Origin: Prosopocoilus inquinatus
Taxonomy: Eukaryota > Arthropoda > Insecta > Coleoptera > Lucanidae
Direction of reading: 5' to 3'
Assembly (NCBI GenBank): GCA_036172665.1
Contig: CM069874.1
Coordinates: 48,714,707-48,778,706, forward strand
DNA: 64,000 nt
The translations under genes were made by a program, and so were the position numbers. Below are positions 1-64,000 of this stretch, piece by piece (the first letter of the stretch is position 1; every line of letters begins with the position of its first letter). Under the pieces are notes generated by a model. The model saw only the letters and a program-made list of their open reading frames with translations. It was not told the origin of the DNA and ran no database searches.

Positions 1-605
1 TAAGCTCAATTCTTCTAGCTAGGCGATACCTTCTAAGGAAAAACCTGATGATCTCGCTCGAAGTTAGTAATTTTTAAATTATATAAAAACTACTAAAAAA
101 CTAACTACACGTTCTCTCATCACACTTTTTAAACTAAGTTTCAATTAGGGTGATAACTCCACTTGCACAAGTGTAAATGAATTTCGGTCATCCTTGAGGC
201 AACGTCGCAAGATAAGACGATTATTGAACTAAATTAAAGAAGTAAAAACTCGTCTTTCTATTTCGCTACTGCGTAATTAGAAGCTTGACGCAATAAAGGT
301 TCGTCAGACGAGGCAAATGAATATTAATTACCACATTACGTTATAAGAAATCTAGCTAAGTGAAATCAAAAATAAAACGTTTGGATTCTCGAGAAGTTAA
401 TTTGTTGCACAATTAATTAAATGTAATTGGTATGTGCCAATTTAATTGTCTCTCACTCGCGTACGTTTTCCAAGAAGTACGATGCGTTTTTTTTTTTTTT
501 TGAAATTTAAATATGGAATTGAATTTTTTCGTAGTAATTTACGTCTAATCAAAATTAACAAATGTCCCAAAGTCTTATAATCTAGACGCTTATGACCGGC
601 AAATG
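1..605. other. AT-rich sequence without a recognisable gene
   Basis: No coding region or structured repeat is apparent. There is a poly-T run near 488-501. The stretch ends at the TA dinucleotide (606-607) that flanks the next transposable element. Confidence 0.6.
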
Positions 606-607
606 TA

Positions 608-2659
608 CAGGGTGGATCTGCGTAACTATATGTGATAGAAAAAAAGTAGTGGCCAAGTCTCGATCTCTTTTTTGGAGATTAAGTCAATAGCGTAAACAAA
701 AATTGGCTATCTTCTTTTGTTTTCAAGTTATGGTCAAAAATTGACATTTTCGACTTTTCGTTTTTCGGTCATATTTCGTTTATTTTTAGAGATATTAGAA
801 AACTGTTTGATCATTATTAGGACACTTTTTGGAATACAATTCAGTGGTGTAGTTCCTTTTTTTAATATTTACTGGCATTTTCAATTTATAACATAAAGTT
901 ATATTTTTTTAAATAGAAATCATAGTAGGCAATGCCTTCATTAAATAGAGATTTTTTTTGTTTTCAAAAATATATACTTTGTTGGGTTTATTTCTTATAA
1001 TTAAGAGGAAAAATGCCATTTTTGTTATTAGCCTTGCGTATCCTAGTCTCAGTAGGCTGGCTTCAGTGCAGTGCCAACATTTTTTTTAATTTTTATTAAA
1101 TATTAACGAACATTCAAACCTTTAGGCAGTTTTGACCGCGTAAAGAATTTCATATTCACTTTATTTTACAAAATTCCGTTTGAGAAATATAGCACCCATC
1201 GCGACCGATCTGGCAAAAGCTTTTTTGTTTGTTTTTGTTTTTCGTTTTTTTAATAAAATATAACTCAAGAGAAACAAAAAAACCAAAGCTTAAATTAGTT
1301 CTAATTTAGTTATTATTACCTTTATGTTTATCCAAACAACTTGTATTTTAGTGTAAAATCATGTTATCTTTTCGCTTCTCTTGACAACTTGTTTATTTAC
1401 ATTTTTTCACTCCTGGCGAAACTATGAAGCGATAGCGAAACGTAGAGTGTTCGTGCGATTTCACAGTGTCCGGTTTAAAGTTTAAAAACTATTTTCTCTC
1501 ACATATTTCATCGAACAAGAGTTCAAATATATTTTTTTATAGAAGTCGTTTCTTGTCCGATGGAAATTGTATAAAAATTGTTTTCAATTTTAAAAAGATA
1601 TTGTGAAAATTACGGGAACGTTCAACGTTTCTTTCTAACGAAGCTATAAACCTATAGTGAAACGTTGAGTATTCGTGCAATTTTGACTGTTTAAAGATTA
1701 AAAACAATTTTTTTTTATAAATTGAATGATCATTTTCAGTAGAAAGTTATACAGGAACTCTTATCAGAACGGTCGCTGAAAAACAGAAATTTGTAAATTA
1801 ACACGAACACGAATTTATTTACGCAGCCAAAACTTTGAAAATATTTGAAAGCTCGTTAAAATTTAATAAAATAAAAAATCTGCTCCGTATTAAACCCAGC
1901 CTACTGAGACTAGGATATTTACGCAAGGATAATAAAAATGACAGTTTTTCCTATTAATTATAAGAAATAAACCCAACAACTAAATTTGCGTGCATTCATA
2001 TTTAATAAAAACAAAAAAGCTTTTGCCAGATCGGTCGCGATGGGTGCTACATTTCTCAAACGGAATTTTGTAAAATAAAGTGAATATGAAATTCTTTACG
2101 CGGCCAAAACTGCCTAAAGGTTTGAATGTTCGTTAATTTAATAAAAATTAAAAAAAAATGTTGGCACTGCACTGAAGCCAGCCTACTGAGACTAGGATAC
2201 GCAAGGCTAATAACAAAAATGGCATTTTTCCTCTTAATTATAAGAAATAAACCCAACAAAGTATATATTTTTGAAAACAGAAAAAAAATCTCTATTTAAT
2301 GAAGGCATTGCCTACTATGATTTCCATATTAAAAAAAAACATAACTTTATATTATATCTCGAAAATTTAAGTAAATATTAAAAAAGCAACTACACCACTG
2401 AATTGTATTCCAAAAAGTGTCCTAATAATGATCAAACAGTTTTCTAATATCTCTAAAAATAAACGAGATATGACCGAAAAACGAAAAGTCGAAAATGTCA
2501 ATTTTTGACCATAACTTGAAAACAAAAGAAGATAGCCAATTTTTGTTTACGCTTTTGACTTAATCTCCAAAAAAGAGATCGAGACTCGGCCACTACTTTT
2601 TTTCTATCACTTATAGTTACGGAGATGCCCATAAGAGACATCGAAATTAATCCACCCTG
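608..2659. mobile_element. Long-terminal-inverted-repeat DNA transposon, non-autonomous
   Basis: The ends are inverted copies of each other: CAGGGTGGAT at 608 and ATCCACCCTG ending at 2659, each bordered by TA (606-607 and 2660-2661), as expected for Tc1/mariner-type insertion. The inverted arms are long, about 608-1230 against 2010-2659. The left arm lacks about 25 bp that the right arm has just inside its tip. The loop contains a third partial copy of an arm segment (about 1893-1980, matching about 2180-2265). No transposase is encoded, so the element would need one in trans. Confidence 0.75.
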
Positions 2660-2661
2660 TA

Positions 2662-3109
2662 CAATCTAAATAGTATTGTAAACACTTTTTTGAAAAATTA
2701 ATAAATGGAAGGAAGGGCCTAAGTTTTCATCCGCTGAAAAGAAAGTTGTTTCTGTATAAAACAATTTAATTATTAATATTTCTATACTAAATGAAATAGA
2801 AATTGAGAAAACCTTAGAGCCAAAAAGGCAAATTAAATTTTTAATTTCATTGTGTGTTAATTATTATGTCTTCTAACGTGTACCGGTATAATTAAAATAC
2901 ATTAAAACATTACCTTAATAATAAATAAAATGAAGTGTTATATAATACGTTAGCAATTACGGCACGTAATTATTGTAGTAAAGATATTCATTATAAAAGT
3001 GTTGGAAACTTAAAGTATTTTTGCACCGTAAACAACGGACAATAACAGGTTTTTTTTTTTATTTTACATAATGGCATGTCTTTCGCAAAACCAAATTCTT
3101 CAGGATTTT
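2662..3109. other. AT-rich spacer, no gene seen
   Basis: Short unannotated gap between two TA-flanked DNA transposons. It contains poly-A/T runs and nothing I can name. Confidence 0.5.
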
Positions 3110-3111
3110 TA

Positions 3112-4363
3112 CGTGGGATGCTGGAAAAGTTTCTGGAAACGGTATGAAAAAACGCATATGAAATTTGGTAAACGGTATCATTGTTTTTCGAAGTATTCGC
3201 CTTTGACGTCAATACACTTTTGCATACGCCCGAACCACTTTCTAAAGCACGTTTTCCACTCTAAAGATGGTACCTTAGAAACCAGTGTCCGGAATGTTTC
3301 AACCGTTGCTTCAGCCGACGAAAATCGCTCACCACGCATTTTATTTTTGATATTTGGGAATAAAAAGAAATCATTAGGTGATAAATCATGTTAATATGGA
3401 CAATGAGTCATTAATTCAACATTTTTGTTGGACAAAAAATCAACTGTTTGACGGGCTGAGTGAGAGCTGGCGTTGTCATGATGGAGAATAATTCGCCAAT
3501 TTCGATTGTTTCTTCTTATTTGATCGATGACTTCCGGCAAACAAATTGTAGTATACCAATCAGCATTCACGGTTTTTCTATCCTCTAAAGCCACGGTTGC
3601 TACATGTCCAGTTAAACCAAAGAAACAAGCAATCATTTGCTTCGTAGCACTGCGTGAACTGACAACTTTTGTTGGTTTTAGTTCATTTTGAAATACCCAA
3701 ACGGTAGATTGTTGTTTACTTTCTGGCTCGTACGAATAGATCCAAGTTTCGTCACCAGTAACGATGTTATAAACTGAATTTGAACGACCTCCATTGAATT
3801 TCTTAGGCATTTCTTTGCACCATTTGACACGACCCTGCTTTTGCGTTTCTGTTAAATTGTGTGGGATCCAACGACTGCAAAGCTTTCGTACGTTCAAGTG
3901 ATCATGCAAAATCTGGTGCATTGCTTTCATGTCAATGCGTAAGGATGCTTGAATTTCACGGTATGTCACATGTCGACCTCGCTCAAGCATTTCATGCACA
4001 GCATCTAGTGGCAACAACAGATGTTGATGGACGACCTTCACGAAATTCGTCACTGAGAGAGGTACGTCCACGCTGGAATTCGGCAAACCAATTATAATCA
4101 CTGCTTTTTGATGGTGCCGATCGAGGCATTTTTTCGGCGTTAGACCACATTTGAAATCGTAAAAAATCATGGCACGAAAATTTTCACGCGAGATTTCCAT
4201 GTTTACACAAAGTTACTTTTTCTCTAATGTTGTACAAACAAAACTAGTTCACTTGGATGGGAACTGTCAATAGAATTGTAGGCGAAATTTTCAGATGTGA
4301 CAGTTGATAAACGTTAACAATTCTAGACCTACTAGATTCCAGAAAATTTTCCAGCAGCCCACG
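3112..4363 (-). mobile_element. mariner transposon, degenerate
   Basis: The element is 1252 bp, close to the usual mariner length of about 1.3 kb. Its roughly 28-bp terminal inverted repeats start CGTGGGATGCTGGAAAAG at 3112, with the inverted copy ending at 4363 (two mismatches). TA lies on both sides (3110-3111 and 4364-4365). One transposase gene runs on the minus strand and is broken (see that entry). Confidence 0.92.
3178..4200 (-). pseudogene. mariner transposase, broken (DD34D family)
   Basis: A transposase reading frame on the minus strand starts MEISRENFRA at 4200, a start typical of insect mariners. The helix-turn-helix part is garbled between about residues 25 and 60: family-like residues (NWFAEFQRGR) are found in another frame there, so two compensating frameshifts are likely. 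The catalytic core then reads well: TGDETW carries the first Asp and LHHDNASSH the second. A TAA stop at 3391-3393 cuts the protein just before the third Asp. The frame continues after it as HDLSPNDFFLFP and ends at a natural stop at 3178. The gene is dead as it stands. Confidence 0.88.
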
Positions 4364-4365
4364 TA

Positions 4366-6194
4366 AGCGGTTCCGATCTTTCATTCGCTTTTATGTCATG
4401 ATTAGGGGGCGGACATTCCTAGGATATCTGGTAAAAATCAGCATAAAGATAAACAAAGCAGCGGCGTAGATTTCAACGTCGCCACTGAACGGCTTATATG
4501 CACGGGGTACTCTCATCCTCGCGCTCATTGCATCAGAAGCAACCGTTTGATGTAAATTACGTGTGTAACATAATTGCTTTTATAGTTTCTTTCAAATTAA
4601 TAATTATGAAAACATTATAATTCTTTAATATAGCTTTTAAAAAGACTTGCATAATACATTTAATTCATATCAATTATAGCGCCGTCACTGCAAAAAGAAT
4701 GAGAGTTTATTTCGGAATGAATCGATTATGTAAACAACTTTTTATATCCAGTCGGCCAGAACTGTAATGGTTACTGCGTGCCGCATAGACTTCTCGGGCT
4801 TCGACTGGTTTATAGTTTTGTTTTTACAGGGCAGATGTGTTAAAGATTAGAACTTTTTCCGACTATGATCGCTTCAGCATAGTAGTATATTTAACGAAAC
4901 CTTCCACCTAAAATGCGCCTAGGCCTGGTCATGATTACTTAAAGACATCGAAAACTCATGGCGAAGAATCTCGATTATAGATTAATCATTGATGCGGGGG
5001 GGGGGGGGATTTTGTATCATTACTGTAGTCTTTGTTGAAGTAATCAAAATATTTTCCGTTTTGTATTGTAGCATAACGTCAGAAACACGACGTTAGGCTT
5101 AGGATTAGTTAGCAAAACATCGTGTTCTTGAATTCAGCCTTTACTATCACGAGAGCGAGCACCTATCACAGAAACTCTCACCATGCAAACGAGGCTTTAC
5201 GTTCGTGTACTCGTCCCGAATGTGCAATGTCTTATCACCTACAGCAACGCCCTCTTTATACAGGCGTGATTTATCACGGATAAAAAAAGAGAAATTTTCT
5301 TACAATAACAAAGAGAATTCCGACAAAGAATATGCGAATTCAATTAAATTAACTAATTAAATAAATTTTAACAATTAGCATAATATTGAAACATAGGCAA
5401 AAAAATTAAAGCAAACCCAACCCCTCTATGTTAAAACCCCAGACCAACTCTATGAAAGAGAGAAGGGAAGAATTACTTAAATCAGTTTACTTCGAGAAAC
5501 TTTTTTAACAACGATACTTTACTCAGACTCACCCTCACTGGTCGTGGATGCTTCTCAGTTACAATCAGGAAAATTGAATTAAGGAACAAATTTTGAATTT
5601 TGAAAAGTTTATGACGAGGAATTTTTAAGGCGCGTGTTACACAGATTGAGTCATACTCGGAACTCTCTTCAGACTTTCTCCTCTGGTCCTATTTATTATG
5701 AGTTCCAGGGTGACGTAGGAGTTAAAGCTAGGCCCGGGACTTCCTGAAAATCCCTGGCACTGGAAACTATATTTCGGTAACGCACGGAGCTTTCCAATAA
5801 ATCACCGTTGATATTTCTCGTTCTGCAAAGCAGTGCAATGAAAGCTTGCCCTTGTTCTTAACATGATGTAGTAGTATGATCTCATTTCTTGGTACATGGC
5901 AGGCTGACTAATGCTTTCGTTTTATAAACTGCATGTATTTAATTTTGTTTTTTCAAATTAACCAAACTTCGACATTATTCGTAATTTAGTAAAGTTTCTT
6001 AATTAAATAAAGTGTACTGAATTGCACAAAAATAATAATGATAAGAATCTGAATTCTTACACAGTATATGAAATTTTGAGAATATTAAAAATTAAAAAAA
6101 AATAAAATTTTCGAATAAGTTTAAAATTCACTCGGTATATCTGCTAGGGGCTAAGTAGGTTTTCAGACAAGCAGAAATTATTGCCGTAAATCAC
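4366..6194. other. Unannotated region without a supported gene
   Basis: No long open frame and no protein family is recognisable. It includes a 12-bp poly-G run at about 4996-5007. The region 5040-5270 is somewhat richer in GC but shows no coding pattern. Confidence 0.5.
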
Positions 6195-6330
6195 GGTATA
6201 AAAATGTGTAGCGCAAATAAATTTTGCAAAATTACAAATCGACATTTCCGTGAAAAGCTACGTTTCGTTGAAAAACTTTTAAAAATTTTGTTGCAAATCG
6301 TTCTTGTTTGCAGTGAGAACCTCGAGCAGC

Positions 6331-6375
6331 CTCTGTACAGCTGTTTCAGCCCTATTTGGGGCTTCTTCAGCAGAG
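6331..6375 (-). ncRNA. Type I hammerhead ribozyme in retrozyme-like repeat
   Basis: Read on the minus strand: stem I strand CUCUG, then core CUGAAGA, stem II AGCCC/GGGCU closing a CAAAUA-type loop, then GAAA, a one-pair stem III C(AGCU)G, and UA before the predicted cleavage point, followed by CAGAG, which pairs perfectly with CUCUG. All invariant core positions are present. Confidence 0.75.
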
Positions 6376-6552
6376 ACGCAGGTCGAAATTTCCACTGCAA
6401 ACCAAAAACGATTTCTCCAATTTATTCGCAATTGCGATGTAATAGTGATGAACAGATAAAACAGCGACATCCTACGATCGCTGTTTGACCTGACATTGCA
6501 GTAGGGTAGACAAATTGAAGCGGTTTTGCTACCTAATAAGTCCCCTATGCAA

Positions 6553-6599
6553 GACGGCTGACGAAGCTCCAAACAGGGGCTGAAACAGCTGTATAGAGG
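6553..6599 (+). ncRNA. Degenerate hammerhead-like motif
   Basis: The core CTGACGA (6558-6564), a stem II of AGCTCC/GGGGCT type and GAAACAGCTGTA are present. The upstream strand of stem I was lost where this unit is truncated, so self-cleavage is unlikely. Confidence 0.45.
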
Positions 6600-6851
6600 C
6601 TGCTCGAGGTTTTCTCTGAAATCAAAAACAATTTGCAACAAAATTTTTCAATTTTTTATTATGCTTTGACAGCAAGTATGGCCGCCTTGCATGGAAGAAT
6701 TGATTAGGTAGTAAATCCGCTTCAATTTGTCTATCCTACTGCAATGTCAGGTCATAAAGCGATCGTAGAATGTTGCTGTTTTATCTGTTGAAAAGCTTTT
6801 AGTCAAATATCAGAATGGCGAAATAACCAGAACACAATTTGTAATAATTAT

Positions 6852-7197
6852 TGTTACGTTTCTAGGGTTTTAATTTATTTATTTAAACGAATAAAACACT
6901 CGATACAAACTTAACCGTAATTTAATAAAGCTTAAAAAAACTAATTTATTTGTAACAATTTATTTACACACTAAAATCTAACTTCGACGTTCGCTGTTCG
7001 AATTCGACTGACTGGTGAGTCAACCCGGGGCGATTTTATATCATTCACCGCCGTCTGGAACTCTCTATGCGGGAAGATTCCAGTCTGTTCGATGTGACCC
7101 CGGTGTAGGCCCCGGTGGCGTGATGGCCGATGACGCACAACAGCGAACCGACCTCCTGACGCCCTCAGCGTGACGCAGCACTGAGCGGCTCGCCACA
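6852..7197 (-). repeat. 3' LTR of the macrodomain gypsy element
   Basis: 346 bp, TG...CA ends on the plus strand as printed. Nearly identical to 13213-13558 (differences include CCGTAATT context A/T and CACCGCC/CGCCGCC). Confidence 0.95.
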
Positions 7198-9021
7198 CTG
7201 CCCCCTTCTTAAAAACGTTTCGTCTCGAAATGTTCCTGGTGATACTCTTGAAGGAGGATGTCGGAATCTACAAGCTGGCCCATTCTTGCAATTTCCCGTC
7301 TGGAAGAAGTAGCAGTCTACGGTTTTGCTGTTGCTGACTGTTGCCTGTGGGTGATGGCTGCAGACTAGGACTTCAATTCCCGTTCTGTGGAAGATGACTT
7401 CCAGCATGCTTCGTATTACTCTCCAGTCTAGTCCGTCCAATCCGCAGCCCAATTTGGGGATGGCCAACTTCATCTGATGGTTCTCTATTAGCTGTCTCCT
7501 CAGGCTATATAGGGCTCTCCACATACTTTGATAGTCAGGTTTACCGCTTGATGTCTTCTTAGTGACTAAATAATGCACGTGGCGCCTCCGATCTGCCGTC
7601 GAATCAATGATCTGCAAGCTCTTGCCTACCATGGGATGCTGTCTTCGTAGCTCCTCGATTTGGCCAAATTTCTTCTTAAACACCTGAGCGATTCCTTTGG
7701 ACATTTTCAGGTCTTCTGCTACGCAGTGGGCCAGACTGTACTCCAGTGGCACTTTAAAGAGATCTTGTTGCTTCTCCGTGGTCACTCCAAACCGTGCCTT
7801 GCTTCCTTCGGTGTGATGAGACATGAAGGTTTCGAAGTTCACTTCGGAAACTTGCGCCCTTTGTACTGTCCCTTCATCTGCTTCTCCATGGTAAGGGGCT
7901 ATCCGGTTGAAGTGGATTACTTTGGGTTTGCCATGAGGGACCTTCCTGATGCGGTAAACGACGTCGTTGATCCGTTTCATCACTTTGTAAGGACCTTCCC
8001 AAGAGGTCTGTAATTTTGGGGAGAGGCCTCGACGTCTTTGGGGGTTATAAAGCCAGACCAGTGCTCCAGGTTGGTATCCCCCGTGTTGAGCGTTGATGTC
8101 ATAGTGCTCCTTCATCCGATCGCTGGCCGTCTGTATATTGTGACGCACTTGGGTGTGGATATCATCCATTTTCCTGCGTAATTTGCTCACGTAATCTTCG
8201 TCGGCAGAGACTTCGCCAGGCTTCATACCAAACTTCAGGTCGCAGGGCAGTCTCGGCTCTCGCCCGAATACCACTTTCGCGGGAGTCTCCCCTGTTGTCT
8301 CATGAACAGATGAGCGGTATGCCATTAGAAACAGGGGGATGTACGTGTCCCAGTCCCTCTGATGATTGGAAACGACCTTGGACAAATGTCGGTTGATGGT
8401 TCTATTGAACCTTTCCACCATTCCGTCCGACTGTGGGTGGAGTGCAGTTGTTCTAGTTTTTCGTACGCCGAGCAGAGTACACACGTTCTTGAACAAGGCC
8501 GATTCAAAGTTCCTTCCTTGGTCTGAATGCAGTTCCATAGGTGCACCATACCGACTGATCCATTCCCTGACAAGGACTTCCGCAATAGTGACTGCCTCTT
8601 GGTTAGGTAGGGCGTAAGCTTCAACCCACTTACTAAAGTAGTCCATTACCACGACGATGTACTTGTTTCCACCATTCGTTTCTGGAAACGGGCCGGCTAC
8701 ATCGATGGCAACTCTCTCAAAAGGACTTCCAACGTTGTACTGTCTCATGGGGGCCTTACCCCGCCTGTGGGGGCCGTTACTGGCTGCGCAGACTGCACAC
8801 TTTCTGCACCAATCCTTCACGTCTTCCTTGCAGTTCACCCAGTAAAATCTTTCGCGCACCTTCTCCATAGTCTTCTTAACTCCCAGGTGCCCTCCCGAAG
8901 TTCCATCGTGAAGTTCCCTCAGAACTTCTGGCACCCTATTCTTGGGGATTAGTAACTGTGTCTTCTGTTCCATGCCTTCTGGATTCTCCATGCTTCGTCT
9001 CAGAAGACCACGATCCAACAC
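7165..9021 (-). CDS. pol: gypsy pol, C-terminal part: integrase, TARG1-like macrodomain, CCCH zinc finger
   Basis: This 618-residue frame carries, in order: the HHCC zinc-binding region (about 38-78); the integrase core with D107 (AIDVAG), D167 (HSDQG) and E203 (MVERF), a DD35E triad; a GPY/F-type C-terminal integrase domain (about 318-377); a macrodomain (about 420-556); and a CCCH finger with C570, C578, C584 and H588 (C-x7-C-x5-C-x3-H). The macrodomain resembles human TARG1/OARD1: SLAHCVAEDLKMSKGIA, YLVTKK and GCGLDGLDW line up with the TARG1 equivalents, and the catalytic Lys and Asp of TARG1 (K84, D125) correspond to K488 and D529. A deacylation role on ADP-ribosylated proteins or nucleic acid is therefore plausible but inferred. 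The frame is in phase with the upstream pol part; a single TGA at 9040-9042 separates them. It ends inside the 3' LTR. Confidence 0.93.
   Translation of the reverse strand: MLDRGLLRRSMENPEGMEQKTQLLIPKNRVPEVLRELHDGTSGGHLGVKKTMEKVRERFYWVNCKEDVKDWCRKCAVCAASNGPHRRGKAPMRQYNVGSPFERVAIDVAGPFPETNGGNKYIVVVMDYFSKWVEAYALPNQEAVTIAEVLVREWISRYGAPMELHSDQGRNFESALFKNVCTLLGVRKTRTTALHPQSDGMVERFNRTINRHLSKVVSNHQRDWDTYIPLFLMAYRSSVHETTGETPAKVVFGREPRLPCDLKFGMKPGEVSADEDYVSKLRRKMDDIHTQVRHNIQTASDRMKEHYDINAQHGGYQPGALVWLYNPQRRRGLSPKLQTSWEGPYKVMKRINDVVYRIRKVPHGKPKVIHFNRIAPYHGEADEGTVQRAQVSEVNFETFMSHHTEGSKARFGVTTEKQQDLFKVPLEYSLAHCVAEDLKMSKGIAQVFKKKFGQIEELRRQHPMVGKSLQIIDSTADRRRHVHYLVTKKTSSGKPDYQSMWRALYSLRRQLIENHQMKLAIPKLGCGLDGLDWRVIRSMLEVIFHRTGIEVLVCSHHPQATVSNSKTVDCYFFQTGNCKNGPACRFRHPPSRVSPGTFRDETFLRRGQCGEPLSAASR
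7198..7212 (-). other. Polypurine tract of the gypsy element
   Basis: Directly inside the 3' LTR the minus strand reads AAGAAGGGGGCAG, the expected primer for plus-strand synthesis. The related copy keeps AAGAAGAGGGCAG at 62368. Confidence 0.75.
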
Positions 9022-9039
9022 TATGGAGTCCCACTGCGC

Positions 9040-9042
9040 TCA
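9040..9042 (-). other. In-frame TGA between RNase H and integrase
   Basis: On the minus strand the codons read TCA TAC TGA GCG CAG TGG, with open pol sequence on both sides in one frame. It is either a nonsense mutation in this copy or a read-through stop; the second copy in this window lacks the region. Confidence 0.85.
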
Positions 9043-11523
9043 GTATGATTTTACGGACGGTGCACATTGTGCTACCTCTTCCCAGGTAGGCCTCGCGTCC
9101 CTGCTTTTCCACTCTAGCACTAATTTCAAATCCGGGTCGTTCTCCTGGTCTCTTCGCAGTTCTTCGGCTTGCCATTTGTCGTCAACAATGGCTGTCCTCG
9201 CAGTCGTGGCTACTTTCTCGTCCAAACGACTACAGTGCTTACAGTCTTCGGCACAGGGTCTTCTCGACAAAGCATCGGCATTTCGATGGCTAGTTCCTGC
9301 CCGATGCTGAATTTCAAAATCGTACTCCTGAAGTCGTTCGATCCATCGTGCAACTTGCCCTTCTGGGTTCTTGAAACGGAGAAGCCATTTTAGAGCGGCG
9401 TGGTCGGTCCTCAGCAGGAAGCGTCTACCATACAAGTACTTGTAGAAGTGTTCTATCGTTTTTACGACGGCTAGCAATTCCCTTCTTGTGACGCAATAGT
9501 TTCGTTCCGGTTTTGATAGGACTTTACTGAAGTAGCCGATCACCTTCTCTTGCCCCTCTTGTATCTGGGAGAGTACGCCACCAATCCCAACGTTGCTAGC
9601 ATCTGTGTCCACGACGAACTTGCCTTCCGGGAGAGGATAACTCAGAATAGGAGCACTAACCAAGTACTGCTTTAGTTGTTCAAAGCCAATTTGACACTGT
9701 TGGTCCCATTCATATGGACGACCTTCTTCAGTGAGTTTTGTTAACGGCTTAGCAATGTCTGCAAATCCAGGAACGTAGCGCCGATAGTAAGTGCACAGGC
9801 CAAGGAAACTCCTTATTTGGTGTTTATTTCTGGGAGTTGGCCAGTCTTTCACCACCTGAATCTTCACAGGGTCCACGGCGATTCCATTTCCATTAACAAT
9901 GTGCCCCAGATAATTCACTTCCTTCTGGAATAGGTGACACTTCTTGAGGCTAAGCTTTAGGCCCGCTCCGCGAAGCCGCTGGAACACTCCTTCCAGGTTC
10001 CTTAGGTCGTCGTCGAACGTCTTTCCCACGACAATTATGTCATCAAGGTACACCATGCACGTTGTCCAGGACAGACCTTTCAAAACCGTCTCCATTAACC
10101 TCTCGAATGTCGCTGGGGCATTACATAATCCGAAAGGCATCACTGTGAACTGCCACAGACCCATACCAATGGAAAACGCCGTCTTTTCTCGATCTTCGGG
10201 CGCCAGCTCCACTTGCCAATATCCACTCTTTAAGTCCAAAGTTGAGAAGATCTTTGAGCCGGCTAGGGTGTCCAGGGTATCATCAATCCGTGGCAGGGGA
10301 TAGCTGTCCTTCTTGGTGACATTGTTGAGTAACCGGTAGTCTACACAGAATCTGGTGGACCCATCCTTCTTCTTCACAAGCACTACTGGTGACGCCCACG
10401 GGCTGCTTGATGGTTCTATCACATTATCCTTTTCCATCTCGCGAATAATGCGTTCCGCTTCCTCACGCTTTGCCAACGGTAATCGCCTTGGAGCTTGACG
10501 GATAGGTCTTTCTTCTCCAGTCTCTATTTTGTGTTTCACGACATCAGTTCTTCCCTTGGATCCATCTTCTACCTCGAATACATCTTGATAACGGCCGATC
10601 AGATTCTTTGCTCTTGTCTTCTGGTCTGGAGTCAATTCCTGGGCTGTTGACATAACCATTTCCCATAATTTCTTTGGGACTTTCGCTTCTGGCACGTTTG
10701 TTTCAAGTTGCCGGGAGATGGAGGACACCATGGTGCAGCTTCCCAAGATTGTTCCTTTCTTGATATTGACAGAGAAACAATTGACGTTCATCATGCGGAC
10801 AGGTACTTCCTTCTTCGCCGTCAACAACATTTTCCCAACGAGGACTCCTCTTCCAATCCTTTGATCATCAGTATTAGGTTCAACCATAATGACTTGACCA
10901 TCTTGAAAAACACCGTCCAGTTTTGCGTCGACGATAACCTCAGTCCTGCTGGGTAATACAACGTCTTCAGCGAGGACTACTCGAGCGGCCACGTCCCCTC
11001 GTTGATGTAGAACCAACTCCTCATTATTGACCGCCATCACGCTACGCTTTAAGTCCAATTGGAACCCGTGGGCACACATGACGTCCATGCCCAAAATTGC
11101 CTCGTCCTCTATATCTGCCACCAGTGCACGGTGTTTTATTGGAGTTGAACCAATGGTGATGATAACCTCTACTTCACCGTGGACAGTTGCTGATGTTCCA
11201 GTTGCAGTTTTCAGTTTCCACTTGGTCGGCTCGGTGCGTCCAGATGACTTAATGACGTCGGGTCTTAGGATGGTCTTCGTCGCACCCGTATCCAACAACA
11301 TGGTGTGAGGAATGTCATCAATGGTAACATCCACGAAGACACTGCTGGTTAACTGCCGTAGGAATATTACTTGGTTGGCTTTCGTCTTTGGGGGCCTTTG
11401 AATACGGGTCGACGTTTGCCCCTCTGCACCGACCCGGCTTAGTTTAACTGTGGCTTCCTTGGATCCTGTCTGGGCTTTGGACATCGCCTGCGAACATGTC
11501 CTTCCTCCTGGCAATTCCAACAA
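9040..11523 (-). CDS. pol: gypsy pol, N-terminal part: protease, reverse transcriptase, RNase H
   Basis: The frame is 827 residues. A retropepsin comes first, with the catalytic motif LLDTGATKTIL at about residue 76. The RT follows, with YRLLNN, SGYWQVEL, the MPFGLCNAPATF motif and the catalytic YLDD box (VYLDDIIVVG). RNase H has VVDTDASNVGIGG and the TDHAALKWL segment. Together these make the replication enzymes of a Ty3/gypsy element. The frame overlaps the end of gag by 85 nt in the -1 frame, consistent with expression by -1 frameshifting; I do not see a textbook slippery heptamer. It stops at an in-frame TGA (9040-9042), after which the same frame continues into integrase with no loss of sequence. 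Confidence 0.95.
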   Translation of the reverse strand: MLELPGGRTCSQAMSKAQTGSKEATVKLSRVGAEGQTSTRIQRPPKTKANQVIFLRQLTSSVFVDVTIDDIPHTMLLDTGATKTILRPDVIKSSGRTEPTKWKLKTATGTSATVHGEVEVIITIGSTPIKHRALVADIEDEAILGMDVMCAHGFQLDLKRSVMAVNNEELVLHQRGDVAARVVLAEDVVLPSRTEVIVDAKLDGVFQDGQVIMVEPNTDDQRIGRGVLVGKMLLTAKKEVPVRMMNVNCFSVNIKKGTILGSCTMVSSISRQLETNVPEAKVPKKLWEMVMSTAQELTPDQKTRAKNLIGRYQDVFEVEDGSKGRTDVVKHKIETGEERPIRQAPRRLPLAKREEAERIIREMEKDNVIEPSSSPWASPVVLVKKKDGSTRFCVDYRLLNNVTKKDSYPLPRIDDTLDTLAGSKIFSTLDLKSGYWQVELAPEDREKTAFSIGMGLWQFTVMPFGLCNAPATFERLMETVLKGLSWTTCMVYLDDIIVVGKTFDDDLRNLEGVFQRLRGAGLKLSLKKCHLFQKEVNYLGHIVNGNGIAVDPVKIQVVKDWPTPRNKHQIRSFLGLCTYYRRYVPGFADIAKPLTKLTEEGRPYEWDQQCQIGFEQLKQYLVSAPILSYPLPEGKFVVDTDASNVGIGGVLSQIQEGQEKVIGYFSKVLSKPERNYCVTRRELLAVVKTIEHFYKYLYGRRFLLRTDHAALKWLLRFKNPEGQVARWIERLQEYDFEIQHRAGTSHRNADALSRRPCAEDCKHCSRLDEKVATTARTAIVDDKWQAEELRRDQENDPDLKLVLEWKSRDARPTWEEVAQCAPSVKSY

Positions 11524-12572
11524 ACCAGCGGCCTCTTCTGCTTGAAGACCTGTTCCACAATGCGGCGAACATCCTCGGCGGTGGCATACTCCCTGGCTCG
11601 CTCCTTTATAGTAGATCCCACCTTGGCGTTAGCGGATTCTTCCTCTTCTTCCTCTTGGAAGTCCATAGCCGCTCGCACCTTGACATGCCCTCTTGAGACT
11701 CGTCTCGCCGCTTCAAATTCCAAGGCATAAGCTAATGCGTTCTTGGACGTCTTCGGATGGGTCATTCTCAATGCCTGCTGGTTGTCTGGGTCACGGATTC
11801 CATCTATGAAGGTCTGCACCGTCAAACATTTGAGGAATTCAACAGGAGCTGTGGGATATGTCAACTGGGCCAGACGCGCTACGTCCGCTTCGAATTCCTG
11901 AAGACTTTCTCCGAATTTCTGACAGCGAATCCTCAACTGCGCATGGTATACCTCGGTCAGATGGGCCTGTCCGTAACGCATTTCCATCCTATTCACCAGC
12001 TTGTCGAAGTCTTCTTGTTCCTCTGGCGGCATCGTCTGTAGCACATCGATAGCGTCTCCTCTCAAGGCCACAATTAACGAAGTGGCTTTTTCGCTGGCCG
12101 TCCATCTGTTTGCCTTTGCTGCTGCTTCGAACTGTTTGAAGTAGTTGGGCCAAGAAGACTTTCCATCGAACGTCGGTGGTTTTATTTTTAATTTCGAATT
12201 TTCTGCTGGTCCTTCCACAATTCGGGTTTCATTATTTTCTAGTGTTTCTACTGGTGGCTGATCCCCGAACACTCGCAACCCCGCCATGATTTGCTCCAGA
12301 TTTTTGATTTTGTTATCCTGCTGAAATATTATTTCCTCCACATTTTCTTGCAGGTTCTTTGTTTCTTCTGATATTTTTACCACTAATTTATCTTCGAGTC
12401 CTTTTGTTTGCTCTAGAAATTTCTCGTCAAAATTTCTGGAGTGCTCTCGAAATTTCTCGTCTAAGTCTCTAGATTGTTCCAACAATTTATTCTGTAATTT
12501 GTCCAAATTTCCAGATTGTTCTAGAAGCTTCTCCTCTAAATTTCTGGATTGTTCCATCAATTTAGTTTGCAA
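11439..12572 (-). CDS. gag: gypsy gag, capsid and zinc-knuckle part
   Basis: This frame holds the main Gag region. It starts with coiled-coil repeats of the type LEQSRNLEEKL, continues through a retrotransposon Gag/capsid domain (IKPPTFDGKSSWPNYFKQFE, then the stretch around SLQEFEADVARLAQLTYP), and ends with one CCHC knuckle, CWNCQEEGHVRRRCPKP, that should bind RNA. Gag forms the particle in which reverse transcription takes place. Its true N-terminus is in the next frame upstream (12562-13113). The two are separated by a 4-bp duplication (AGATAGAT near 12624-12631), so this copy of gag is frameshifted. Confidence 0.9.
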   Translation of the reverse strand: MQTKLMEQSRNLEEKLLEQSGNLDKLQNKLLEQSRDLDEKFREHSRNFDEKFLEQTKGLEDKLVVKISEETKNLQENVEEIIFQQDNKIKNLEQIMAGLRVFGDQPPVETLENNETRIVEGPAENSKLKIKPPTFDGKSSWPNYFKQFEAAAKANRWTASEKATSLIVALRGDAIDVLQTMPPEEQEDFDKLVNRMEMRYGQAHLTEVYHAQLRIRCQKFGESLQEFEADVARLAQLTYPTAPVEFLKCLTVQTFIDGIRDPDNQQALRMTHPKTSKNALAYALEFEAARRVSRGHVKVRAAMDFQEEEEEESANAKVGSTIKERAREYATAEDVRRIVEQVFKQKRPLVCWNCQEEGHVRRRCPKPRQDPRKPQLN

Positions 12573-13113
12573 CTCGTCTTTGAAGTTTACAGATTGTTCT
12601 CGAAGTTCGTCCTTGAAATTTCCAGATAGATTGTTCTAGAAGCTTCTCCTCTAAATTTCTGGATTGTTCTCGAAGTTCGTCCTTGAAATTTCCAGATTGT
12701 TCTAGAAGCTTTTCCTCTAAATTTCTGGATTGTTCTCGAAGTTTCTCTAAATTTCCAGACTGTTCTTGAAACTTCTCGTCCAAATTTCTGGATTGTTCTC
12801 GAAGTTCGTCCTTGAAATTTCCAGATTGTTCTCGAAGTTCGTCCTTGAAATTTTCAGATTGTTCTAGAAACTTCTCGTCCAAATTTCTGGATTGTTCTCG
12901 AAGTTCATCTTTCAGGATTTTATTAAAATCGGCGGGACCACACGAAATTTCGAAAAGGAAGGTCTCTGGATCTTCGCCAGCTGTCAACAAATCGGATCGG
13001 AGATGCTGTTGAAGTGCGCCTTTCAAACCACCGGTTTCTAACTCTCGTTCTTCCAATTCGGTTTTTAATTCGGCCACTTTTAAGTCTTTCAACAACACTT
13101 TTCTCGTAGCCAT
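12562..13113 (-). CDS. gag: gypsy gag, N-terminal part with SAP-like domain and hendecad coiled coil
   Basis: The frame starts MATRKVLLKDLKVAELK at 13113, about 100 bp inside the 5' LTR. Residues about 8-40 look like a SAP motif (a short DNA-binding helix pair). From about residue 70 the protein is built of 11-residue repeats, such as LREQSRNLDEK and LLEQSGNFKDE, which predicts a long coiled coil and makes the DNA a 33-bp tandem repeat. The 4-bp duplication near 12624 shifts translation into a short nonsense tail, ending at 12562. This is the natural start of Gag, broken by that mutation. Confidence 0.85.
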   Translation of the reverse strand: MATRKVLLKDLKVAELKTELEERELETGGLKGALQQHLRSDLLTAGEDPETFLFEISCGPADFNKILKDELREQSRNLDEKFLEQSENFKDELREQSGNFKDELREQSRNLDEKFQEQSGNLEKLREQSRNLEEKLLEQSGNFKDELREQSRNLEEKLLEQSIWKFQGRTSRTICKLQRRVAN

Positions 13114-13193
13114 TGTTTTTTTTTCCGATACTGTACTTATTTAATAATCTGATTAAATTTAATTTACTTTAAATTGTTTATTTATTTGCACAA

Positions 13194-13211
13194 ACCCCAC
13201 ACCTGACACCA
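13194..13211 (-). other. Primer binding site of the gypsy element
   Basis: One base inside the 5' LTR the minus strand reads TGGTGTCAGGTGTGGGG. It begins with TGG, complementary to a tRNA CCA end, and resembles leucine-tRNA-type primer sites, with mismatches. Confidence 0.6.
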
Positions 13212-13212
13212 C

Positions 13213-13558
13213 TGTTACGTTTCTAGGGTTTTAATTTATTTATTTAAACGAATAAAACACTCGATACAAACTTATCCGTAATTTAATAAAGCTTAAAAAA
13301 ACTAATTTATTTGTAACAATTTATTTACACACTAAAATCTAACTTCGACGTTCGCTGTTCGAATTCGACTGACTGGTGAGTCAACCCGGGGCGATTTTAT
13401 ATCATTCGCCGCCGTCTGGAACTCTCTATGCGGGAAGATTCCAGTCTGTTCGATGTGACCCCGGTGTAGGCCCCGGTGGCGTGATGGCCGATGACGCACA
13501 ACAGCGAACCGACCTCCTGACGCCCTCAGCGTGACGCAGCACTGAGCGGCTCGCCACA
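13213..13558 (-). repeat. 5' LTR of the macrodomain gypsy element
   Basis: 346 bp. The minus-strand start is TGTGGCGAGCCGCTC and the end is CGTAACA. It carries the core promoter annotated separately. Confidence 0.95.
13364..13401 (-). promoter_or_regulatory. LTR core promoter: TATA box and TCAGT initiator
   Basis: On the minus strand TATAAAA (13401-13395) lies about 29 nt upstream of a TCAGTC initiator (around 13372), the usual arthropod spacing. The same pair is kept in the solo LTR at 38174-38522. Confidence 0.7.
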
Positions 13559-13562
13559 TTAT

Positions 13563-14875
13563 AATGTCGTATAGGTTTAAAAAGACAGCATAATACCACA
13601 ATTAATTGTACTTATGTGTACGCTATTTATTTTTAAGTTTAGAGTTTGATGTTACTTATTTTGAATACTATTATGTATTTTACTGTTTATTTATTGTGAA
13701 TATTAATTTAAGGTTACACTTTTTTATTTAGCCTGAGGATGTGAGTATGTACGCAGCATAAATTTAGTCAGTTGATTTTTCTTAATACTGTGACTCTCTT
13801 GACTGTAGTTTAAGTTTTAGTGTTTAATTTTATTTATCTGAATGTTAATACTTTGATTATTTTTCCTTTGCCTGAAAATTTGGAATTTTGTTTTAATTTT
13901 TGTGTGTAAATGTAAATATGTTGATATATGTAGGATGTGTGTGCGGAATAAAAAGTTTACTTAAAACAGTTCGTGTTATTTTTAATTGATTTATGTAAAT
14001 TTCTTGACTCAAACGTCCTACCAATAGAGGCACAAACGGTACAACAGATTGTGATAATGCAGGTACTTATAGAAATAATTTTCGTGGCGCAAACGGGAAA
14101 TGCTCATTACAGCCACCCAGAAAAATTCCTAGCATTATTAAATTTAAATTTAAAAAAAGTGTTAACTTTTCTTTAGCGGCGACAGTATAAGTATTTTATA
14201 TTTGTTTAAGTTGTGTGAAGTCCACGTCTTATTTCATATTTTCTGAATTTTTTTATTGGGTAAGAGTTGACTTGCGTGCCTAAAGAAAGCGGCGACCACG
14301 ACTGCAAGCAAGACAGCGCGTGGACAGACTTCCGTCTCCTATCTCCTATTTATCATTAACAAAGTTCGGATGTTTGTATGAATATTCACGGTCACTTCGT
14401 CTCCTGAATGCAAGGCGCACGCTCGCCGCCAGTTCATGAGCGCCGGGCTAGTAATGTGATGAATACGCGGTAATAAACGCAAAGTACGCGATCAGGAGAG
14501 AGGTTTATTGGCAATTGAAAATTTTTGTCCAGGCTGTTGTAGTAACGTATTTATCCGCAGAGATGGCGCTAGGAGTAATTGTAAATTTGGCGCGAATGAA
14601 ATGTCACATGTTGTCAATGTCAATTACTTTAGTGATGGCGGAGATCGTGATGGTTTAAGTAAATTAAAGAACTGGCACAAATATAATGAGTTAAATCAAA
14701 TTGTCCGTTAAATAAACATTGTTAATGATTAAATTATTTTTGTGTGACCAGAGAATAGTCTCCAATATTAACAGAGTTTGAGAAAAATGGACCTCGCAAT
14801 ATCTGCAAAAGAATATTTAAATGTGTAGTTATTGGATGCAATTCATGTTCCAATCAGACCAAATTTCCTTCAATT
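13563..14875. other. Unannotated AT-rich region, no gene supported
   Basis: No protein family is recognisable. Two short open frames on the plus strand (13973-14176, 14508-14711) lack motifs and codon bias, so I do not treat them as genes. Confidence 0.5.
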
Positions 14876-15141
14876 TGATTTTCTACAATCTTCAACCTTT
14901 CCACTGGCAGCTAATCGGGCCGAGGGACCAAAAATGTTTGATTGTTTGTTGATTGTGTGTGTGTGTGCTGATTTAAAAAGACCACTTTTACTAAACTAAA
15001 CTAACTTTATTTAATTATTCTAAGCACAACCAACATCTTTAGTGGACTGTATTACACTGACTCAGTTGCAGTACCGACCGCAGGCCCTTCTTGGACCAGG
15101 GGGCAATAAAATGCAGATGTTGCAAACATTACACCTTAACA
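14876..15141 (-). repeat. 3' terminal repeat of the BEL/Pao element
   Basis: Starts TGATTTTCTAC and ends CCTTAACA, with a GT microsatellite inside (about 14954-14967). The first 59 bp may be leader sequence rather than LTR, since a TGTTTGATTG start at about 14935 with an adjacent TGGTCCCTCGG primer-like site is also possible. Confidence 0.85.
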
Positions 15142-15269
15142 TACTCCCCACCTTGAAAGGGTCAACTTTCAATATCAATTGATTAACAAAGATTAAACTA
15201 AATTACTTAAATGAAATATGTGTCAATGAAACAATGTTCTACTACAATTTAATAGTCAAACAATAAGCA

Positions 15270-16436
15270 CTACACTTCACACCGGGTAACTTCTATCGGC
15301 AATACGCATATTTTTGAACATGAACGTTTCACAATACCGTTTGCTGTTCGAATAGAAGCTACTCGCGCAACACTATCTGGACCCGGATGTAGTTCGATGA
15401 TTCGCCCTAGATGCCATTGAAGAGGAGGCAAATTGTCCTGTTTGATGAGTACCATGTCTCCTTCTTGCAAACGTAGTTGGCCTTCCTTCCACTTGACTCG
15501 TTGTTGTAGTTCTGAAATGTATTCTTTAGCCCAACGTTTCCAGAAATGTTATTGCAGTTTTTGCGAGCGTTGGTACGTTGACAGAAGATTCTCCTTAACG
15601 TCCATGACATCAGGATCTGGTAGAGATGTGAGTCGTCGACCAATTAAGAAATGGGCCGGGGTGAGGACATCGAAATCATTGGGATCGGTGGAGAGAGGAG
15701 TTAAAGGACGGGAGTTTAGGGTGGCCTCGATTTGCGTAAGCGTTGTATAAAATTGCTCGTATGTTAAAAGAGCATTAGACATTACTCGCTTCATATGAAA
15801 TTTAGATGATTTAATACCCGCCTCCCATAGACCTCCAAAATGAGGACTATGAGCCGGTATAAAATTCCAATTAACTCCTTCATTAGCAAAAGCATCCTTT
15901 AGAGTCTCATTCTGTTGTGAAACAAAATTCCCCAATTCCCTTAATTCTGACTGTGCGCCTACAAAGTTTTTGCCATTATCAGAGTAAATCGCATATGGTT
16001 TACCACGTCTCGACACAAATCTCCGAAAAACTGCAATAAATGTTTCAGTGGTTAACTCGGTAACTAGCTCCAAATGGACCGCTTTAGTCGCGAAACATAC
16101 AAAGAGGCTAACGTAACACTTTACCGTTTTACTTCCGCGTCCTTTCTTATCTCTGATTAGAAAAGGTCCGGCATAATCAACTCCAACGTTGTAAAATGGA
16201 TGTACGGGTTGCAATCGCGACTTAGGCAATACACCCATAATAGGAGCTGTTTGTATAGGTTTGGCTCGATAACATTTTATGCAATTATGGACTATCTTTT
16301 TGCTGAGATTTCGGCCACCGATAAGCCAATATTTCTCACGCATTGATGACAACAGCAATTGAGGCCCAACATGCAATAATCTCTCATGTTCGTACGAACA
16401 GAGCAATTTTGTCAAGGGATGGACCATCTGAATCAA
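15270..16436 (-). pseudogene. BEL/Pao integrase, frameshifted
   Basis: The main frame (15549-16436) starts with the zinc-binding part (HERLLHVG, CIKCYRAKP), then the integrase core: VDYAGPF with the first Asp, YSDNGKNF with the second, and GGLWEAGIKS with the Glu. A separate frame at 15270-15470 (MVLIKQDNLPPLQW, GRIIELHPGPD) is the DUF5641-type C-terminal domain usual in Pao integrases. One frameshift near 15470-15549 separates the two. The protein would insert the cDNA into the genome; in this copy it is not continuous. Confidence 0.88.
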
Positions 16437-17336
16437 GAAATGGGCTTAAACTTATCGTGTTACTCTTTGATTCAATGAGTTTGCGTTTCTGAAGAAAACG
16501 TAATTCATTGGGAAAACTTTCGCCTTGTGATATTTTAGTTAAGCGTTTTAACGATTCGTTTAATTCGCTGACTGTAAGAACTCCAGTTTTACGATTGTCG
16601 GAGTTTCGACAATTAAAAATAAAACGTAGACAATATGCCATGCAACGACTCATACGTGGAAATTTTGAGAAGCGTTCAAACGGAAATAAATCGTTAATTT
16701 GACTTACAAGCAACGACCTTAGGTTTGTTTTTAATTCAGGAAGTCTACCTTCGAAAGTTGAAGACTCGTTAGGCCACGTTTATTCATGGTTGGAAAGCCA
16801 ATTTGGTCCATGCCACCAAATGTCTGAATTTTGGAGTAAGCTTGGATTCACACCACGTGACAAGTCTGCTGGATTATCCTTGGTTGGCACGTGGCGCCAA
16901 GTGTGATGTTCCTTGAAACATTGAATTTGCGAGACACGATTTGCCACAAAAACTTGTAGAAGATTTGGACAAGTGGGTATCCAGCTTAACACAATTGTTG
17001 AGTCGGACCAAAGGTTGATTGCATCAAAATTTAATCTTACTGACTTTATGACCTTCTTTACCAATTCTACAAGTACAACTGCCGAATTCTGAAGGTAATA
17101 GGTCATCCCAGGAAAGTTTGTACTGCCACAAACGCTGAAGGAATATTTTTTGCAGTGACGGTGCAGGGGCTTACTAATCGCAACGGATCGAAAATTTGCG
17201 CAATCTGCGATAAAATGTAGCGCTTCGTGATTGATTTAGTACTAGGTAGTTGTTCGATATTAAAGAACAGAATATCTGCTTTACTTGACCAGTAGAGTCC
17301 CAGTGTTTTCATATTATCGGTTTCCCCAAATTGCAT
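16384..17336 (-). pseudogene. BEL/Pao RNase H region, fragmented
   Basis: Three overlapping frames (17103-17336, 16780-17106, 16384-16713) make one decayed domain region. KTLGLYWSSKADILFF and SQIAQIFDPLRLVSP are the Pao RT-to-RNase H connection; WSDSTIVLSWI and HVPTKDNPADLSRG are the RNase H-like motifs that BEL/Pao elements carry. At least two frameshifts interrupt it. Confidence 0.8.
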
Positions 17337-17357
17337 TGATGTTGCAAGACAATTGGT

Positions 17358-18378
17358 TCACTGAATACCTTCTAAAACATCCTCGCTATTAGACACCCAT
17401 TTCCTCAAACTAAAACAGGCACCGGCTAATACTGAAGACACCTGTTTACATAAACTGATTGCATCCTCCACACTCTCAGCGCCTGACAACATATCGTCAA
17501 CATAAAAATCATGACCGATGACTCTTGCTGCTACTGGGTTGCTGTTTATGTGATCAATTGAGAGTTGTTTTAAACATCGTATTGCAAGAAATGGAGCAGA
17601 GGCAGTTCCGTACGTTACCGTGTTCAACCTGTGTGTACTGATCTCCTTGGATTGATCGGGTCTCCAGAGTATTTGTTGCAAATGCCTTTGACTGGGATCA
17701 ACAAGTATCTGCCGGTACATTTTCTCATTATCTGCACAGATCACAATATTGTGCTGCCTGAATCTTAATAGGATCGATAACAGGTCGTCTTGAATTGTGG
17801 GTCCAACTAATTGCAAATCATTCAGAGAATAACCTGAGTCTGAACGAGCCGAAGCATCGAAAACTACTCGCAATTTTGTGGTTAAGCTTTGCTCCTTCAA
17901 AATTCCGTGATGAGGAAGAAAATATGTTTCCTGACTTAACTCGTATGACTCTTCAACCCTTGACATGTGTCCCAGTTCTTCGTATTCAGACATAAAGTCG
18001 GAGTACATTTGATGAAGTTTTGGATTTTTCTCTAATTTGCCTTCCAATGAATTAAATCTGTTTAGCGCCATCTGATGTGAGTTACCTAACAAAGATAGAT
18101 CTTTCTTTAGAGGAATTGTGACAACGAATCTACCCGTTTGATCTCGAGTAGTTGTATTACTGCAGTTTTCTTCACATAATCTTTCCTCTTCTGAGAGAAT
18201 CGGTAAGGAAGATACCGGCTCCTCCAATTCCCAAAACCTAGCCAATTGTTTTTGAACGTCCGCATTAGTATTTAGGCTACACAAAGTTGTCGTGGAAGAT
18301 ACATTTGAACAAATCGGACCAGATATCACCCATCCCAAGCGAGTTTCTTGTACAATAGGTTGATTTTTACCGAGATGA
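17358..18378 (-). pseudogene. BEL/Pao reverse transcriptase, fragment
   Basis: The frame reads through the Pao RT: LRVVFDASARS, SLNDLQLVGP, YRQILVDPSQRHLQ, TYGTASAPFLAIRCL and the catalytic GHDFYVDDMLSG box. The first methionine in the frame (18338) is not the true start, since the same frame is open upstream as VQETRLGW. The domain itself looks intact; the frame breaks on both sides. Confidence 0.9.
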
Positions 18379-18626
18379 ATTTGTCCCGCAACAAGTAAGT
18401 TATAGAATAAGCCAGCACCGATGAGAATGTCAACGGGGCCTGGTTGATTGAAAGTGGGATCCGCTAATTTTAAATGTGATGGAATTTTAACATAAGATAA
18501 GTCAACTTTCTTACTTGGAATAAAGTCGCTAATTTTTGGTAAGATTAAACAAGAAATAGAAGTTTCGAAATTGTTTTGAATTGATTTAATGGCAACACTG
18601 CACCTGGCCTTGAGCCTTGAAATGCT

Positions 18627-19154
18627 TTATCCAATTCCCACAATTGATATGTTTATTTCTGACTTCTTTAATGATAATTTGTCACACAAGTCCTGAGTAA
18701 TCAAATTAGATTGTGAGCCACTATCAAGAAGTGCTCTACACGTGTGAGGTCGACCTAAAGAATCCCGTACCTGAATTAAAGCAGTTGATAACAAAATATC
18801 ATACGATTGCTGATTGCTATGATTTGTTAATACAACGTTCGGTTGTGAATTGTTAGTACTGGTTCCTTCGGTTTCATCTGTATATTGATTATTTGTCGTA
18901 ATTTCAATTTTATTGGGTACCTTTGCCTGTGCGTCTTTATGTAACAAGGAATGGTGTTTCGAAGAACATTTATGACAATGACCTGACTTGCAGTCCCTTA
19001 CAAAGTGATTGTTTCGAAGACAATTAATACAAAGTTTGCGAGTTTTAACTTGAACTAGCCTATCGTTTACCGACAAATTTAAGAATTTTGTACAGTTACC
19101 AATATAATGATTCTCGCTACAGAACGTGCAACAAGAAAGAGTGCCTGTGGCCAC
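18627..19154 (-). pseudogene. BEL/Pao zinc fingers and aspartic protease, fragment
   Basis: Two cysteine-histidine knuckles (CTFCSENHYIGNC, and CINCLRNNHFVRDC followed by CHKCSSKHHSLLH) are followed by a retropepsin-like LLDSGSQSNLI. This is the usual middle of a BEL polyprotein. The frame continues upstream of its first Met to about 19255, where a frameshift separates it from gag. Confidence 0.85.
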
Positions 19155-19243
19155 TTTAAATACCTTCGGCGAATTGTATTTGTCACCAGTATTCTTAAAT
19201 TTTAAGGTTTGCTTTAGTCCTTTATGATTAAATTCCAGTGTTT

Positions 19244-20185
19244 CTAATAAATTGCTTTGTTTTTTATAAATGATTTAAATTCTTCCATTGAAGGAAGCTC
19301 ACTTTCTTTTTTACATTTCTCCCATTCACGTTCAGTTTCTTTGTCTAATTTACGACTCAAAAGAAAGATTAACAAAGTATCCCAGTGTTGTATTGGCTGT
19401 TTCAGAGAAGCTAAGGCCCGTAAATGTTTTGATATGTTATCCGTAAATGTACGAAAATCTAATGAACCTGCACTCTTTATATTCGGCAAATCAACAAGAG
19501 ATTTAATGTGATTATACACTAATAATCTAGTATTATCGTACCTTTCACGTAAAAGTTGCCAAGCTATAGGATAATTTTCGGTGGCTACCTCTAATGAATG
19601 AATCACCTGTTTCGCATTATCATAAAGTTGTGCACGTAGATAATGAAATTTAGAAATATCAGGTATCTCCGCGTTATTATGAATCAAAGATGTGAACGTA
19701 TCGCGGAACTCCAGCCAGTTTTCGTAATTTCCGTAAAATTTTGGCAATTCTATTCGAGGGAGCTTAACATCGGACCGCATAGAATGCGAAGTTAATTTGA
19801 CGGACTTCTCTGAACCAGAGATCGAATTTTTATCGTCTTGTACGTTATTTTGCGAATAAACCTTTAAAATGCGTTTACACTCTGATAATGAACTGAAATA
19901 CAAATTTTCAAAATTTTCTCTTTCTGTGACTTGTGATTCAAAGTCGTCATGTGCAATTTCAATAGCCGACTGGCATTCTTGAAATTCCTCTAAAAGAGCT
20001 ATTTGTTTTTCTAATCTACATTCTAATTCTTCAATTTCGGAACTATCAAATATATTGTTTTTATCTAATTCTTTAAATGAATTTTTTACAGGTTCTAAAT
20101 ACTTTACGAAAAGAGTTAATCTTGCCTTTAATGAACCACGTTTGCGAATTAATGTTTTAACAGATTCGGCCATGCTTTCAACCAT
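19244..20185 (-). pseudogene. BEL/Pao gag (DUF1759-type)
   Basis: The frame has 313 residues. A coiled-coil N-terminus (about 1-110) precedes the DUF1759-like Gag core: LPRIELPKFYGNYENWLEFRD without a break, then FHYLRAQL, the segment with AWQLLRERYDN and NISKHLRALASL. The start MVESMAESVKTL lies about 190 bp inside the 5' repeat. The reading frame fails near 19255 instead of running into the zinc knuckles. Confidence 0.88.
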
Positions 20186-20371
20186 GGCGATTATCGACGC
20201 CTCGTGAGTTTAACAACAAAACTTACACAAATCGATTGAAATCAAATAAACTAGGAAATGTAATGGAAAGGACTCACTTTTAGTCGAATTCTCAATATCT
20301 TCGCTTGGATGGATGACCACTGATGATCGACATTAAATGAGATGAATGCTTGCTTGGATTCGATGCATGCT

Positions 20372-20637
20372 TGATTTTCTACAATCTTCAACCTTTCCAC
20401 TGGCAGCTAATCGGGCCGAGGGACCAAAAATGTTTGATTGTTTGTTGATTGTGTGTGTGTGTGCTGATTTAAAAAGACCACATTTACTAAACTAAACTAA
20501 CTTTATTTAATTATTCTAAGCACAACCAACATCTTTAGTGGACTGTATTACACTGATTCAGTTGCAATACCGACCGCAGGCCCTTCTTGGACCAGGGGGC
20601 AATAAAATGCAGATGTTGCAAACATTACACCTTAACA
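20372..20637 (-). repeat. 5' terminal repeat of the BEL/Pao element
   Basis: 266 bp, same ends as 14876-15141. The three differences all fall in the inner 207 bp; the first 59 bp are identical. Confidence 0.85.
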
Positions 20638-21990
20638 GTTAGCATTACCGTTAACATCATAATAATCCATAATAAGGTTTTTATTTTACCAAATTAACAA
20701 TGGCAGTAAAATATAAATTGTTATAGATATGTATCCAGGACATGAATGCAGGACGATTAAATTAATACGAAGATCCCACATCGTATTACCTACCGAGACA
20801 ATTCATCATTTTAATAGAAATGAAAGTGCAGAAGGTAGGAGCTACAACTATGAAACGATCACTTTAAATAATTTTATTAAAGTGTAGTGTAAGTAAAGTA
20901 TTATTATGTGTGAGTGATTAGCAGATTTATAAAATTTAAAGTTGATCAAAGTACAATATTCTGAATAAAAATTGTTAAAAAAAAGTTTAATTTGCAGTAA
21001 TTTTGAAGATATTCATACTTAAAGTCAAAAATAATGCGTACGGATAAAGAAAGAATGTATTGAATTGCAATTTTGAAAGCATTTCCATAAATTATGAACT
21101 TCATGAATAACAATGTACAAATAATGTGTTATTACTTGCAGTTAAATATAGTAATTTGAGAATAATATGTGGTTTGTTTTATTAGCTTAACATCTAGTAA
21201 ATATCATAATTTAATCATGATTTTCCGTTTCTTTAGGTTTTCTTCTCCGTACATTCATTTAGGTAATACGTTATACGCTGACTAACGTGCCGCTTATGAG
21301 AATGAAATTGAGTTCCATACTTTCGTCCTATATCTGATCATTAGCGCCGTTTACACGGACACTCCAAACTGTCGCTTTGTCCTGGAGTAAGGGTTCGGAG
21401 TGTAGGCTTTTGGCGGAGTTCAGAAAAATAATTAACACCTGCACGCTGGACTCTCTTTCCAGAGTGTGCAATCCAAATCTTTTCTCGTAAGTGCAAAATA
21501 TAACATCGTCTCTTAAAACGGTCAAAAAAATTGCACGGTGCCAATATAAAATTTTCTTAGAAAAGTTATCAACATTTTTGTTGCATATCTCAGTCAGATT
21601 ATGAATTAACACAATGTTTGGAAATATAATAAAAACAAAATTATTTTAAATCTCTTGTACCCTTTCTTCTACTACTCTCAATCAGGTCAACTAGACGTAA
21701 GTTTAATAATTATACACATTAAGGCTAGTTGAACCCTGCCTCCACTTTGAAATTTGGACCTAATAAGCACACTACCAGAAGCACATCCGCGTTGCCAAGT
21801 TTAGGAATTTTTGTTTAGATCTGGGCAATTCTTACTTATGGAAAGCAGTACATTTATCGCTGGAAAGGGACATTTTGCATCTGGCAACGATCTTGCGCCT
21901 CTAGCGGCAACTCTCATGAACTAAATGGCAATTTAGAGCAATGTAAATATATAAATTAGTCAAAACTGAAATGACTTTTAATATATATAT
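20638..21990. other. Unannotated AT-rich region
   Basis: No gene supported. A short (TA)n run at about 21981-21994 leads into the Penelope element. Confidence 0.5.
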
Positions 21991-22034
21991 ATATGCTGTA
22001 GTATTCTTCCGGGTAGTCCTCCGCGTTGAGTTCT

Positions 22035-22085
22035 CTAAAGAACTATTTGTCTTCTGACAACGTTTCGGCAAGGTCTCACTTGCCA
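22035..22085 (-). ncRNA. Hammerhead-like core at the Penelope 3' end, copy A
   Basis: The minus strand reads CTGAAGA, then GGCAAG/CTTGCC as stem II, then GAAACGTTGTC. The core bases of hammerheads found in Penelope-like elements are present. I could not find a matching upstream stem I strand, so activity is uncertain. Confidence 0.5.
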
Positions 22086-22088
22086 TCT

Positions 22089-24212
22089 TCAGGTCTTCGC
22101 TGCTGCTTGCCTGCTTCTGCTCCTCGTCGTTACTCGAGTCACAGTGGCTTCTGGTCGCGCTGGTGGTGGTTTAAGTACCGTGTTGCGGTCACGCGTCGTT
22201 ACGCTTGGTGGTTTTTCCGCTTGACTTCTTGTTGTTGGTTGATTGGGTCGTGCCTGTTGACTGCTTTCTCCTAATCCTGATGGTCCGGGGTTCGCTGGTT
22301 TCTGGCTTCGGGTTACTGGTCCTCGACGGTCGGTGGATTTTCGGATCACTGGCCTCCAGGTGGGTGGTAGTCGTAAGGCATCCTCTCTGGTGTTTAAGTT
22401 CATCTGATGTTTCTCGATTTCTATCGCTTCTCGGATGATGCGTTTGGTCTTGTGTTCTACGCTGGCAATTGTTCTGGTGTTGTCGAAATCTATTTTGTGT
22501 GAAGTCGCTTTTACGTGTTGTGCCAATGATGATGTTTTCTCGTCCTTCTCGACGGCCTTTCGATGTTCTTCTCTCCTGACGCTTATTTTTCTATTTGTTT
22601 GGCCTATGTAGACCTTGTCGCAATCTTGACAGGGAATTCCGTACACGCCTTGGCTTTCCAGTTGTATTTTAGTTTTGACTGTTGGCAGGATGTTTCCAAT
22701 TTTCTTGTCGGTGTTGAATGATGTCCGGATATTGTGTTTCTTGAGTATTCTGCTGATCTTCTCTGTTGTCCCTTTAACAAATGGTAGGCATGCTGTTCCT
22801 ACTATATCTTTTTCCTCTTCCTGTGTCTTGGGTTCGCGTTGGTGTTCGGCTTTCCTGATTTGTTTGTCCTGATATCCATTTTTTATTAAAGATGAGCGGA
22901 TTTTCTTCATTTCTTCTACCTTGTTTTCTGAGTCAGCCAATCTTTGGGACCGGGTGACGAGGGTCCTTACCACTGATTGCAATTGTGCTGGATGGTGATG
23001 TGATTGTGCGTTCAGGTACCGTTCCGTGTGGGTTGGTTTTCGGTATACGGAATGTCCAAGGCTTCCATCTGGTTTTTTCTTTATAAGTACATCGAGGAAT
23101 GGAAGTTCGTTGTTTTCTTCGATTTCCATCGTGAACTTGATCTTCGGATGGATTTCATTCAGGTGTTGCAGAAATCTTCGTAGTTGTTCTTCTCCATGCT
23201 TCCATATTATGAAGGTGTCGTCCATATATCTGAGCCACAGGTGTGGTTTGTGACTTGCGGTATCGATGGCCCGTACTTCGAAATCCTCCATGAATAAGTT
23301 GGCGATTACAGGAGATAATGCTGATCCCATGGGTGATCCTTCTACTTGTTTATAACGTTGGTTCTTGAAGATGAAGTGGGTGTTCTTCAAGCAGTGCTTC
23401 ACCAGGTCCATGGTGTCGTCTGGGATGTGGTGTTTTAGATGAAGGATATCCACTGCTTCGTCTATTGGTATGTTGGTGAATAGTGAGACCACGTCGAAAC
23501 TTACTAGCAGATCTCCTGGTTCTACGGTGAAGTCCTTTATACGCTCGATGAAGTGGCCTGCGTTCTTTACGTAGGATTCTGCTTCTTCGGCGTATGGCTG
23601 CAGTCGTTTGGCCAAGAATTTTGCTAGTGGTTGTAACGGTGATCCGATGGAACTGACGATTGGCCTCAGTGGTATCCCTTCCTTGTGGATTTTTGGTAAT
23701 CCGTAGAGCTTTGGGCATCTGGATGATTTTTCCCTCGGGATCAATTGTAATTGCTGCTCTTGACTGATTGAGCTGGCTTTGATTTTAGCTTTCGTTGTCT
23801 TCTCTAAGTATGTCGTTGGATCTGTGGCGATGGTGTTGTACGCTGGGTCGTTTAGTAGGACCTCCATCTTCGTTTCGTAGTCGTTACGATCCATCACAAC
23901 GGTGGCGTTTCCTTTGTCGGCTGGAAGTATGCCGATTTGTTCATTTTTCTTCAGCGTGTGTAGAGCTTGTAGTTCTTCTCGAGATAGGTTCCTCTTTGGT
24001 GGTTTTGCTCGTCTTAGGATTTGGGATACATCTTGTCGTATTGTCTCCGCTGTGTCCTCCGGTAATCCGATGATGGATGCTTCCACACTGCATATTATGT
24101 TCTCCATTGGTATGCTGGCTGGTGCTACAGCGTAGTTGAAACCCTTGGCCAGTACACTTTTGCTGGCTTCGTCGAGTGGATAGCTTGATACGTTATGAAC
24201 AACTTTCTCCAA
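22089..24212 (-). CDS. Penelope-like RT with GIY-YIG endonuclease, copy A (N-terminally truncated)
   Basis: The 707-residue frame is collinear with residues 118-824 of copy B and differs at about three residues (His/Tyr in NTHFIF, Val/Ile in FLDVLIK, Glu/Asp in TREDAL). It contains the complete RT (LPADKGNATVVMD, KLYGLPKIHK, SFDVVSLFTNIP, GSPMGSALSP, YMDD) and the GIY-YIG nuclease (GVYGIPCQDC, KVYIGQTNRK). Only the first 117 residues are lost, by the 328-bp deletion, which also puts the upstream remnant out of frame. The product would copy RNA into a nicked target site; the lost N-terminus makes function doubtful. Confidence 0.9.
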   Translation of the reverse strand: MEKVVHNVSSYPLDEASKSVLAKGFNYAVAPASIPMENIICSVEASIIGLPEDTAETIRQDVSQILRRAKPPKRNLSREELQALHTLKKNEQIGILPADKGNATVVMDRNDYETKMEVLLNDPAYNTIATDPTTYLEKTTKAKIKASSISQEQQLQLIPREKSSRCPKLYGLPKIHKEGIPLRPIVSSIGSPLQPLAKFLAKRLQPYAEEAESYVKNAGHFIERIKDFTVEPGDLLVSFDVVSLFTNIPIDEAVDILHLKHHIPDDTMDLVKHCLKNTHFIFKNQRYKQVEGSPMGSALSPVIANLFMEDFEVRAIDTASHKPHLWLRYMDDTFIIWKHGEEQLRRFLQHLNEIHPKIKFTMEIEENNELPFLDVLIKKKPDGSLGHSVYRKPTHTERYLNAQSHHHPAQLQSVVRTLVTRSQRLADSENKVEEMKKIRSSLIKNGYQDKQIRKAEHQREPKTQEEEKDIVGTACLPFVKGTTEKISRILKKHNIRTSFNTDKKIGNILPTVKTKIQLESQGVYGIPCQDCDKVYIGQTNRKISVRREEHRKAVEKDEKTSSLAQHVKATSHKIDFDNTRTIASVEHKTKRIIREAIEIEKHQMNLNTREDALRLPPTWRPVIRKSTDRRGPVTRSQKPANPGPSGLGESSQQARPNQPTTRSQAEKPPSVTTRDRNTVLKPPPARPEATVTRVTTRSRSRQAAAKT

Positions 24213-24216
24213 TACG

Positions 24217-24314
24217 AGCGTTCCAGGAAAGTCAATTTGGTTTCAATTTTTAGTTTCTAGAAACTACGGTCAAGAAGAGGTAAGCTACTGTGCAAATTGA
24301 CTTTCCTGGAACGC
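24217..24314. repeat. Centre of the Penelope palindrome
   Basis: Copies A and B meet head to head here. GCGTTCCAGGAAAGTCAATTT (without its last base) at 24217 mirrors 24294-24314, leaving a unique spacer of about 56 bp (24238-24293). Confidence 0.9.
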
Positions 24315-26771
24315 TGCCGGGATAATAACATCGTGCCGAAGAGTATGAAAGTAACATTCCACAAGAAGAACAACCAAACCAAGAACATCCTGAGAAGAGG
24401 AAGTATGGCATTACTACGAGAAGCAATCCACGACACCAGGAAGGAACTGAATGAAGTTAACGTAAAGCTTCTAGCAATACATCTGGAGCTGAGTCGCACA
24501 CTACATCCGTTGTTATGGACAACACTGGACCAACTCTCAGCTTTTCGTGAAGAAACGGACACCGAACTGACAAGAAGAAAGCAGAAGAAGAAGTTCGAAC
24601 ACCTACAAAAAGAACAAAAGCCGAAGGAACATGTTACACCGCTCGTATTGGAGAAAGTTGTTCATAACGTATCAAGCTATCCACTCGACGAAGCCAGCAA
24701 AAGTGTACTGGCCAAGGGTTTCAACTACGCTGTAGCACCAGCCAGCATACCAATGGAGAACATAATATGCAGTGTGGAAGCATCCATCATCGGATTACCG
24801 GAGGACACAGCGGAGACAATACGACAAGATGTATCCCAAATCCTAAGACGAGCAAAACCACCAAAGAGGAACCTATCTCGAGAAGAACTACAAGCTCTAC
24901 ACACGCTGAAGAAAAATGAACAAATCGGCATACTTCCAGCCGACAAAGGAAACGCCACCGTTGTGATGGATCGTAACGACTACGAAACGAAGATGGAGGT
25001 CCTACTAAACGACCCAGCGTACAACACCATCGCCACAGATCCAACGACATACTTAGAGAAGACAACGAAAGCTAAAATCAAAGCCAGCTCAATCAGTCAA
25101 GAGCAGCAATTACAATTGATCCCGAGGGAAAAATCATCCAGATGCCCAAAGCTCTACGGATTACCAAAAATCCACAAGGAAGGGATACCACTGAGGCCAA
25201 TCGTCAGTTCCATCGGATCACCGTTACAACCACTAGCAAAATTCTTGGCCAAACGACTGCAGCCATACGCCGAAGAAGCAGAATCCTACGTAAAGAACGC
25301 AGGCCACTTCATCGAGCGTATAAAGGACTTCACCGTAGAACCAGGAGATCTGCTAGTAAGTTTCGACGTGGTCTCACTATTCACCAACATACCAATAGAC
25401 GAAGCAGTGGATATCCTTCATCTAAAACACCACATCCCAGACGACACCATGGACCTGGTGAAGCACTGCTTGAAGAACACCTACTTCATCTTCAAGAACC
25501 AACGTTATAAACAAGTAGAAGGATCACCCATGGGATCAGCATTATCTCCTGTAATCGCCAACTTATTCATGGAGGATTTCGAAGTACGGGCCATCGATAC
25601 CGCAAGTCACAAACCACACCTGTGGCTCAGATATATGGACGACACCTTCATAATATGGAAGCATGGAGAAGAACAACTACGAAGATTTCTGCAACACCTG
25701 AATGAAATCCATCCGAAGATCAAGTTCACGATGGAAATCGAAGAAAACAACGAACTTCCATTCCTCGATATACTTATAAAGAAAAAACCAGATGGAAGCC
25801 TTGGACATTCCGTATACCGAAAACCAACCCACACGGAACGGTACCTGAACGCACAATCACATCACCATCCAGCACAATTGCAATCAGTGGTAAGGACCCT
25901 CGTCACCCGGTCCCAAAGATTGGCTGACTCAGAAAACAAGGTAGAAGAAATGAAGAAAATCCGCTCATCTTTAATAAAAAATGGATATCAGGACAAACAA
26001 ATCAGGAAAGCCGAACACCAACGCGAACCCAAGACACAGGAAGAGGAAAAAGATATAGTAGGAACAGCATGCCTACCATTTGTTAAAGGGACAACAGAGA
26101 AGATCAGCAGAATACTCAAGAAACACAATATCCGGACATCATTCAACACCGACAAGAAAATTGGAAACATCCTGCCAACAGTCAAAACTAAAATACAACT
26201 GGAAAGCCAAGGCGTGTACGGAATTCCCTGTCAAGATTGCGACAAGGTCTACATAGGCCAAACAAATAGAAAAATAAGCGTCAGGAGAGAAGAACATCGA
26301 AAGGCCGTCGAGAAGGACGAGAAAACATCATCATTGGCACAACACGTAAAAGCGACTTCACACAAAATAGATTTCGACAACACCAGAACAATTGCCAGCG
26401 TAGAACACAAGACCAAACGCATCATCCGAGAAGCGATAGAAATCGAGAAACATCAGATGAACTTAAACACCAGAGATGATGCCTTACGACTACCACCCAC
26501 CTGGAGGCCAGTGATCCGAAAATCCACCGACCGTCGAGGACCAGTAACCCGAAGCCAGAAACCAGCGAACCCCGGACCATCAGGATTAGGAGAAAGCAGT
26601 CAACAGGCACGACCCAATCAACCAACAACAAGAAGTCAAGCGGAAAAACCACCAAGCGTAACGACGCGTGACCGCAACACGGTACTTAAACCACCACCAG
26701 CGCGACCAGAAGCCACTGTGACTCGAGTAACGACGAGGAGCAGAAGCAGGCAAGCAGCAGCGAAGACCTGA
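24297..26771 (+). CDS. Penelope-like reverse transcriptase with GIY-YIG endonuclease
   Basis: The 824-residue frame matches Penelope-like polyproteins. Residues about 1-200 are the N-terminal part; RT spans about 205-530 with PADKGNATVV, CPKLYGLPKIHK, D357 (SFDVVSLFTN), GSPMGSALSPVIANL and catalytic YMDD (446-449). A linker follows, then the GIY-YIG endonuclease at about 639-725 with GVYGI, the CQDC pair (645, 648), VYIG (651-654) and a Glu in REAIEIEKH. The C-terminal 80 residues are Arg/Pro-rich. The enzyme should nick DNA and prime cDNA synthesis there. The frame begins at a TTG; an in-frame TAG lies a few codons upstream and no ATG precedes it, so the 5' end is probably slightly truncated and the first ATG is about residue 18. 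Confidence 0.92.
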   Translation: MTFLERCRDNNIVPKSMKVTFHKKNNQTKNILRRGSMALLREAIHDTRKELNEVNVKLLAIHLELSRTLHPLLWTTLDQLSAFREETDTELTRRKQKKKFEHLQKEQKPKEHVTPLVLEKVVHNVSSYPLDEASKSVLAKGFNYAVAPASIPMENIICSVEASIIGLPEDTAETIRQDVSQILRRAKPPKRNLSREELQALHTLKKNEQIGILPADKGNATVVMDRNDYETKMEVLLNDPAYNTIATDPTTYLEKTTKAKIKASSISQEQQLQLIPREKSSRCPKLYGLPKIHKEGIPLRPIVSSIGSPLQPLAKFLAKRLQPYAEEAESYVKNAGHFIERIKDFTVEPGDLLVSFDVVSLFTNIPIDEAVDILHLKHHIPDDTMDLVKHCLKNTYFIFKNQRYKQVEGSPMGSALSPVIANLFMEDFEVRAIDTASHKPHLWLRYMDDTFIIWKHGEEQLRRFLQHLNEIHPKIKFTMEIEENNELPFLDILIKKKPDGSLGHSVYRKPTHTERYLNAQSHHHPAQLQSVVRTLVTRSQRLADSENKVEEMKKIRSSLIKNGYQDKQIRKAEHQREPKTQEEEKDIVGTACLPFVKGTTEKISRILKKHNIRTSFNTDKKIGNILPTVKTKIQLESQGVYGIPCQDCDKVYIGQTNRKISVRREEHRKAVEKDEKTSSLAQHVKATSHKIDFDNTRTIASVEHKTKRIIREAIEIEKHQMNLNTRDDALRLPPTWRPVIRKSTDRRGPVTRSQKPANPGPSGLGESSQQARPNQPTTRSQAEKPPSVTTRDRNTVLKPPPARPEATVTRVTTRSRSRQAAAKT

Positions 26772-26815
26772 AGATGGCAAGTGAGACCTTGCCGAAACGT
26801 TGTCAGAAGACAAAT
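26770..26815 (+). ncRNA. Hammerhead-like core at the Penelope 3' end, copy B
   Basis: CTGAAGA, stem II GGCAAG/CTTGCC, GAAACGTTGTC. Same reservations about stem I as for copy A. Confidence 0.5.
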
Positions 26816-26889
26816 AGTTCTTTAGAAAACTCAACGCGGAGGACTACCCGAAGAATACTACAGCATTCAACACCCGCGGAAGCCTACGG

Positions 26890-26892
26890 ATT

Positions 26893-26935
<43 letters not shown>

Positions 26936-26945
26936 TATATATATT
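26890..26945. repeat. (TA)n microsatellite at the Penelope 3' junction
   Basis: A run of alternating A and T immediately after the 3' end of copy B. The same situation is found at 21981-21994, 51248-51310 and 52060-52082. Confidence 0.9.
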
Positions 26946-26959
26946 ATATAATATAATTA

Positions 26960-29900
26960 TTTGTAAAGAAGGAATTGAAAAAGAAAGAAAGAAAAATTTA
27001 AGCAATAACATTACGAAGAAAAGATACAGTTTGAATAGGAATGGGAAAATTTCAAATAAAAGTTGCGCCATCTGTTAATCTGTAGTCGCAATAAATTTTG
27101 TTCCCTTTAATTTTTGGGAAACAGTTTCAAAACAGTTGAAGCGTACTTCCTCTTAGCGCTGGTTTGGGAGCTTTTCTAATAAAAATTAAACATTTAAGGC
27201 GCCATCTGTGTTCATGAGCCGTAACTTTATGTCCTTCATTTGTACGGAAACAATTTCACAGCAGCTGAAAACTTAACAAATAAAATTTAAACATAAAGCG
27301 AAAGAATTTATTAGCATTTGTAGTACCATCTGAGCGTTTGTAGCGCCATCTTGTTACGTCACAAGTACTTGCCTGCTGATTCAAAAATCTTGCAAGACAG
27401 CAGAATCCGTGCTCGGAAGATGATGACAAAAAAAAACGGACGGACGACTCTTGGCTCCGGCTTGCTCGCAACAGAAAAAGAAAAGCGGAGAGCGGTTTTC
27501 GTGAGTGACACTGAAGTTACCGGAAATGGGCGCCAGTCGAGGAAATCCCCGCAGCCAAGAACCAAACTAAAAGTATGCCTCGTGTGGTCCCTCGACGGAC
27601 CGGAATAGAAATGTTCGAAAAAAATCGTAATTGAAGCACAGAAGCAAAAGAGTGCAAAGAAACTGCATATCGACAAGAGAACTAATTTATTAGCGGCGTG
27701 TAACACAAAATAATAAATGGTATTTTTTTTTTTTGACAAGAGAACTAGTTTATTAGCGGCGTGTAACACAAAATAATAAATGGTACGTTGCTCAGGGAGG
27801 CGAAAGACCAAAAGGTCTTGAAATGCGTTACGTAATTCAACTAAATGATAGCAAAACAGTAAAATAATTATAGCCTGGTGGAATTCCACGAAACTTTATA
27901 CGTACTTTTAAATACAAACTAAAAATTTAACTTAATTCAACTTTCTTTGACATACCGCGGCACAAATTAGAGTAAATTCAACGAGACAAAAAAAAAAAGG
28001 CAAATCCCGACAAAGTGGTTTGAAAAATTAACGTGATCTGATCTCTCACCAAAGCTTGACGACGACAAGATTCTCTCGGAAATGGATCGCTTGTACCTTC
28101 CTTGTTGTCCTGTTCTTATCTTCCTCGATACAAAAGCAACGAGAAATAAAGTGGACTTGACGGAGGGCTTCAACAGCGGCTATTTCCAATCTCCTGAATC
28201 GTAAAAACTGTCCTATGAGAAGCAGGCGGAGAGGTTGGTGCTGAAACCGTCAGGGAGGATTGATCACCGTAATACCAGACCAAAATTATCGTTGGAGGTC
28301 GGTCGGGGAAATGCATCCGGAAGAGAAGAAAAAGTACCAAAAGAAAAAGAAGCCTAAAGAAGAAACAACAACGAAATAAATTAGGAAACATAATAACAAA
28401 AAAACGACTTACCGAAACTAATTCGACTTCTTCCGGAAAAACACAAAATTTCAATTGACCTCTTACAAAATTGCGAAATGCGAAAATCGAAAACGATACA
28501 ATCGGCGAGCAAATCAAAAATGGAACAACTCGGAATCGGTAAATAACTTCGTACTTAACTCGCCGAGAGGCCAACACAGAAGAGACGGTAAAGAGCACCT
28601 TATCATTCAAATAAAAGCGCAAGGGAAGGGAGGAAGAAAGAAGTGGTGCCAAACGGCAACAATGGAACTACAACAAAGTGCCAACCTAAATATATACAAA
28701 TCGTCACAATCTGTTACCATGAATCGTAATTCACAATATTCAAGAAAGATAATGTTACGAAAAACAATTTCGAATAATGTTGAACAGGAATATTAGAACA
28801 CAAGAAGTAACAGCTAAAAACAAATTTCTTCAAGAAAGTGTTGGAGAAACAATTGAAGCCTACCTGGTTTCGGGCTAGTTTTCAGGAACTTTTTTTACCA
28901 AAAATTTTGACAACTTTTGACATTTTTTAGAAATAGGATAATACAGAAGCAATAAAATAGATTTGTTTTTGAAACTTTCAATGAAACAGCGTTTAATGAT
29001 TTTTTCAGATTGGCTTTGTTAATAATGAATAATTTTAAAGGACTGATAGAAATTTTGCAACCCGGCGGCTTGACTTCTAGCTACGCCACTGCGCTAGAAC
29101 TTTACGGAATAATTTTAAAGAAAACAATGCGTTATTTGCGATTAAAAAACTGAGATAAATTGAAATGAGTTCATCCGCGGCGCGTTCATAAAGAGGTCGT
29201 AAACTTTTTCATCGGCTGTCGCTTTCCTTAGTGAAGTGCGAAATTGGGAAACTACAACTGGTTGAATTACATCAAACTATACTCTTGACTTACTTACTTA
29301 ATGTACATCGTTTTTATTGTAGGCGTAATACGGTAGGGCATTTTATCCAATCATAAGAATTTCGCCTTTCCCCACAACATTGGTTCTGTTTCTTTGGAAT
29401 ACCTCCTCGTATCTCATAACCAACGCGCGGAAGAAAATTTACCGTGTGTTATCGCTCACGTATAGCATCGCGCCATTCGCGCTGCGAGCCGATAACTATA
29501 AAAGTGGTCGACTTGACAACCTTCTGATAACGGCAAATCCGACATTGCAGTGGTGGATGGTAAGATGAACCTAATAATAGGTAACACTGTCCCGTCGTCG
29601 TACGCCTATCATGCCTCCTTGCCTGCCCGCTTCAATGCGACTGCGCTGGCCACGGAAATTTTCGTCCGCGCTTTGCTCATAACACGCCAAGCTCAAACAG
29701 CTGCACGCCAAACTTTCATTCGCGCCAAGTCGGGAATTCTAGACTGTTATTTCCCGGGAATTTCCGGGACAGACACCCTACTTCAAGTACAAAAGTTACC
29801 CACGTTGTCCCTACAAAATTCGGGTACCCTGTATATACAGACAGATATATGGTGAATTATATGAAAAATATTTAAAAAATTTTGAGCTAAATTTAAAATT

Positions 29901-31640
29901 ACAAGGACAATAATTGAGGGTTGCATTAAAAAAAAAATAGTTAACACTCGTCCAGCTGTTTGCAAGCACCCTGTAGTTTTAAAACTATTTCCTGGAGAAG
30001 CCAAAAAATGAGAAAAAAATGTGGATTACTGTGTGCAAATAAGAAACCTCAGTGTAAGTACACGAAATACTACCTTCTGCAACTTTTACTGTAATCTCTT
30101 ACTTACGGTCCATGGAAAAAAGTAAATGTCAAATTTTTATAAGTCTAATAAAAATAATATGGAATGAGAAATTACAATTTGTTTGTACCTTGCTTTTAAT
30201 TTGTTCGGCAATTACGAACCGCAGCTTCTTGAATTGCACTAGATTTTAATTTAAAAATACTTAAACTTGTAATTACTTGCAGTGAAGTTAATTTAAATTG
30301 TAAACGTTTTGACTGACCAGCTGATCGGAGCGGTTGATTTACGTTGTTCGTGCTCAAGATCAAGTGAAGTACTGACCAACCCTGGCCCACTTCGGTTTCG
30401 GATCATAATTGAAGAGGCGGCCGCGTTCCACTTTTAGCTGTGCCAGCAGTTCTCAAACGATTTAGTGAAAATCTGCCACTGCATTTTTCTCAAAAACTAT
30501 TACATTTATGTTAAGAATATATGAGTTCAATCGTTGTCATTTATGGTGGTATATTACAGGTTTAAATCTTTGCACACAGTAAAAGAACACGCTGTATATG
30601 ACTTGAGAAAGATCCTTGAAAAATGTGTTCTATGAACAGATGGAGAAATTCGGCTACTTATAGATAAATCTATGACACTGAGATCTAAATTTAATTTTAT
30701 TTAATGATATACAGTGGTATTACATTATTACGCAACATATCCTTACGTTGCTTTTTAAAATAATCATATCAAAGCATAGTAACCATCGATGTCGGTATCG
30801 TTATCGGTGTACGCATGTATTAGAAATATTATGTTGTTTTAAATGGTTTTAAGTGCTTGAAATCATCACCGATACGATTTAAAAGTCGGTAGTCGTTCTG
30901 TTTTAGTTGCCATGCAATCTAAACAGTTAATTCATTCATGTCACACTGAACCGGCGCCGATACCGACACCGACAATATCGGTGCGAGAGATGTTAAGGTC
31001 AATTTCTAGAAGAGATTTTGCAAACGAAAATGGTACTAAAAATTTATGGTAAAAAAAGGCGATGAACGCTGCGCTACGCTAGTGCAAGCAGTAATGTAAC
31101 GTTGATGAATCATCGTCGCTGATGATGATACAATGCTGCTGACCGTTGGAATGTTTAGCTCGTGACAGGTCTATACTTATTATTACAATAATTTTGTAAT
31201 AGATATGTCGCAGGAATTTTGCAATTACTCCGGTAATTTTGCAGAAAACCTGTTGTTGTGGAATACGTGCATTTTTATGCAATCTTACTAATATAAACAT
31301 TAATTTTGCAAAACTTGGAATCGCATTCGTAATACTGAATAGAAGTTGATATTTATGCAATTTTCCTATAGAATTTTATTATTACAAAAAAATTTATTGC
31401 TTCTTAGTAAGGCTGAGGTGTCATTTAAAGTTTCGCTAATCTTATTGGCCATCTTTGGAAATTTTGCAAAGGTAAAGACGATTTAATTGATATCATACAG
31501 TTCAAATCATTTGAGAGGCCACTGTGTGCAAAAAAAAGGCAGCGCTGTTTTCGAAAGAAAGGCTGATTGTCGTATGTATATTATTTGCAAAACAAAGGCC
31601 GATATTCGAAAACAAAGGCCGGTATTTTAACTAATAGAAA
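26960..31640. other. Long region without a supported gene
   Basis: The region has mixed composition. It contains several GCGCCATCT-type words (27064-27350) and a near-perfect 50-bp direct duplication (27676-27719 and 27736-27783) split by a poly-T run. Open frames here (27359-27889 and 28170-28652 minus) lack motifs and read through that duplication. About 30788-30985 contains an imperfect palindrome of TCGGTATCG-type words, possibly a small MITE. Confidence 0.5.
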
Positions 31641-31780
31641 TAGAACAGATAAATTAGCGACATCTTACGATCGCTACGTCTCTGCTGAAGAAGCTCCAAG
31701 CAGGGCTGAAACAGCTGTACAGAGGCTGCTCGAGGTTTTCACTGCAATCAAAAACGATTTGCACAAATTTTTTTAATAGA
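31640..31780 (+). repeat. Single retrozyme-like fragment
   Basis: Contains the GACATCTTACGATCGCT and CTCGAGGTTTTCACTGCAAT segments seen in the other copies, with the ribozyme between them. Confidence 0.7.
31680..31724 (+). ncRNA. Type I hammerhead ribozyme
   Basis: CTCTG, CTGAAGA, stem II AGCTC/GGGCT (one G-U), GAAA, stem III C(AGCT)G, TA, then CAGAG pairing perfectly with CTCTG. All invariant core bases are present. Confidence 0.75.
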
Positions 31781-31935
31781 AATAGGTATAGGGAATGCTA
31801 GTACTAATCGATGTAGAATTTGATTCTGCATCTCATGATGCAAAAATATACAGGATAAATGGAGCTTTGTTTGAAAAAAATTTGATCAGCTTCAATTTCT
31901 GCAAATTGCATCCTGCGATCAAAATCATCCTCTAA

Positions 31936-32063
31936 GGGCCAGTTTCTCAATCGGAGTTTAACTTTAAGCTCCGTTTTATTCCTATGGAAATAATTGTCCT
32001 TACAATTGTTACCATGGGAATAAAGCGAAGCTTAAAGTTAAACTGTAATGGAAAAACCGGGCC
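31936..32063. mobile_element. PIF/Harbinger-like MITE
   Basis: A 128-bp palindrome that starts GGGCCAGTTT (31936 is within the GGG run) and ends with GGGCC, flanked by TAA on both sides (31933-31935, 32064-32066). TTA/TAA duplications and GGG ends are typical of PIF/Harbinger MITEs. A related copy is at 40071-40188. Confidence 0.65.
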
Positions 32064-32640
32064 TAAAGCCGGTAATACATGTTCCAATAATTTCACGTAA
32101 AAACTCATGTAAACATGTGTGTGTAAATTCATGAATTGTAATTTGCAAATCACGTTTCAATTATATTAATAAAAAGATGTTCTGCTAAATAGCAATTTAA
32201 AATATTAATGTTGGTGAAGATCTCATTAATGCTTCTAACCTCAAGTTATTTTCTTCGAGCAGCTGGGAATGTTGGATTATGTTATCAAGGTTGTCATCCA
32301 AACGGAGAACACGTGGTCATCACTGATTAAACTGTCCTGAAGCTAAAATTATAAACATATACCCGCATAAACTAGCTGAAGTCGTTCTTCATTCATCTGA
32401 CCCAAGAGCCAACAGCAACAATCAGTCCCTAAAATTTACCAGAATTTCACGTCAAAAACCTTGAGAAATAGAACTTGCTCTTTGTTTTCAATTTTACATG
32501 TATAAATTCATGCAATTCTTTTTGCTCGCTATACACGTTGAAAAATAGTTTTTGTCATAAATTACATGTAAATTTCATGCAATTTATGATCGTCTATTGC
32601 GGGCTTAAGAGTTCATGAACTAAATGTGGTATGATACTGA

Positions 32641-32950
32641 CCCATCATGATCTGCTGCAAGTTGCCTAATTGAGGTTTGTGACGTTTCACGAACATCCAG
32701 TAAAACTTGTAATGAAATGTCATAATTTGTTGCGGTTTTCGGTCTTCCGAGAGTTGAACGACTTTTTACGCTTTTCAGTTCCTGAAATCGTTGCACTGTT
32801 TGCGAAACCGTAGATCTGCGGATTGGATTGGAGGTCTGTATGGATTATTACTGTCGTTAAACACATGACAAGCTTCAGAACGAGTCCTTTTGCGATCATA
32901 GAATCCGGCAATTATTAATAATTCCGTGCGCTCAAACTCGGACAAATTCA
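32641..32950 (-). pseudogene. Fragment of a Tc1/mariner-type transposase N-terminus
   Basis: The minus strand translates in pieces to SEFERTELLIIAGFYDRKRT, then, after a frameshift near 32815, to STVSQTVQRFQELKSVKSRS and GRPKTATN, and on to SIRQLAADHD. This is the helix-turn-helix start of a transposase like the one at 55547-56635 (which has TEKQRIEVLMMIGYGDR and SQSTVSRIENKFRN in the same order). No catalytic domain follows, so it is a truncated relic. Confidence 0.7.
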
Positions 32951-33274
32951 CTTTCGTTTACCAAATTTATGAGAGACAGTTTTATTATAAATCTTTGGCA
33001 GACAGTATAAAACACAGAAACCAATATTTTACGTGACTGTACATGGGAAAAGCAAGCTTATGATAATCATAGTATTTGACACCAGTTAGAATTAGAATTA
33101 GAATTGGAAAAGTGATCAAGAGTATTAGAAATTGATAAGGATGATAACAATCAATAGACAACACAGAAATGTTACTTTTGAATTAAATTTGGTGCAGAAA
33201 ATGTTCTCTCTATAAAGTTTATTTAGTTTTTTTAATTTTCTTCGTTATTTTAGAATATATTATATTACATATAT

Positions 33275-34256
33275 ATACCGGGTGTACCGCGCCATGTGCT
33301 CACCCTTTATTAGAATTATTAGAATCTTTATTTATTAATCGATTAACCTGAATTTTGGAGACAATAAATTAAGCAATTATTTTTACATATTTGAAATTTA
33401 CGGATCATTATGAGTCCAAATACATATCAATTGTTAATTTTGGTTTCCATGACAACGAAAAAAAAACTTTAATTTTTCAATCTAGAATGCTATGAATCGC
33501 ATTTTTTCGATCTAATGCGATCAAGTGTTTCGAGAAAATCACTCCTTTGATGGTATTTTGATTTTTAACATTTTTATAGTATTCGAAATTTTCATTAGGC
33601 CTTAACTCATTTTTCTCGATAGAACTTCATATGTTTCTTAGCTTACTTCAACAGAATATTTTTTTCTGAGTACGCTGATACCAAATGCGTCACATTTTCT
33701 TTGAAAATAATTTAAAATAGAGCATATCTTATTGAAATTTTACACTCCCTTTATTTCAAATAACTTTCAAAGAAAACATGATGTATTTGGTATCAATGTA
33801 CTCAGAAAGATATATTCTGTTGAACTAAGCTAAGAAACATATGAGTTTCAATAAAAAAGATGAGACCTAATGAAAATTTCAAATGCTATAAAAATGTTAA
33901 AAAGCAAAATACAATCAAAGGAGTGATTTTCTCGAAACACTTAATCGCATTAGATCGAAAAAATGCGATTCATAGCTTTCTAGATTGAAAAATAAAAAGG
34001 TTTTTTTTTTGATGTCATGGAAACCAAAATTATCAATTGATACGTATTCGGTTTCATAATGGTAAATATCAAATATGTAAAAATATATTGTCTTCCATTT
34101 AAAATAAGAAAGTTGATATCACTTTCGGCGAAACCGGAAGTCCTATGACGAGTAGAATTATGTCGAAAAATTCATTTTTTTTTTAAATTTATTGTCTCCA
34201 AAGTTCATGTTAATCGATTAATAAATAAAGATTCTAGAAGGGTGAGCACCGTATTG
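33275..34256. mobile_element. Large palindromic (fold-back) element
   Basis: Nearly the whole 980 bp is one inverted repeat: CTCACCC...AGAATCTTTATTTATTAATCG near 33298-33342 (written here in parts) mirrors 34205-34250, and TTTTGGTTTCCATGACA mirrors TGGAAACCAAAATT near 34018. The centre is about 33720-33760. The right arm carries an extra insert of about 95 bp (34095-34190). No coding capacity. Confidence 0.75.
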
Positions 34257-34263
34257 TACTTCT

Positions 34264-34480
34264 AAATAATAATAATAATAATAAGTTTATTAAGCACAAC
34301 ATAATAATTGTACGTATTCGAATATGAGGTAATTATTTGCCGAAAATTCTGTGCTTAAATGGAGAAGGGTCAGATGCATTAACAAAGTTAATACCCTGAT
34401 CTATCCCCTTTACCAAACATACTAACCTAAATCAATTACCCGCTAAATGACACCAAACTAGACCTAGGTTGCTACTTAAA
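34264..34480 (-). mobile_element. Possible 5'-truncated LINE 3' end
   Basis: On the minus strand an AATAAAC is followed by (TTA)n at 34264-34284, resembling the tail of the LINE at 41658. Sequence beyond it is not assignable. Confidence 0.3.
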
Positions 34481-35011
34481 AAAAATCAAGAGAGCTTCCT
34501 CTGACAAACACCAGTCGCATAAATCAAATGAATTCATTTCAAAATATGGGTATTTATGTATAACTTAACTCCACTAAACGTCAAATCTAAACGTTAAACC
34601 GTTTCTACGTAATCCTGTTTGGTGTGATACTTTTTACGCAACCTGTACATACTTTTTTAACCGTAGGATTTACTAAGTCGTTGACTGTACGACGTACAAG
34701 TGCTTAGTACGTATTGATCAATCTTTCTTTAAATCTTTCTAAAGTAGTAACGGCAAAATGCTTACACCTTTGCATTTTATTTATATTTAAAAATACAGTG
34801 GAACTTCCTTAATCCGCACTTTAATGAATGCCGAAATTTGATCGCTACTTCGATAATTCGAACGTTATTTGTAGAGACTTGTTATCGTTACAAGTAGACA
34901 CACAGTCGCATTCTGCTTATTATGACCAAACAGCGGAATCTAAAAAGTGTAATGGTCGGGACACGATACGCCATGAGAGAGTGTGTTGCAAAAGCGCGTC
35001 GTGCTCCTATA

Positions 35012-36732
35012 CAGGGAGATTCAGGCAACACTTTCATTAAAAGTTTACGGACTTCTCCTTTGAATTTCTGTTTCATATTCTGCAGTTATAAGTTAACGAT
35101 ATGGATCTATCAAAATATAACATTTTAAAATTTCGGACACTTCGGTTGTACCGGAAGTTGCTGTCAACTTTCTTATTTTAAATGGAATACCCCATTTTTT
35201 AATACATTTTTGAAATCTTCGTAAAATTCTAAAAATTTTCCTTCTTTATGATTCTGCCATCTTTGTGCAACAAAAACCACGATGCCCATTTTCGGCCTGT
35301 AGTAAGCTACAGTAACATTCTTTCAGATCATGTCCAGTTTTGCACTTGATTGCTTACAGGCTGGTTGAAAAGTAACTTCTATTCGAACTAATTTCAACTG
35401 TCGAAAAGTCATGTTTTTTAAACGGAACGCCTAGTATATTTTTATACCATGTGACTCAGGAATAAATGTTTTTTCGTCCTGTATTAGCATTCCCTATGCC
35501 TATCTCTTATAGTTCACTTGTTATCGATGATTTCTTTTTTGCACGTACTTTTTTTCCACTTTTCGGTATTATTTTTAAATAGTGGGTTATGAAAACTAGA
35601 GAAATTATAATTTTTTAAATCATCCGTTTAGTAGGAATAAAAAAAAAACAATTTAATCGCTATGAAGAAACAAAAAATGTATAATCAAACATAGACATAT
35701 TAAAGGTATTTGATGATAAAAAAAATCGACAATTCAAGAAGTTAATAAAAAAAGTTGTTATATTGAGGAAAATATGTTATTACCTAGACACAATAGAAAG
35801 TTATTACTAATAAATCATAGCCGAGGACAACTTAGAGCCAATATTATAACCAACAATTCCTGTATTATTTTAAATATTTCTGATTTATTTATTAATTTAT
35901 ATAATTTTGTACTGTAAGTGTAAATTTCTCCTTGTAAATGTATAAATAGTCATACCAAGAATTCTAATACATGCGGCATATGTAAACAAAAAGTTCAGGT
36001 GATAGATATGTATTTAAATATTATTTGTCGGTTTTTAAAATGAAATTGAAATAATAGTCAGAAATTAAATTAAAAAGCCTCAGTTTGTTAAATTTTCGTA
36101 GCACACTATTCAGGAATAATACTGAAAAGTGAAAAAAAATTGATGTGTTCTAGAGAAAATCATGAATAGAAAGAGAAAGGTAAGAGATGGGTATAGGGAA
36201 TACTAATACAGTTCGAAAGAACATTTAATTCTGATTCTTATGGTATAAAAAAATACTGGTTGTTCTATTTAAAAAACATGACTTTTCGACAGTTGAAATC
36301 AGTTCGAATAGAAGTTACTTTTCAACCAGCCCGTAAACGATTTTGTGTAAAACCAGGTATGAGCATAGCCTATTACAGGTCAAAAATTGAAATTATGGCT
36401 TTTGTTACACAAAGATGGCAGCATCATAAACAAGGTACTGCAACTTTGAACTTTTTTTAAAAAATGGAATTATCTCTGAAACGGCTAATTTTTCTTGTAT
36501 CACATGTTACACAAAATATTTTTAGACTTTCATAAAGATTTCAGAAATGCAATAAATAATGGGTTATTCCATTTAAAATCAGCAACTTCCGGTACAAGCG
36601 GAAGTGCCCGAAAGATGGAAATATTATATTTTAATAGATCATTTTCGCTAACTTATAACCGCAAAATATAAAATAGAAATTCAAAAAGGATTTCCGTAAA
36701 CTTTTAATGAAAGGGTTGTCTGAATCTCCCTG
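35012..36732. mobile_element. Long-TIR fold-back transposon, copy 1
   Basis: The ends CAGGGAGATTCAGG (35012) and its inverse (ending 36732) lie between TA dinucleotides (35010-35011, 36733-36734). The arms are about 500 bp each (for example TTACGGACTTCTCC against GGATTTCCGTAA, and ACTTCCGGTACAAG). The 600-bp middle has no transposase. A sister copy is at 44449-46271. Confidence 0.8.
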
Positions 36733-36884
36733 TATATTTAATTCAAATCAACTAAATTGTTTCTAAATTCAAAAAAGAGCTATTATTATCTTCTGACATT
36801 ATATCTGTGTTTTTATCCTAACGATAGACTGATTCATTAAAAATCACGTATAAGAGAGCGTAACATGTAACGCTTCGAGTTAAG

Positions 36885-37053
36885 TAGCACGCGCACCGAA
36901 TCGAGTCAGACCGGTCGATTCGGATCGGAACGATCGACTCGGACCGGTCGACTCGACTCGGAACGATCGGCACGGCGGGAACTTAGGTCGTGCACTAAAA
37001 TGACATATTCGCGGCGATCCGACCGGTCCGAGTCGATTCGGTGCGCCTGCTAT
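36885..37053. mobile_element. GC-rich palindromic MITE-like repeat
   Basis: GCGCACCGAATCGAGTC at the left mirrors GACTCGATTCGGTGCGC-type sequence at about 37024-37048. The interior repeats TCGACTCGGACCGGTCGA-like words several times. Its GC content is far above the surroundings. Confidence 0.6.
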
Positions 37054-37890
37054 TTTAGACTCCCGCGTCGAGTCGGACAGCCGCTGTTTCAAACTGGTTT
37101 GAGGCAGTTTACTTTTTCAATTCCGCTGTCTGATTATGACGTGCAGTAGGGATGCCGATTCAAAAATTTATTTTTCAAGATCGATTTTTTTAGTTGAATT
37201 GTATATCGCTTATATTTTGGATCTTTTTTCATCTCGATCTTATTGAATCGATTTTATTTTTTACGAAATCGAATTGAAAATGGAACGCTCAATAACAATA
37301 TTTAAGTTACTTTTTTATTTAGCTTGTAGAAACGGAAAATAGAAACACTGTCGTGTGAAAGACAAAATCATCAAAATTGCTATATTTTTGAGTAGTCTGA
37401 ATATAAAAGAGCCGTCCTTTTAATTTAAGAAGAAATTAGGTTGTTCGAGTTTATTTATGTTTTAAAATTACACCACGTGTAATATGATTTGAAGCTTTGA
37501 AAAATATCTTCCGAGTTCATTTTTGTTACGTTTTATTTTAATAAGAGTTCTGAAACTTGACTGTGAAATATAAATCGATCTTGGATAGATCGATTCTTTC
37601 TTGTTCGATTTTTACCTGAATCGATATTTGACAGACACGAATCGGAATCGGAGTTTAGCTAGTTTCATGAAGACCATCGATTCAAAGATCGATGCTCTTG
37701 CCAAAAATTCGACATACCTAGCGCGTAGACATTTTTCCTTCACCGCTAAACTTTGTCATATAAAAGCATATGTTAAATTAAAAAAAAAAGAAAATCATTT
37801 TGTCATACAGGATGTTCACAAGAAGCCGCTGCAATGGCGAATTTCTTTATTTGTAGTTTTACGAAATAACTTAAATCAGGAAAGTTACAG
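37054..37890. other. AT-rich region without a supported gene
   Basis: Repeated AATCGAT/ATCGATT words (37170-37260, 37570-37700) and a motif-less open frame at 37601-37945. Confidence 0.5.
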
Positions 37891-37904
37891 GATCTCTCTT
37901 GCTC

Positions 37905-38152
37905 AGTTTAACTTGAAGGCTTCCGCGGCCGTCGTCCATCGTTGAATTCCTGGCTTCCGGTTTGAACCTCGTAAGTCATTAAGACTCATCGTCTCAACGA
38001 TTCAGAGTCTCAACGACTTACGAGAAGCAGTAGCAAGACCACCAGCAGCACCAGCCCTGAGGAAGTTCTTCTGCAATGGAGAACGAAACGTCGGCAGAAG
38101 AAGAAATCCGAGGAGAGACGCGGTTCCAACCGGAAGCCAGGAATTCAATTTC
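37905..38152 (+). repeat. Hammerhead-core repeat, family 2 (Penelope/retrozyme-like)
   Basis: It shares TTGAAGGCTTCCGCG and CTGGCTTCCGGTT with the element at 48765-49028. Inverted arms GAATTCCTGGCTTCCGG (37944) and CCGGAAGCCAGGAATTC (38133) enclose a hairpin CTCGTAAGTC/GACTTACGAG and a ribozyme-like core. CTCTTGCTC occurs on both sides (about 37893 and 38153), a likely target duplication. Confidence 0.65.
38054..38100 (+). ncRNA. Hammerhead-like core, family 2
   Basis: CTGAGGA, stem II GTTCT/AGAAC, then GAAACGTC. Core bases fit CUGANGA...GAAA, but no stem III hairpin can form between GAAA and UC, so this would need a dimeric fold or is not a ribozyme. Confidence 0.4.
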
Positions 38153-38173
38153 TCTTGCTCGATTTTATGGTAC

Positions 38174-38522
38174 TGTGGCGCGCCACCCGGCTTAGCTCAA
38201 GGCGTCAAGAAGTCGGTTCGTTATGCGTCATTGGCTGCCACGCCACCGGGGTCTACATCGAATAGACTAGACTTTTCCGGCGATGGAACAAACTCGAATC
38301 TTCCAGCGTAGAGGATTCGAGACGGCCGCAAAGGATATAAAATGGGCCAAAGTTGACTCACCAGTCAGTCGAATTCGAACAGCGATCGTCGAAGTTAGAT
38401 TTTAGTGTGAAAATAAATTGTTACAAATAAATTAGTTTTTAAGCTTTATTAAATTACGGTTAAGTTTTTATCGAGTGTTTTATTCGTTTAAATAAATAAA
38501 TTAAAACCCTAGAAACGTAACA
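38174..38522 (+). repeat. Solo LTR of the macrodomain gypsy family
   Basis: 349 bp from TGTGGCGCGCC to ACGTAACA, with a perfect GTAC duplication on both sides (38170-38173, 38523-38526). The U3 part resembles the LTR at 62041 more than the one at 6852. It has a GATATAAAATGG box and a TCAGTC initiator. It arose by recombination between the two LTRs of a former full element, inserted next to the family 2 repeat. Confidence 0.93.
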
Positions 38523-38526
38523 GTAC

Positions 38527-39120
38527 CATCAGAAAAACAAATGACTATCAAATTTTGGAGATTTTCAGTTTCAATTTTTTTAAATAGAACGTTATGTTTT
38601 TCATCATCGTGTCATATTCAGGGTATCAAATTAATTATGTCTCTCAAACGTTCCAGCAGACCAACGTCAGTGTGCTGGATCCTTAAATTCTGCTCTCTGG
38701 ATTACTATTAAATTTAGCTTTCATATCAGTTATCATACTTTGGATTGCGTAACCAATTACTTTTTGAAAGAGGGCGCTAAGATTGAGCTTCGGTTATTCA
38801 TATTTACTTTATTGAATTCTCTATAAAATAACTTTTGCAATGATATGCCATTCATTCTATTTAAATTCTATTGGTTAAAGAGTTGAAAGGAAGAGGAAAC
38901 GTTATAGGCTAGAAAAGTGTTCACCTTCGTTCTGTTTTTGTATTTTTTTAAACAGTTTCTAAAGAGATATTCAGTCTCTTTCGTTTTCGTTGTTGATACT
39001 CACTTTTTTGACTTTTAGTCAATTCCGGCGGTTCAGAATCTCTGGCTCTATTAATAAAGTGACTAGGTACCGTTCAAACACAAACAAAAATCCCGTACAT
39101 CTGAATGTTGTGTGAGAATT
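38527..39120. other. Unannotated AT-rich region
   Basis: No gene or clear repeat seen. Confidence 0.5.
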
Positions 39121-39230
39121 TAGCCATTTCAAATTACAATTTAAATGTTAAATTTCTATGTGCATAAACAAGCTGAAAATTACAAATTTTAATAGTAATG
39201 GACTGGATGGATAGTTTTTCTTGCTTTGTC

Positions 39231-39248
39231 CCACGTTGGGCGCCAACT
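39231..39248 (-). other. tRNA-Lys-type primer binding site
   Basis: The plus strand reads TCCCACGTTGGGCGCCA, which is the 3' end of insect tRNA-Lys including CCA, with about one mismatch. On the minus strand it is the primer site TGGCGCCCAACG, just 3 nt from a possible LTR end. Confidence 0.65.
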
Positions 39249-39250
39249 AA

Positions 39251-39508
39251 TGTAATGGCGTTTGGGTTTTCTTGTCCCACGTTGGAATGAATTATGTATG
39301 TGATGTTTCTGTCCTTGACGTTGGTATACGTGATGTTGTGTGTGATGTTCTCCGTAGAAGATAGATAAAAAAAAACTGAAGTAAAAAAAATAATGCTTTT
39401 GACAACGAATGATGGTTTAACTGCGCAAAATAAAAAGAAAACAGTTGTGAAGTATGTATAAGAACTCGGGTTCTTGCAAAAACACGAGCAAAAACTTACT
39501 TTACAGTT
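39251..39508 (-). repeat. Possible 5' LTR remnant of an LTR retrotransposon
   Basis: Starts TGTAATGGCG next to the tRNA-Lys primer site and could end at CTTTACA (39508). TCCCACGTTGG recurs inside. No internal coding region follows, so only a stump remains. The outer boundary is a guess. Confidence 0.4.
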
Positions 39509-39685
39509 GAAACTCTCCATTTAATAGATGATCAGTCGATCAGTCGATTATTCGATTCGATAATTTTAAAATCACCCAGTTTTATCTCTAATATACCTAG
39601 TTGGAATAATTAATTTTTCTTATAAGAAAGGAACCTCTGATCCGATTTGGATGATATTTGGTATGAGGTCCTGTCCGAATATAAG

Positions 39686-40068
39686 TCATATTTACAGGTG
39701 GATTTAGTTACCTGCAGTGAACCGCTAGCGTGAAAAATAGAGTTGCCTTTACGCATGTCTTACTATAACTTTTTTGAGGTTAGGAAAACAACGTTAGTGA
39801 ATATATTTTTAGAAAGAGGCACTCGGAAGGAAAATTTTTCGTATCTTTGAAAGTTTTGATATTTCTTACGGTTTAGTCACAAAATAAGAAAATATAAGTG
39901 GATGCAGAGTTTCTTAAAAGTTTCCTAACGAGTGCTTCTTTCTAAAAATTTATTAACTAAGGTTATCTTCCTAACCTCAAAAAAGTTATAGTAAGTTATG
40001 TTGTGGCAATCCTGATTTTCACGCTAGCGGTTCACTGCAAGTAACTAAAACCACCTATAAATGTGACT
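39686..40068. mobile_element. Palindromic MITE
   Basis: Arms: TTTACAGGTGGATTTAGTTAC with GTGAACCGCTAGCGTGAAAA at 39690-39735 against the inverse at 40015-40065. The middle holds CTAACCTCAAAAAAG in both directions. It ends next to the MITE at 40071. Confidence 0.65.
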
Positions 40069-40070
40069 AA

Positions 40071-40188
40071 GGCCCAGTTTTTCCATTTCAGTTTAGCTTT
40101 AAGTTTCGCTTTATTCCCGTGGTAACAAATGTAAGTATAACTGTTTCCATATATTGTTTAAAGTTAAACTCCAATTGAAAAACTGGCC
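40071..40188. mobile_element. PIF/Harbinger-like MITE, second copy
   Basis: GGCCCAGTTTTTC at the left mirrors GAAAAACTGGCC at the right; the interior TTAGCTTTAAG and TTTATTCCC match 31936-32063. Confidence 0.6.
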
Positions 40189-40192
40189 TTTA

Positions 40193-40402
40193 CTGTTCAA
40201 TTCAGGAAAGAAAACATGCACGCCATACACGGACCTCGCCTATTGCAGGTGGTTAATAATCAAAACTCTGCGAATTTTTGTATATCGGAAATGCATCATT
40301 AAATTAAGTTCAAATACGAAATTAATAATTGACGTAGTGCAACCACCTGAAATAGACGAGGTCCGTATATGACGTGCATGTATTCTTTCCGGAATTGAAC
40401 TG
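40193..40402. mobile_element. TA-flanked MITE of about 210 bp
   Basis: TTCAATTC, ACATGCACG and CCTCGCCTATTGCAGGTGGTT-like arms mirror AACCACCTG, GTGCATGT and GAATTGAA on the right. TA lies at 40191-40192 and 40403-40404. Confidence 0.65.
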
Positions 40403-41153
40403 TACCTTACCTGAACACCGGCTTAACGAAGCAGTTTCAGATACAGATAAGTTTGGTTAAATCGTCTTATTTTAAGGTAAAGAATCTGTGGTTAAGCCAC
40501 GTCCACGGAATTTAGAATCAGCCTGTATATTTTCTTCATTTTTGTGGCACAAGTAATTTCGATAACTGACAACCACCAAAATAATAATCCTATTGAATCA
40601 TCAGATGCAACGACCATTCCATCTACCATACATTTGTAAGAGTCACTTAAATGTGCGTTGAAGAGCGAAATACCTTTGCTATAAATGTGTGTCAATTAAA
40701 TAAGATCTACAAGGTAAATGAAAGTGAACATCTAACAGTAAGTGAAGAATTCGCAATCGACAGCATCACATGATCCAGCAATCCACCCACATTCGGCGAA
40801 CTGGAGCATTGTCTTGGGGTAACAAATTGCATCTATGGCTACGTCTGTTGCACAATCACCCCTTCTCTCAGCAATCAGAACAAAATGCAGCCAACAGATG
40901 TAACTCTGCACTTCATCTAACCATGCATGTGTTTACTGTGAAGTTTTAAAATTTTGCAAAAGTTGACATGATCGTCCTTACTTTTGTCTTCCAACTGGTA
41001 AGTCACTTTTAAGTATTTGAATATTTTCATTTTCTGGTATCCACTGAAATTAATGTATGTAATTTATTGCGAATAGTAATGGATGTAATAAAATTCAAGC
41101 AGAGTGAAAGTAACTAGCAGAATGCAATTGTGTATCGCTGGGCTTCCTTATAA

Positions 41154-41290
41154 TTCGTTAAAGAAATAAAAATGAAACACTTTACTTTGAGCGTGCAATA
41201 TAAATATTTAATATTCGCTAAAGAAATAAAATCGACACACATACCGTGAGTTTTTTTTTTACTTTGAATATGCAATATAAATATTCCCAT
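41154..41290. repeat. Imperfect tandem duplication of about 63 bp
   Basis: GCTAAAGAAATAAAA and TACTTTGA..GCAATATAAATATT occur twice in direct order. Confidence 0.5.
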
Positions 41291-41899
41291 GTTCAGTTTT
41301 TGAAAAAAAAAAAAAACGCGCGAATGGATTGTAGGATAAGCAAGCAAGCTTCAACAAATGTACTGTTACTCTCAGTTATGAAATGTCACGAATACTTCTC
41401 AAATACTTAAAAATGACTATGAAAACATTTGATAATCGTTTGGAATCGTGGTTTAAAACGTGAAGGACATTTAGAACAGTTATAAACTTAGAATATTCCT
41501 TGATTGAAACTTGTATTGTTTCATCATAGGCATAGTTAGTGCTGTCAAACTTACCAGGACGAAATTAGTAGTAGTCAAAATTGTCAGGTAGGATATTCAA
41601 ATTTTTAAGTTACAGCTTCATTTATAAATATTTTTCAATATGTATGTGCACATACGATAATAATAATAATAATAATAATAATAATTTATTTACATCCATA
41701 AGACCAATATATGGTATCGGACATGTCATTACGTTACATAGAACTACAATTACATAATTAGAGTCGGTTATTAATATGCAAATGATATCCGGCTTTTATA
41801 AGTAACTCACACTTCAAATAGGTTTGTCCAGAAATTCGCCAAATGAGTAGTAACATTTTTTGATGAGTAGTTGTTTTATGGTATGTTTAAATTCTTTTT

Positions 41900-43817
41900 T
41901 ATTTAAAGATTTTAAATTACTTGAAATTTTATTATATGCTATAACAGCCAAGTATCTTGGTGACTTTTTGTAAAATGAAAGCTTATGAGGGGGGATTTCT
42001 AGTGTTAAGTCCATTTCTGGTATTGTAATTATGATAAGAACTTAGGTTAGTCCAATGAGACACATTTTCTCTAGCATATAAAAGTAAATTGCGAATGAAA
42101 ATACCTGTTATAGTCAAAATTTGCCAATTTCTGAATAGATCTCGACAGCTAGTTTGATAACTTACGCCTGTCATGAAGCGCAACGCTCTTTTTTGTAGTA
42201 TTAGTACCCGTTCGATACCATTACCTAGACCCCACGCTATAACTCCATATGATAATAATGTATGATAGTTTGAGAAGTAATAAGTTTTTAAAATAAAGTC
42301 ATTAACAAATCATTTGAGCTGTTTTAATGAATAACAAATTGGTGCTAACCTGTTACACAGCATATCTGTATGATTGGTCCATTTACATTTACTATCAATA
42401 AAAATGCCTAAAAATTTAGTTTGATCTACTTGACTTTCACTATAAACTGTGATTTTGATATCTAATTAATAAACTATAGTCGACGTCATTACATACCTTA
42501 AAGTTACTGTGGACTGATTTTTATGTGTTTAGAACCAAATCATTTTCTAGGTAAAACTTTTTTGTAAGGAATAAATCAGAGTTTGCATTCATAACTGCAT
42601 GATGATTGTTTGAGGCCTGAATAAATAACGATGTATCATCTGCAAACATCACAGTGTTAGTTAAGGGGAAATCATTTATATACAGTAAATATAAAATAGG
42701 TCCAAGAGTAGAGCCTTGAGGGATATTTACGATTTAGTACCAGAGAATCAGATTTAGTTCCATTAATTGTGACGTAATGGTGTCTCTCTGTGAGATAGTT
42801 CTGAAACCATTGCAATGAAATACCTCGAATACCATATTTATATAGCTTGTTAATTAATATTTTGTGGTTTACTAGGTCAAATGCCTTACTTAAATCAAGA
42901 AATATCCCTAGACTGGTGTTACATTTGTCCAAATTAGCATACAAATCATCCAGGAATTTTAAAATGGCTGAAGTTGTGGAGTGACCTTTGCGAAAACCAA
43001 ATTGGTATTTATTAAATAATTTGTGCTTTTCGAGGAAAAACGTTAATTTTAGGCTCACTATTTTTTCGATGATTTTAGAAAAGCAAGATGTTTCATAGAC
43101 TGGTTTTATTTCCGTAATTTTTAATTTGTCAGGAAAAGTAACTTGAGTGAAGGAGTTATTTATTATTGCCACTATAGGAGTTGTAATGGTTCTAATACAA
43201 CGTTTTAACAAGAATGGACTAATGCCGTCGTGACCCGGAGTAAGATTATCTTTAAAAGTCGCAACAACATCTAGAACGTCTTTTTCTATTACTGGACCAA
43301 GAAAAAAAGTGTAGTTGTTTTCAATAATATTTGAACGGGAGATATTTGAGTTGCTGGAGTTAGTTAATGTTTTGGCTACATTATTGAAATAAGAATTAAA
43401 GTGATTTGATACAAGAATTGGGTCAGTTACAATTTCATTGTTTATATTGAGACATATATCTTTCGTAGGAATTTTATTTTTATAAGAATTAATAATATTC
43501 CACGCTGTCTTAGTTTTGTTTTTGGATTTAAGCATTAGATCATTACAATAAAGTTGTTTAGCTGTTGTAATAACTTTTTTATAGATCTTTTTATATTTAA
43601 TATAGTACGCTTTAATCATCTCATCGCCATTTAATTGTAATTTATATAGGTTTTTGAATGTTTTTGATGATTTCTTTATACCTGTTGTTATCCATTTTGG
43701 TGTAGTGGATTTTGCTGTTTGTATATTGTAAAGGAAGTGCCTTGTTATAATTTTCCAAAAAAAATTCAATGAATTTATTATATTGAGCATTAACACATAC
43801 ACAATCGAGTACTTCAT
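41900..43817 (-). pseudogene. LINE reverse transcriptase, frameshifted
   Basis: The frame 42672-43817 runs through the finger and palm region: PGHDGISPFLLKRC, KIIEKIVSLKL, KYQFGFRKGHSTTSAI and GIFLDLSKAFDLVNHKIL. It loses phase just before the conserved PQGS motif. In the next frame (about 42720 down to 42600) PQGSTLGPIL, LYINDFPLTN and the catalytic FADD box (VMFADDTSLF) follow at once. Further 3' the sequence is eroded by stops. The enzyme would have copied the LINE RNA at the nicked target; it is not functional here. Confidence 0.85.
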
Positions 43818-43980
43818 TCCAATTTGACTGAGACAAAAGATTAGTAAATTTTTCTAAATTAAATTTATTTTTTATTTTACGATATGGATTATTTTTGCTA
43901 ACTATATTATTATTACTCAGGGAATATATTAATATTTTTGAGCTGAGTGATCGGATATACCATTGTAAACAACGGAGCTC

Positions 43981-44421
43981 TTATACATATAATTCAGTCG
44001 GATAAGTCGTGCAGATATTATCTATGCAATTTTTCCCCCTCGTAGGAATATTAACCGTAGGTACGATAAGATAGGAGTTTAACAGATCCTTGGTTTTATT
44101 TAGCTCGGGAGACGCTTTCCAGAAATTGATATTGAAGTCTCCGCAAATAATAATGTAGTCATATTTAATAATTTCTAAAGTTTCATTTAGCTTAGTTATA
44201 AATACGTCATAATTACCATTACTACTTCTGTATAAAGTTAAAATAATAAAATTGGCATTATTTATGTTGAATTTAGTTGCCATGCATTCAAAATGTAGCT
44301 CACTAGACAAACCCGTAACAGTGTCAATATTTTCACCCTGTAAATGATATCTCGCTAAGATGGCAACTCCACCATGAACATGGAACAGCGAATTTATATT
44401 ACGAAGAACGTGAAACAACAT
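43981..44421 (-). pseudogene. LINE apurinic-type endonuclease, C-terminal fragment
   Basis: Residues include HGGVAILARYHL, FIILTLYRSSNGN, DYIIICGDFNINF and the segment NIPTRGKNCIDNI, all hallmarks of the exonuclease/endonuclease fold of LINEs. The N-terminal catalytic part is missing: the frame starts where the fold-back element at 44449 adjoins, so truncation or interruption there is likely. Confidence 0.85.
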
Positions 44422-44448
44422 ACATTATTGCCATACATTATTGCTATA

Positions 44449-46271
44449 CAGGGAGATTCAGGGAACCCATTCATTAAAAGTTTACGGACTTCTCCTTTGA
44501 ATTTCTGTTTCATATTTTGAAGTTATAAGTTAACAATAAGGATCTATCAAAATATAATATTTTCAACTTTTGGACACTTCCGCTTATACCGGAAGTTGCT
44601 GTCAACTTTCTTATTTTAAATGGAATACCCCATTTTTTAATGAATTTTTGAAATCTTCATAAAATTGTAAAAATATTTTTTGCAACATGTGACACAAACA
44701 AAATTAACCGTTTTCGAGATATTTGCATTTTTTAAAAATAACTCAGACTTGCAGAACCTTGGTTATGATACTGCCATCTTTGTGCAACAAAAACCATGAT
44801 GCCCATTTTTGGCCTGTAGTAGGCTACAGTAACATTCTTTCAGATCATGTCCAGTTTTGCACTTGATTGCTTACAGGCTGGTTGAAAAGTAACTTCTATT
44901 CGAACTAATTCCAACTGTCGAAAAGTCATGTTTTTTAAATGGAACACCTACTATATTTTTATACCATGTGACTGAGGATTAAATTTTCTTTCGTCCTGTA
45001 TTAGCATTCCCTATACTTATCTCTTATAGTTCACTCGTTATCGATGATTTCTTTTTAACACGTATTTTTCTTCCATTTTTCGGTATTATTTTTAAATAGT
45101 GGGCTATGAAAACTAGAGAAATTATAATTTTTTAAATCATCCGTTTAGTAGGAATTAAAAAAAAAACAATTTAATCGCTATAATAACCAAAAAATGAATA
45201 ATCAAACACAGACATATTAAATAAATTTGATGATAAAAAAATCGACAATTCAAGAAGTTAATAAAAAAAGTTGTTATATTGAGGAAAATGCGTTATTACT
45301 TAGATACAGTAGTCAAGTTATTACTAATAAATAATAGCCGACGACAACTTAGAGACAATATTATAACAAACAATTTATGTATTATGTTTAATATTTCTGA
45401 TTTATTTATTAGTTTTCATAAAATTTTGTATTGTAAGTGTAAATTTCTCCTTGTAAATGTTTAAATAGTCATAACAAGAATTCTAATACATGCGGCATAT
45501 GTAAATAAAAATTTCAGTTGATAAACATGTATTTAAATATTTTTCAGTTTTTTTTTAATAAAATTGAAATTACAGTCAGAAATTAATTTCAAAACCTCAG
45601 TTTGTTAAATTTTCATAGCACACTTCGAGAATAATACTGAAAAGTGAAAAAAATTGAGTGTCAAAAAGAAAATCATGAATAGAAAGAGAAAGGTAAGAGG
45701 TGGGTATAGGGAATGCTAATACAATTCGAAAGAACGTTTAATTCTGATTCTTATGATATAAAAATATACTGGGTGTTCTATTTAGAAAATATGACTTTTC
45801 GACAGCTGAAATCAGTTCGAATAGAAGTTACTTTTCAACCAGCCCGTAAAAAATTTTGTGCAAAATTAGTTATGACCTGAAAGCTTATGAGCATAGCCTA
45901 CTACAGGCTAAAAATTGAAATTATGGCTTTTATTACACAAAGATGGCAGCATCATAAACAAGGTACTGGGCCTTTGAACTTTTTTTAAAAAATGGAAATA
46001 TCTCTAAAGCGGCTAATTTTTCTTGTATCACATGTTACACAAAATATTTTTAGAATATCATGAAGATTTCAGATATGTAATAAAAAACGGGGTATTCCAT
46101 TTAAAATAAGAAAGTTGACAGCAACTTCCGGTACAAGCGGAAGTGCCCGAAAGTTAGAAATATTATATTTTAATAGATCATTATCTCTAACTTATAACCG
46201 CAAAATATGAAATAGAAATTCAAAGAGGAAGTCCGTAAACTTTTAATGAATGTGTTGCCTGAATCTCCTTG
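44449..46271. mobile_element. Long-TIR fold-back transposon, copy 2
   Basis: Same ends as 35012-36732 (CAGGGAGATTCAGG and inverse, here ending CTCCTTG), with TA at 44447-44448 and 46272-46273. It is about 100 bp longer than copy 1 and shares the whole interior, including TTTAGTAGGAAT and AATTTAATCGCTAT. No transposase. It sits at the 5' edge of the LINE remnant. Confidence 0.82.
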
Positions 46272-46273
46272 TA

Positions 46274-46885
46274 TACTAGGCTAGTCTGTAATAACAGACT
46301 TCAGATATAACGCATATAATAAAAAAATTTTTCAAATAAAATTTGATATACACGTTGAGTGTCCTATTAGAATACCGGGTGTTTGGAAATTGCTAATACA
46401 AAGAAAATTGGGAGTTGGTGATGGTGAGTTGAAGTCATTGATAAAAAAATTCTAATAAAAGTCACAATAGTCACAACTCGGCATATTGTTGCTACTGAAA
46501 TGAATGCCGCTTACACAAACAATGTGTTAACGGAAATGTTATTTTATGGAAAAAAAAATAAAAAACTGATTTTTTGGATTTCTTAGGACTTCCAGATGCT
46601 AGAGTTTTTAATTACGGTATAAATATTAATAAATATTTATAAATACCTTAAATTAAATTAAATAACAGCAAATACCTCTAAATATCATTGAAATACTGAT
46701 AAATAATTTGTTATTCTTTTTAAATACCATAAAATTAAATTAAATATTAATAAATCCCTTACAATATGAATAACTCCGAAATCGCTGAAAGGAAGGCAGC
46801 GCGAGAAAAAATGTTTAGGCGAGAACTGGTGCAAACCACTAGAAATTTATTGTGTTATGAAGTGTTGGAAAGGTTATACACAGGG
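46274..46885. other. Unannotated AT-rich region
   Basis: Contains runs of AAATA-type words at 46610-46760; no gene seen. Confidence 0.5.
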
Positions 46886-46888
46886 TGC

Positions 46889-47293
46889 TTCATTGATGAA
46901 CGCATCGTAGGAAATCTCATGTTAATTTAAAGGTGTTCAGATACAAACTTCCCTAATTATTTTACCGCAAACTTCCGTTTAGGTTTTACTGAAATATCTT
47001 GAAGGTGAATCGATCTATGCAGTCTGTAAATTTTTTGATTGCTAAGTTTCAAGATATTTAAAAGATTCAGCAACGAAATTAAATTTATATCAAACTATAA
47101 GCACGACCTTGATTAGTGAATGTTTAAAAAAAAATACTGGAAAAGCTTTTTCTATCTATCCTTTTCAAAAACGACTAGTTTTATTAATCAACTGTCCACC
47201 GTCCAGTTTTCACAATCATCGATCAGTTAGGGAAACCAACATTCGAGCACCTTTAAATTAACATGTGATTTCCTACGTTGCGTTCATCAATGT
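46889..47293. mobile_element. MITE with inverted ends of about 45 bp
   Basis: CATTGATGAACGCATCG and GGAAATCTCATGTTAATT mirror AATTAACATGTGATTTCC and CGTTCATCAATG. The 300-bp middle shows no gene. Confidence 0.65.
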
Positions 47294-47652
47294 TGTATGT
47301 ATGACATACTGCAAACGGTAAGTTATTACTTTTCAAACGTAAGGTGTATACCACGATTTTTTTTATATCTCTGAACATACAAGGTACTATTCTATACATA
47401 GGTGCTTTCTTTTGCTTAAAAGTTTGAATCGTGTTTCGAATAGCTTGGACCTGAATTTTGTAGTTGTGGCAACAAAACACCTGACTTGAATTTTTAATTG
47501 ACAACTCATTTGTAAATAATCATAATTCAATCCAAACAAGTTTTTAAAATAGAGAAAACACGTTGGGATCACGATTGTGTGAGCGAAATAAGGCACCTTA
47601 TGTTTCATTGCAGAATATGCAAACAAGCTTCAATAAAACAAATGTTACTTAG

Positions 47653-47812
47653 AAGGTTCAATTTTCACACGGCAGCGCGTCGCGTTATTTTGCTGTCTCT
47701 AAAAGTTGCCATGGTTTTAAATGAAGCAATTCTCACTCGGTAGCATTTTATCTCAAAAAATTAAATGTAAAATCATGACGCGACGCGCTGCCCGTGTGAG
47801 AACTGAGCCTTA
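47653..47812. mobile_element. Short MITE with GC-rich ends
   Basis: TTCACACGGCAGCGCGTCGCG mirrors CGCGACGCGCTGCCCGTGTGA-type sequence at about 47778-47800 (one base indel). Confidence 0.65.
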
Positions 47813-47819
47813 CGTCTAG

Positions 47820-48750
47820 ATAAGAAAATAGATATTTAAAGATGCTGTAAAACATTTTAAAATCGTGTGAAACGTGAGCAAAAATAAATCTTAATATTCC
47901 TGAAACTCATCTAAAAGAAGTAAAGGAAAACAAAAGACGATCAATCGATAATTAAAAAACAAAATACCGTCGAATCAAATCAAATAAAAGAGAAAACAAA
48001 AAAAAAGATAATAAACCGATAGTTAAAACATAAAAATAAAGCAAATAAAATCGATTAAAAAAAAATGAAGGTCGATCAATTGATTATACTGAAAAGTGAA
48101 ATAAATAAAGGCAAATGAATTTCAAAAACAACACGAAACAAAAGACGATTGGTGATGAAAATAAGACTAAAATAAAAATTCTATGAAACTAAATGAATCG
48201 AATCGAGAACATTAAAGTTCGGATAAAAAGAAAAACAAAAGAGAAGTGATAATTCAAATATAAAAATAACAGAATCGGCGAGCGATTTGTTTAAAATTAA
48301 AAAAAAAATCAAATATAAGTTTCATAGTGTTTTTAAAATCTGAACAGGAACATTATACGTTCAGACTTCAGAATTAAAGAAACTCATTATACCAATATCT
48401 AAATATTCAATATTAAAATTACAGACTCTTTATAATGTATTATTTTACATATGTATAAGTATTTGTCGAAACTTTATTTAATGTTTAAAATATCTGCTTC
48501 TTAAGTGAATAGTGAAAAAAAAAACAGTATTCTTGCTAAAGTTATTTACAAGTGGGAAGAAACGTTTTTATTGGTACTTAAGTTTACGAGAAAGAAATTG
48601 CTCTTTAGAAGAAATATCTAAAGAATATAATATTGAACTGTTCAAAATTGACGTACTATACATATGATACAGAGTGATCAAATTAGAAAATTGAAATGCG
48701 TTCCTTAAGAGATGATTCTTGATTCTAGTTTAGAGCAGAATGTAATAACA
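47820..48750. other. A-rich region without a gene
   Basis: Long purine-rich, AAA-rich stretch with no recognisable coding content. Confidence 0.5.
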
Positions 48751-48764
48751 AAATATTACTTTTA

Positions 48765-49028
48765 TTAGTCTAGCTTGAAGGCTTCCGCGACCGTCGTCCA
48801 TGGTTCAGTTCTTGGCTTCCGGTTGGAACTGCGTGTCTCGCATTTCTTCTACTGCTGACGTTTCGTTCTCTATTGCAGAAGAACTTCCTCAGGGTTGCTG
48901 CTGCTTCTTGACTGAGACCACCACCAGCAGCAGCAGCCCTGAGGAAGTTCTTCTGCAATGGGGAACGAAAATCGGCAGTAGAAAATATCCGAGACACGCG
49001 GTTCCCACCGGAAGTCAAAAATTCAACT
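48765..49028. mobile_element. 264-bp ribozyme-core insertion, family 2, with 12-bp target duplication
   Basis: Flanked by ATATTACTTTTA at 48753-48764 and 49029-49040, a clean insertion. The left half carries a CTGAGGA...GAAACGTC core on the minus strand (about 48856-48900), the right half a decayed one on the plus strand (about 48944-48985, GAAAATC instead of GAAACGTC). TTCCGACCG-type ends are shared with 37905-38152. Confidence 0.75.
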
Positions 49029-49121
49029 ATATTACTTTTACAATGAAAAATATACATATAAAAAATGGTTAAGAAAGTTATAAAATTGTTAATGAAAATA
49101 AAAAGTAAATGTTTATTACTA

Positions 49122-49955
49122 GGGGATGGGACGATTCGCCAACTCGCCGTCGCCGATTCACCGTCGCCAATTCGTCGTAGAACCAATTCGTCGTCGATCC
49201 AATTTATCGTCCGCCCAATTCGCCGTCACATGTTACTGCTTTATTTAGCTTGATAAGCTTTAAAACACTTTCTGACCATTTTAGATAATATCCAAGTTAT
49301 ACCTACGAATTGAAGAAAATAACTATAATTTCAATACGTTTCAAGTAAATTAAAATGGACTTTACTATTGTTTTTCTATTTCAAGTTAAAATAAATTCCT
49401 AATTACAGTGCGACCACCGTAAGACACAAAATTACGAAAAAATTGGTGCTGTACGTACACATAATCATAATTCTATTTTTTTTTAATGGAACCCCTTTTT
49501 CAATTTATAATTTTAAATGACGAGCTTTCGTGAATCAATATTTTGAAAGCAGTCGACTTTTGATGCGTAGTGATTTTGATTGATATGAAAATCAGTATGA
49601 TTTTGAGCAGAATCTGAAAATATAAAAAAGAAGAATTGGAGGGATTTTACGAACACCCTGAAGAATAGGAAATACTTCCTGGAAGACCAAATTTTTTTAT
49701 CAGTTTCTTTACCTATGTATTACATTTAATTAATAACAAATTATTTTATTTTCCATTAATTGTGTTAACTTCTTTATTTTATTTACATATAATTATCGGT
49801 ATATTATTATTTGGATATGTATCTGGACTTAAAACTTTAATCGCTGACGGCGAATTTACCGGCGGCGAGTTTTCCGGCGGTGAATTGTACCTACGACGAA
49901 TCGGCGACGGTGAATTGGCGACGACAAATCGGCGATGGTGAATTGTCCTAGACCC
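49122..49955. mobile_element. 834-bp element with 9-bp target duplication and tandem repeats in its inverted ends
   Basis: TTATTACTA flanks it on both sides (49113-49121 and 49956-49964). The ends are GGGGATGGGACGATTCGCC and, inverted, GGGTCTAGGACAATTCACC. Both arms are built of degenerate 12-bp units like AATTCGCCGTCG (49130-49225 and 49845-49945). A 9-bp duplication suggests the Mutator or Foldback superfamily. No protein is encoded. Confidence 0.72.
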
Positions 49956-49964
49956 TTATTACTA

Positions 49965-51235
49965 GGATTTAAAAGCAATTTTTATTTATTTTTAATCCTT
50001 TTAAATGTTTTGTTTCATTGCTGGGCATATTGAGGGAACCTGATCAAAACTTTTTTTTTTAACTTCTTCGTAGAAGAACGAATGTGATCTGATGGTCATA
50101 TTTGTTTCTTAATCGTTTCATTGATGCAAAACGATTCCATTGATGCCCCTCCAATATTGGGATTGCTAGTTGAAAACAAATTGAACACAAACAACAAATT
50201 ACGGCAATGATCAGAACTCTAAGGGAACCTTTCAAGAATTTTAACGTTAACTTCGAGCAACACACGAATAATAAAAAGAAACAGGATACACGGTCAAAAG
50301 GGCCGAGGTACATAAAGGGGGAAAGGAAATTTCTCTGTACGGCGGTGATGGCACAAAAGAAAAGAAATAACGGCGGCGTCGCTCCTCAACGATAGTGACG
50401 AAGTACGGAGGCAAATCAAAAATATTGCCTCTCTCCGGACGTCGACGATTCAGCGTCTCTCCCGCCTAGGACGATTGGGCGATGGCTGCCCCCCTTTCGA
50501 CACCCTTGCCTGGAACAAGCACTATAATAACATAGAACAAAGAGGAAACAATTAACAAAAGAATGACCACGAGGTCGTCAAAAAAAAAACTCACCCTACG
50601 TAACATAGGTGCTGAAGAATTGCCAAATATCGCCGCCCAGATCCGCAGAATGTGATCCTCGCTTGACATTCAGGGAGAATATAAAATCGAGAAGAGGAGA
50701 ATATAAAATCCACAAAAATGCAGGCCGAAATTCGGACAATCCAGCTCAAACTTACAAATCGGCTGCACACGAGGTGGGCAATAATTTAACTGTCCTCGAC
50801 GCGCCCCCGCTTGCGTTCAATCCCACTCCGATGAACGCGATCAAATAGCCGTTACAACATGGGACAATGGGCGACATCTAAACGTCGGGGACATAAGAGC
50901 GCGGGGAAAAGAAAGGAGACCAACACGAATTATTAACAAATTGTAAATGCAATGTTTATTCGGTTATAATAAACGTAATTCATTCGTGTTTAATTTTCAT
51001 CAGATTTTGAAATTATTTTAGATTTTATTTTATTTCTCTTCAAAATATTAATATTGACGGATGACTTCATTAGTAAGTTAAAACTAAAATAGTAAAGAAG
51101 ACTGTAGTTTAAGAGATAATTGAACATTTTTGCACTGGATATTTCATAAGGAGAGGATCTCCGAGATAAATTTTCCTAAAGTGCTTTTAACCTGTGGTGT
51201 GTGGGTGTGATTTGCTCGCATCTGTAGGTTGCTTT
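49965..51235. other. Region without a supported gene
   Basis: 50080-50900 is less AT-rich than its surroundings but has only short frames without motifs. Confidence 0.5.
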
Positions 51236-51247
51236 TTGACGATTTAT

Positions 51248-51249
51248 AC

Positions 51250-51310
<61 letters not shown>
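51248..51310. repeat. (TA)n microsatellite
   Basis: About 60 bp of alternating T and A directly before a Penelope 3' end. Confidence 0.95.
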
Positions 51311-51312
<2 letters not shown>

Positions 51313-52057
51313 TCTAGTATTCTTCCGGGTAGTCCTCCGCGTTGAGTTCTCTAAAGAACTATTTGTCTTCTGACAACGTTTCGGCCAAGGTCTCACTTGC
51401 CATCTTCAGGTCTTCGCTGCTGCTTGCCTGCTTCTGCTCCTCGTCGTTACTCAAGTCACAGTGGATTCTGGTCGCGCTGGTGGTGGTTTAAGTACCGTGT
51501 TGCGGTCACGCGTCGTTACGCTTGGTGGTTTTTCCGCTTGACTTCTTGTTGTTGGTTGATTGGGTCGTGCCTGTTGACTGCTTTCTCCTAATCCTGATGG
51601 TCCGGGGTTCGCTGGTTTCTGGCTTCGGGTTACTGGTCCTCGACGGTCGGTGGATTTTCGGATCACTGGCCTCCAGGTGGGTGGTAGTCGTAAGGCATCA
51701 TCTCTGGTGTTTAAGTTCATCTGATGTTTCTCGATTTCTATCGCTTCTCGGATGATGCGTTTGGTCTTGTGTCCTACTCTGGCATCATCCGAGAAGCGAT
51801 AGAAATCGAGAAACATCAGATGAACTTAAACACCAGAGATGATGCCTTACGACACCACCAGCGCGACCAGAAGCCACTGTGACTCGAGTAACGACGAGGA
51901 GCAGAAGCAGGCAAGCAGCAGCGAAGACCTGAAGATGGCAAGTGAGACCTTGCCGAAACGTTGTCAGAAGACAAATAGTTCTTTAGAGAACTCAACGCGG
52001 AGGACTACCCGGAAGAATACTACAGCATTCAACACCCGCGGAAGCCTACGGATTAAC
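51311..52057. mobile_element. Small head-to-head Penelope palindrome (3' ends only)
   Basis: 51311-51783 is a minus-strand copy of the Penelope 3' part (GIY-YIG C-terminus plus 3' UTR). 51784-52057 is a plus-strand copy with an internal deletion of about 225 bp at ACGAC/ACCACC. Both carry the CTGAAGA...GAAACG core (about 51370-51412 and 51928-51972). TA repeats lie on both outer sides. Confidence 0.85.
51451..51816 (-). pseudogene. Penelope GIY-YIG C-terminal fragment
   Basis: Residues HKTKRIIREAIEIEKHQMNL onward match copy B from about residue 704 to the end; the upstream 700 residues are absent, as expected for a 5'-truncated insertion. Confidence 0.85.
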
Positions 52058-52103
52058 ATATATATATATATATATATATATATTATTTTTTCAGGATTTT
52101 TAG

Positions 52104-52490
52104 GTTTTTAGGTATCAAATAACAGGGAATTATATACTTATTTATTCGTTGGAATAAGAAGTTTTTTCGGGTCTGAACAATTTATTTCCGCATTTCCGTG
52201 TTGTTTGGTTGGCTCTTGTTTGTAAGGTTTTCTGACGGTTATTTTTGGGTGTTCACATAATTTTTTTTTACGATTTATACATAACATATGTAGTTTATTT
52301 TTAGGTATCAAATAACGGGGAATTATATACTTATTTATTCGTTAGAATAAGAAGTTTTTTCGGGTCTTTGGACAATTTATTTCCGCATTTCCGTGTTGTT
52401 TGGTTAGCTCTTGTTTGTAAGGTTTTCTGACAGTTAATTTTTGGTGTTCACATATTTTTTTTTCTTTTTCCCGATTTATACATTAACATA
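52104..52490. repeat. Two tandem units of about 193 bp
   Basis: GGTATCAAATAAC at 52111 recurs at 52304, and TTTCCGCATTTCCGTG also occurs in both units. The unit tail (CGATTTATACATAA) is seen again at 51238, before the Penelope insertion, so that palindrome apparently landed inside this repeat. Confidence 0.8.
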
Positions 52491-52499
52491 TATAGTTTA

Positions 52500-53118
52500 T
52501 TTAAAAATGTTTACATATTAATTTATATTTACTTACATTTAGGCATATATATCTTTTAGGATGATTAGTTTGTTGTTAGCTTTAATATTTTTATGATTTT
52601 ATCAGTGTGATTAGGTAGTTTTAAATCTTTCTTAGTGCTTTTAAGTTGGTAGCGTACTAAAGATGGCAGCTTAGGTACCGAAATACGTATCTATGGATAT
52701 AAAAATTATTGTGGGCGGAGGTTAATTTCAATTATTTCATTAGTAAGGGTCTCATGCTACAGTGGAGGTGCGTTTCAAGATTCGACGTCGTGGCCGAGGT
52801 ACATTTCAAGATACGCCTGTTTGTACATAATCAGGCTTGAGATGCTTCGGGTAAGATTTCTAGCTTCTAAGTTTCGTAAATTGGGACGTTGTCATTGAAA
52901 AATCGGAACATGTCTAGAAAAATCGAGATTTTTGAAACGTTATTAAGATTCTTTTTTAAATCTGAACTGCAGTGCAATAACGTAAGATGATTCCCCTCAT
53001 GTTGCCACACGAATAAAAGAAGTTCTCGCCAAATGTTCCGATTTAAAGCAGCAAATTTGAAGTGATTTTGTAGAACGCCAGCTAGTATACATTAAATAAC
53101 GATTTGTTCTTTTATTTT
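52500..53118. other. Region upstream of the host genes, no gene seen
   Basis: AT-rich, with no open frame of note. Includes TTCAAGA-type direct repeats near 52775-52812 (GTGCGTTTCAAGATTCG and GTACATTTCAAGATACG). Confidence 0.5.
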
Positions 53119-53246
53119 GGAGGAGTATATTGAAATTTTGGCGCTAAAAACAAGCTTTGTCATTGATCAATTCCGGCTAGCTACCAATGACAAAGCTCGT
53201 TTTTAGCGCCAAAATTTCAAAGTACTTCTACAAAATAAAAATAAAA
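53119..53246. repeat. Perfect-stem hairpin upstream of the MIC19-like gene
   Basis: AAATTTTGGCGCTAAAAAC and AAGCTTTGTCATTG mirror CAATGACAAAGCTC and GTTTTTAGCGCCAAAATTT around a loop of about 19 nt, some 260 bp upstream of the start codon. Probably a MITE. Confidence 0.7.
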
Positions 53247-53502
53247 AACAGAGTATAGTTCCCTAAAGTTTCATTTTGCGCAAATCACAAGATACTCATT
53301 TTACTGAGCGAATACAAAAAATATTCTTAAGTAATATTATTTCTTTTAAGTTATTAACAAAGGCTTTTTTCTATGTAATTATAGAAGGCTTGTATTAAAC
53401 TTTGACGAGTTTGTCTAACCAAATTTTAACGACAGCTTGTCAAATTTTGGAATATGATTCAAAATTTACAGTATAAAACTCAAATTTCGCTGGTGGTAGA
53501 AA

Positions 53503-54098
53503 ATGGGTCAAAATTTTAGTTGTGATCGTTGTGATGCAGCCTATAATACACGAGTTTTTACATTTTCCGAAGACGTAGTCTTAAAGCTTGCCGATGGTAA
53601 TATTTTATTCATTACGTCCCCTCAATTTATTTATGTCAAGGATTGCAAATCACTTGAATGATCGTAGAATATGCTCTTCCATAATATAATTTAGGTATAG
53701 ATCCAAAACCGGAGGAAATAGAAAAAGGGCAGTCGCGAGACGATACTGATAGACAATGGAGAGAAAGAATAACTTGTATTGATAAATCACATTCAGCAAT
53801 TTACGGGCTTGATGAAGAAACTTTTAACCATTTAATGAATCAGCTTGAACGAAAATTACAAGATGGTGAAGACACAAATATTTCGATTTCTGGAAGGAAA
53901 GAAGTAAGTTTTCATAATTCGTATGAATTCGTTAAATTGGATAAAAGAACCTATTATATTGCTTATTCTTTATCTATCTAGATGATCGAGTGCTATGTAA
54001 AAAATCGCGAAAATGAACTTTGTTGTGCAGAAGTCACTAAGGAATACACTGACAGCGTAGATTTATACCGACTAGAGAAAATGAAGAAATATCAATAA
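53503..54098 (+). CDS. MIC19/CHCHD3-like protein, three exons (53503-53596, 53695-53903, 53982-54098)
   Basis: The three exons join in phase (GT/AG borders, phases 1 and 0) into a 139-residue protein. It starts MGQNFS, a good N-myristoylation signal, as in CHCHD3. A charged helical middle (DRQWRERI, YGLDEETFNHLM) corresponds to the coiled-coil part of MIC19. The end aligns with the CHCH domain: family spacing is C-x9-C-x10-C-x9-C, and here S95, C105, C116 and S126 occupy exactly those four positions. So both outer cysteines are serine, which would remove one of the two disulphides. MIC19 sits in the inner mitochondrial membrane complex that shapes cristae. Much shorter than human CHCHD3 (227 residues), so a divergent paralogue is likely. 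AATAAA motifs overlap the stop (54094) and occur near 54220. Confidence 0.72.
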
Positions 54099-54407
54099 AA
54101 AGCATACATTTTCAATTTAAGAAAGTATACGATATTGGTTTTATCTAATTTTAACTGATTCTGTAATAAGTCGTTTATTATGTATATATTTTGAGATATT
54201 CAATGCTTCAATTATTAAATAATAAATGTAAAAGGTCCTCTTCTTTATTAGTTATTAAAAAAAAGTTAAATTTTTAATACCCCAGCGTTACACCACTGCA
54301 TAAATAAATTAAGAAAAAATATATTTCAGTTTATGACATTTTTATTTATGATACCTATACATGTCGACATGCGAGAAAACCTATTAAATTCGAGGTGAAC
54401 TAAATGA

Positions 54408-54741
54408 TTAGCAGAAAGTTCAGCTACTTTTTTTCATATCGAAATACATTTTGACAATATCTCCAGACAAGAACAGCAGAAATTAATCGACACCTTATCC
54501 GAACTCGTTTACCTTTTGCAAGACCGAAAAACTGCATCGGGTATGCAATTCTCCCTTCTGAAAAAAAGACCAGTGTTATTTACGATGTTGTTCTGTTGAT
54601 AATGATTTCACTATGTTGCAGATTTAATTAAGCTGAACTCGTTTCATGTTCTTTTAAACGTGGCCTGGGATAAAATGTTACGTTTTGAAAGACTTTATAT
54701 GCGTGGTAACCGCAATAGTAATTTCACATCTGAAATTTATG
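54408..54741 (+). CDS. Two exons of an unrecognised host gene (about 54467-54540 and 54622-54741)
   Basis: Two stretches read openly and are joined by a phase 1 intron with GT/AG borders (54541-54621). They encode QEQQKLIDTLSELVYLLQD, RKTAS, then DLIKLNSFHVLLNVAWDKML and RFERLYMRGNRNSNFTSEIY. An acceptor after a pyrimidine-rich tract at 54465-54466 fits an upstream exon that I cannot identify. After 54741 there is either a donor (GTATGT) or read-through to a stop about 60 nt on. The amphipathic helical character and codon pattern look real, but I do not recognise the family. It may be a partial gene. Confidence 0.45.
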
Positions 54742-54759
54742 GTATGTTTACTTGTTTTT

Positions 54760-55150
54760 TAATAGAGAAAATAAAAAACTTGTCTATGGAAAACCAAATA
54801 TTTTAAATAAAAGTTAGTTACTATGATATAAGATAGCCAGTTAAACTATTAACAGAACAAACTTTACAGTTTGCAGTTAACCAATTTACCTGCACAAGTA
54901 CCATTTTCTATATTACGTTTCCATTATTATGTATTACATAGCAGCTATTTATTGCAGTTTATTCTCCTTTAAACTAGAAGTACAAAATAAATTAACACAG
55001 ATTTGAATGAAGTTAATGTAATAATCCTTGAAAACTCGTCGCAATCTGTAATATATTACCATCATAATACGTAATTACTTTAACAAGATGAAAATTGTGG
55101 AACGCATACCTTCATGTCGAAACATGTTCACATTTGCTTAATGAATGACA
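54760..55150. other. AT-rich spacer
   Basis: No exon that I can support between the host exons and the transposon. Confidence 0.5.
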
Positions 55151-55152
55151 TA

Positions 55153-57091
55153 CAGCGTGGAAACTAAGTAGCGGATAAAATCCATAACTCCGTTAATATT
55201 TGTAATAAAGCAAAAATCTAAAAGGGGTATAGCGATTCAAATTACAGCGCATAAGAAGAAGTATATTTTGAGATATTTTCATGAATTTTTTTAAGTTATG
55301 ACGTCATCAAGATTTTTTTTAAATGACAACCTATATTTTTTATTTTTTATTTCGGTGGGATTCTTTAACCTGCTTTCAACAGTATAAAATTTTGGATCGA
55401 TTACATAACAAAAAATTCAAGAAGAATGGCCATAAAAGTTTAATTGTAAAGTTGAAGGAATAAACAGAACATCTAGTTAGCTAGGTTTAAAACGAAACAA
55501 AATTAAGGTGTAAATAAACAAAATTTGATTTTGACAGTCATTGAAATCACAATAAATGTTCAAACTGACGACCATGCACCAACTGACAATACCCAAGACG
55601 CTCATAAAATTTATTTATTACATTTTGAATAGTTTGAGGTGTTATTAACCTACACTCCTGTCGAATTCTTTCTTTAAGATCGTCTAAGTTGTTAGGTCTA
55701 TTTTTATACACCTTGCTTTTTAAGTACCCCCATAGAAAAAAGTCTAATGGCGTTAGATCAGGGGATCTAGCTGGCCATTCCATTGGACCTCTTCTTCCTA
55801 TCCCTCTACCTGGGAACATCTCGTCCAAATAACGTCGCACATCAACTGCATAGTGTGGCGGAGCACCGTCGTGTTGGATCCAAATGTTATTGTTTGGTAC
55901 GTCACAGTCATTTTCATTAGGAAATAATATCGCCAATGCAGATACTAATTCGAATTGTAAGAAGTGTAGATATTTCTCACCAGTTAAATTACCTTCGATA
56001 AAGAATGGACCTAAAATTCTGTCACCGACAATTCCTGTCCATACGTTGAGCTTCTGGGGATGTTGAGTATGAGCTTCTTGCATCCAGTGGGGATTTTCCC
56101 TAGACCAATATCGACAATTATGTCTGTTAACAGTTCCATGTAAAGTAAAACTTGCCTCATCAAAAAAAATTATACGCTGCGAGAACATTGGATCACGATT
56201 GCAAATTTCCAACATTTCTTCACAAAATTCTTGTCTATGATCATAGTCAGTTTCTGCTAACTCATGGACTAATTTTACTTTATACGGATGAAACTTTTGC
56301 ATTTTTAAAAGTTTCAGTACCGAGGTATGGCTCAGGTTGTGCTCTAAAGCAATGTCTCGACTAGTCGAATGCGGATTATTTTCTATTTCTAGTAAAATAT
56401 CAAGCTGCACATCGTCAATTAATTTTGTCTTAGGGTGGCCAGTTTTTGGAAGGTCTTTCACAATACCGTAATTTCGAAATTTATTTTCTATTCTGCTGAC
56501 TGTGGATTGACTTATTTGCTGATCAGGATATTTGTCTATAAAAAGTCGACACATCTCTTGATGAGTTCTAATTCGATCGCCATACCCAATCATCATTAGA
56601 ACTTCAATTCTTTGTTTTTCAGTCAGCAACACCATTTTGGTAAAAGGTTTTTAATAATTAGTGTAACTCCTACTATCCACAGGGAATAAAAATACTCACT
56701 TTATTGTGATAGGTATTTACAAGTTCTTGTCAATCAAACAAATTTTGTTTGTTTTACACCTAGCTAACTAGATATTCTGTTAATTTCTTCAACTTTACAA
56801 TTAAACTTTTATGGCCGTTTTTCTTGAATTTTTTGTTATGTAATCGATTCAAAATTTTATACTGTTGAAAGTAGGTTAAAAAAACCCACCGAAATCAAAA
56901 ATAAAAAAAATAGGTTGTCATTTAAGAAAAATCTTGATGACGTCATAACTTAAAAAAAATCATGAAAATATCTCAAAATATACTTCTTCTTATGCGCTGT
57001 AATTTGAATCGCTATACCCCTTTTAGATTTTTGCTTTATTACGAATATTAACGGAGTTATGGATTTTATCCGCTACTTAGTTTCCACGCTG
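55153..57091 (-). mobile_element. Tc1/mariner-type transposon with long inverted ends, apparently intact
   Basis: 1939 bp from CAGCGTGGAAACTAAGTAGC (55153) to its inverse (57091), with TA at 55151-55152 and 57092-57093. The arms are about 350 bp, with few differences. The single gene between them is open from start to stop, so the element may be active or recently so. Confidence 0.9.
55547..56635 (-). CDS. Tc1/mariner-superfamily transposase (DUF4817/DDE_3 type)
   Basis: A full 362-residue transposase starts MVLLTEKQRIEVLMMIG at 56635. Residues about 5-110 make paired helix-turn-helix units that bind the inverted ends (STVSRIENKFRN, SRDIALEHNLSHTSVLKLL). The DDE domain has the catalytic Asp in IIFFDEASFTLHG, the second in IWIQHDGAPPHYA, and a third in ARSPDLTPLDFFLWGYLKS, about 36 residues further. 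This DDD triad and the PLDFFLWG motif are typical of the insect family annotated as DUF4817 proteins. It cuts and pastes the element into TA sites. No stop or frameshift is visible. Confidence 0.92.
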   Translation of the reverse strand: MVLLTEKQRIEVLMMIGYGDRIRTHQEMCRLFIDKYPDQQISQSTVSRIENKFRNYGIVKDLPKTGHPKTKLIDDVQLDILLEIENNPHSTSRDIALEHNLSHTSVLKLLKMQKFHPYKVKLVHELAETDYDHRQEFCEEMLEICNRDPMFSQRIIFFDEASFTLHGTVNRHNCRYWSRENPHWMQEAHTQHPQKLNVWTGIVGDRILGPFFIEGNLTGEKYLHFLQFELVSALAILFPNENDCDVPNNNIWIQHDGAPPHYAVDVRRYLDEMFPGRGIGRRGPMEWPARSPDLTPLDFFLWGYLKSKVYKNRPNNLDDLKERIRQECRLITPQTIQNVINKFYERLGYCQLVHGRQFEHLL

Positions 57092-57195
57092 TATAAAAGT
57101 TTCTCGCAACAAACGCAGGGCTTGTTATAAATGTTATAATATCGGTCTTTTGTACAAACAGACTATCTAATATTCATTAATGATCTTTTGACTTA

Positions 57196-57361
57196 AGGGG
57201 GCCATACATTGCGGTTCTGTTCGACCGTTTTGTTCGACGAAGAAGTCTGCTCGATCAAAAACGACAAAAAACTGAGATATGTAGCGACAAGTTCGCAGCT
57301 ACAAACAGTTTTTGATCGAACAGACTAATTCGTCGAACAAAACCGCAATATACGGCCCCCT
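57196..57361. mobile_element. PIF/Harbinger-like MITE with TTA duplication
   Basis: 166-bp palindrome, ends AGGGGGCCATACATTGCGG and CCGCAATATACGGCCCCCT, with TTA at 57193-57195 and 57362-57364. The interior has GTTTTTGATCGAACAGACT in both directions. Confidence 0.75.
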
Positions 57362-57364
57362 TTA

Positions 57365-58985
57365 GACAGTAGTAAAATTACAAACCATACCAAAATCTTT
57401 AATAAATACATAGAAATGACGAAAAAGAATTAGTCCAAATTGAGTAAAACTCGAAATGCTTATTTAAAATGATCGACCTCACGGATTTTTTTATACTAGT
57501 GTAAATTGCTCCTGATCTTAATCATGACCTACTTCAACTTACGTACATGCATTATTTAGCCATGAAGGTATACAAGGAAATGATGTAGGACGAATTGCAT
57601 TTTGTAAAGCGTGTTTCAATTATTGTTGAGTTGGCATTTTATTTCATAAGTGTTGTTCATTGTATGGAAAAATATACCCGTTTTAAGCACTCTTAATTGC
57701 TGGGGAACTTTCTTGGATTAAATCGGATTAAAATAAACTTAATAGTAGTTTCACGTCCAGTGACGTAAAAAAGAGGTTTGTTTTGGTACGCTACATATCT
57801 GAATAATAATTTTTCACTATTTCTATACGCATTTGTTTCAGAACTCATATTAATACACAGTACGTTAGAAAAGTTCCAAATAAATTCGGTATACAGGGTG
57901 ATTTTTAAATAAACCGCCAAATAATAATCCATAGAAGAATATAAATCACTGATTACGATCACACTGTTAAAAAAAACTTTGGGTGTTTTAGTTTTTGAAA
58001 ATTTATTAACCAAACCTGAATCATGTGCGTTTGAAAATTGATGACCTTGGCCTTAATTCACCCATCGCACTGTCCTATTGTTGACGTAATAAACAGGGAT
58101 AGGATTTGAATAAGTTTACGCCATCATTTCAGTAGCGCCGTAAAAATGCACTGAACAGGCACATTGTGTAATAGGACGGTGAAAATAATTTACGGCGTTC
58201 TTACTGTATGATGCAATGCAGCGATACATTCCGGCGATCGAGGTACAACTGGCCAACTAATTACTCTGAAAATCTTTACACATTTAAACAAGAAGAGTTG
58301 ATTGCATAACTGTAATTTTTTATTGCGGCAATATTGCTCTATATTTTGTTACAGAGTAACACTATTGCTGTAGCGGCGTTAATTGTCTCCGCAGCTACAG
58401 TTTACACGCTACGGTCTAATGTCTTACATTGTCCGCTTCATTTAAATTTGAACCGCACAAAATATATTTCCCCGACCCATAGTAGTAAATAGTAGTAAGC
58501 TCGCGATTTTATTGCTTTATTTTTAATACGATCCGAAGACGTTTTAGGATCATTCTTCAAGATAATATTGACATATTTCAGTAGTCGTAGTAGTAGTAAC
58601 ACCCTGTTTACGTTTCGTGAGCTGTTAAGGTAAATGGTGACTCATATCACAGTAAGCATAATTTTCACTTTAGTGATTGCGTTATTGAATGCCCTACAAA
58701 CCTCATTTGTATTTTATCTGTACGATCTTAAAATCGACATTGTTTTTCTTCCGCAGCTGACTAAAAACGTTATGGCGTTCTAACTATTAAATAAATTTCA
58801 CGTCAGCCTTTATAGTTTTATTGCTGTAGAAAGAAAAACAATAAAACATACAAAAACACGATATTATAAAACTTACGGTTGCAAAATCAGTATTTTAGTC
58901 TGCACACATTGGCGTAACATGCGTTTTACTTTTATTCTAAAGCATAAATGAAGGATATTTTACTATGTCTAAAAATTCTTCTTAC
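57365..58985. other. Region without a supported gene
   Basis: A weak inverted repeat CTGTCCTATTG/TAATAGGACGGTG near 58071-58185 and a GTAGTAGTAGTA run near 58580-58597. The open frame 57693-58013 lacks motifs. Confidence 0.5.
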
Positions 58986-58989
58986 TTTT

Positions 58990-59225
58990 GTTACTGCTTT
59001 TCCTAATGAATAGTTTAAACAGCGACATCCTACGATCGCTTTTTGACCTGACATTAGAACTCTGGAGCTACGCTTCTCCTGATGAAGTCCCAACTAGGGC
59101 TGAAACAGCTGTACAGAGGGATACACTTGCAATCAAAAACGATTCGCAACAATATATTTTAAAGCTTTTCCTAATATTCAGAAGTATTTTTAAAATATTT
59201 TTTAATGCTGTTTTGGGCATTTAAA
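58990..59225 (+). repeat. Single retrozyme-like copy
   Basis: Starts with GCGACATCCTACGATCGC and TTTGACCTGACATT as in the other copies, followed by the ribozyme and by AATCAAAAACGATT. Truncated at both ends. Confidence 0.7.
59074..59118 (+). ncRNA. Hammerhead ribozyme-like motif with consensus CTGATGA core
   Basis: Core CTGATGA (59079-59085), stem II AGTCC..GGGCT (one mismatch), GAAA, C(AGCT)G, TA then CAGAGG. Stem I is imperfect at its first pair (C opposite C). Confidence 0.55.
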
Positions 59226-59651
59226 TTATTCGTGGCAACTTATCCCACCGTCAGTGACAACGTGCCCCCGAACCGAAGTAGTTTTTCGCAAAAAACTTCA
59301 CCAACTCAAAAATAGATTAAAAATCACAGTCCATCATTTTTGTTTTGAAATTGCGGTAATACAGGGTTCGGCAAAGTTCTGAATTTGATCATTTATTTAA
59401 GAAGGCACTAAAAATTAATCTGCGGCATATGATTACCAGAGTAAATTATTTTCAATAATACAGGGTGTTCCGCAAAGTTACTGCGAACCAAAGTTTTATT
59501 TTTTTAAATGGAACATCCTGCATATGATACACTTTTTGAAATGTCTTGATCGTTCCCTTTTTAAAAATATAAAGTTTTAACATATTATATTGGGTGGTTA
59601 ATAAGTTATGATCACTTTTATCTAAAAATTAGTATAACTTTTACGTCCTCT

Positions 59652-60811
59652 CTAACGTTAGATGTCATTTGCAAATAAACTTCGTGACTGTGAATGTACT
59701 TACAAATAGCTTAGTGTTATTTTCTAGTAGAAACATTTATCTCATTTGCCACTATTTATACAGAGTGAGTCAAAACTCAAATGATTGAAAAACTCGATTT
59801 TTTTAAATGGGACGTCCTATATATCTTACCACAGTCGAATTCCACATTACTTGCCCTTTCTAAAAATGTAGGTGTTAATATGTTACACAGCGTGGTCAAA
59901 AAGTTATGATCAACAGCGAAAAAAATTTTGTGGAAAAACCACTTAAATTAATTTTAATTTCTTTCGTAATTTTCTAATTTTTTCTTTGTTTCTATAATGA
60001 CATTTAGTATTGTTACGACCATTTTTAGAGTAAAAATGGTACGTAACAAAACAACCATGAAGAAATCGAAATTTAATGTGAACCAAAGTAATATATTTCA
60101 GATGTAGAACTATTTATATTTTTTTACAATTTTAAATTACAGTTACAAATTTTGTAGTTCGAATGCAAAAATAATAACAAAAATTATAGCAGAAATTAAT
60201 ATTTAATTACGTAAGTTAGTGCTTTAAAGTATGATAATTTTTGAATGTACTTTCTAATTCTGTTTAGAAAACTATTGTTCTCATATTGCAGTGGGATGGT
60301 TGAAACTTTATTTTTTTTATCAATAATCTAATACTACTATACTGAATACGTCCTCATAATCAAGTAATAATGTCCTCATAAGCATGGCACCGTAACATCT
60401 GCTATAAGAAGTCGTATGTATTATTATAAATACCTTATTATTAAATTGATTACAGAGAAACACAAGTAATATCACGCGAAAAAGTTAAAACGTGTATTAC
60501 ATAACATAAATGGTAATTCAGAAGCAAGTAATAATAAAAATGTACCAGGGAATTACAAAAGAAATTGATTTAATGGAATCTTCACCCTAAATAGAATATA
60601 TCTTTTCGACCACTCCGTATTAACACCTTACATTTTTACAAAGGGCAAGGTAGAATTCAATTATGGTAAGATATACAGGTTGTCCAATTTAAAAAAATTG
60701 TGTTTTGGCTCACTCTGTATCAACAGTGGCAAATGAGATAAATATTTCTACTAGAAAATAACACTGAGCTATTTGTAAGTACACAGTTTATTTGCAAGTG
60801 ACTTCAAACGC
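59652..60811. mobile_element. Fold-back element of about 1.16 kb
   Basis: Arms of about 220-250 bp: CATTTGCAAATAAACT and TACTTACAAATAGCT..TTATTTTCTAGTAGAAA at 59667-59735 mirror the inverse at 60735-60800; CCATATATCTTACC-like words also mirror. No coding region. The right arm touches the first unit of the ribozyme array. Confidence 0.7.
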
Positions 60812-60867
60812 TAGACAGGACTTTAGAAAAATTTTTGTGCAAATCGTTTTTGATTGCAGTGAGAACC

Positions 60868-60932
60868 TCGAGCAGCCTCTGGACAGCTGTTTCAGCCCTG
60901 CTTGGGGCTTCTTCAGCAGAAACGTAGCTCGA
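60868..60932 (-). ncRNA. Type I hammerhead ribozyme, array unit 1
   Basis: Minus strand: outer stem I TCGAGC, loop TACGT, inner stem I TTCTG, core CTGAAGA, stem II AGCCC/GGGCT, GAAA, stem III C(AGCT)G, TC, predicted cleavage, CAGAG, loop GCT, GCTCGA. Both stem I helices pair, giving the internal loop that active type I hammerheads use. Confidence 0.85.
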
Positions 60933-61180
60933 CATTCCCACTGCAGACCAAAAACGACTTGCCCAATTTATTCGCAAATGCGATGTAAGAATGACGAACA
61001 TATAAAATAGCGACATCTTACTACCGCTTTTTGACCTAACATTGCAGTAGGATAGACAAATTGAAGCGGGATTTGCTCCTAATGAGTCCCCCATGCAAGG
61101 CGGCCATGCTTGCTGTCAAAGCATAATGAAAGATTTTAGAAAAATTTTTGTGCAAATCGTTTTTGATTGCAGTGAGAACA

Positions 61181-61245
61181 TCGAGCAGCCTCTGGACAGC
61201 TGTTTCAGCCCTGCCTGGGGCTTCTTCAGCAGAAACGTAGCTCGA
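61181..61245 (-). ncRNA. Type I hammerhead ribozyme, array unit 2
   Basis: Same structure as unit 1, with one change in the stem II loop (CAGGCAG in place of CAAGCAG). Confidence 0.85.
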
Positions 61246-61465
61246 CATTCCCACTGCAGACCAAAAACGACTTTGCCCAATTTATTCGCAAATGCGATGT
61301 AAGAATGATGAACATATAAAACAGCGACATCTTACTATCGTTATTTGACCTAACATTGCAGTAGGATAGACAAATTGAAGCGGGATTTGCTCCTAATGAG
61401 TCCCCCATGCAAGGCGGCCATGCTTGCTGTCATAGCATAATGAAAGATTTTAGAAAAATTTTGTG

Positions 61466-61502
61466 CAAGCAGGGCTGAAACAGCTGTCCAGAGGCTGCTC
61501 GA
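61466..61502 (+). ncRNA. Truncated hammerhead, array unit 3
   Basis: Begins at AAGCAGGGCTGAAACAGCTG. The CTGAAGA core and 5' stems were lost at the inversion point, so it cannot cleave by itself. Confidence 0.6.
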
Positions 61503-61749
61503 GGTTCTCACTGCAATCAAAAACGATTTGCACAAAATTTTTTTAAAATCTTTCATTATGCTATGACAGCAAGCATGGCCGCCTTGCATGGGGGACTCAT
61601 TAGGAGCAAATCCCGCTTCAATTTGTCTATCCTACTGCAATGTTAGGTCAAATAGCGATAGTAAGATGTCACTGTTTTATATGTTCATCATTCTTACATC
61701 GCATTTGCGAATAAATTGGGCAAGTCGTTTTTGGTCTGCAGTGGGAATG

Positions 61750-61814
61750 TCGAGCTACGTTTCTGCTGAAGAAGCCCCAAGCAGGGCTGAAACAGCTGTC
61801 CAGAGACTGCTCGA
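61750..61814 (+). ncRNA. Type I hammerhead ribozyme, array unit 4
   Basis: TCGAGC (61750-61755), TTCTG, CTGAAGA (61766-61772), stem II, GAAA, C(AGCT)G, TC (cleavage after 61800), CAGAG, GCTCGA (61809-61814). All core bases and both stem I helices are present. Confidence 0.85.
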
Positions 61815-62040
61815 GGTTCTCACTGCAATCAAAAACGATTTGCACAAAATTTTTCTAAAATCTTTCATTATGCTATGACAGCAAGCATGGCCGCCTTGCA
61901 TGGGGGACTCATTAGGAGCAAATCCCGCTTCAATTTGTCTATCCTACTGCAATGTTAGGTCAAATAGCGATAGTAAGATGTCGCTGTTTTATATGTTCGT
62001 TAAAATTATGCTAATTTTTACACCAAAGTGGTCATAATAT

Positions 62041-62367
62041 TGTTACGTTTCTAGGGTTTTAATTTATTTATTTAAACAAATAAAACACTCGATAAAAACT
62101 TAACCGTAATTTAATAAAGCTTAAAAACTAATTTATTTGTAACAATTTATTTACACACTAAAATCTAACTTCGACGGTCGCTAGTTAGAACTTGACTGAC
62201 TGGTGAGTCAACTCCGGGCGATTTTATATCATTTGCTGCCGTCTGGAATCCTCCACGCTGGAGAAGTCTAGTCTGTTCGATGTAGGCCCCGGTGGCGTGA
62301 CGGCCGATGACACATAACAGCGAACCGACTTCTTGACGCCTTGAGCTAAGCCGGGTGGCACGCCACA
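62041..62367 (-). repeat. 3' LTR of the second gypsy copy
   Basis: 327 bp, TGTTACG to CGCCACA on the plus strand. The U3 differs from the LTR at 6852 and is closer to the solo LTR at 38174 (both have GTGGCGCGCCACC-like or TGGCACGCC ends and AAGAAGTCGGTTCG). Confidence 0.88.
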
Positions 62368-63250
62368 CTGCCCTCTTCTTAAAAACGTTTTGTCTCGAAA
62401 TGTTCCTGGTGATAGTCTTGAAGGAGGGTGTCGGAATCTACATGCTGGCCCATTCTTGCAACTTCCCGTCTGGAAGAAGTAACAGTCTACGGTTTTGCTG
62501 TTGCTGACTGTTGCCTGTGGGTGGTGGCTGCAGACTAGGACTTCAATTCCCGTTCTGTGGAAGATGACTTCCAGCATGCTTCGAATTACTCTCCAGTCTA
62601 GTCCGTCCAATCCGCAGCCCAATTTGGGGATGGCTAACTTCATCTGATGGTTCTCTATTAGCTGTCTCCTCAGGCTGTATAGGGCTCTCCACATACTTTG
62701 ATAGTGAGGTTTACCGCTTGATGTCTTCTTAGTGACTAAGTAATGCACGTGGCGCCTCCGATCTGCCGTCGAATCAATGATCTGCAAGCTCTTGCCTACC
62801 ACGGGATGCTGTCTTCGTAGCTCCTCGATTTGGCCAAATTTCTTCCTAAACACCTGAGCGATTCCTTTGGACATTTTCAGGTCTTCTGTTACGCAGTGGG
62901 CCAGACTGTACTCCAGTGGCACTTTAAAGAGATCTTGTTGCTTCTCCGTGGTCACTCCAAACCGTGCCTTGCTTCCTTCGGCGTGATGAGACATGAAGGT
63001 TTCGAAGTTCACTTCGGAAACTTGCGCCCTTTGTACTGTCCCTTCATCTGCTTCTCCATGGTAAGGGGCTATCCGGTTGAAGTGGATTACTTTGGGTTTG
63101 CCACGGGGGACCTTCTTGATGCGGTAAACGACGTCGTTGATCCGTTTCATCACTTTGTAAGGACCTTCCCAAGAGGTCTGTAATTTTGGGGAGAGGCCTC
63201 GACGTCTTTGGGGGTTATAAAGCCAGACCAGTGCTCCAGGTTGGTATCCC
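62224..63250 (-). pseudogene. Integrase C-terminus, TARG1-like macrodomain and CCCH finger, copy 2
   Basis: From about 63250 the frame reads through the GPY/F-type integrase end, the full macrodomain (SLAHCVTEDLKMSKGIA, YLVTKK, GCGLDGLDW) and the CCCH finger (CYFFQTGSCKNGPACRFRH), then continues into the LTR up to 62224, giving a longer, different tail than in the first copy. The catalytic Lys and Asp of the macrodomain are kept and the domain has only conservative changes (Ala/Thr, Lys/Arg, Met/Val, Asp/His). A one-base loss in the C run near 63250 breaks the frame upstream, and the integrase core is deleted. Confidence 0.88.
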
Positions 63251-63280
63251 CGTGTTGAGCGTTGATGTCATAGTGCTCCT

Positions 63281-63619
63281 TCATCCGATCGCTGGCCGTC
63301 TGTATATTGTGACGCACTTGGTCGGCTCGGTGCGTCCAGATGACTTAATAACGTCGGGTCTTAGGATGATCTTCAACGCACCCGTATCCAATAACATGGT
63401 GTGAGGAATGTCATCAATGGTAACATCCACGAAGACACTGCTGGTTAACTGCCGTAGGGATATTACTTGTTTGGATTTCGTCTTTGGGGGCCTTTGAATA
63501 CGGGTCGACGTTTGCCCCTCTGCACCGACCCGGCTTAGTTTAACTGTGGCTTCCTTGGATCCTGTCTGGGCTTTGGACATCGCCTGCGAACATGTCCTTC
63601 CTCCTGGCAATTCCAACAC
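63281..63619 (-). pseudogene. gypsy protease N-terminus fused across the deletion
   Basis: Starts MLELPGGRTCSQAMS like the full copy, keeps LLDTGALKIIL (the protease Asp-Thr-Gly), then runs across the deletion point into out-of-frame integrase sequence (TIYRRPAIG) and stops. Confidence 0.88.
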
Positions 63620-64000
63620 ACCAGCGGTTTCTTCTGCTTGAAGACCTGTTCCACAATGCGGCGAACATCCTCGGCGGTGGTATATTCCCTGGGTCGCTCC
63701 TTTATAGCAGATCCCACCTTGGAGTTAGCGGATTCTTCCTCTTCTTCCTCTTGGAAGTCCGTAGCCGCTCGCACCTTGACATGCCCTCTTGAAACTCGTC
63801 TCGCCGCTTCAAATTCCAAGGCATAAGCCAATGCGTTCTTGGACGTCTTCGGATGGGTCATTCTCAATGCCTGCTGGTTGTCTGGGTCACGGATTCCATC
63901 TATGAAGGTCTGCACCGTCAAACATTTGAGGAATTCAACAGGAGCTGTAGGATATGCCAACTGGGCCAGCCGCGCTACGTCCGCTTCGAATTCCTGAAGA
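63535..64000 (-). CDS. gag: gypsy gag, C-terminal part (continues past the window)
   Basis: Capsid end (FLKCLTVQTFIDGIRDPDNQ, written as seen) and the CCHC knuckle CWNCQEEGHVRRRCPKP match the first copy with a few substitutions. The frame is open to the window edge. It overlaps the protease frame in the -1 phase as in the full element. Confidence 0.88.
   Translation of the reverse strand, partial: LQEFEADVARLAQLAYPTAPVEFLKCLTVQTFIDGIRDPDNQQALRMTHPKTSKNALAYALEFEAARRVSRGHVKVRAATDFQEEEEEESANSKVGSAIKERPREYTTAEDVRRIVEQVFKQKKPLVCWNCQEEGHVRRRCPKPRQDPRKPQLN

Follow-up and report, generated by a model that had tools for sequence, protein, structure and literature searches.

Proteins and the ends of nucleic acids can both be cleared of ADP-ribose by TARG1 (also OARD1), and its catalytic dyad consists of Lys84 and residue 125, printed as Glu125 in PMC7050489 where the aligned residue is Asp; we use the human numbering Lys84/Asp125 as in the cited papers. 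According to PMC5725667, TARG1 clears ADP-ribose from PARP3-modified DNA ends, and this activity is lost in D125A, the inactive mutant of the protein. ADP-ribose on thymidine in DNA is also removed by TARG1, and K84A gives no rescue. Macrodomains are not confined to cellular proteins, and a review (PMC4977317, citing Basta et al. 2009) describes epsilon-like endogenous retroviruses of fish in which one frame encodes a macrodomain; because of these, the presence of such a domain in an LTR element is in itself already known and not new.

The window, by which we mean the whole 64-kb stretch of DNA analysed, contains a Ty3/gypsy LTR element in which a domain resembling TARG1 lies behind the integrase (Table 1). 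The two LTRs are identical at 344 of 346 positions (2 differences), and inspection of the flanks finds ATAA on either side of the element as a short target-site duplication. Protease, reverse transcriptase (RT), RNase H and integrase are present in the Ty3/gypsy order, and the DD35E triad of the integrase is complete (D107, D167 and E203, the last just past the Pfam match). This copy is damaged, since gag is split over two different frames and an in-frame stop between RNase H and integrase divides pol; its last frame, encoding integrase, macrodomain and finger, is still open. That frame continues through the putative polypurine tract and stops only after ten codons of the 3' LTR, which leaves no room for an env frame between pol and the LTR and sets the element apart from errantiviruses. 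None of the 15 matches that Pfam gives at E values up to 1 is a chromodomain, which in chromoviruses sits at the integrase C-terminus, and the macrodomain occupies that place; the element is thus not a chromovirus by domain content. The gag 33-bp (11-residue) repeat array extends over 12390-12930, near the SAP domain, and perhaps forms a coiled coil; SAP is also seen in many Aromia relatives among the best 120 of 168 matches to residues 395-618 of the last frame.

Two further traces of the family lie in the same window, an apparently solo LTR and a second copy in which an open frame spans macrodomain and CCCH finger despite an internal deletion. Other elements are also present. Inverted copies at 21993-24220 and 24640-26866, which we take to be Penelope-like, are 99.8% identical and have frames of 707 and 824 aa with GIY-YIG-like ends. 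Frames at 15549-20185, presumably of a BEL/Pao element, have a 267-bp direct repeat on either side (at 14875 and 20371), and frames at 3391-4200 and 55547-56635 are, we assume, Mariner/Tc-type transposase-like.

Table 1. Features of the macrodomain-bearing element and of related copies in the window.
Feature	Position	Strand	Basis
Ty3/gypsy LTR element, ~6.7 kb	6852..13558	-	LTR pair and flanks, 4-bp ATAA target-site duplication
5' LTR, 346 bp	13213..13558	-	LTR pair comparison
gag, first part, with 33-bp repeats and a SAP domain (24.2 bits in Pfam against a cut-off of 23.9)	12562..13113	-	
gag, second part, CCHC zinc knuckle	11439..12572	-	
pol part 1: protease, reverse transcriptase, RNase H	9040..11523	-	
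pol part 2: integrase, macrodomain and CCCH finger, 618 aa	7165..9021	-	ORF list and Pfam
Integrase H2C2 zinc-binding domain	8776..8949	-	Pfam
Integrase core (rve)	8443..8724	-	Pfam
Integrase p58 C-terminal domain	7894..7995	-	Pfam
TARG1/OARD1-type macrodomain, residues 412-556	7354..7788	-	Sequence match, alignment, predicted structure
K488, macrodomain of 618-aa frame	7558-7560	-	
D529, macrodomain of 618-aa frame	7435-7437	-	
CCCH zinc finger C570-x7-C578-x5-C584-x3-H588, residues 566-590	7252..7326	-	Pfam and motif
Putative polypurine tract, coded by pol frame end	7198..7210	-	By eye
3' LTR, 346 bp; last 10 codons of pol frame overlap	6852..7197	-	
Apparently solo LTR, same family, about 86-91% identical	38174..38525	+	
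Second, internally deleted element copy, reaching window edge	62041..64000	-	
3' LTR of second copy	62041-62367	-	
Macrodomain of second copy, frame open	62524..62958	-	Coordinates from residue offset of 346

An initial annotation, made from the sequence, had proposed a TARG1-like macrodomain at about residues 420-556 of the 618-aa frame with K488 and D529 as catalytic residues, followed by a C-x7-C-x5-C-x3-H finger; these residue numbers are correct on the minus-strand frame, where we place the macrodomain at 412-556. A search of PDB sequences matches the region to human OARD1/TARG1 (2eee, E=5.4e-30, 107.8 bits), with the DarG macrodomain (5m3i, E=9.3e-6, 28.6 bits) as the best macrodomain other than OARD1; identity to the solved TARG1 chains is 37-38%. 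Pfam Macro by itself matches weakly, at 18.1 bits, under its cut-off of 22. The NCBIfam DarG model matches residues 440-566 with 42.9 bits, its full-length cut-off of 250 being far higher, and besides this match the NCBIfam profile search gives just transposase families. Overlay of the predicted structure on TARG1 (4j5r) gives 1.0 A, and the model has the TARG1 fold. The low Pfam score might indicate an artefact, either a chance similarity or a host OARD1 gene beside the element, which we regard as next to impossible. Both are ruled out by the OARD1 match (E=5e-30), the predicted fold, the single open frame shared with the integrase and the recurrence of the fusion elsewhere. Identification of a TARG1-type macrodomain behind a Ty3/gypsy integrase, as first proposed, is supported by sequence, predicted fold, retention of an aligned catalytic dyad, and a clade of related elements.

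K488 and D529 sit on invariant columns of a 44-row alignment, and the Lys and Asp of human OARD1 align to them. Among the best 120 of the 168 matches to residues 395-618, 118 keep the Lys (with one Arg and one gap) and 118 the Asp (with two Gly), these rows not being independent because they are mostly Aromia copies; both residues are also kept in all 11 element rows of a macrodomain-only search (P0121-P0131). When element domains are thinned at 90% identity to 23, Lys and Asp are each present at 0.96. Thirty columns are at least 90% conserved in 109 other TARG1-like rows, and at 25 of them the 23 element domains share the residue at a frequency of 90% or more, a count that leaves out gaps and in which the 109-row set includes an element fragment, P0170. 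The element domains depart from the TARG1-like consensus at columns 495, 525, 526, 528 and 536. The 18 pols with a macrodomain described below have K (16), R (1) or a gap (1) at the Lys position and D (15), N (2) or a gap (1) at the Asp position, and a sister pair, P0248 and P0252, retains the macrodomain with the active-site pattern lost, possibly as a reader-only version.

What the domain does can be approached from these residues. The initial annotation suggested that the element reverses host ADP-ribosylation, with the finger binding RNA, and as far as sequence can indicate this is plausible and the best reading of our analysis. The macrodomain would be an active ADP-ribosyl hydrolase carried along with the integrase; host PARP-type enzymes would ADP-ribosylate element proteins, or element RNA and cDNA at their ends or on their bases; and the macrodomain would strip those marks so that reverse transcription and integration could be completed, with the finger, if present, helping to keep it on element nucleic acid. 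In linear retroelement cDNA the DNA ends adjoin the integrase, and this together with the cleaning of protein and nucleic-acid ends by TARG1 makes removal of ADP-ribose from the element the likeliest function; we put the chances at about even that the macrodomain cleans host-added ADP-ribose off element nucleic acid or proteins. A link between PARP and retrotransposons exists in Drosophila, which we do not count as evidence. The incomplete retention of the dyad among the 18 full pols (Lys in 16, Asp in 15) and the ruined active site of P0248/P0252 speak against a hydrolase.

The same pair, a sublineage without the active site yet with the domain, fits the main rival explanation, in which the macrodomain would act as a targeting module, recognising chromatin-bound ADP-ribose where DNA is broken or PARPs are active and anchoring the integrase at such places. 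So does the position of the macrodomain behind the integrase p58 domain, with a linker of ~35 residues, and there is a precedent in the chromoviruses, whose extra domain, a chromodomain, is of the chromatin-targeting kind (PMC2864245). We nonetheless consider such tethering, proposed by analogy, unlikely: Lys and Asp are each kept in 118 of 120 rows (best 120 of 168), more than a pure reader needs, and according to PMC7050489 no animal protein of this class other than TARG1 is active as a hydrolase. The same paper lists O-acyl-ADP-ribose esters as TARG1 substrates, and the domain might mainly cleave O-acetyl-ADP-ribose or free ADP-ribosyl esters, damping sirtuin-linked silencing or shifting local NAD metabolism with no role in counter-defence. 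Fusion to integrase and the presence of a finger in many members would imply that the substrate is confined to one place and is not a metabolite free in solution, and a metabolic role of this kind seems to us quite improbable.

The CCCH finger that had been noted after the macrodomain passes Pfam zf-CCCH (PF00642; 25.7 bits, cut-off 20.5). Its identity is supported by sequence and not by the predicted model, in which the finger region is of low confidence (pLDDT block means 44-64). Since its nearest solved relatives by sequence are the CPSF4 fingers (E 7e-8), the comparison suggests that it binds RNA. The motif C-x7/8-C-x5-C-x3-H is present in 119 of 131 listed rows, and several of the 12 without it are cut gene models. 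It is missing in 8 of the 18 full pols with a macrodomain: six of these lie in one subclade (P0245, P0249, P0253, P0259, P0260 and P0262), and it is missing also in P0246 and in P0241, which stops inside the macrodomain. These absences, in 12 of 131 rows and 8 of 18 pols, weigh somewhat against the hydrolase reading.

The initial annotation called for a search for other integrase-macrodomain fusions, and among the matches listed they occur in beetle elements, from the families Cerambycidae, Chrysomelidae, Coccinellidae and Lampyridae. A search with residues 395-618 gave 168 proteins, of which the best 120 were examined; the organism is stated for 112 of these 120 rows, and all 112 are beetles, mostly Aromia. 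Genera among the best 120 of 168 are Aromia, Molorchus, Exocentrus, Gonioctena, Callosobruchus and Harmonia, and in these 120 rows identity is about 49-58%. The macrodomain-only search (best 120 of 162 matches examined) adds Pyrocoelia, Leptinotarsa and an Aquatica fragment; beyond the element rows its matches are TARG1-like proteins of other animals and further sources, the non-beetle ones presumably being, by common name, flea, molluscs and rotifers. Scans of viral contigs gave no relative, with no pattern match in the first and 42 pattern matches, 0 confirmed, in the second.

Three database entries are of separate interest. P0262 is a macrodomain pol on a 6.5-kb contig under the fungal label Erysiphe pulchra, where our guess is contamination. 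P0130 (Leptinotarsa decemlineata) bears the name 'ADP-ribose glycohydrolase OARD1-like', and because its sequence opens with the end of an integrase p58 domain, it seems to be a piece of an element under a host-gene misnomer. P0134 (Rhamnusium bicolor) is a related beetle macrodomain protein without an integrase or finger match in Pfam, and may be another element type or a domesticated gene.

Relationships among the elements were examined with an RT piece, a search that gave 7969 proteins with scoring limited to candidates sharing most words. Among the best 120 of these, a domain HMM finds the macrodomain in 18 pols; 83 run at least 35 residues beyond the integrase GPY motif without a macrodomain, and 19 are cut or unclear. 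All 18 macrodomain pols and the window element fall in one 28-row clade, with SH-aLRT support of 99 in a quick tree of 121 rows and support of 98/89 in a careful 55-row tree, in which the whole clade was kept together with 27 of the 80 outside rows without the domain. The remaining nine clade rows comprise six that are cut and three in which no macrodomain is read (P0247, P0254 and P0258). P0254 looks like a deletion of the macrodomain because it retains the usual family tail at its end, and P0258 lies at the clade base, its placement without resolution. When cut rows are scored as a separate state, rows without the domain need 4 changes on the careful tree, at least 3 of them forced by well-supported branches (shuffled mean 18.5), and macrodomain rows need 6, at least 4 forced in the same way (shuffled mean 16.0). 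Because of the three clade rows without the domain and these forced changes, losses (or cut rows) are required beside one gain. Most simply, the macrodomain was gained once at or near the clade base and lost a few times, a later gain also being possible.

A tree of the macrodomains themselves (114 rows thinned from 243, with a bootstrap that had not settled) joins 21 element rows at 100/95, and those nearest to the window element are Pyrocoelia and one further row (97/88), which makes a beetle the probable host of the window. The initial annotation had raised capture from an insect host. The grouping of the element rows stands, whereas the donor side is poorly placed: the nearest outside relative of the element macrodomains has support of 7/91 at the root, with P0134 close by without support, and because of this weak placement insect-host capture is neither established nor excluded.

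Across the 18 pols the macrodomain has a median pairwise identity of 0.52, against 0.77 in RT-RNase H and 0.74 in integrase, and its lower conservation fits host conflict and also weaker constraint. This lower conservation, with the three clade rows that have no domain, counts against the hydrolase reading. When the two copies in the window are compared, 5 synonymous and 4 non-synonymous changes fall in the macrodomain (binomial 0.027; dN 0.012, dS 0.055), macrodomain and finger together have 8 and 6 (0.0043), and the whole shared stretch, 350-598, has 9 and 9 (0.008); for these copies the linker, 350-411, gives no purifying signal alone (dN 0.021, dS 0.024). This is modest evidence of purifying selection, coming from one pair of copies with few changes and a site count in which every base change is given the same rate. 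That the domain diverges faster than RT and integrase, and is lost, degraded or cut in some rows, would also be expected of a passenger, meaning host sequence that was once captured, is carried along and slowly decays without present function. Given the purifying signal between the window copies and a domain that is in frame in four beetle families at about 49-58% identity with the active-site pattern kept, we attach little probability to such a passenger.

Returning to the hydrolase reading, if the domain is active then a clade of insect retrotransposons has an integrase armed with an ADP-ribose eraser, ADP-ribosylation would become a candidate, and testable, layer of insect defence against retroelements, and the preferred substrate would reveal what the host modifies. 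A bolder and rather doubtful extension is that insects possess an undescribed defence that ADP-ribosylates retroelement RNA, cDNA or proteins, against which this beetle Ty3/gypsy lineage would bear an integrase-fused direct-repair enzyme that frees ends for integration. The clade offers a natural comparison set, with members in which the dyad is kept, the active site is lost (the sister pair), the finger is absent or the domain is absent.

The initial annotation knew of no gypsy lineage with a TARG1-type domain. Our literature search found no published report of a macrodomain in a Ty3/gypsy element, a weak absence as subscription literature was mostly outside its reach; what does not hold is any wider novelty, given the fish retroviruses described above. 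Nor did that search yield any account of a Ty3/gypsy integrase with a TARG1-type domain attached to it and a distribution through beetles. Among RNA viruses associated with insects, including virga-like viruses of thrips and others, several predicted proteins have TARG1-like folds, and these models raise the possibility of repeated capture. Kadipiro virus is a segmented RNA virus and not a retroelement. Its VP8 (BFVD A0A8E0KJF2) is TARG1-like and, at 42% identity, the best match among predicted viral structures. The DarG macrodomain, a bacterial DNA ADP-ribosyl glycohydrolase, serves as the antitoxin of a toxin pair (PMC7050489). Fish epsilon-like endogenous retroviruses are likewise LTR elements with a macrodomain, but as described in the review theirs is an additional ORF in vertebrate retroviruses, whereas here a single frame, rather than a macrodomain frame of its own, joins the domain to a Ty3/gypsy-type integrase, and env is absent. 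Chromoviruses (PMC2864245) likewise bear an extra host-type domain in Pol, theirs a chromodomain and here a putative ADP-ribosyl hydrolase. TARG1/OARD1 itself (C6orf130, of the ALC1-like class) has in common with the element domain the fold, predicted here, the Lys/Asp dyad and 37-38% identity; human TARG1 is a small free-standing protein, whereas the element domain is the C-terminal part of a Pol protein and is accompanied by a CCCH finger.
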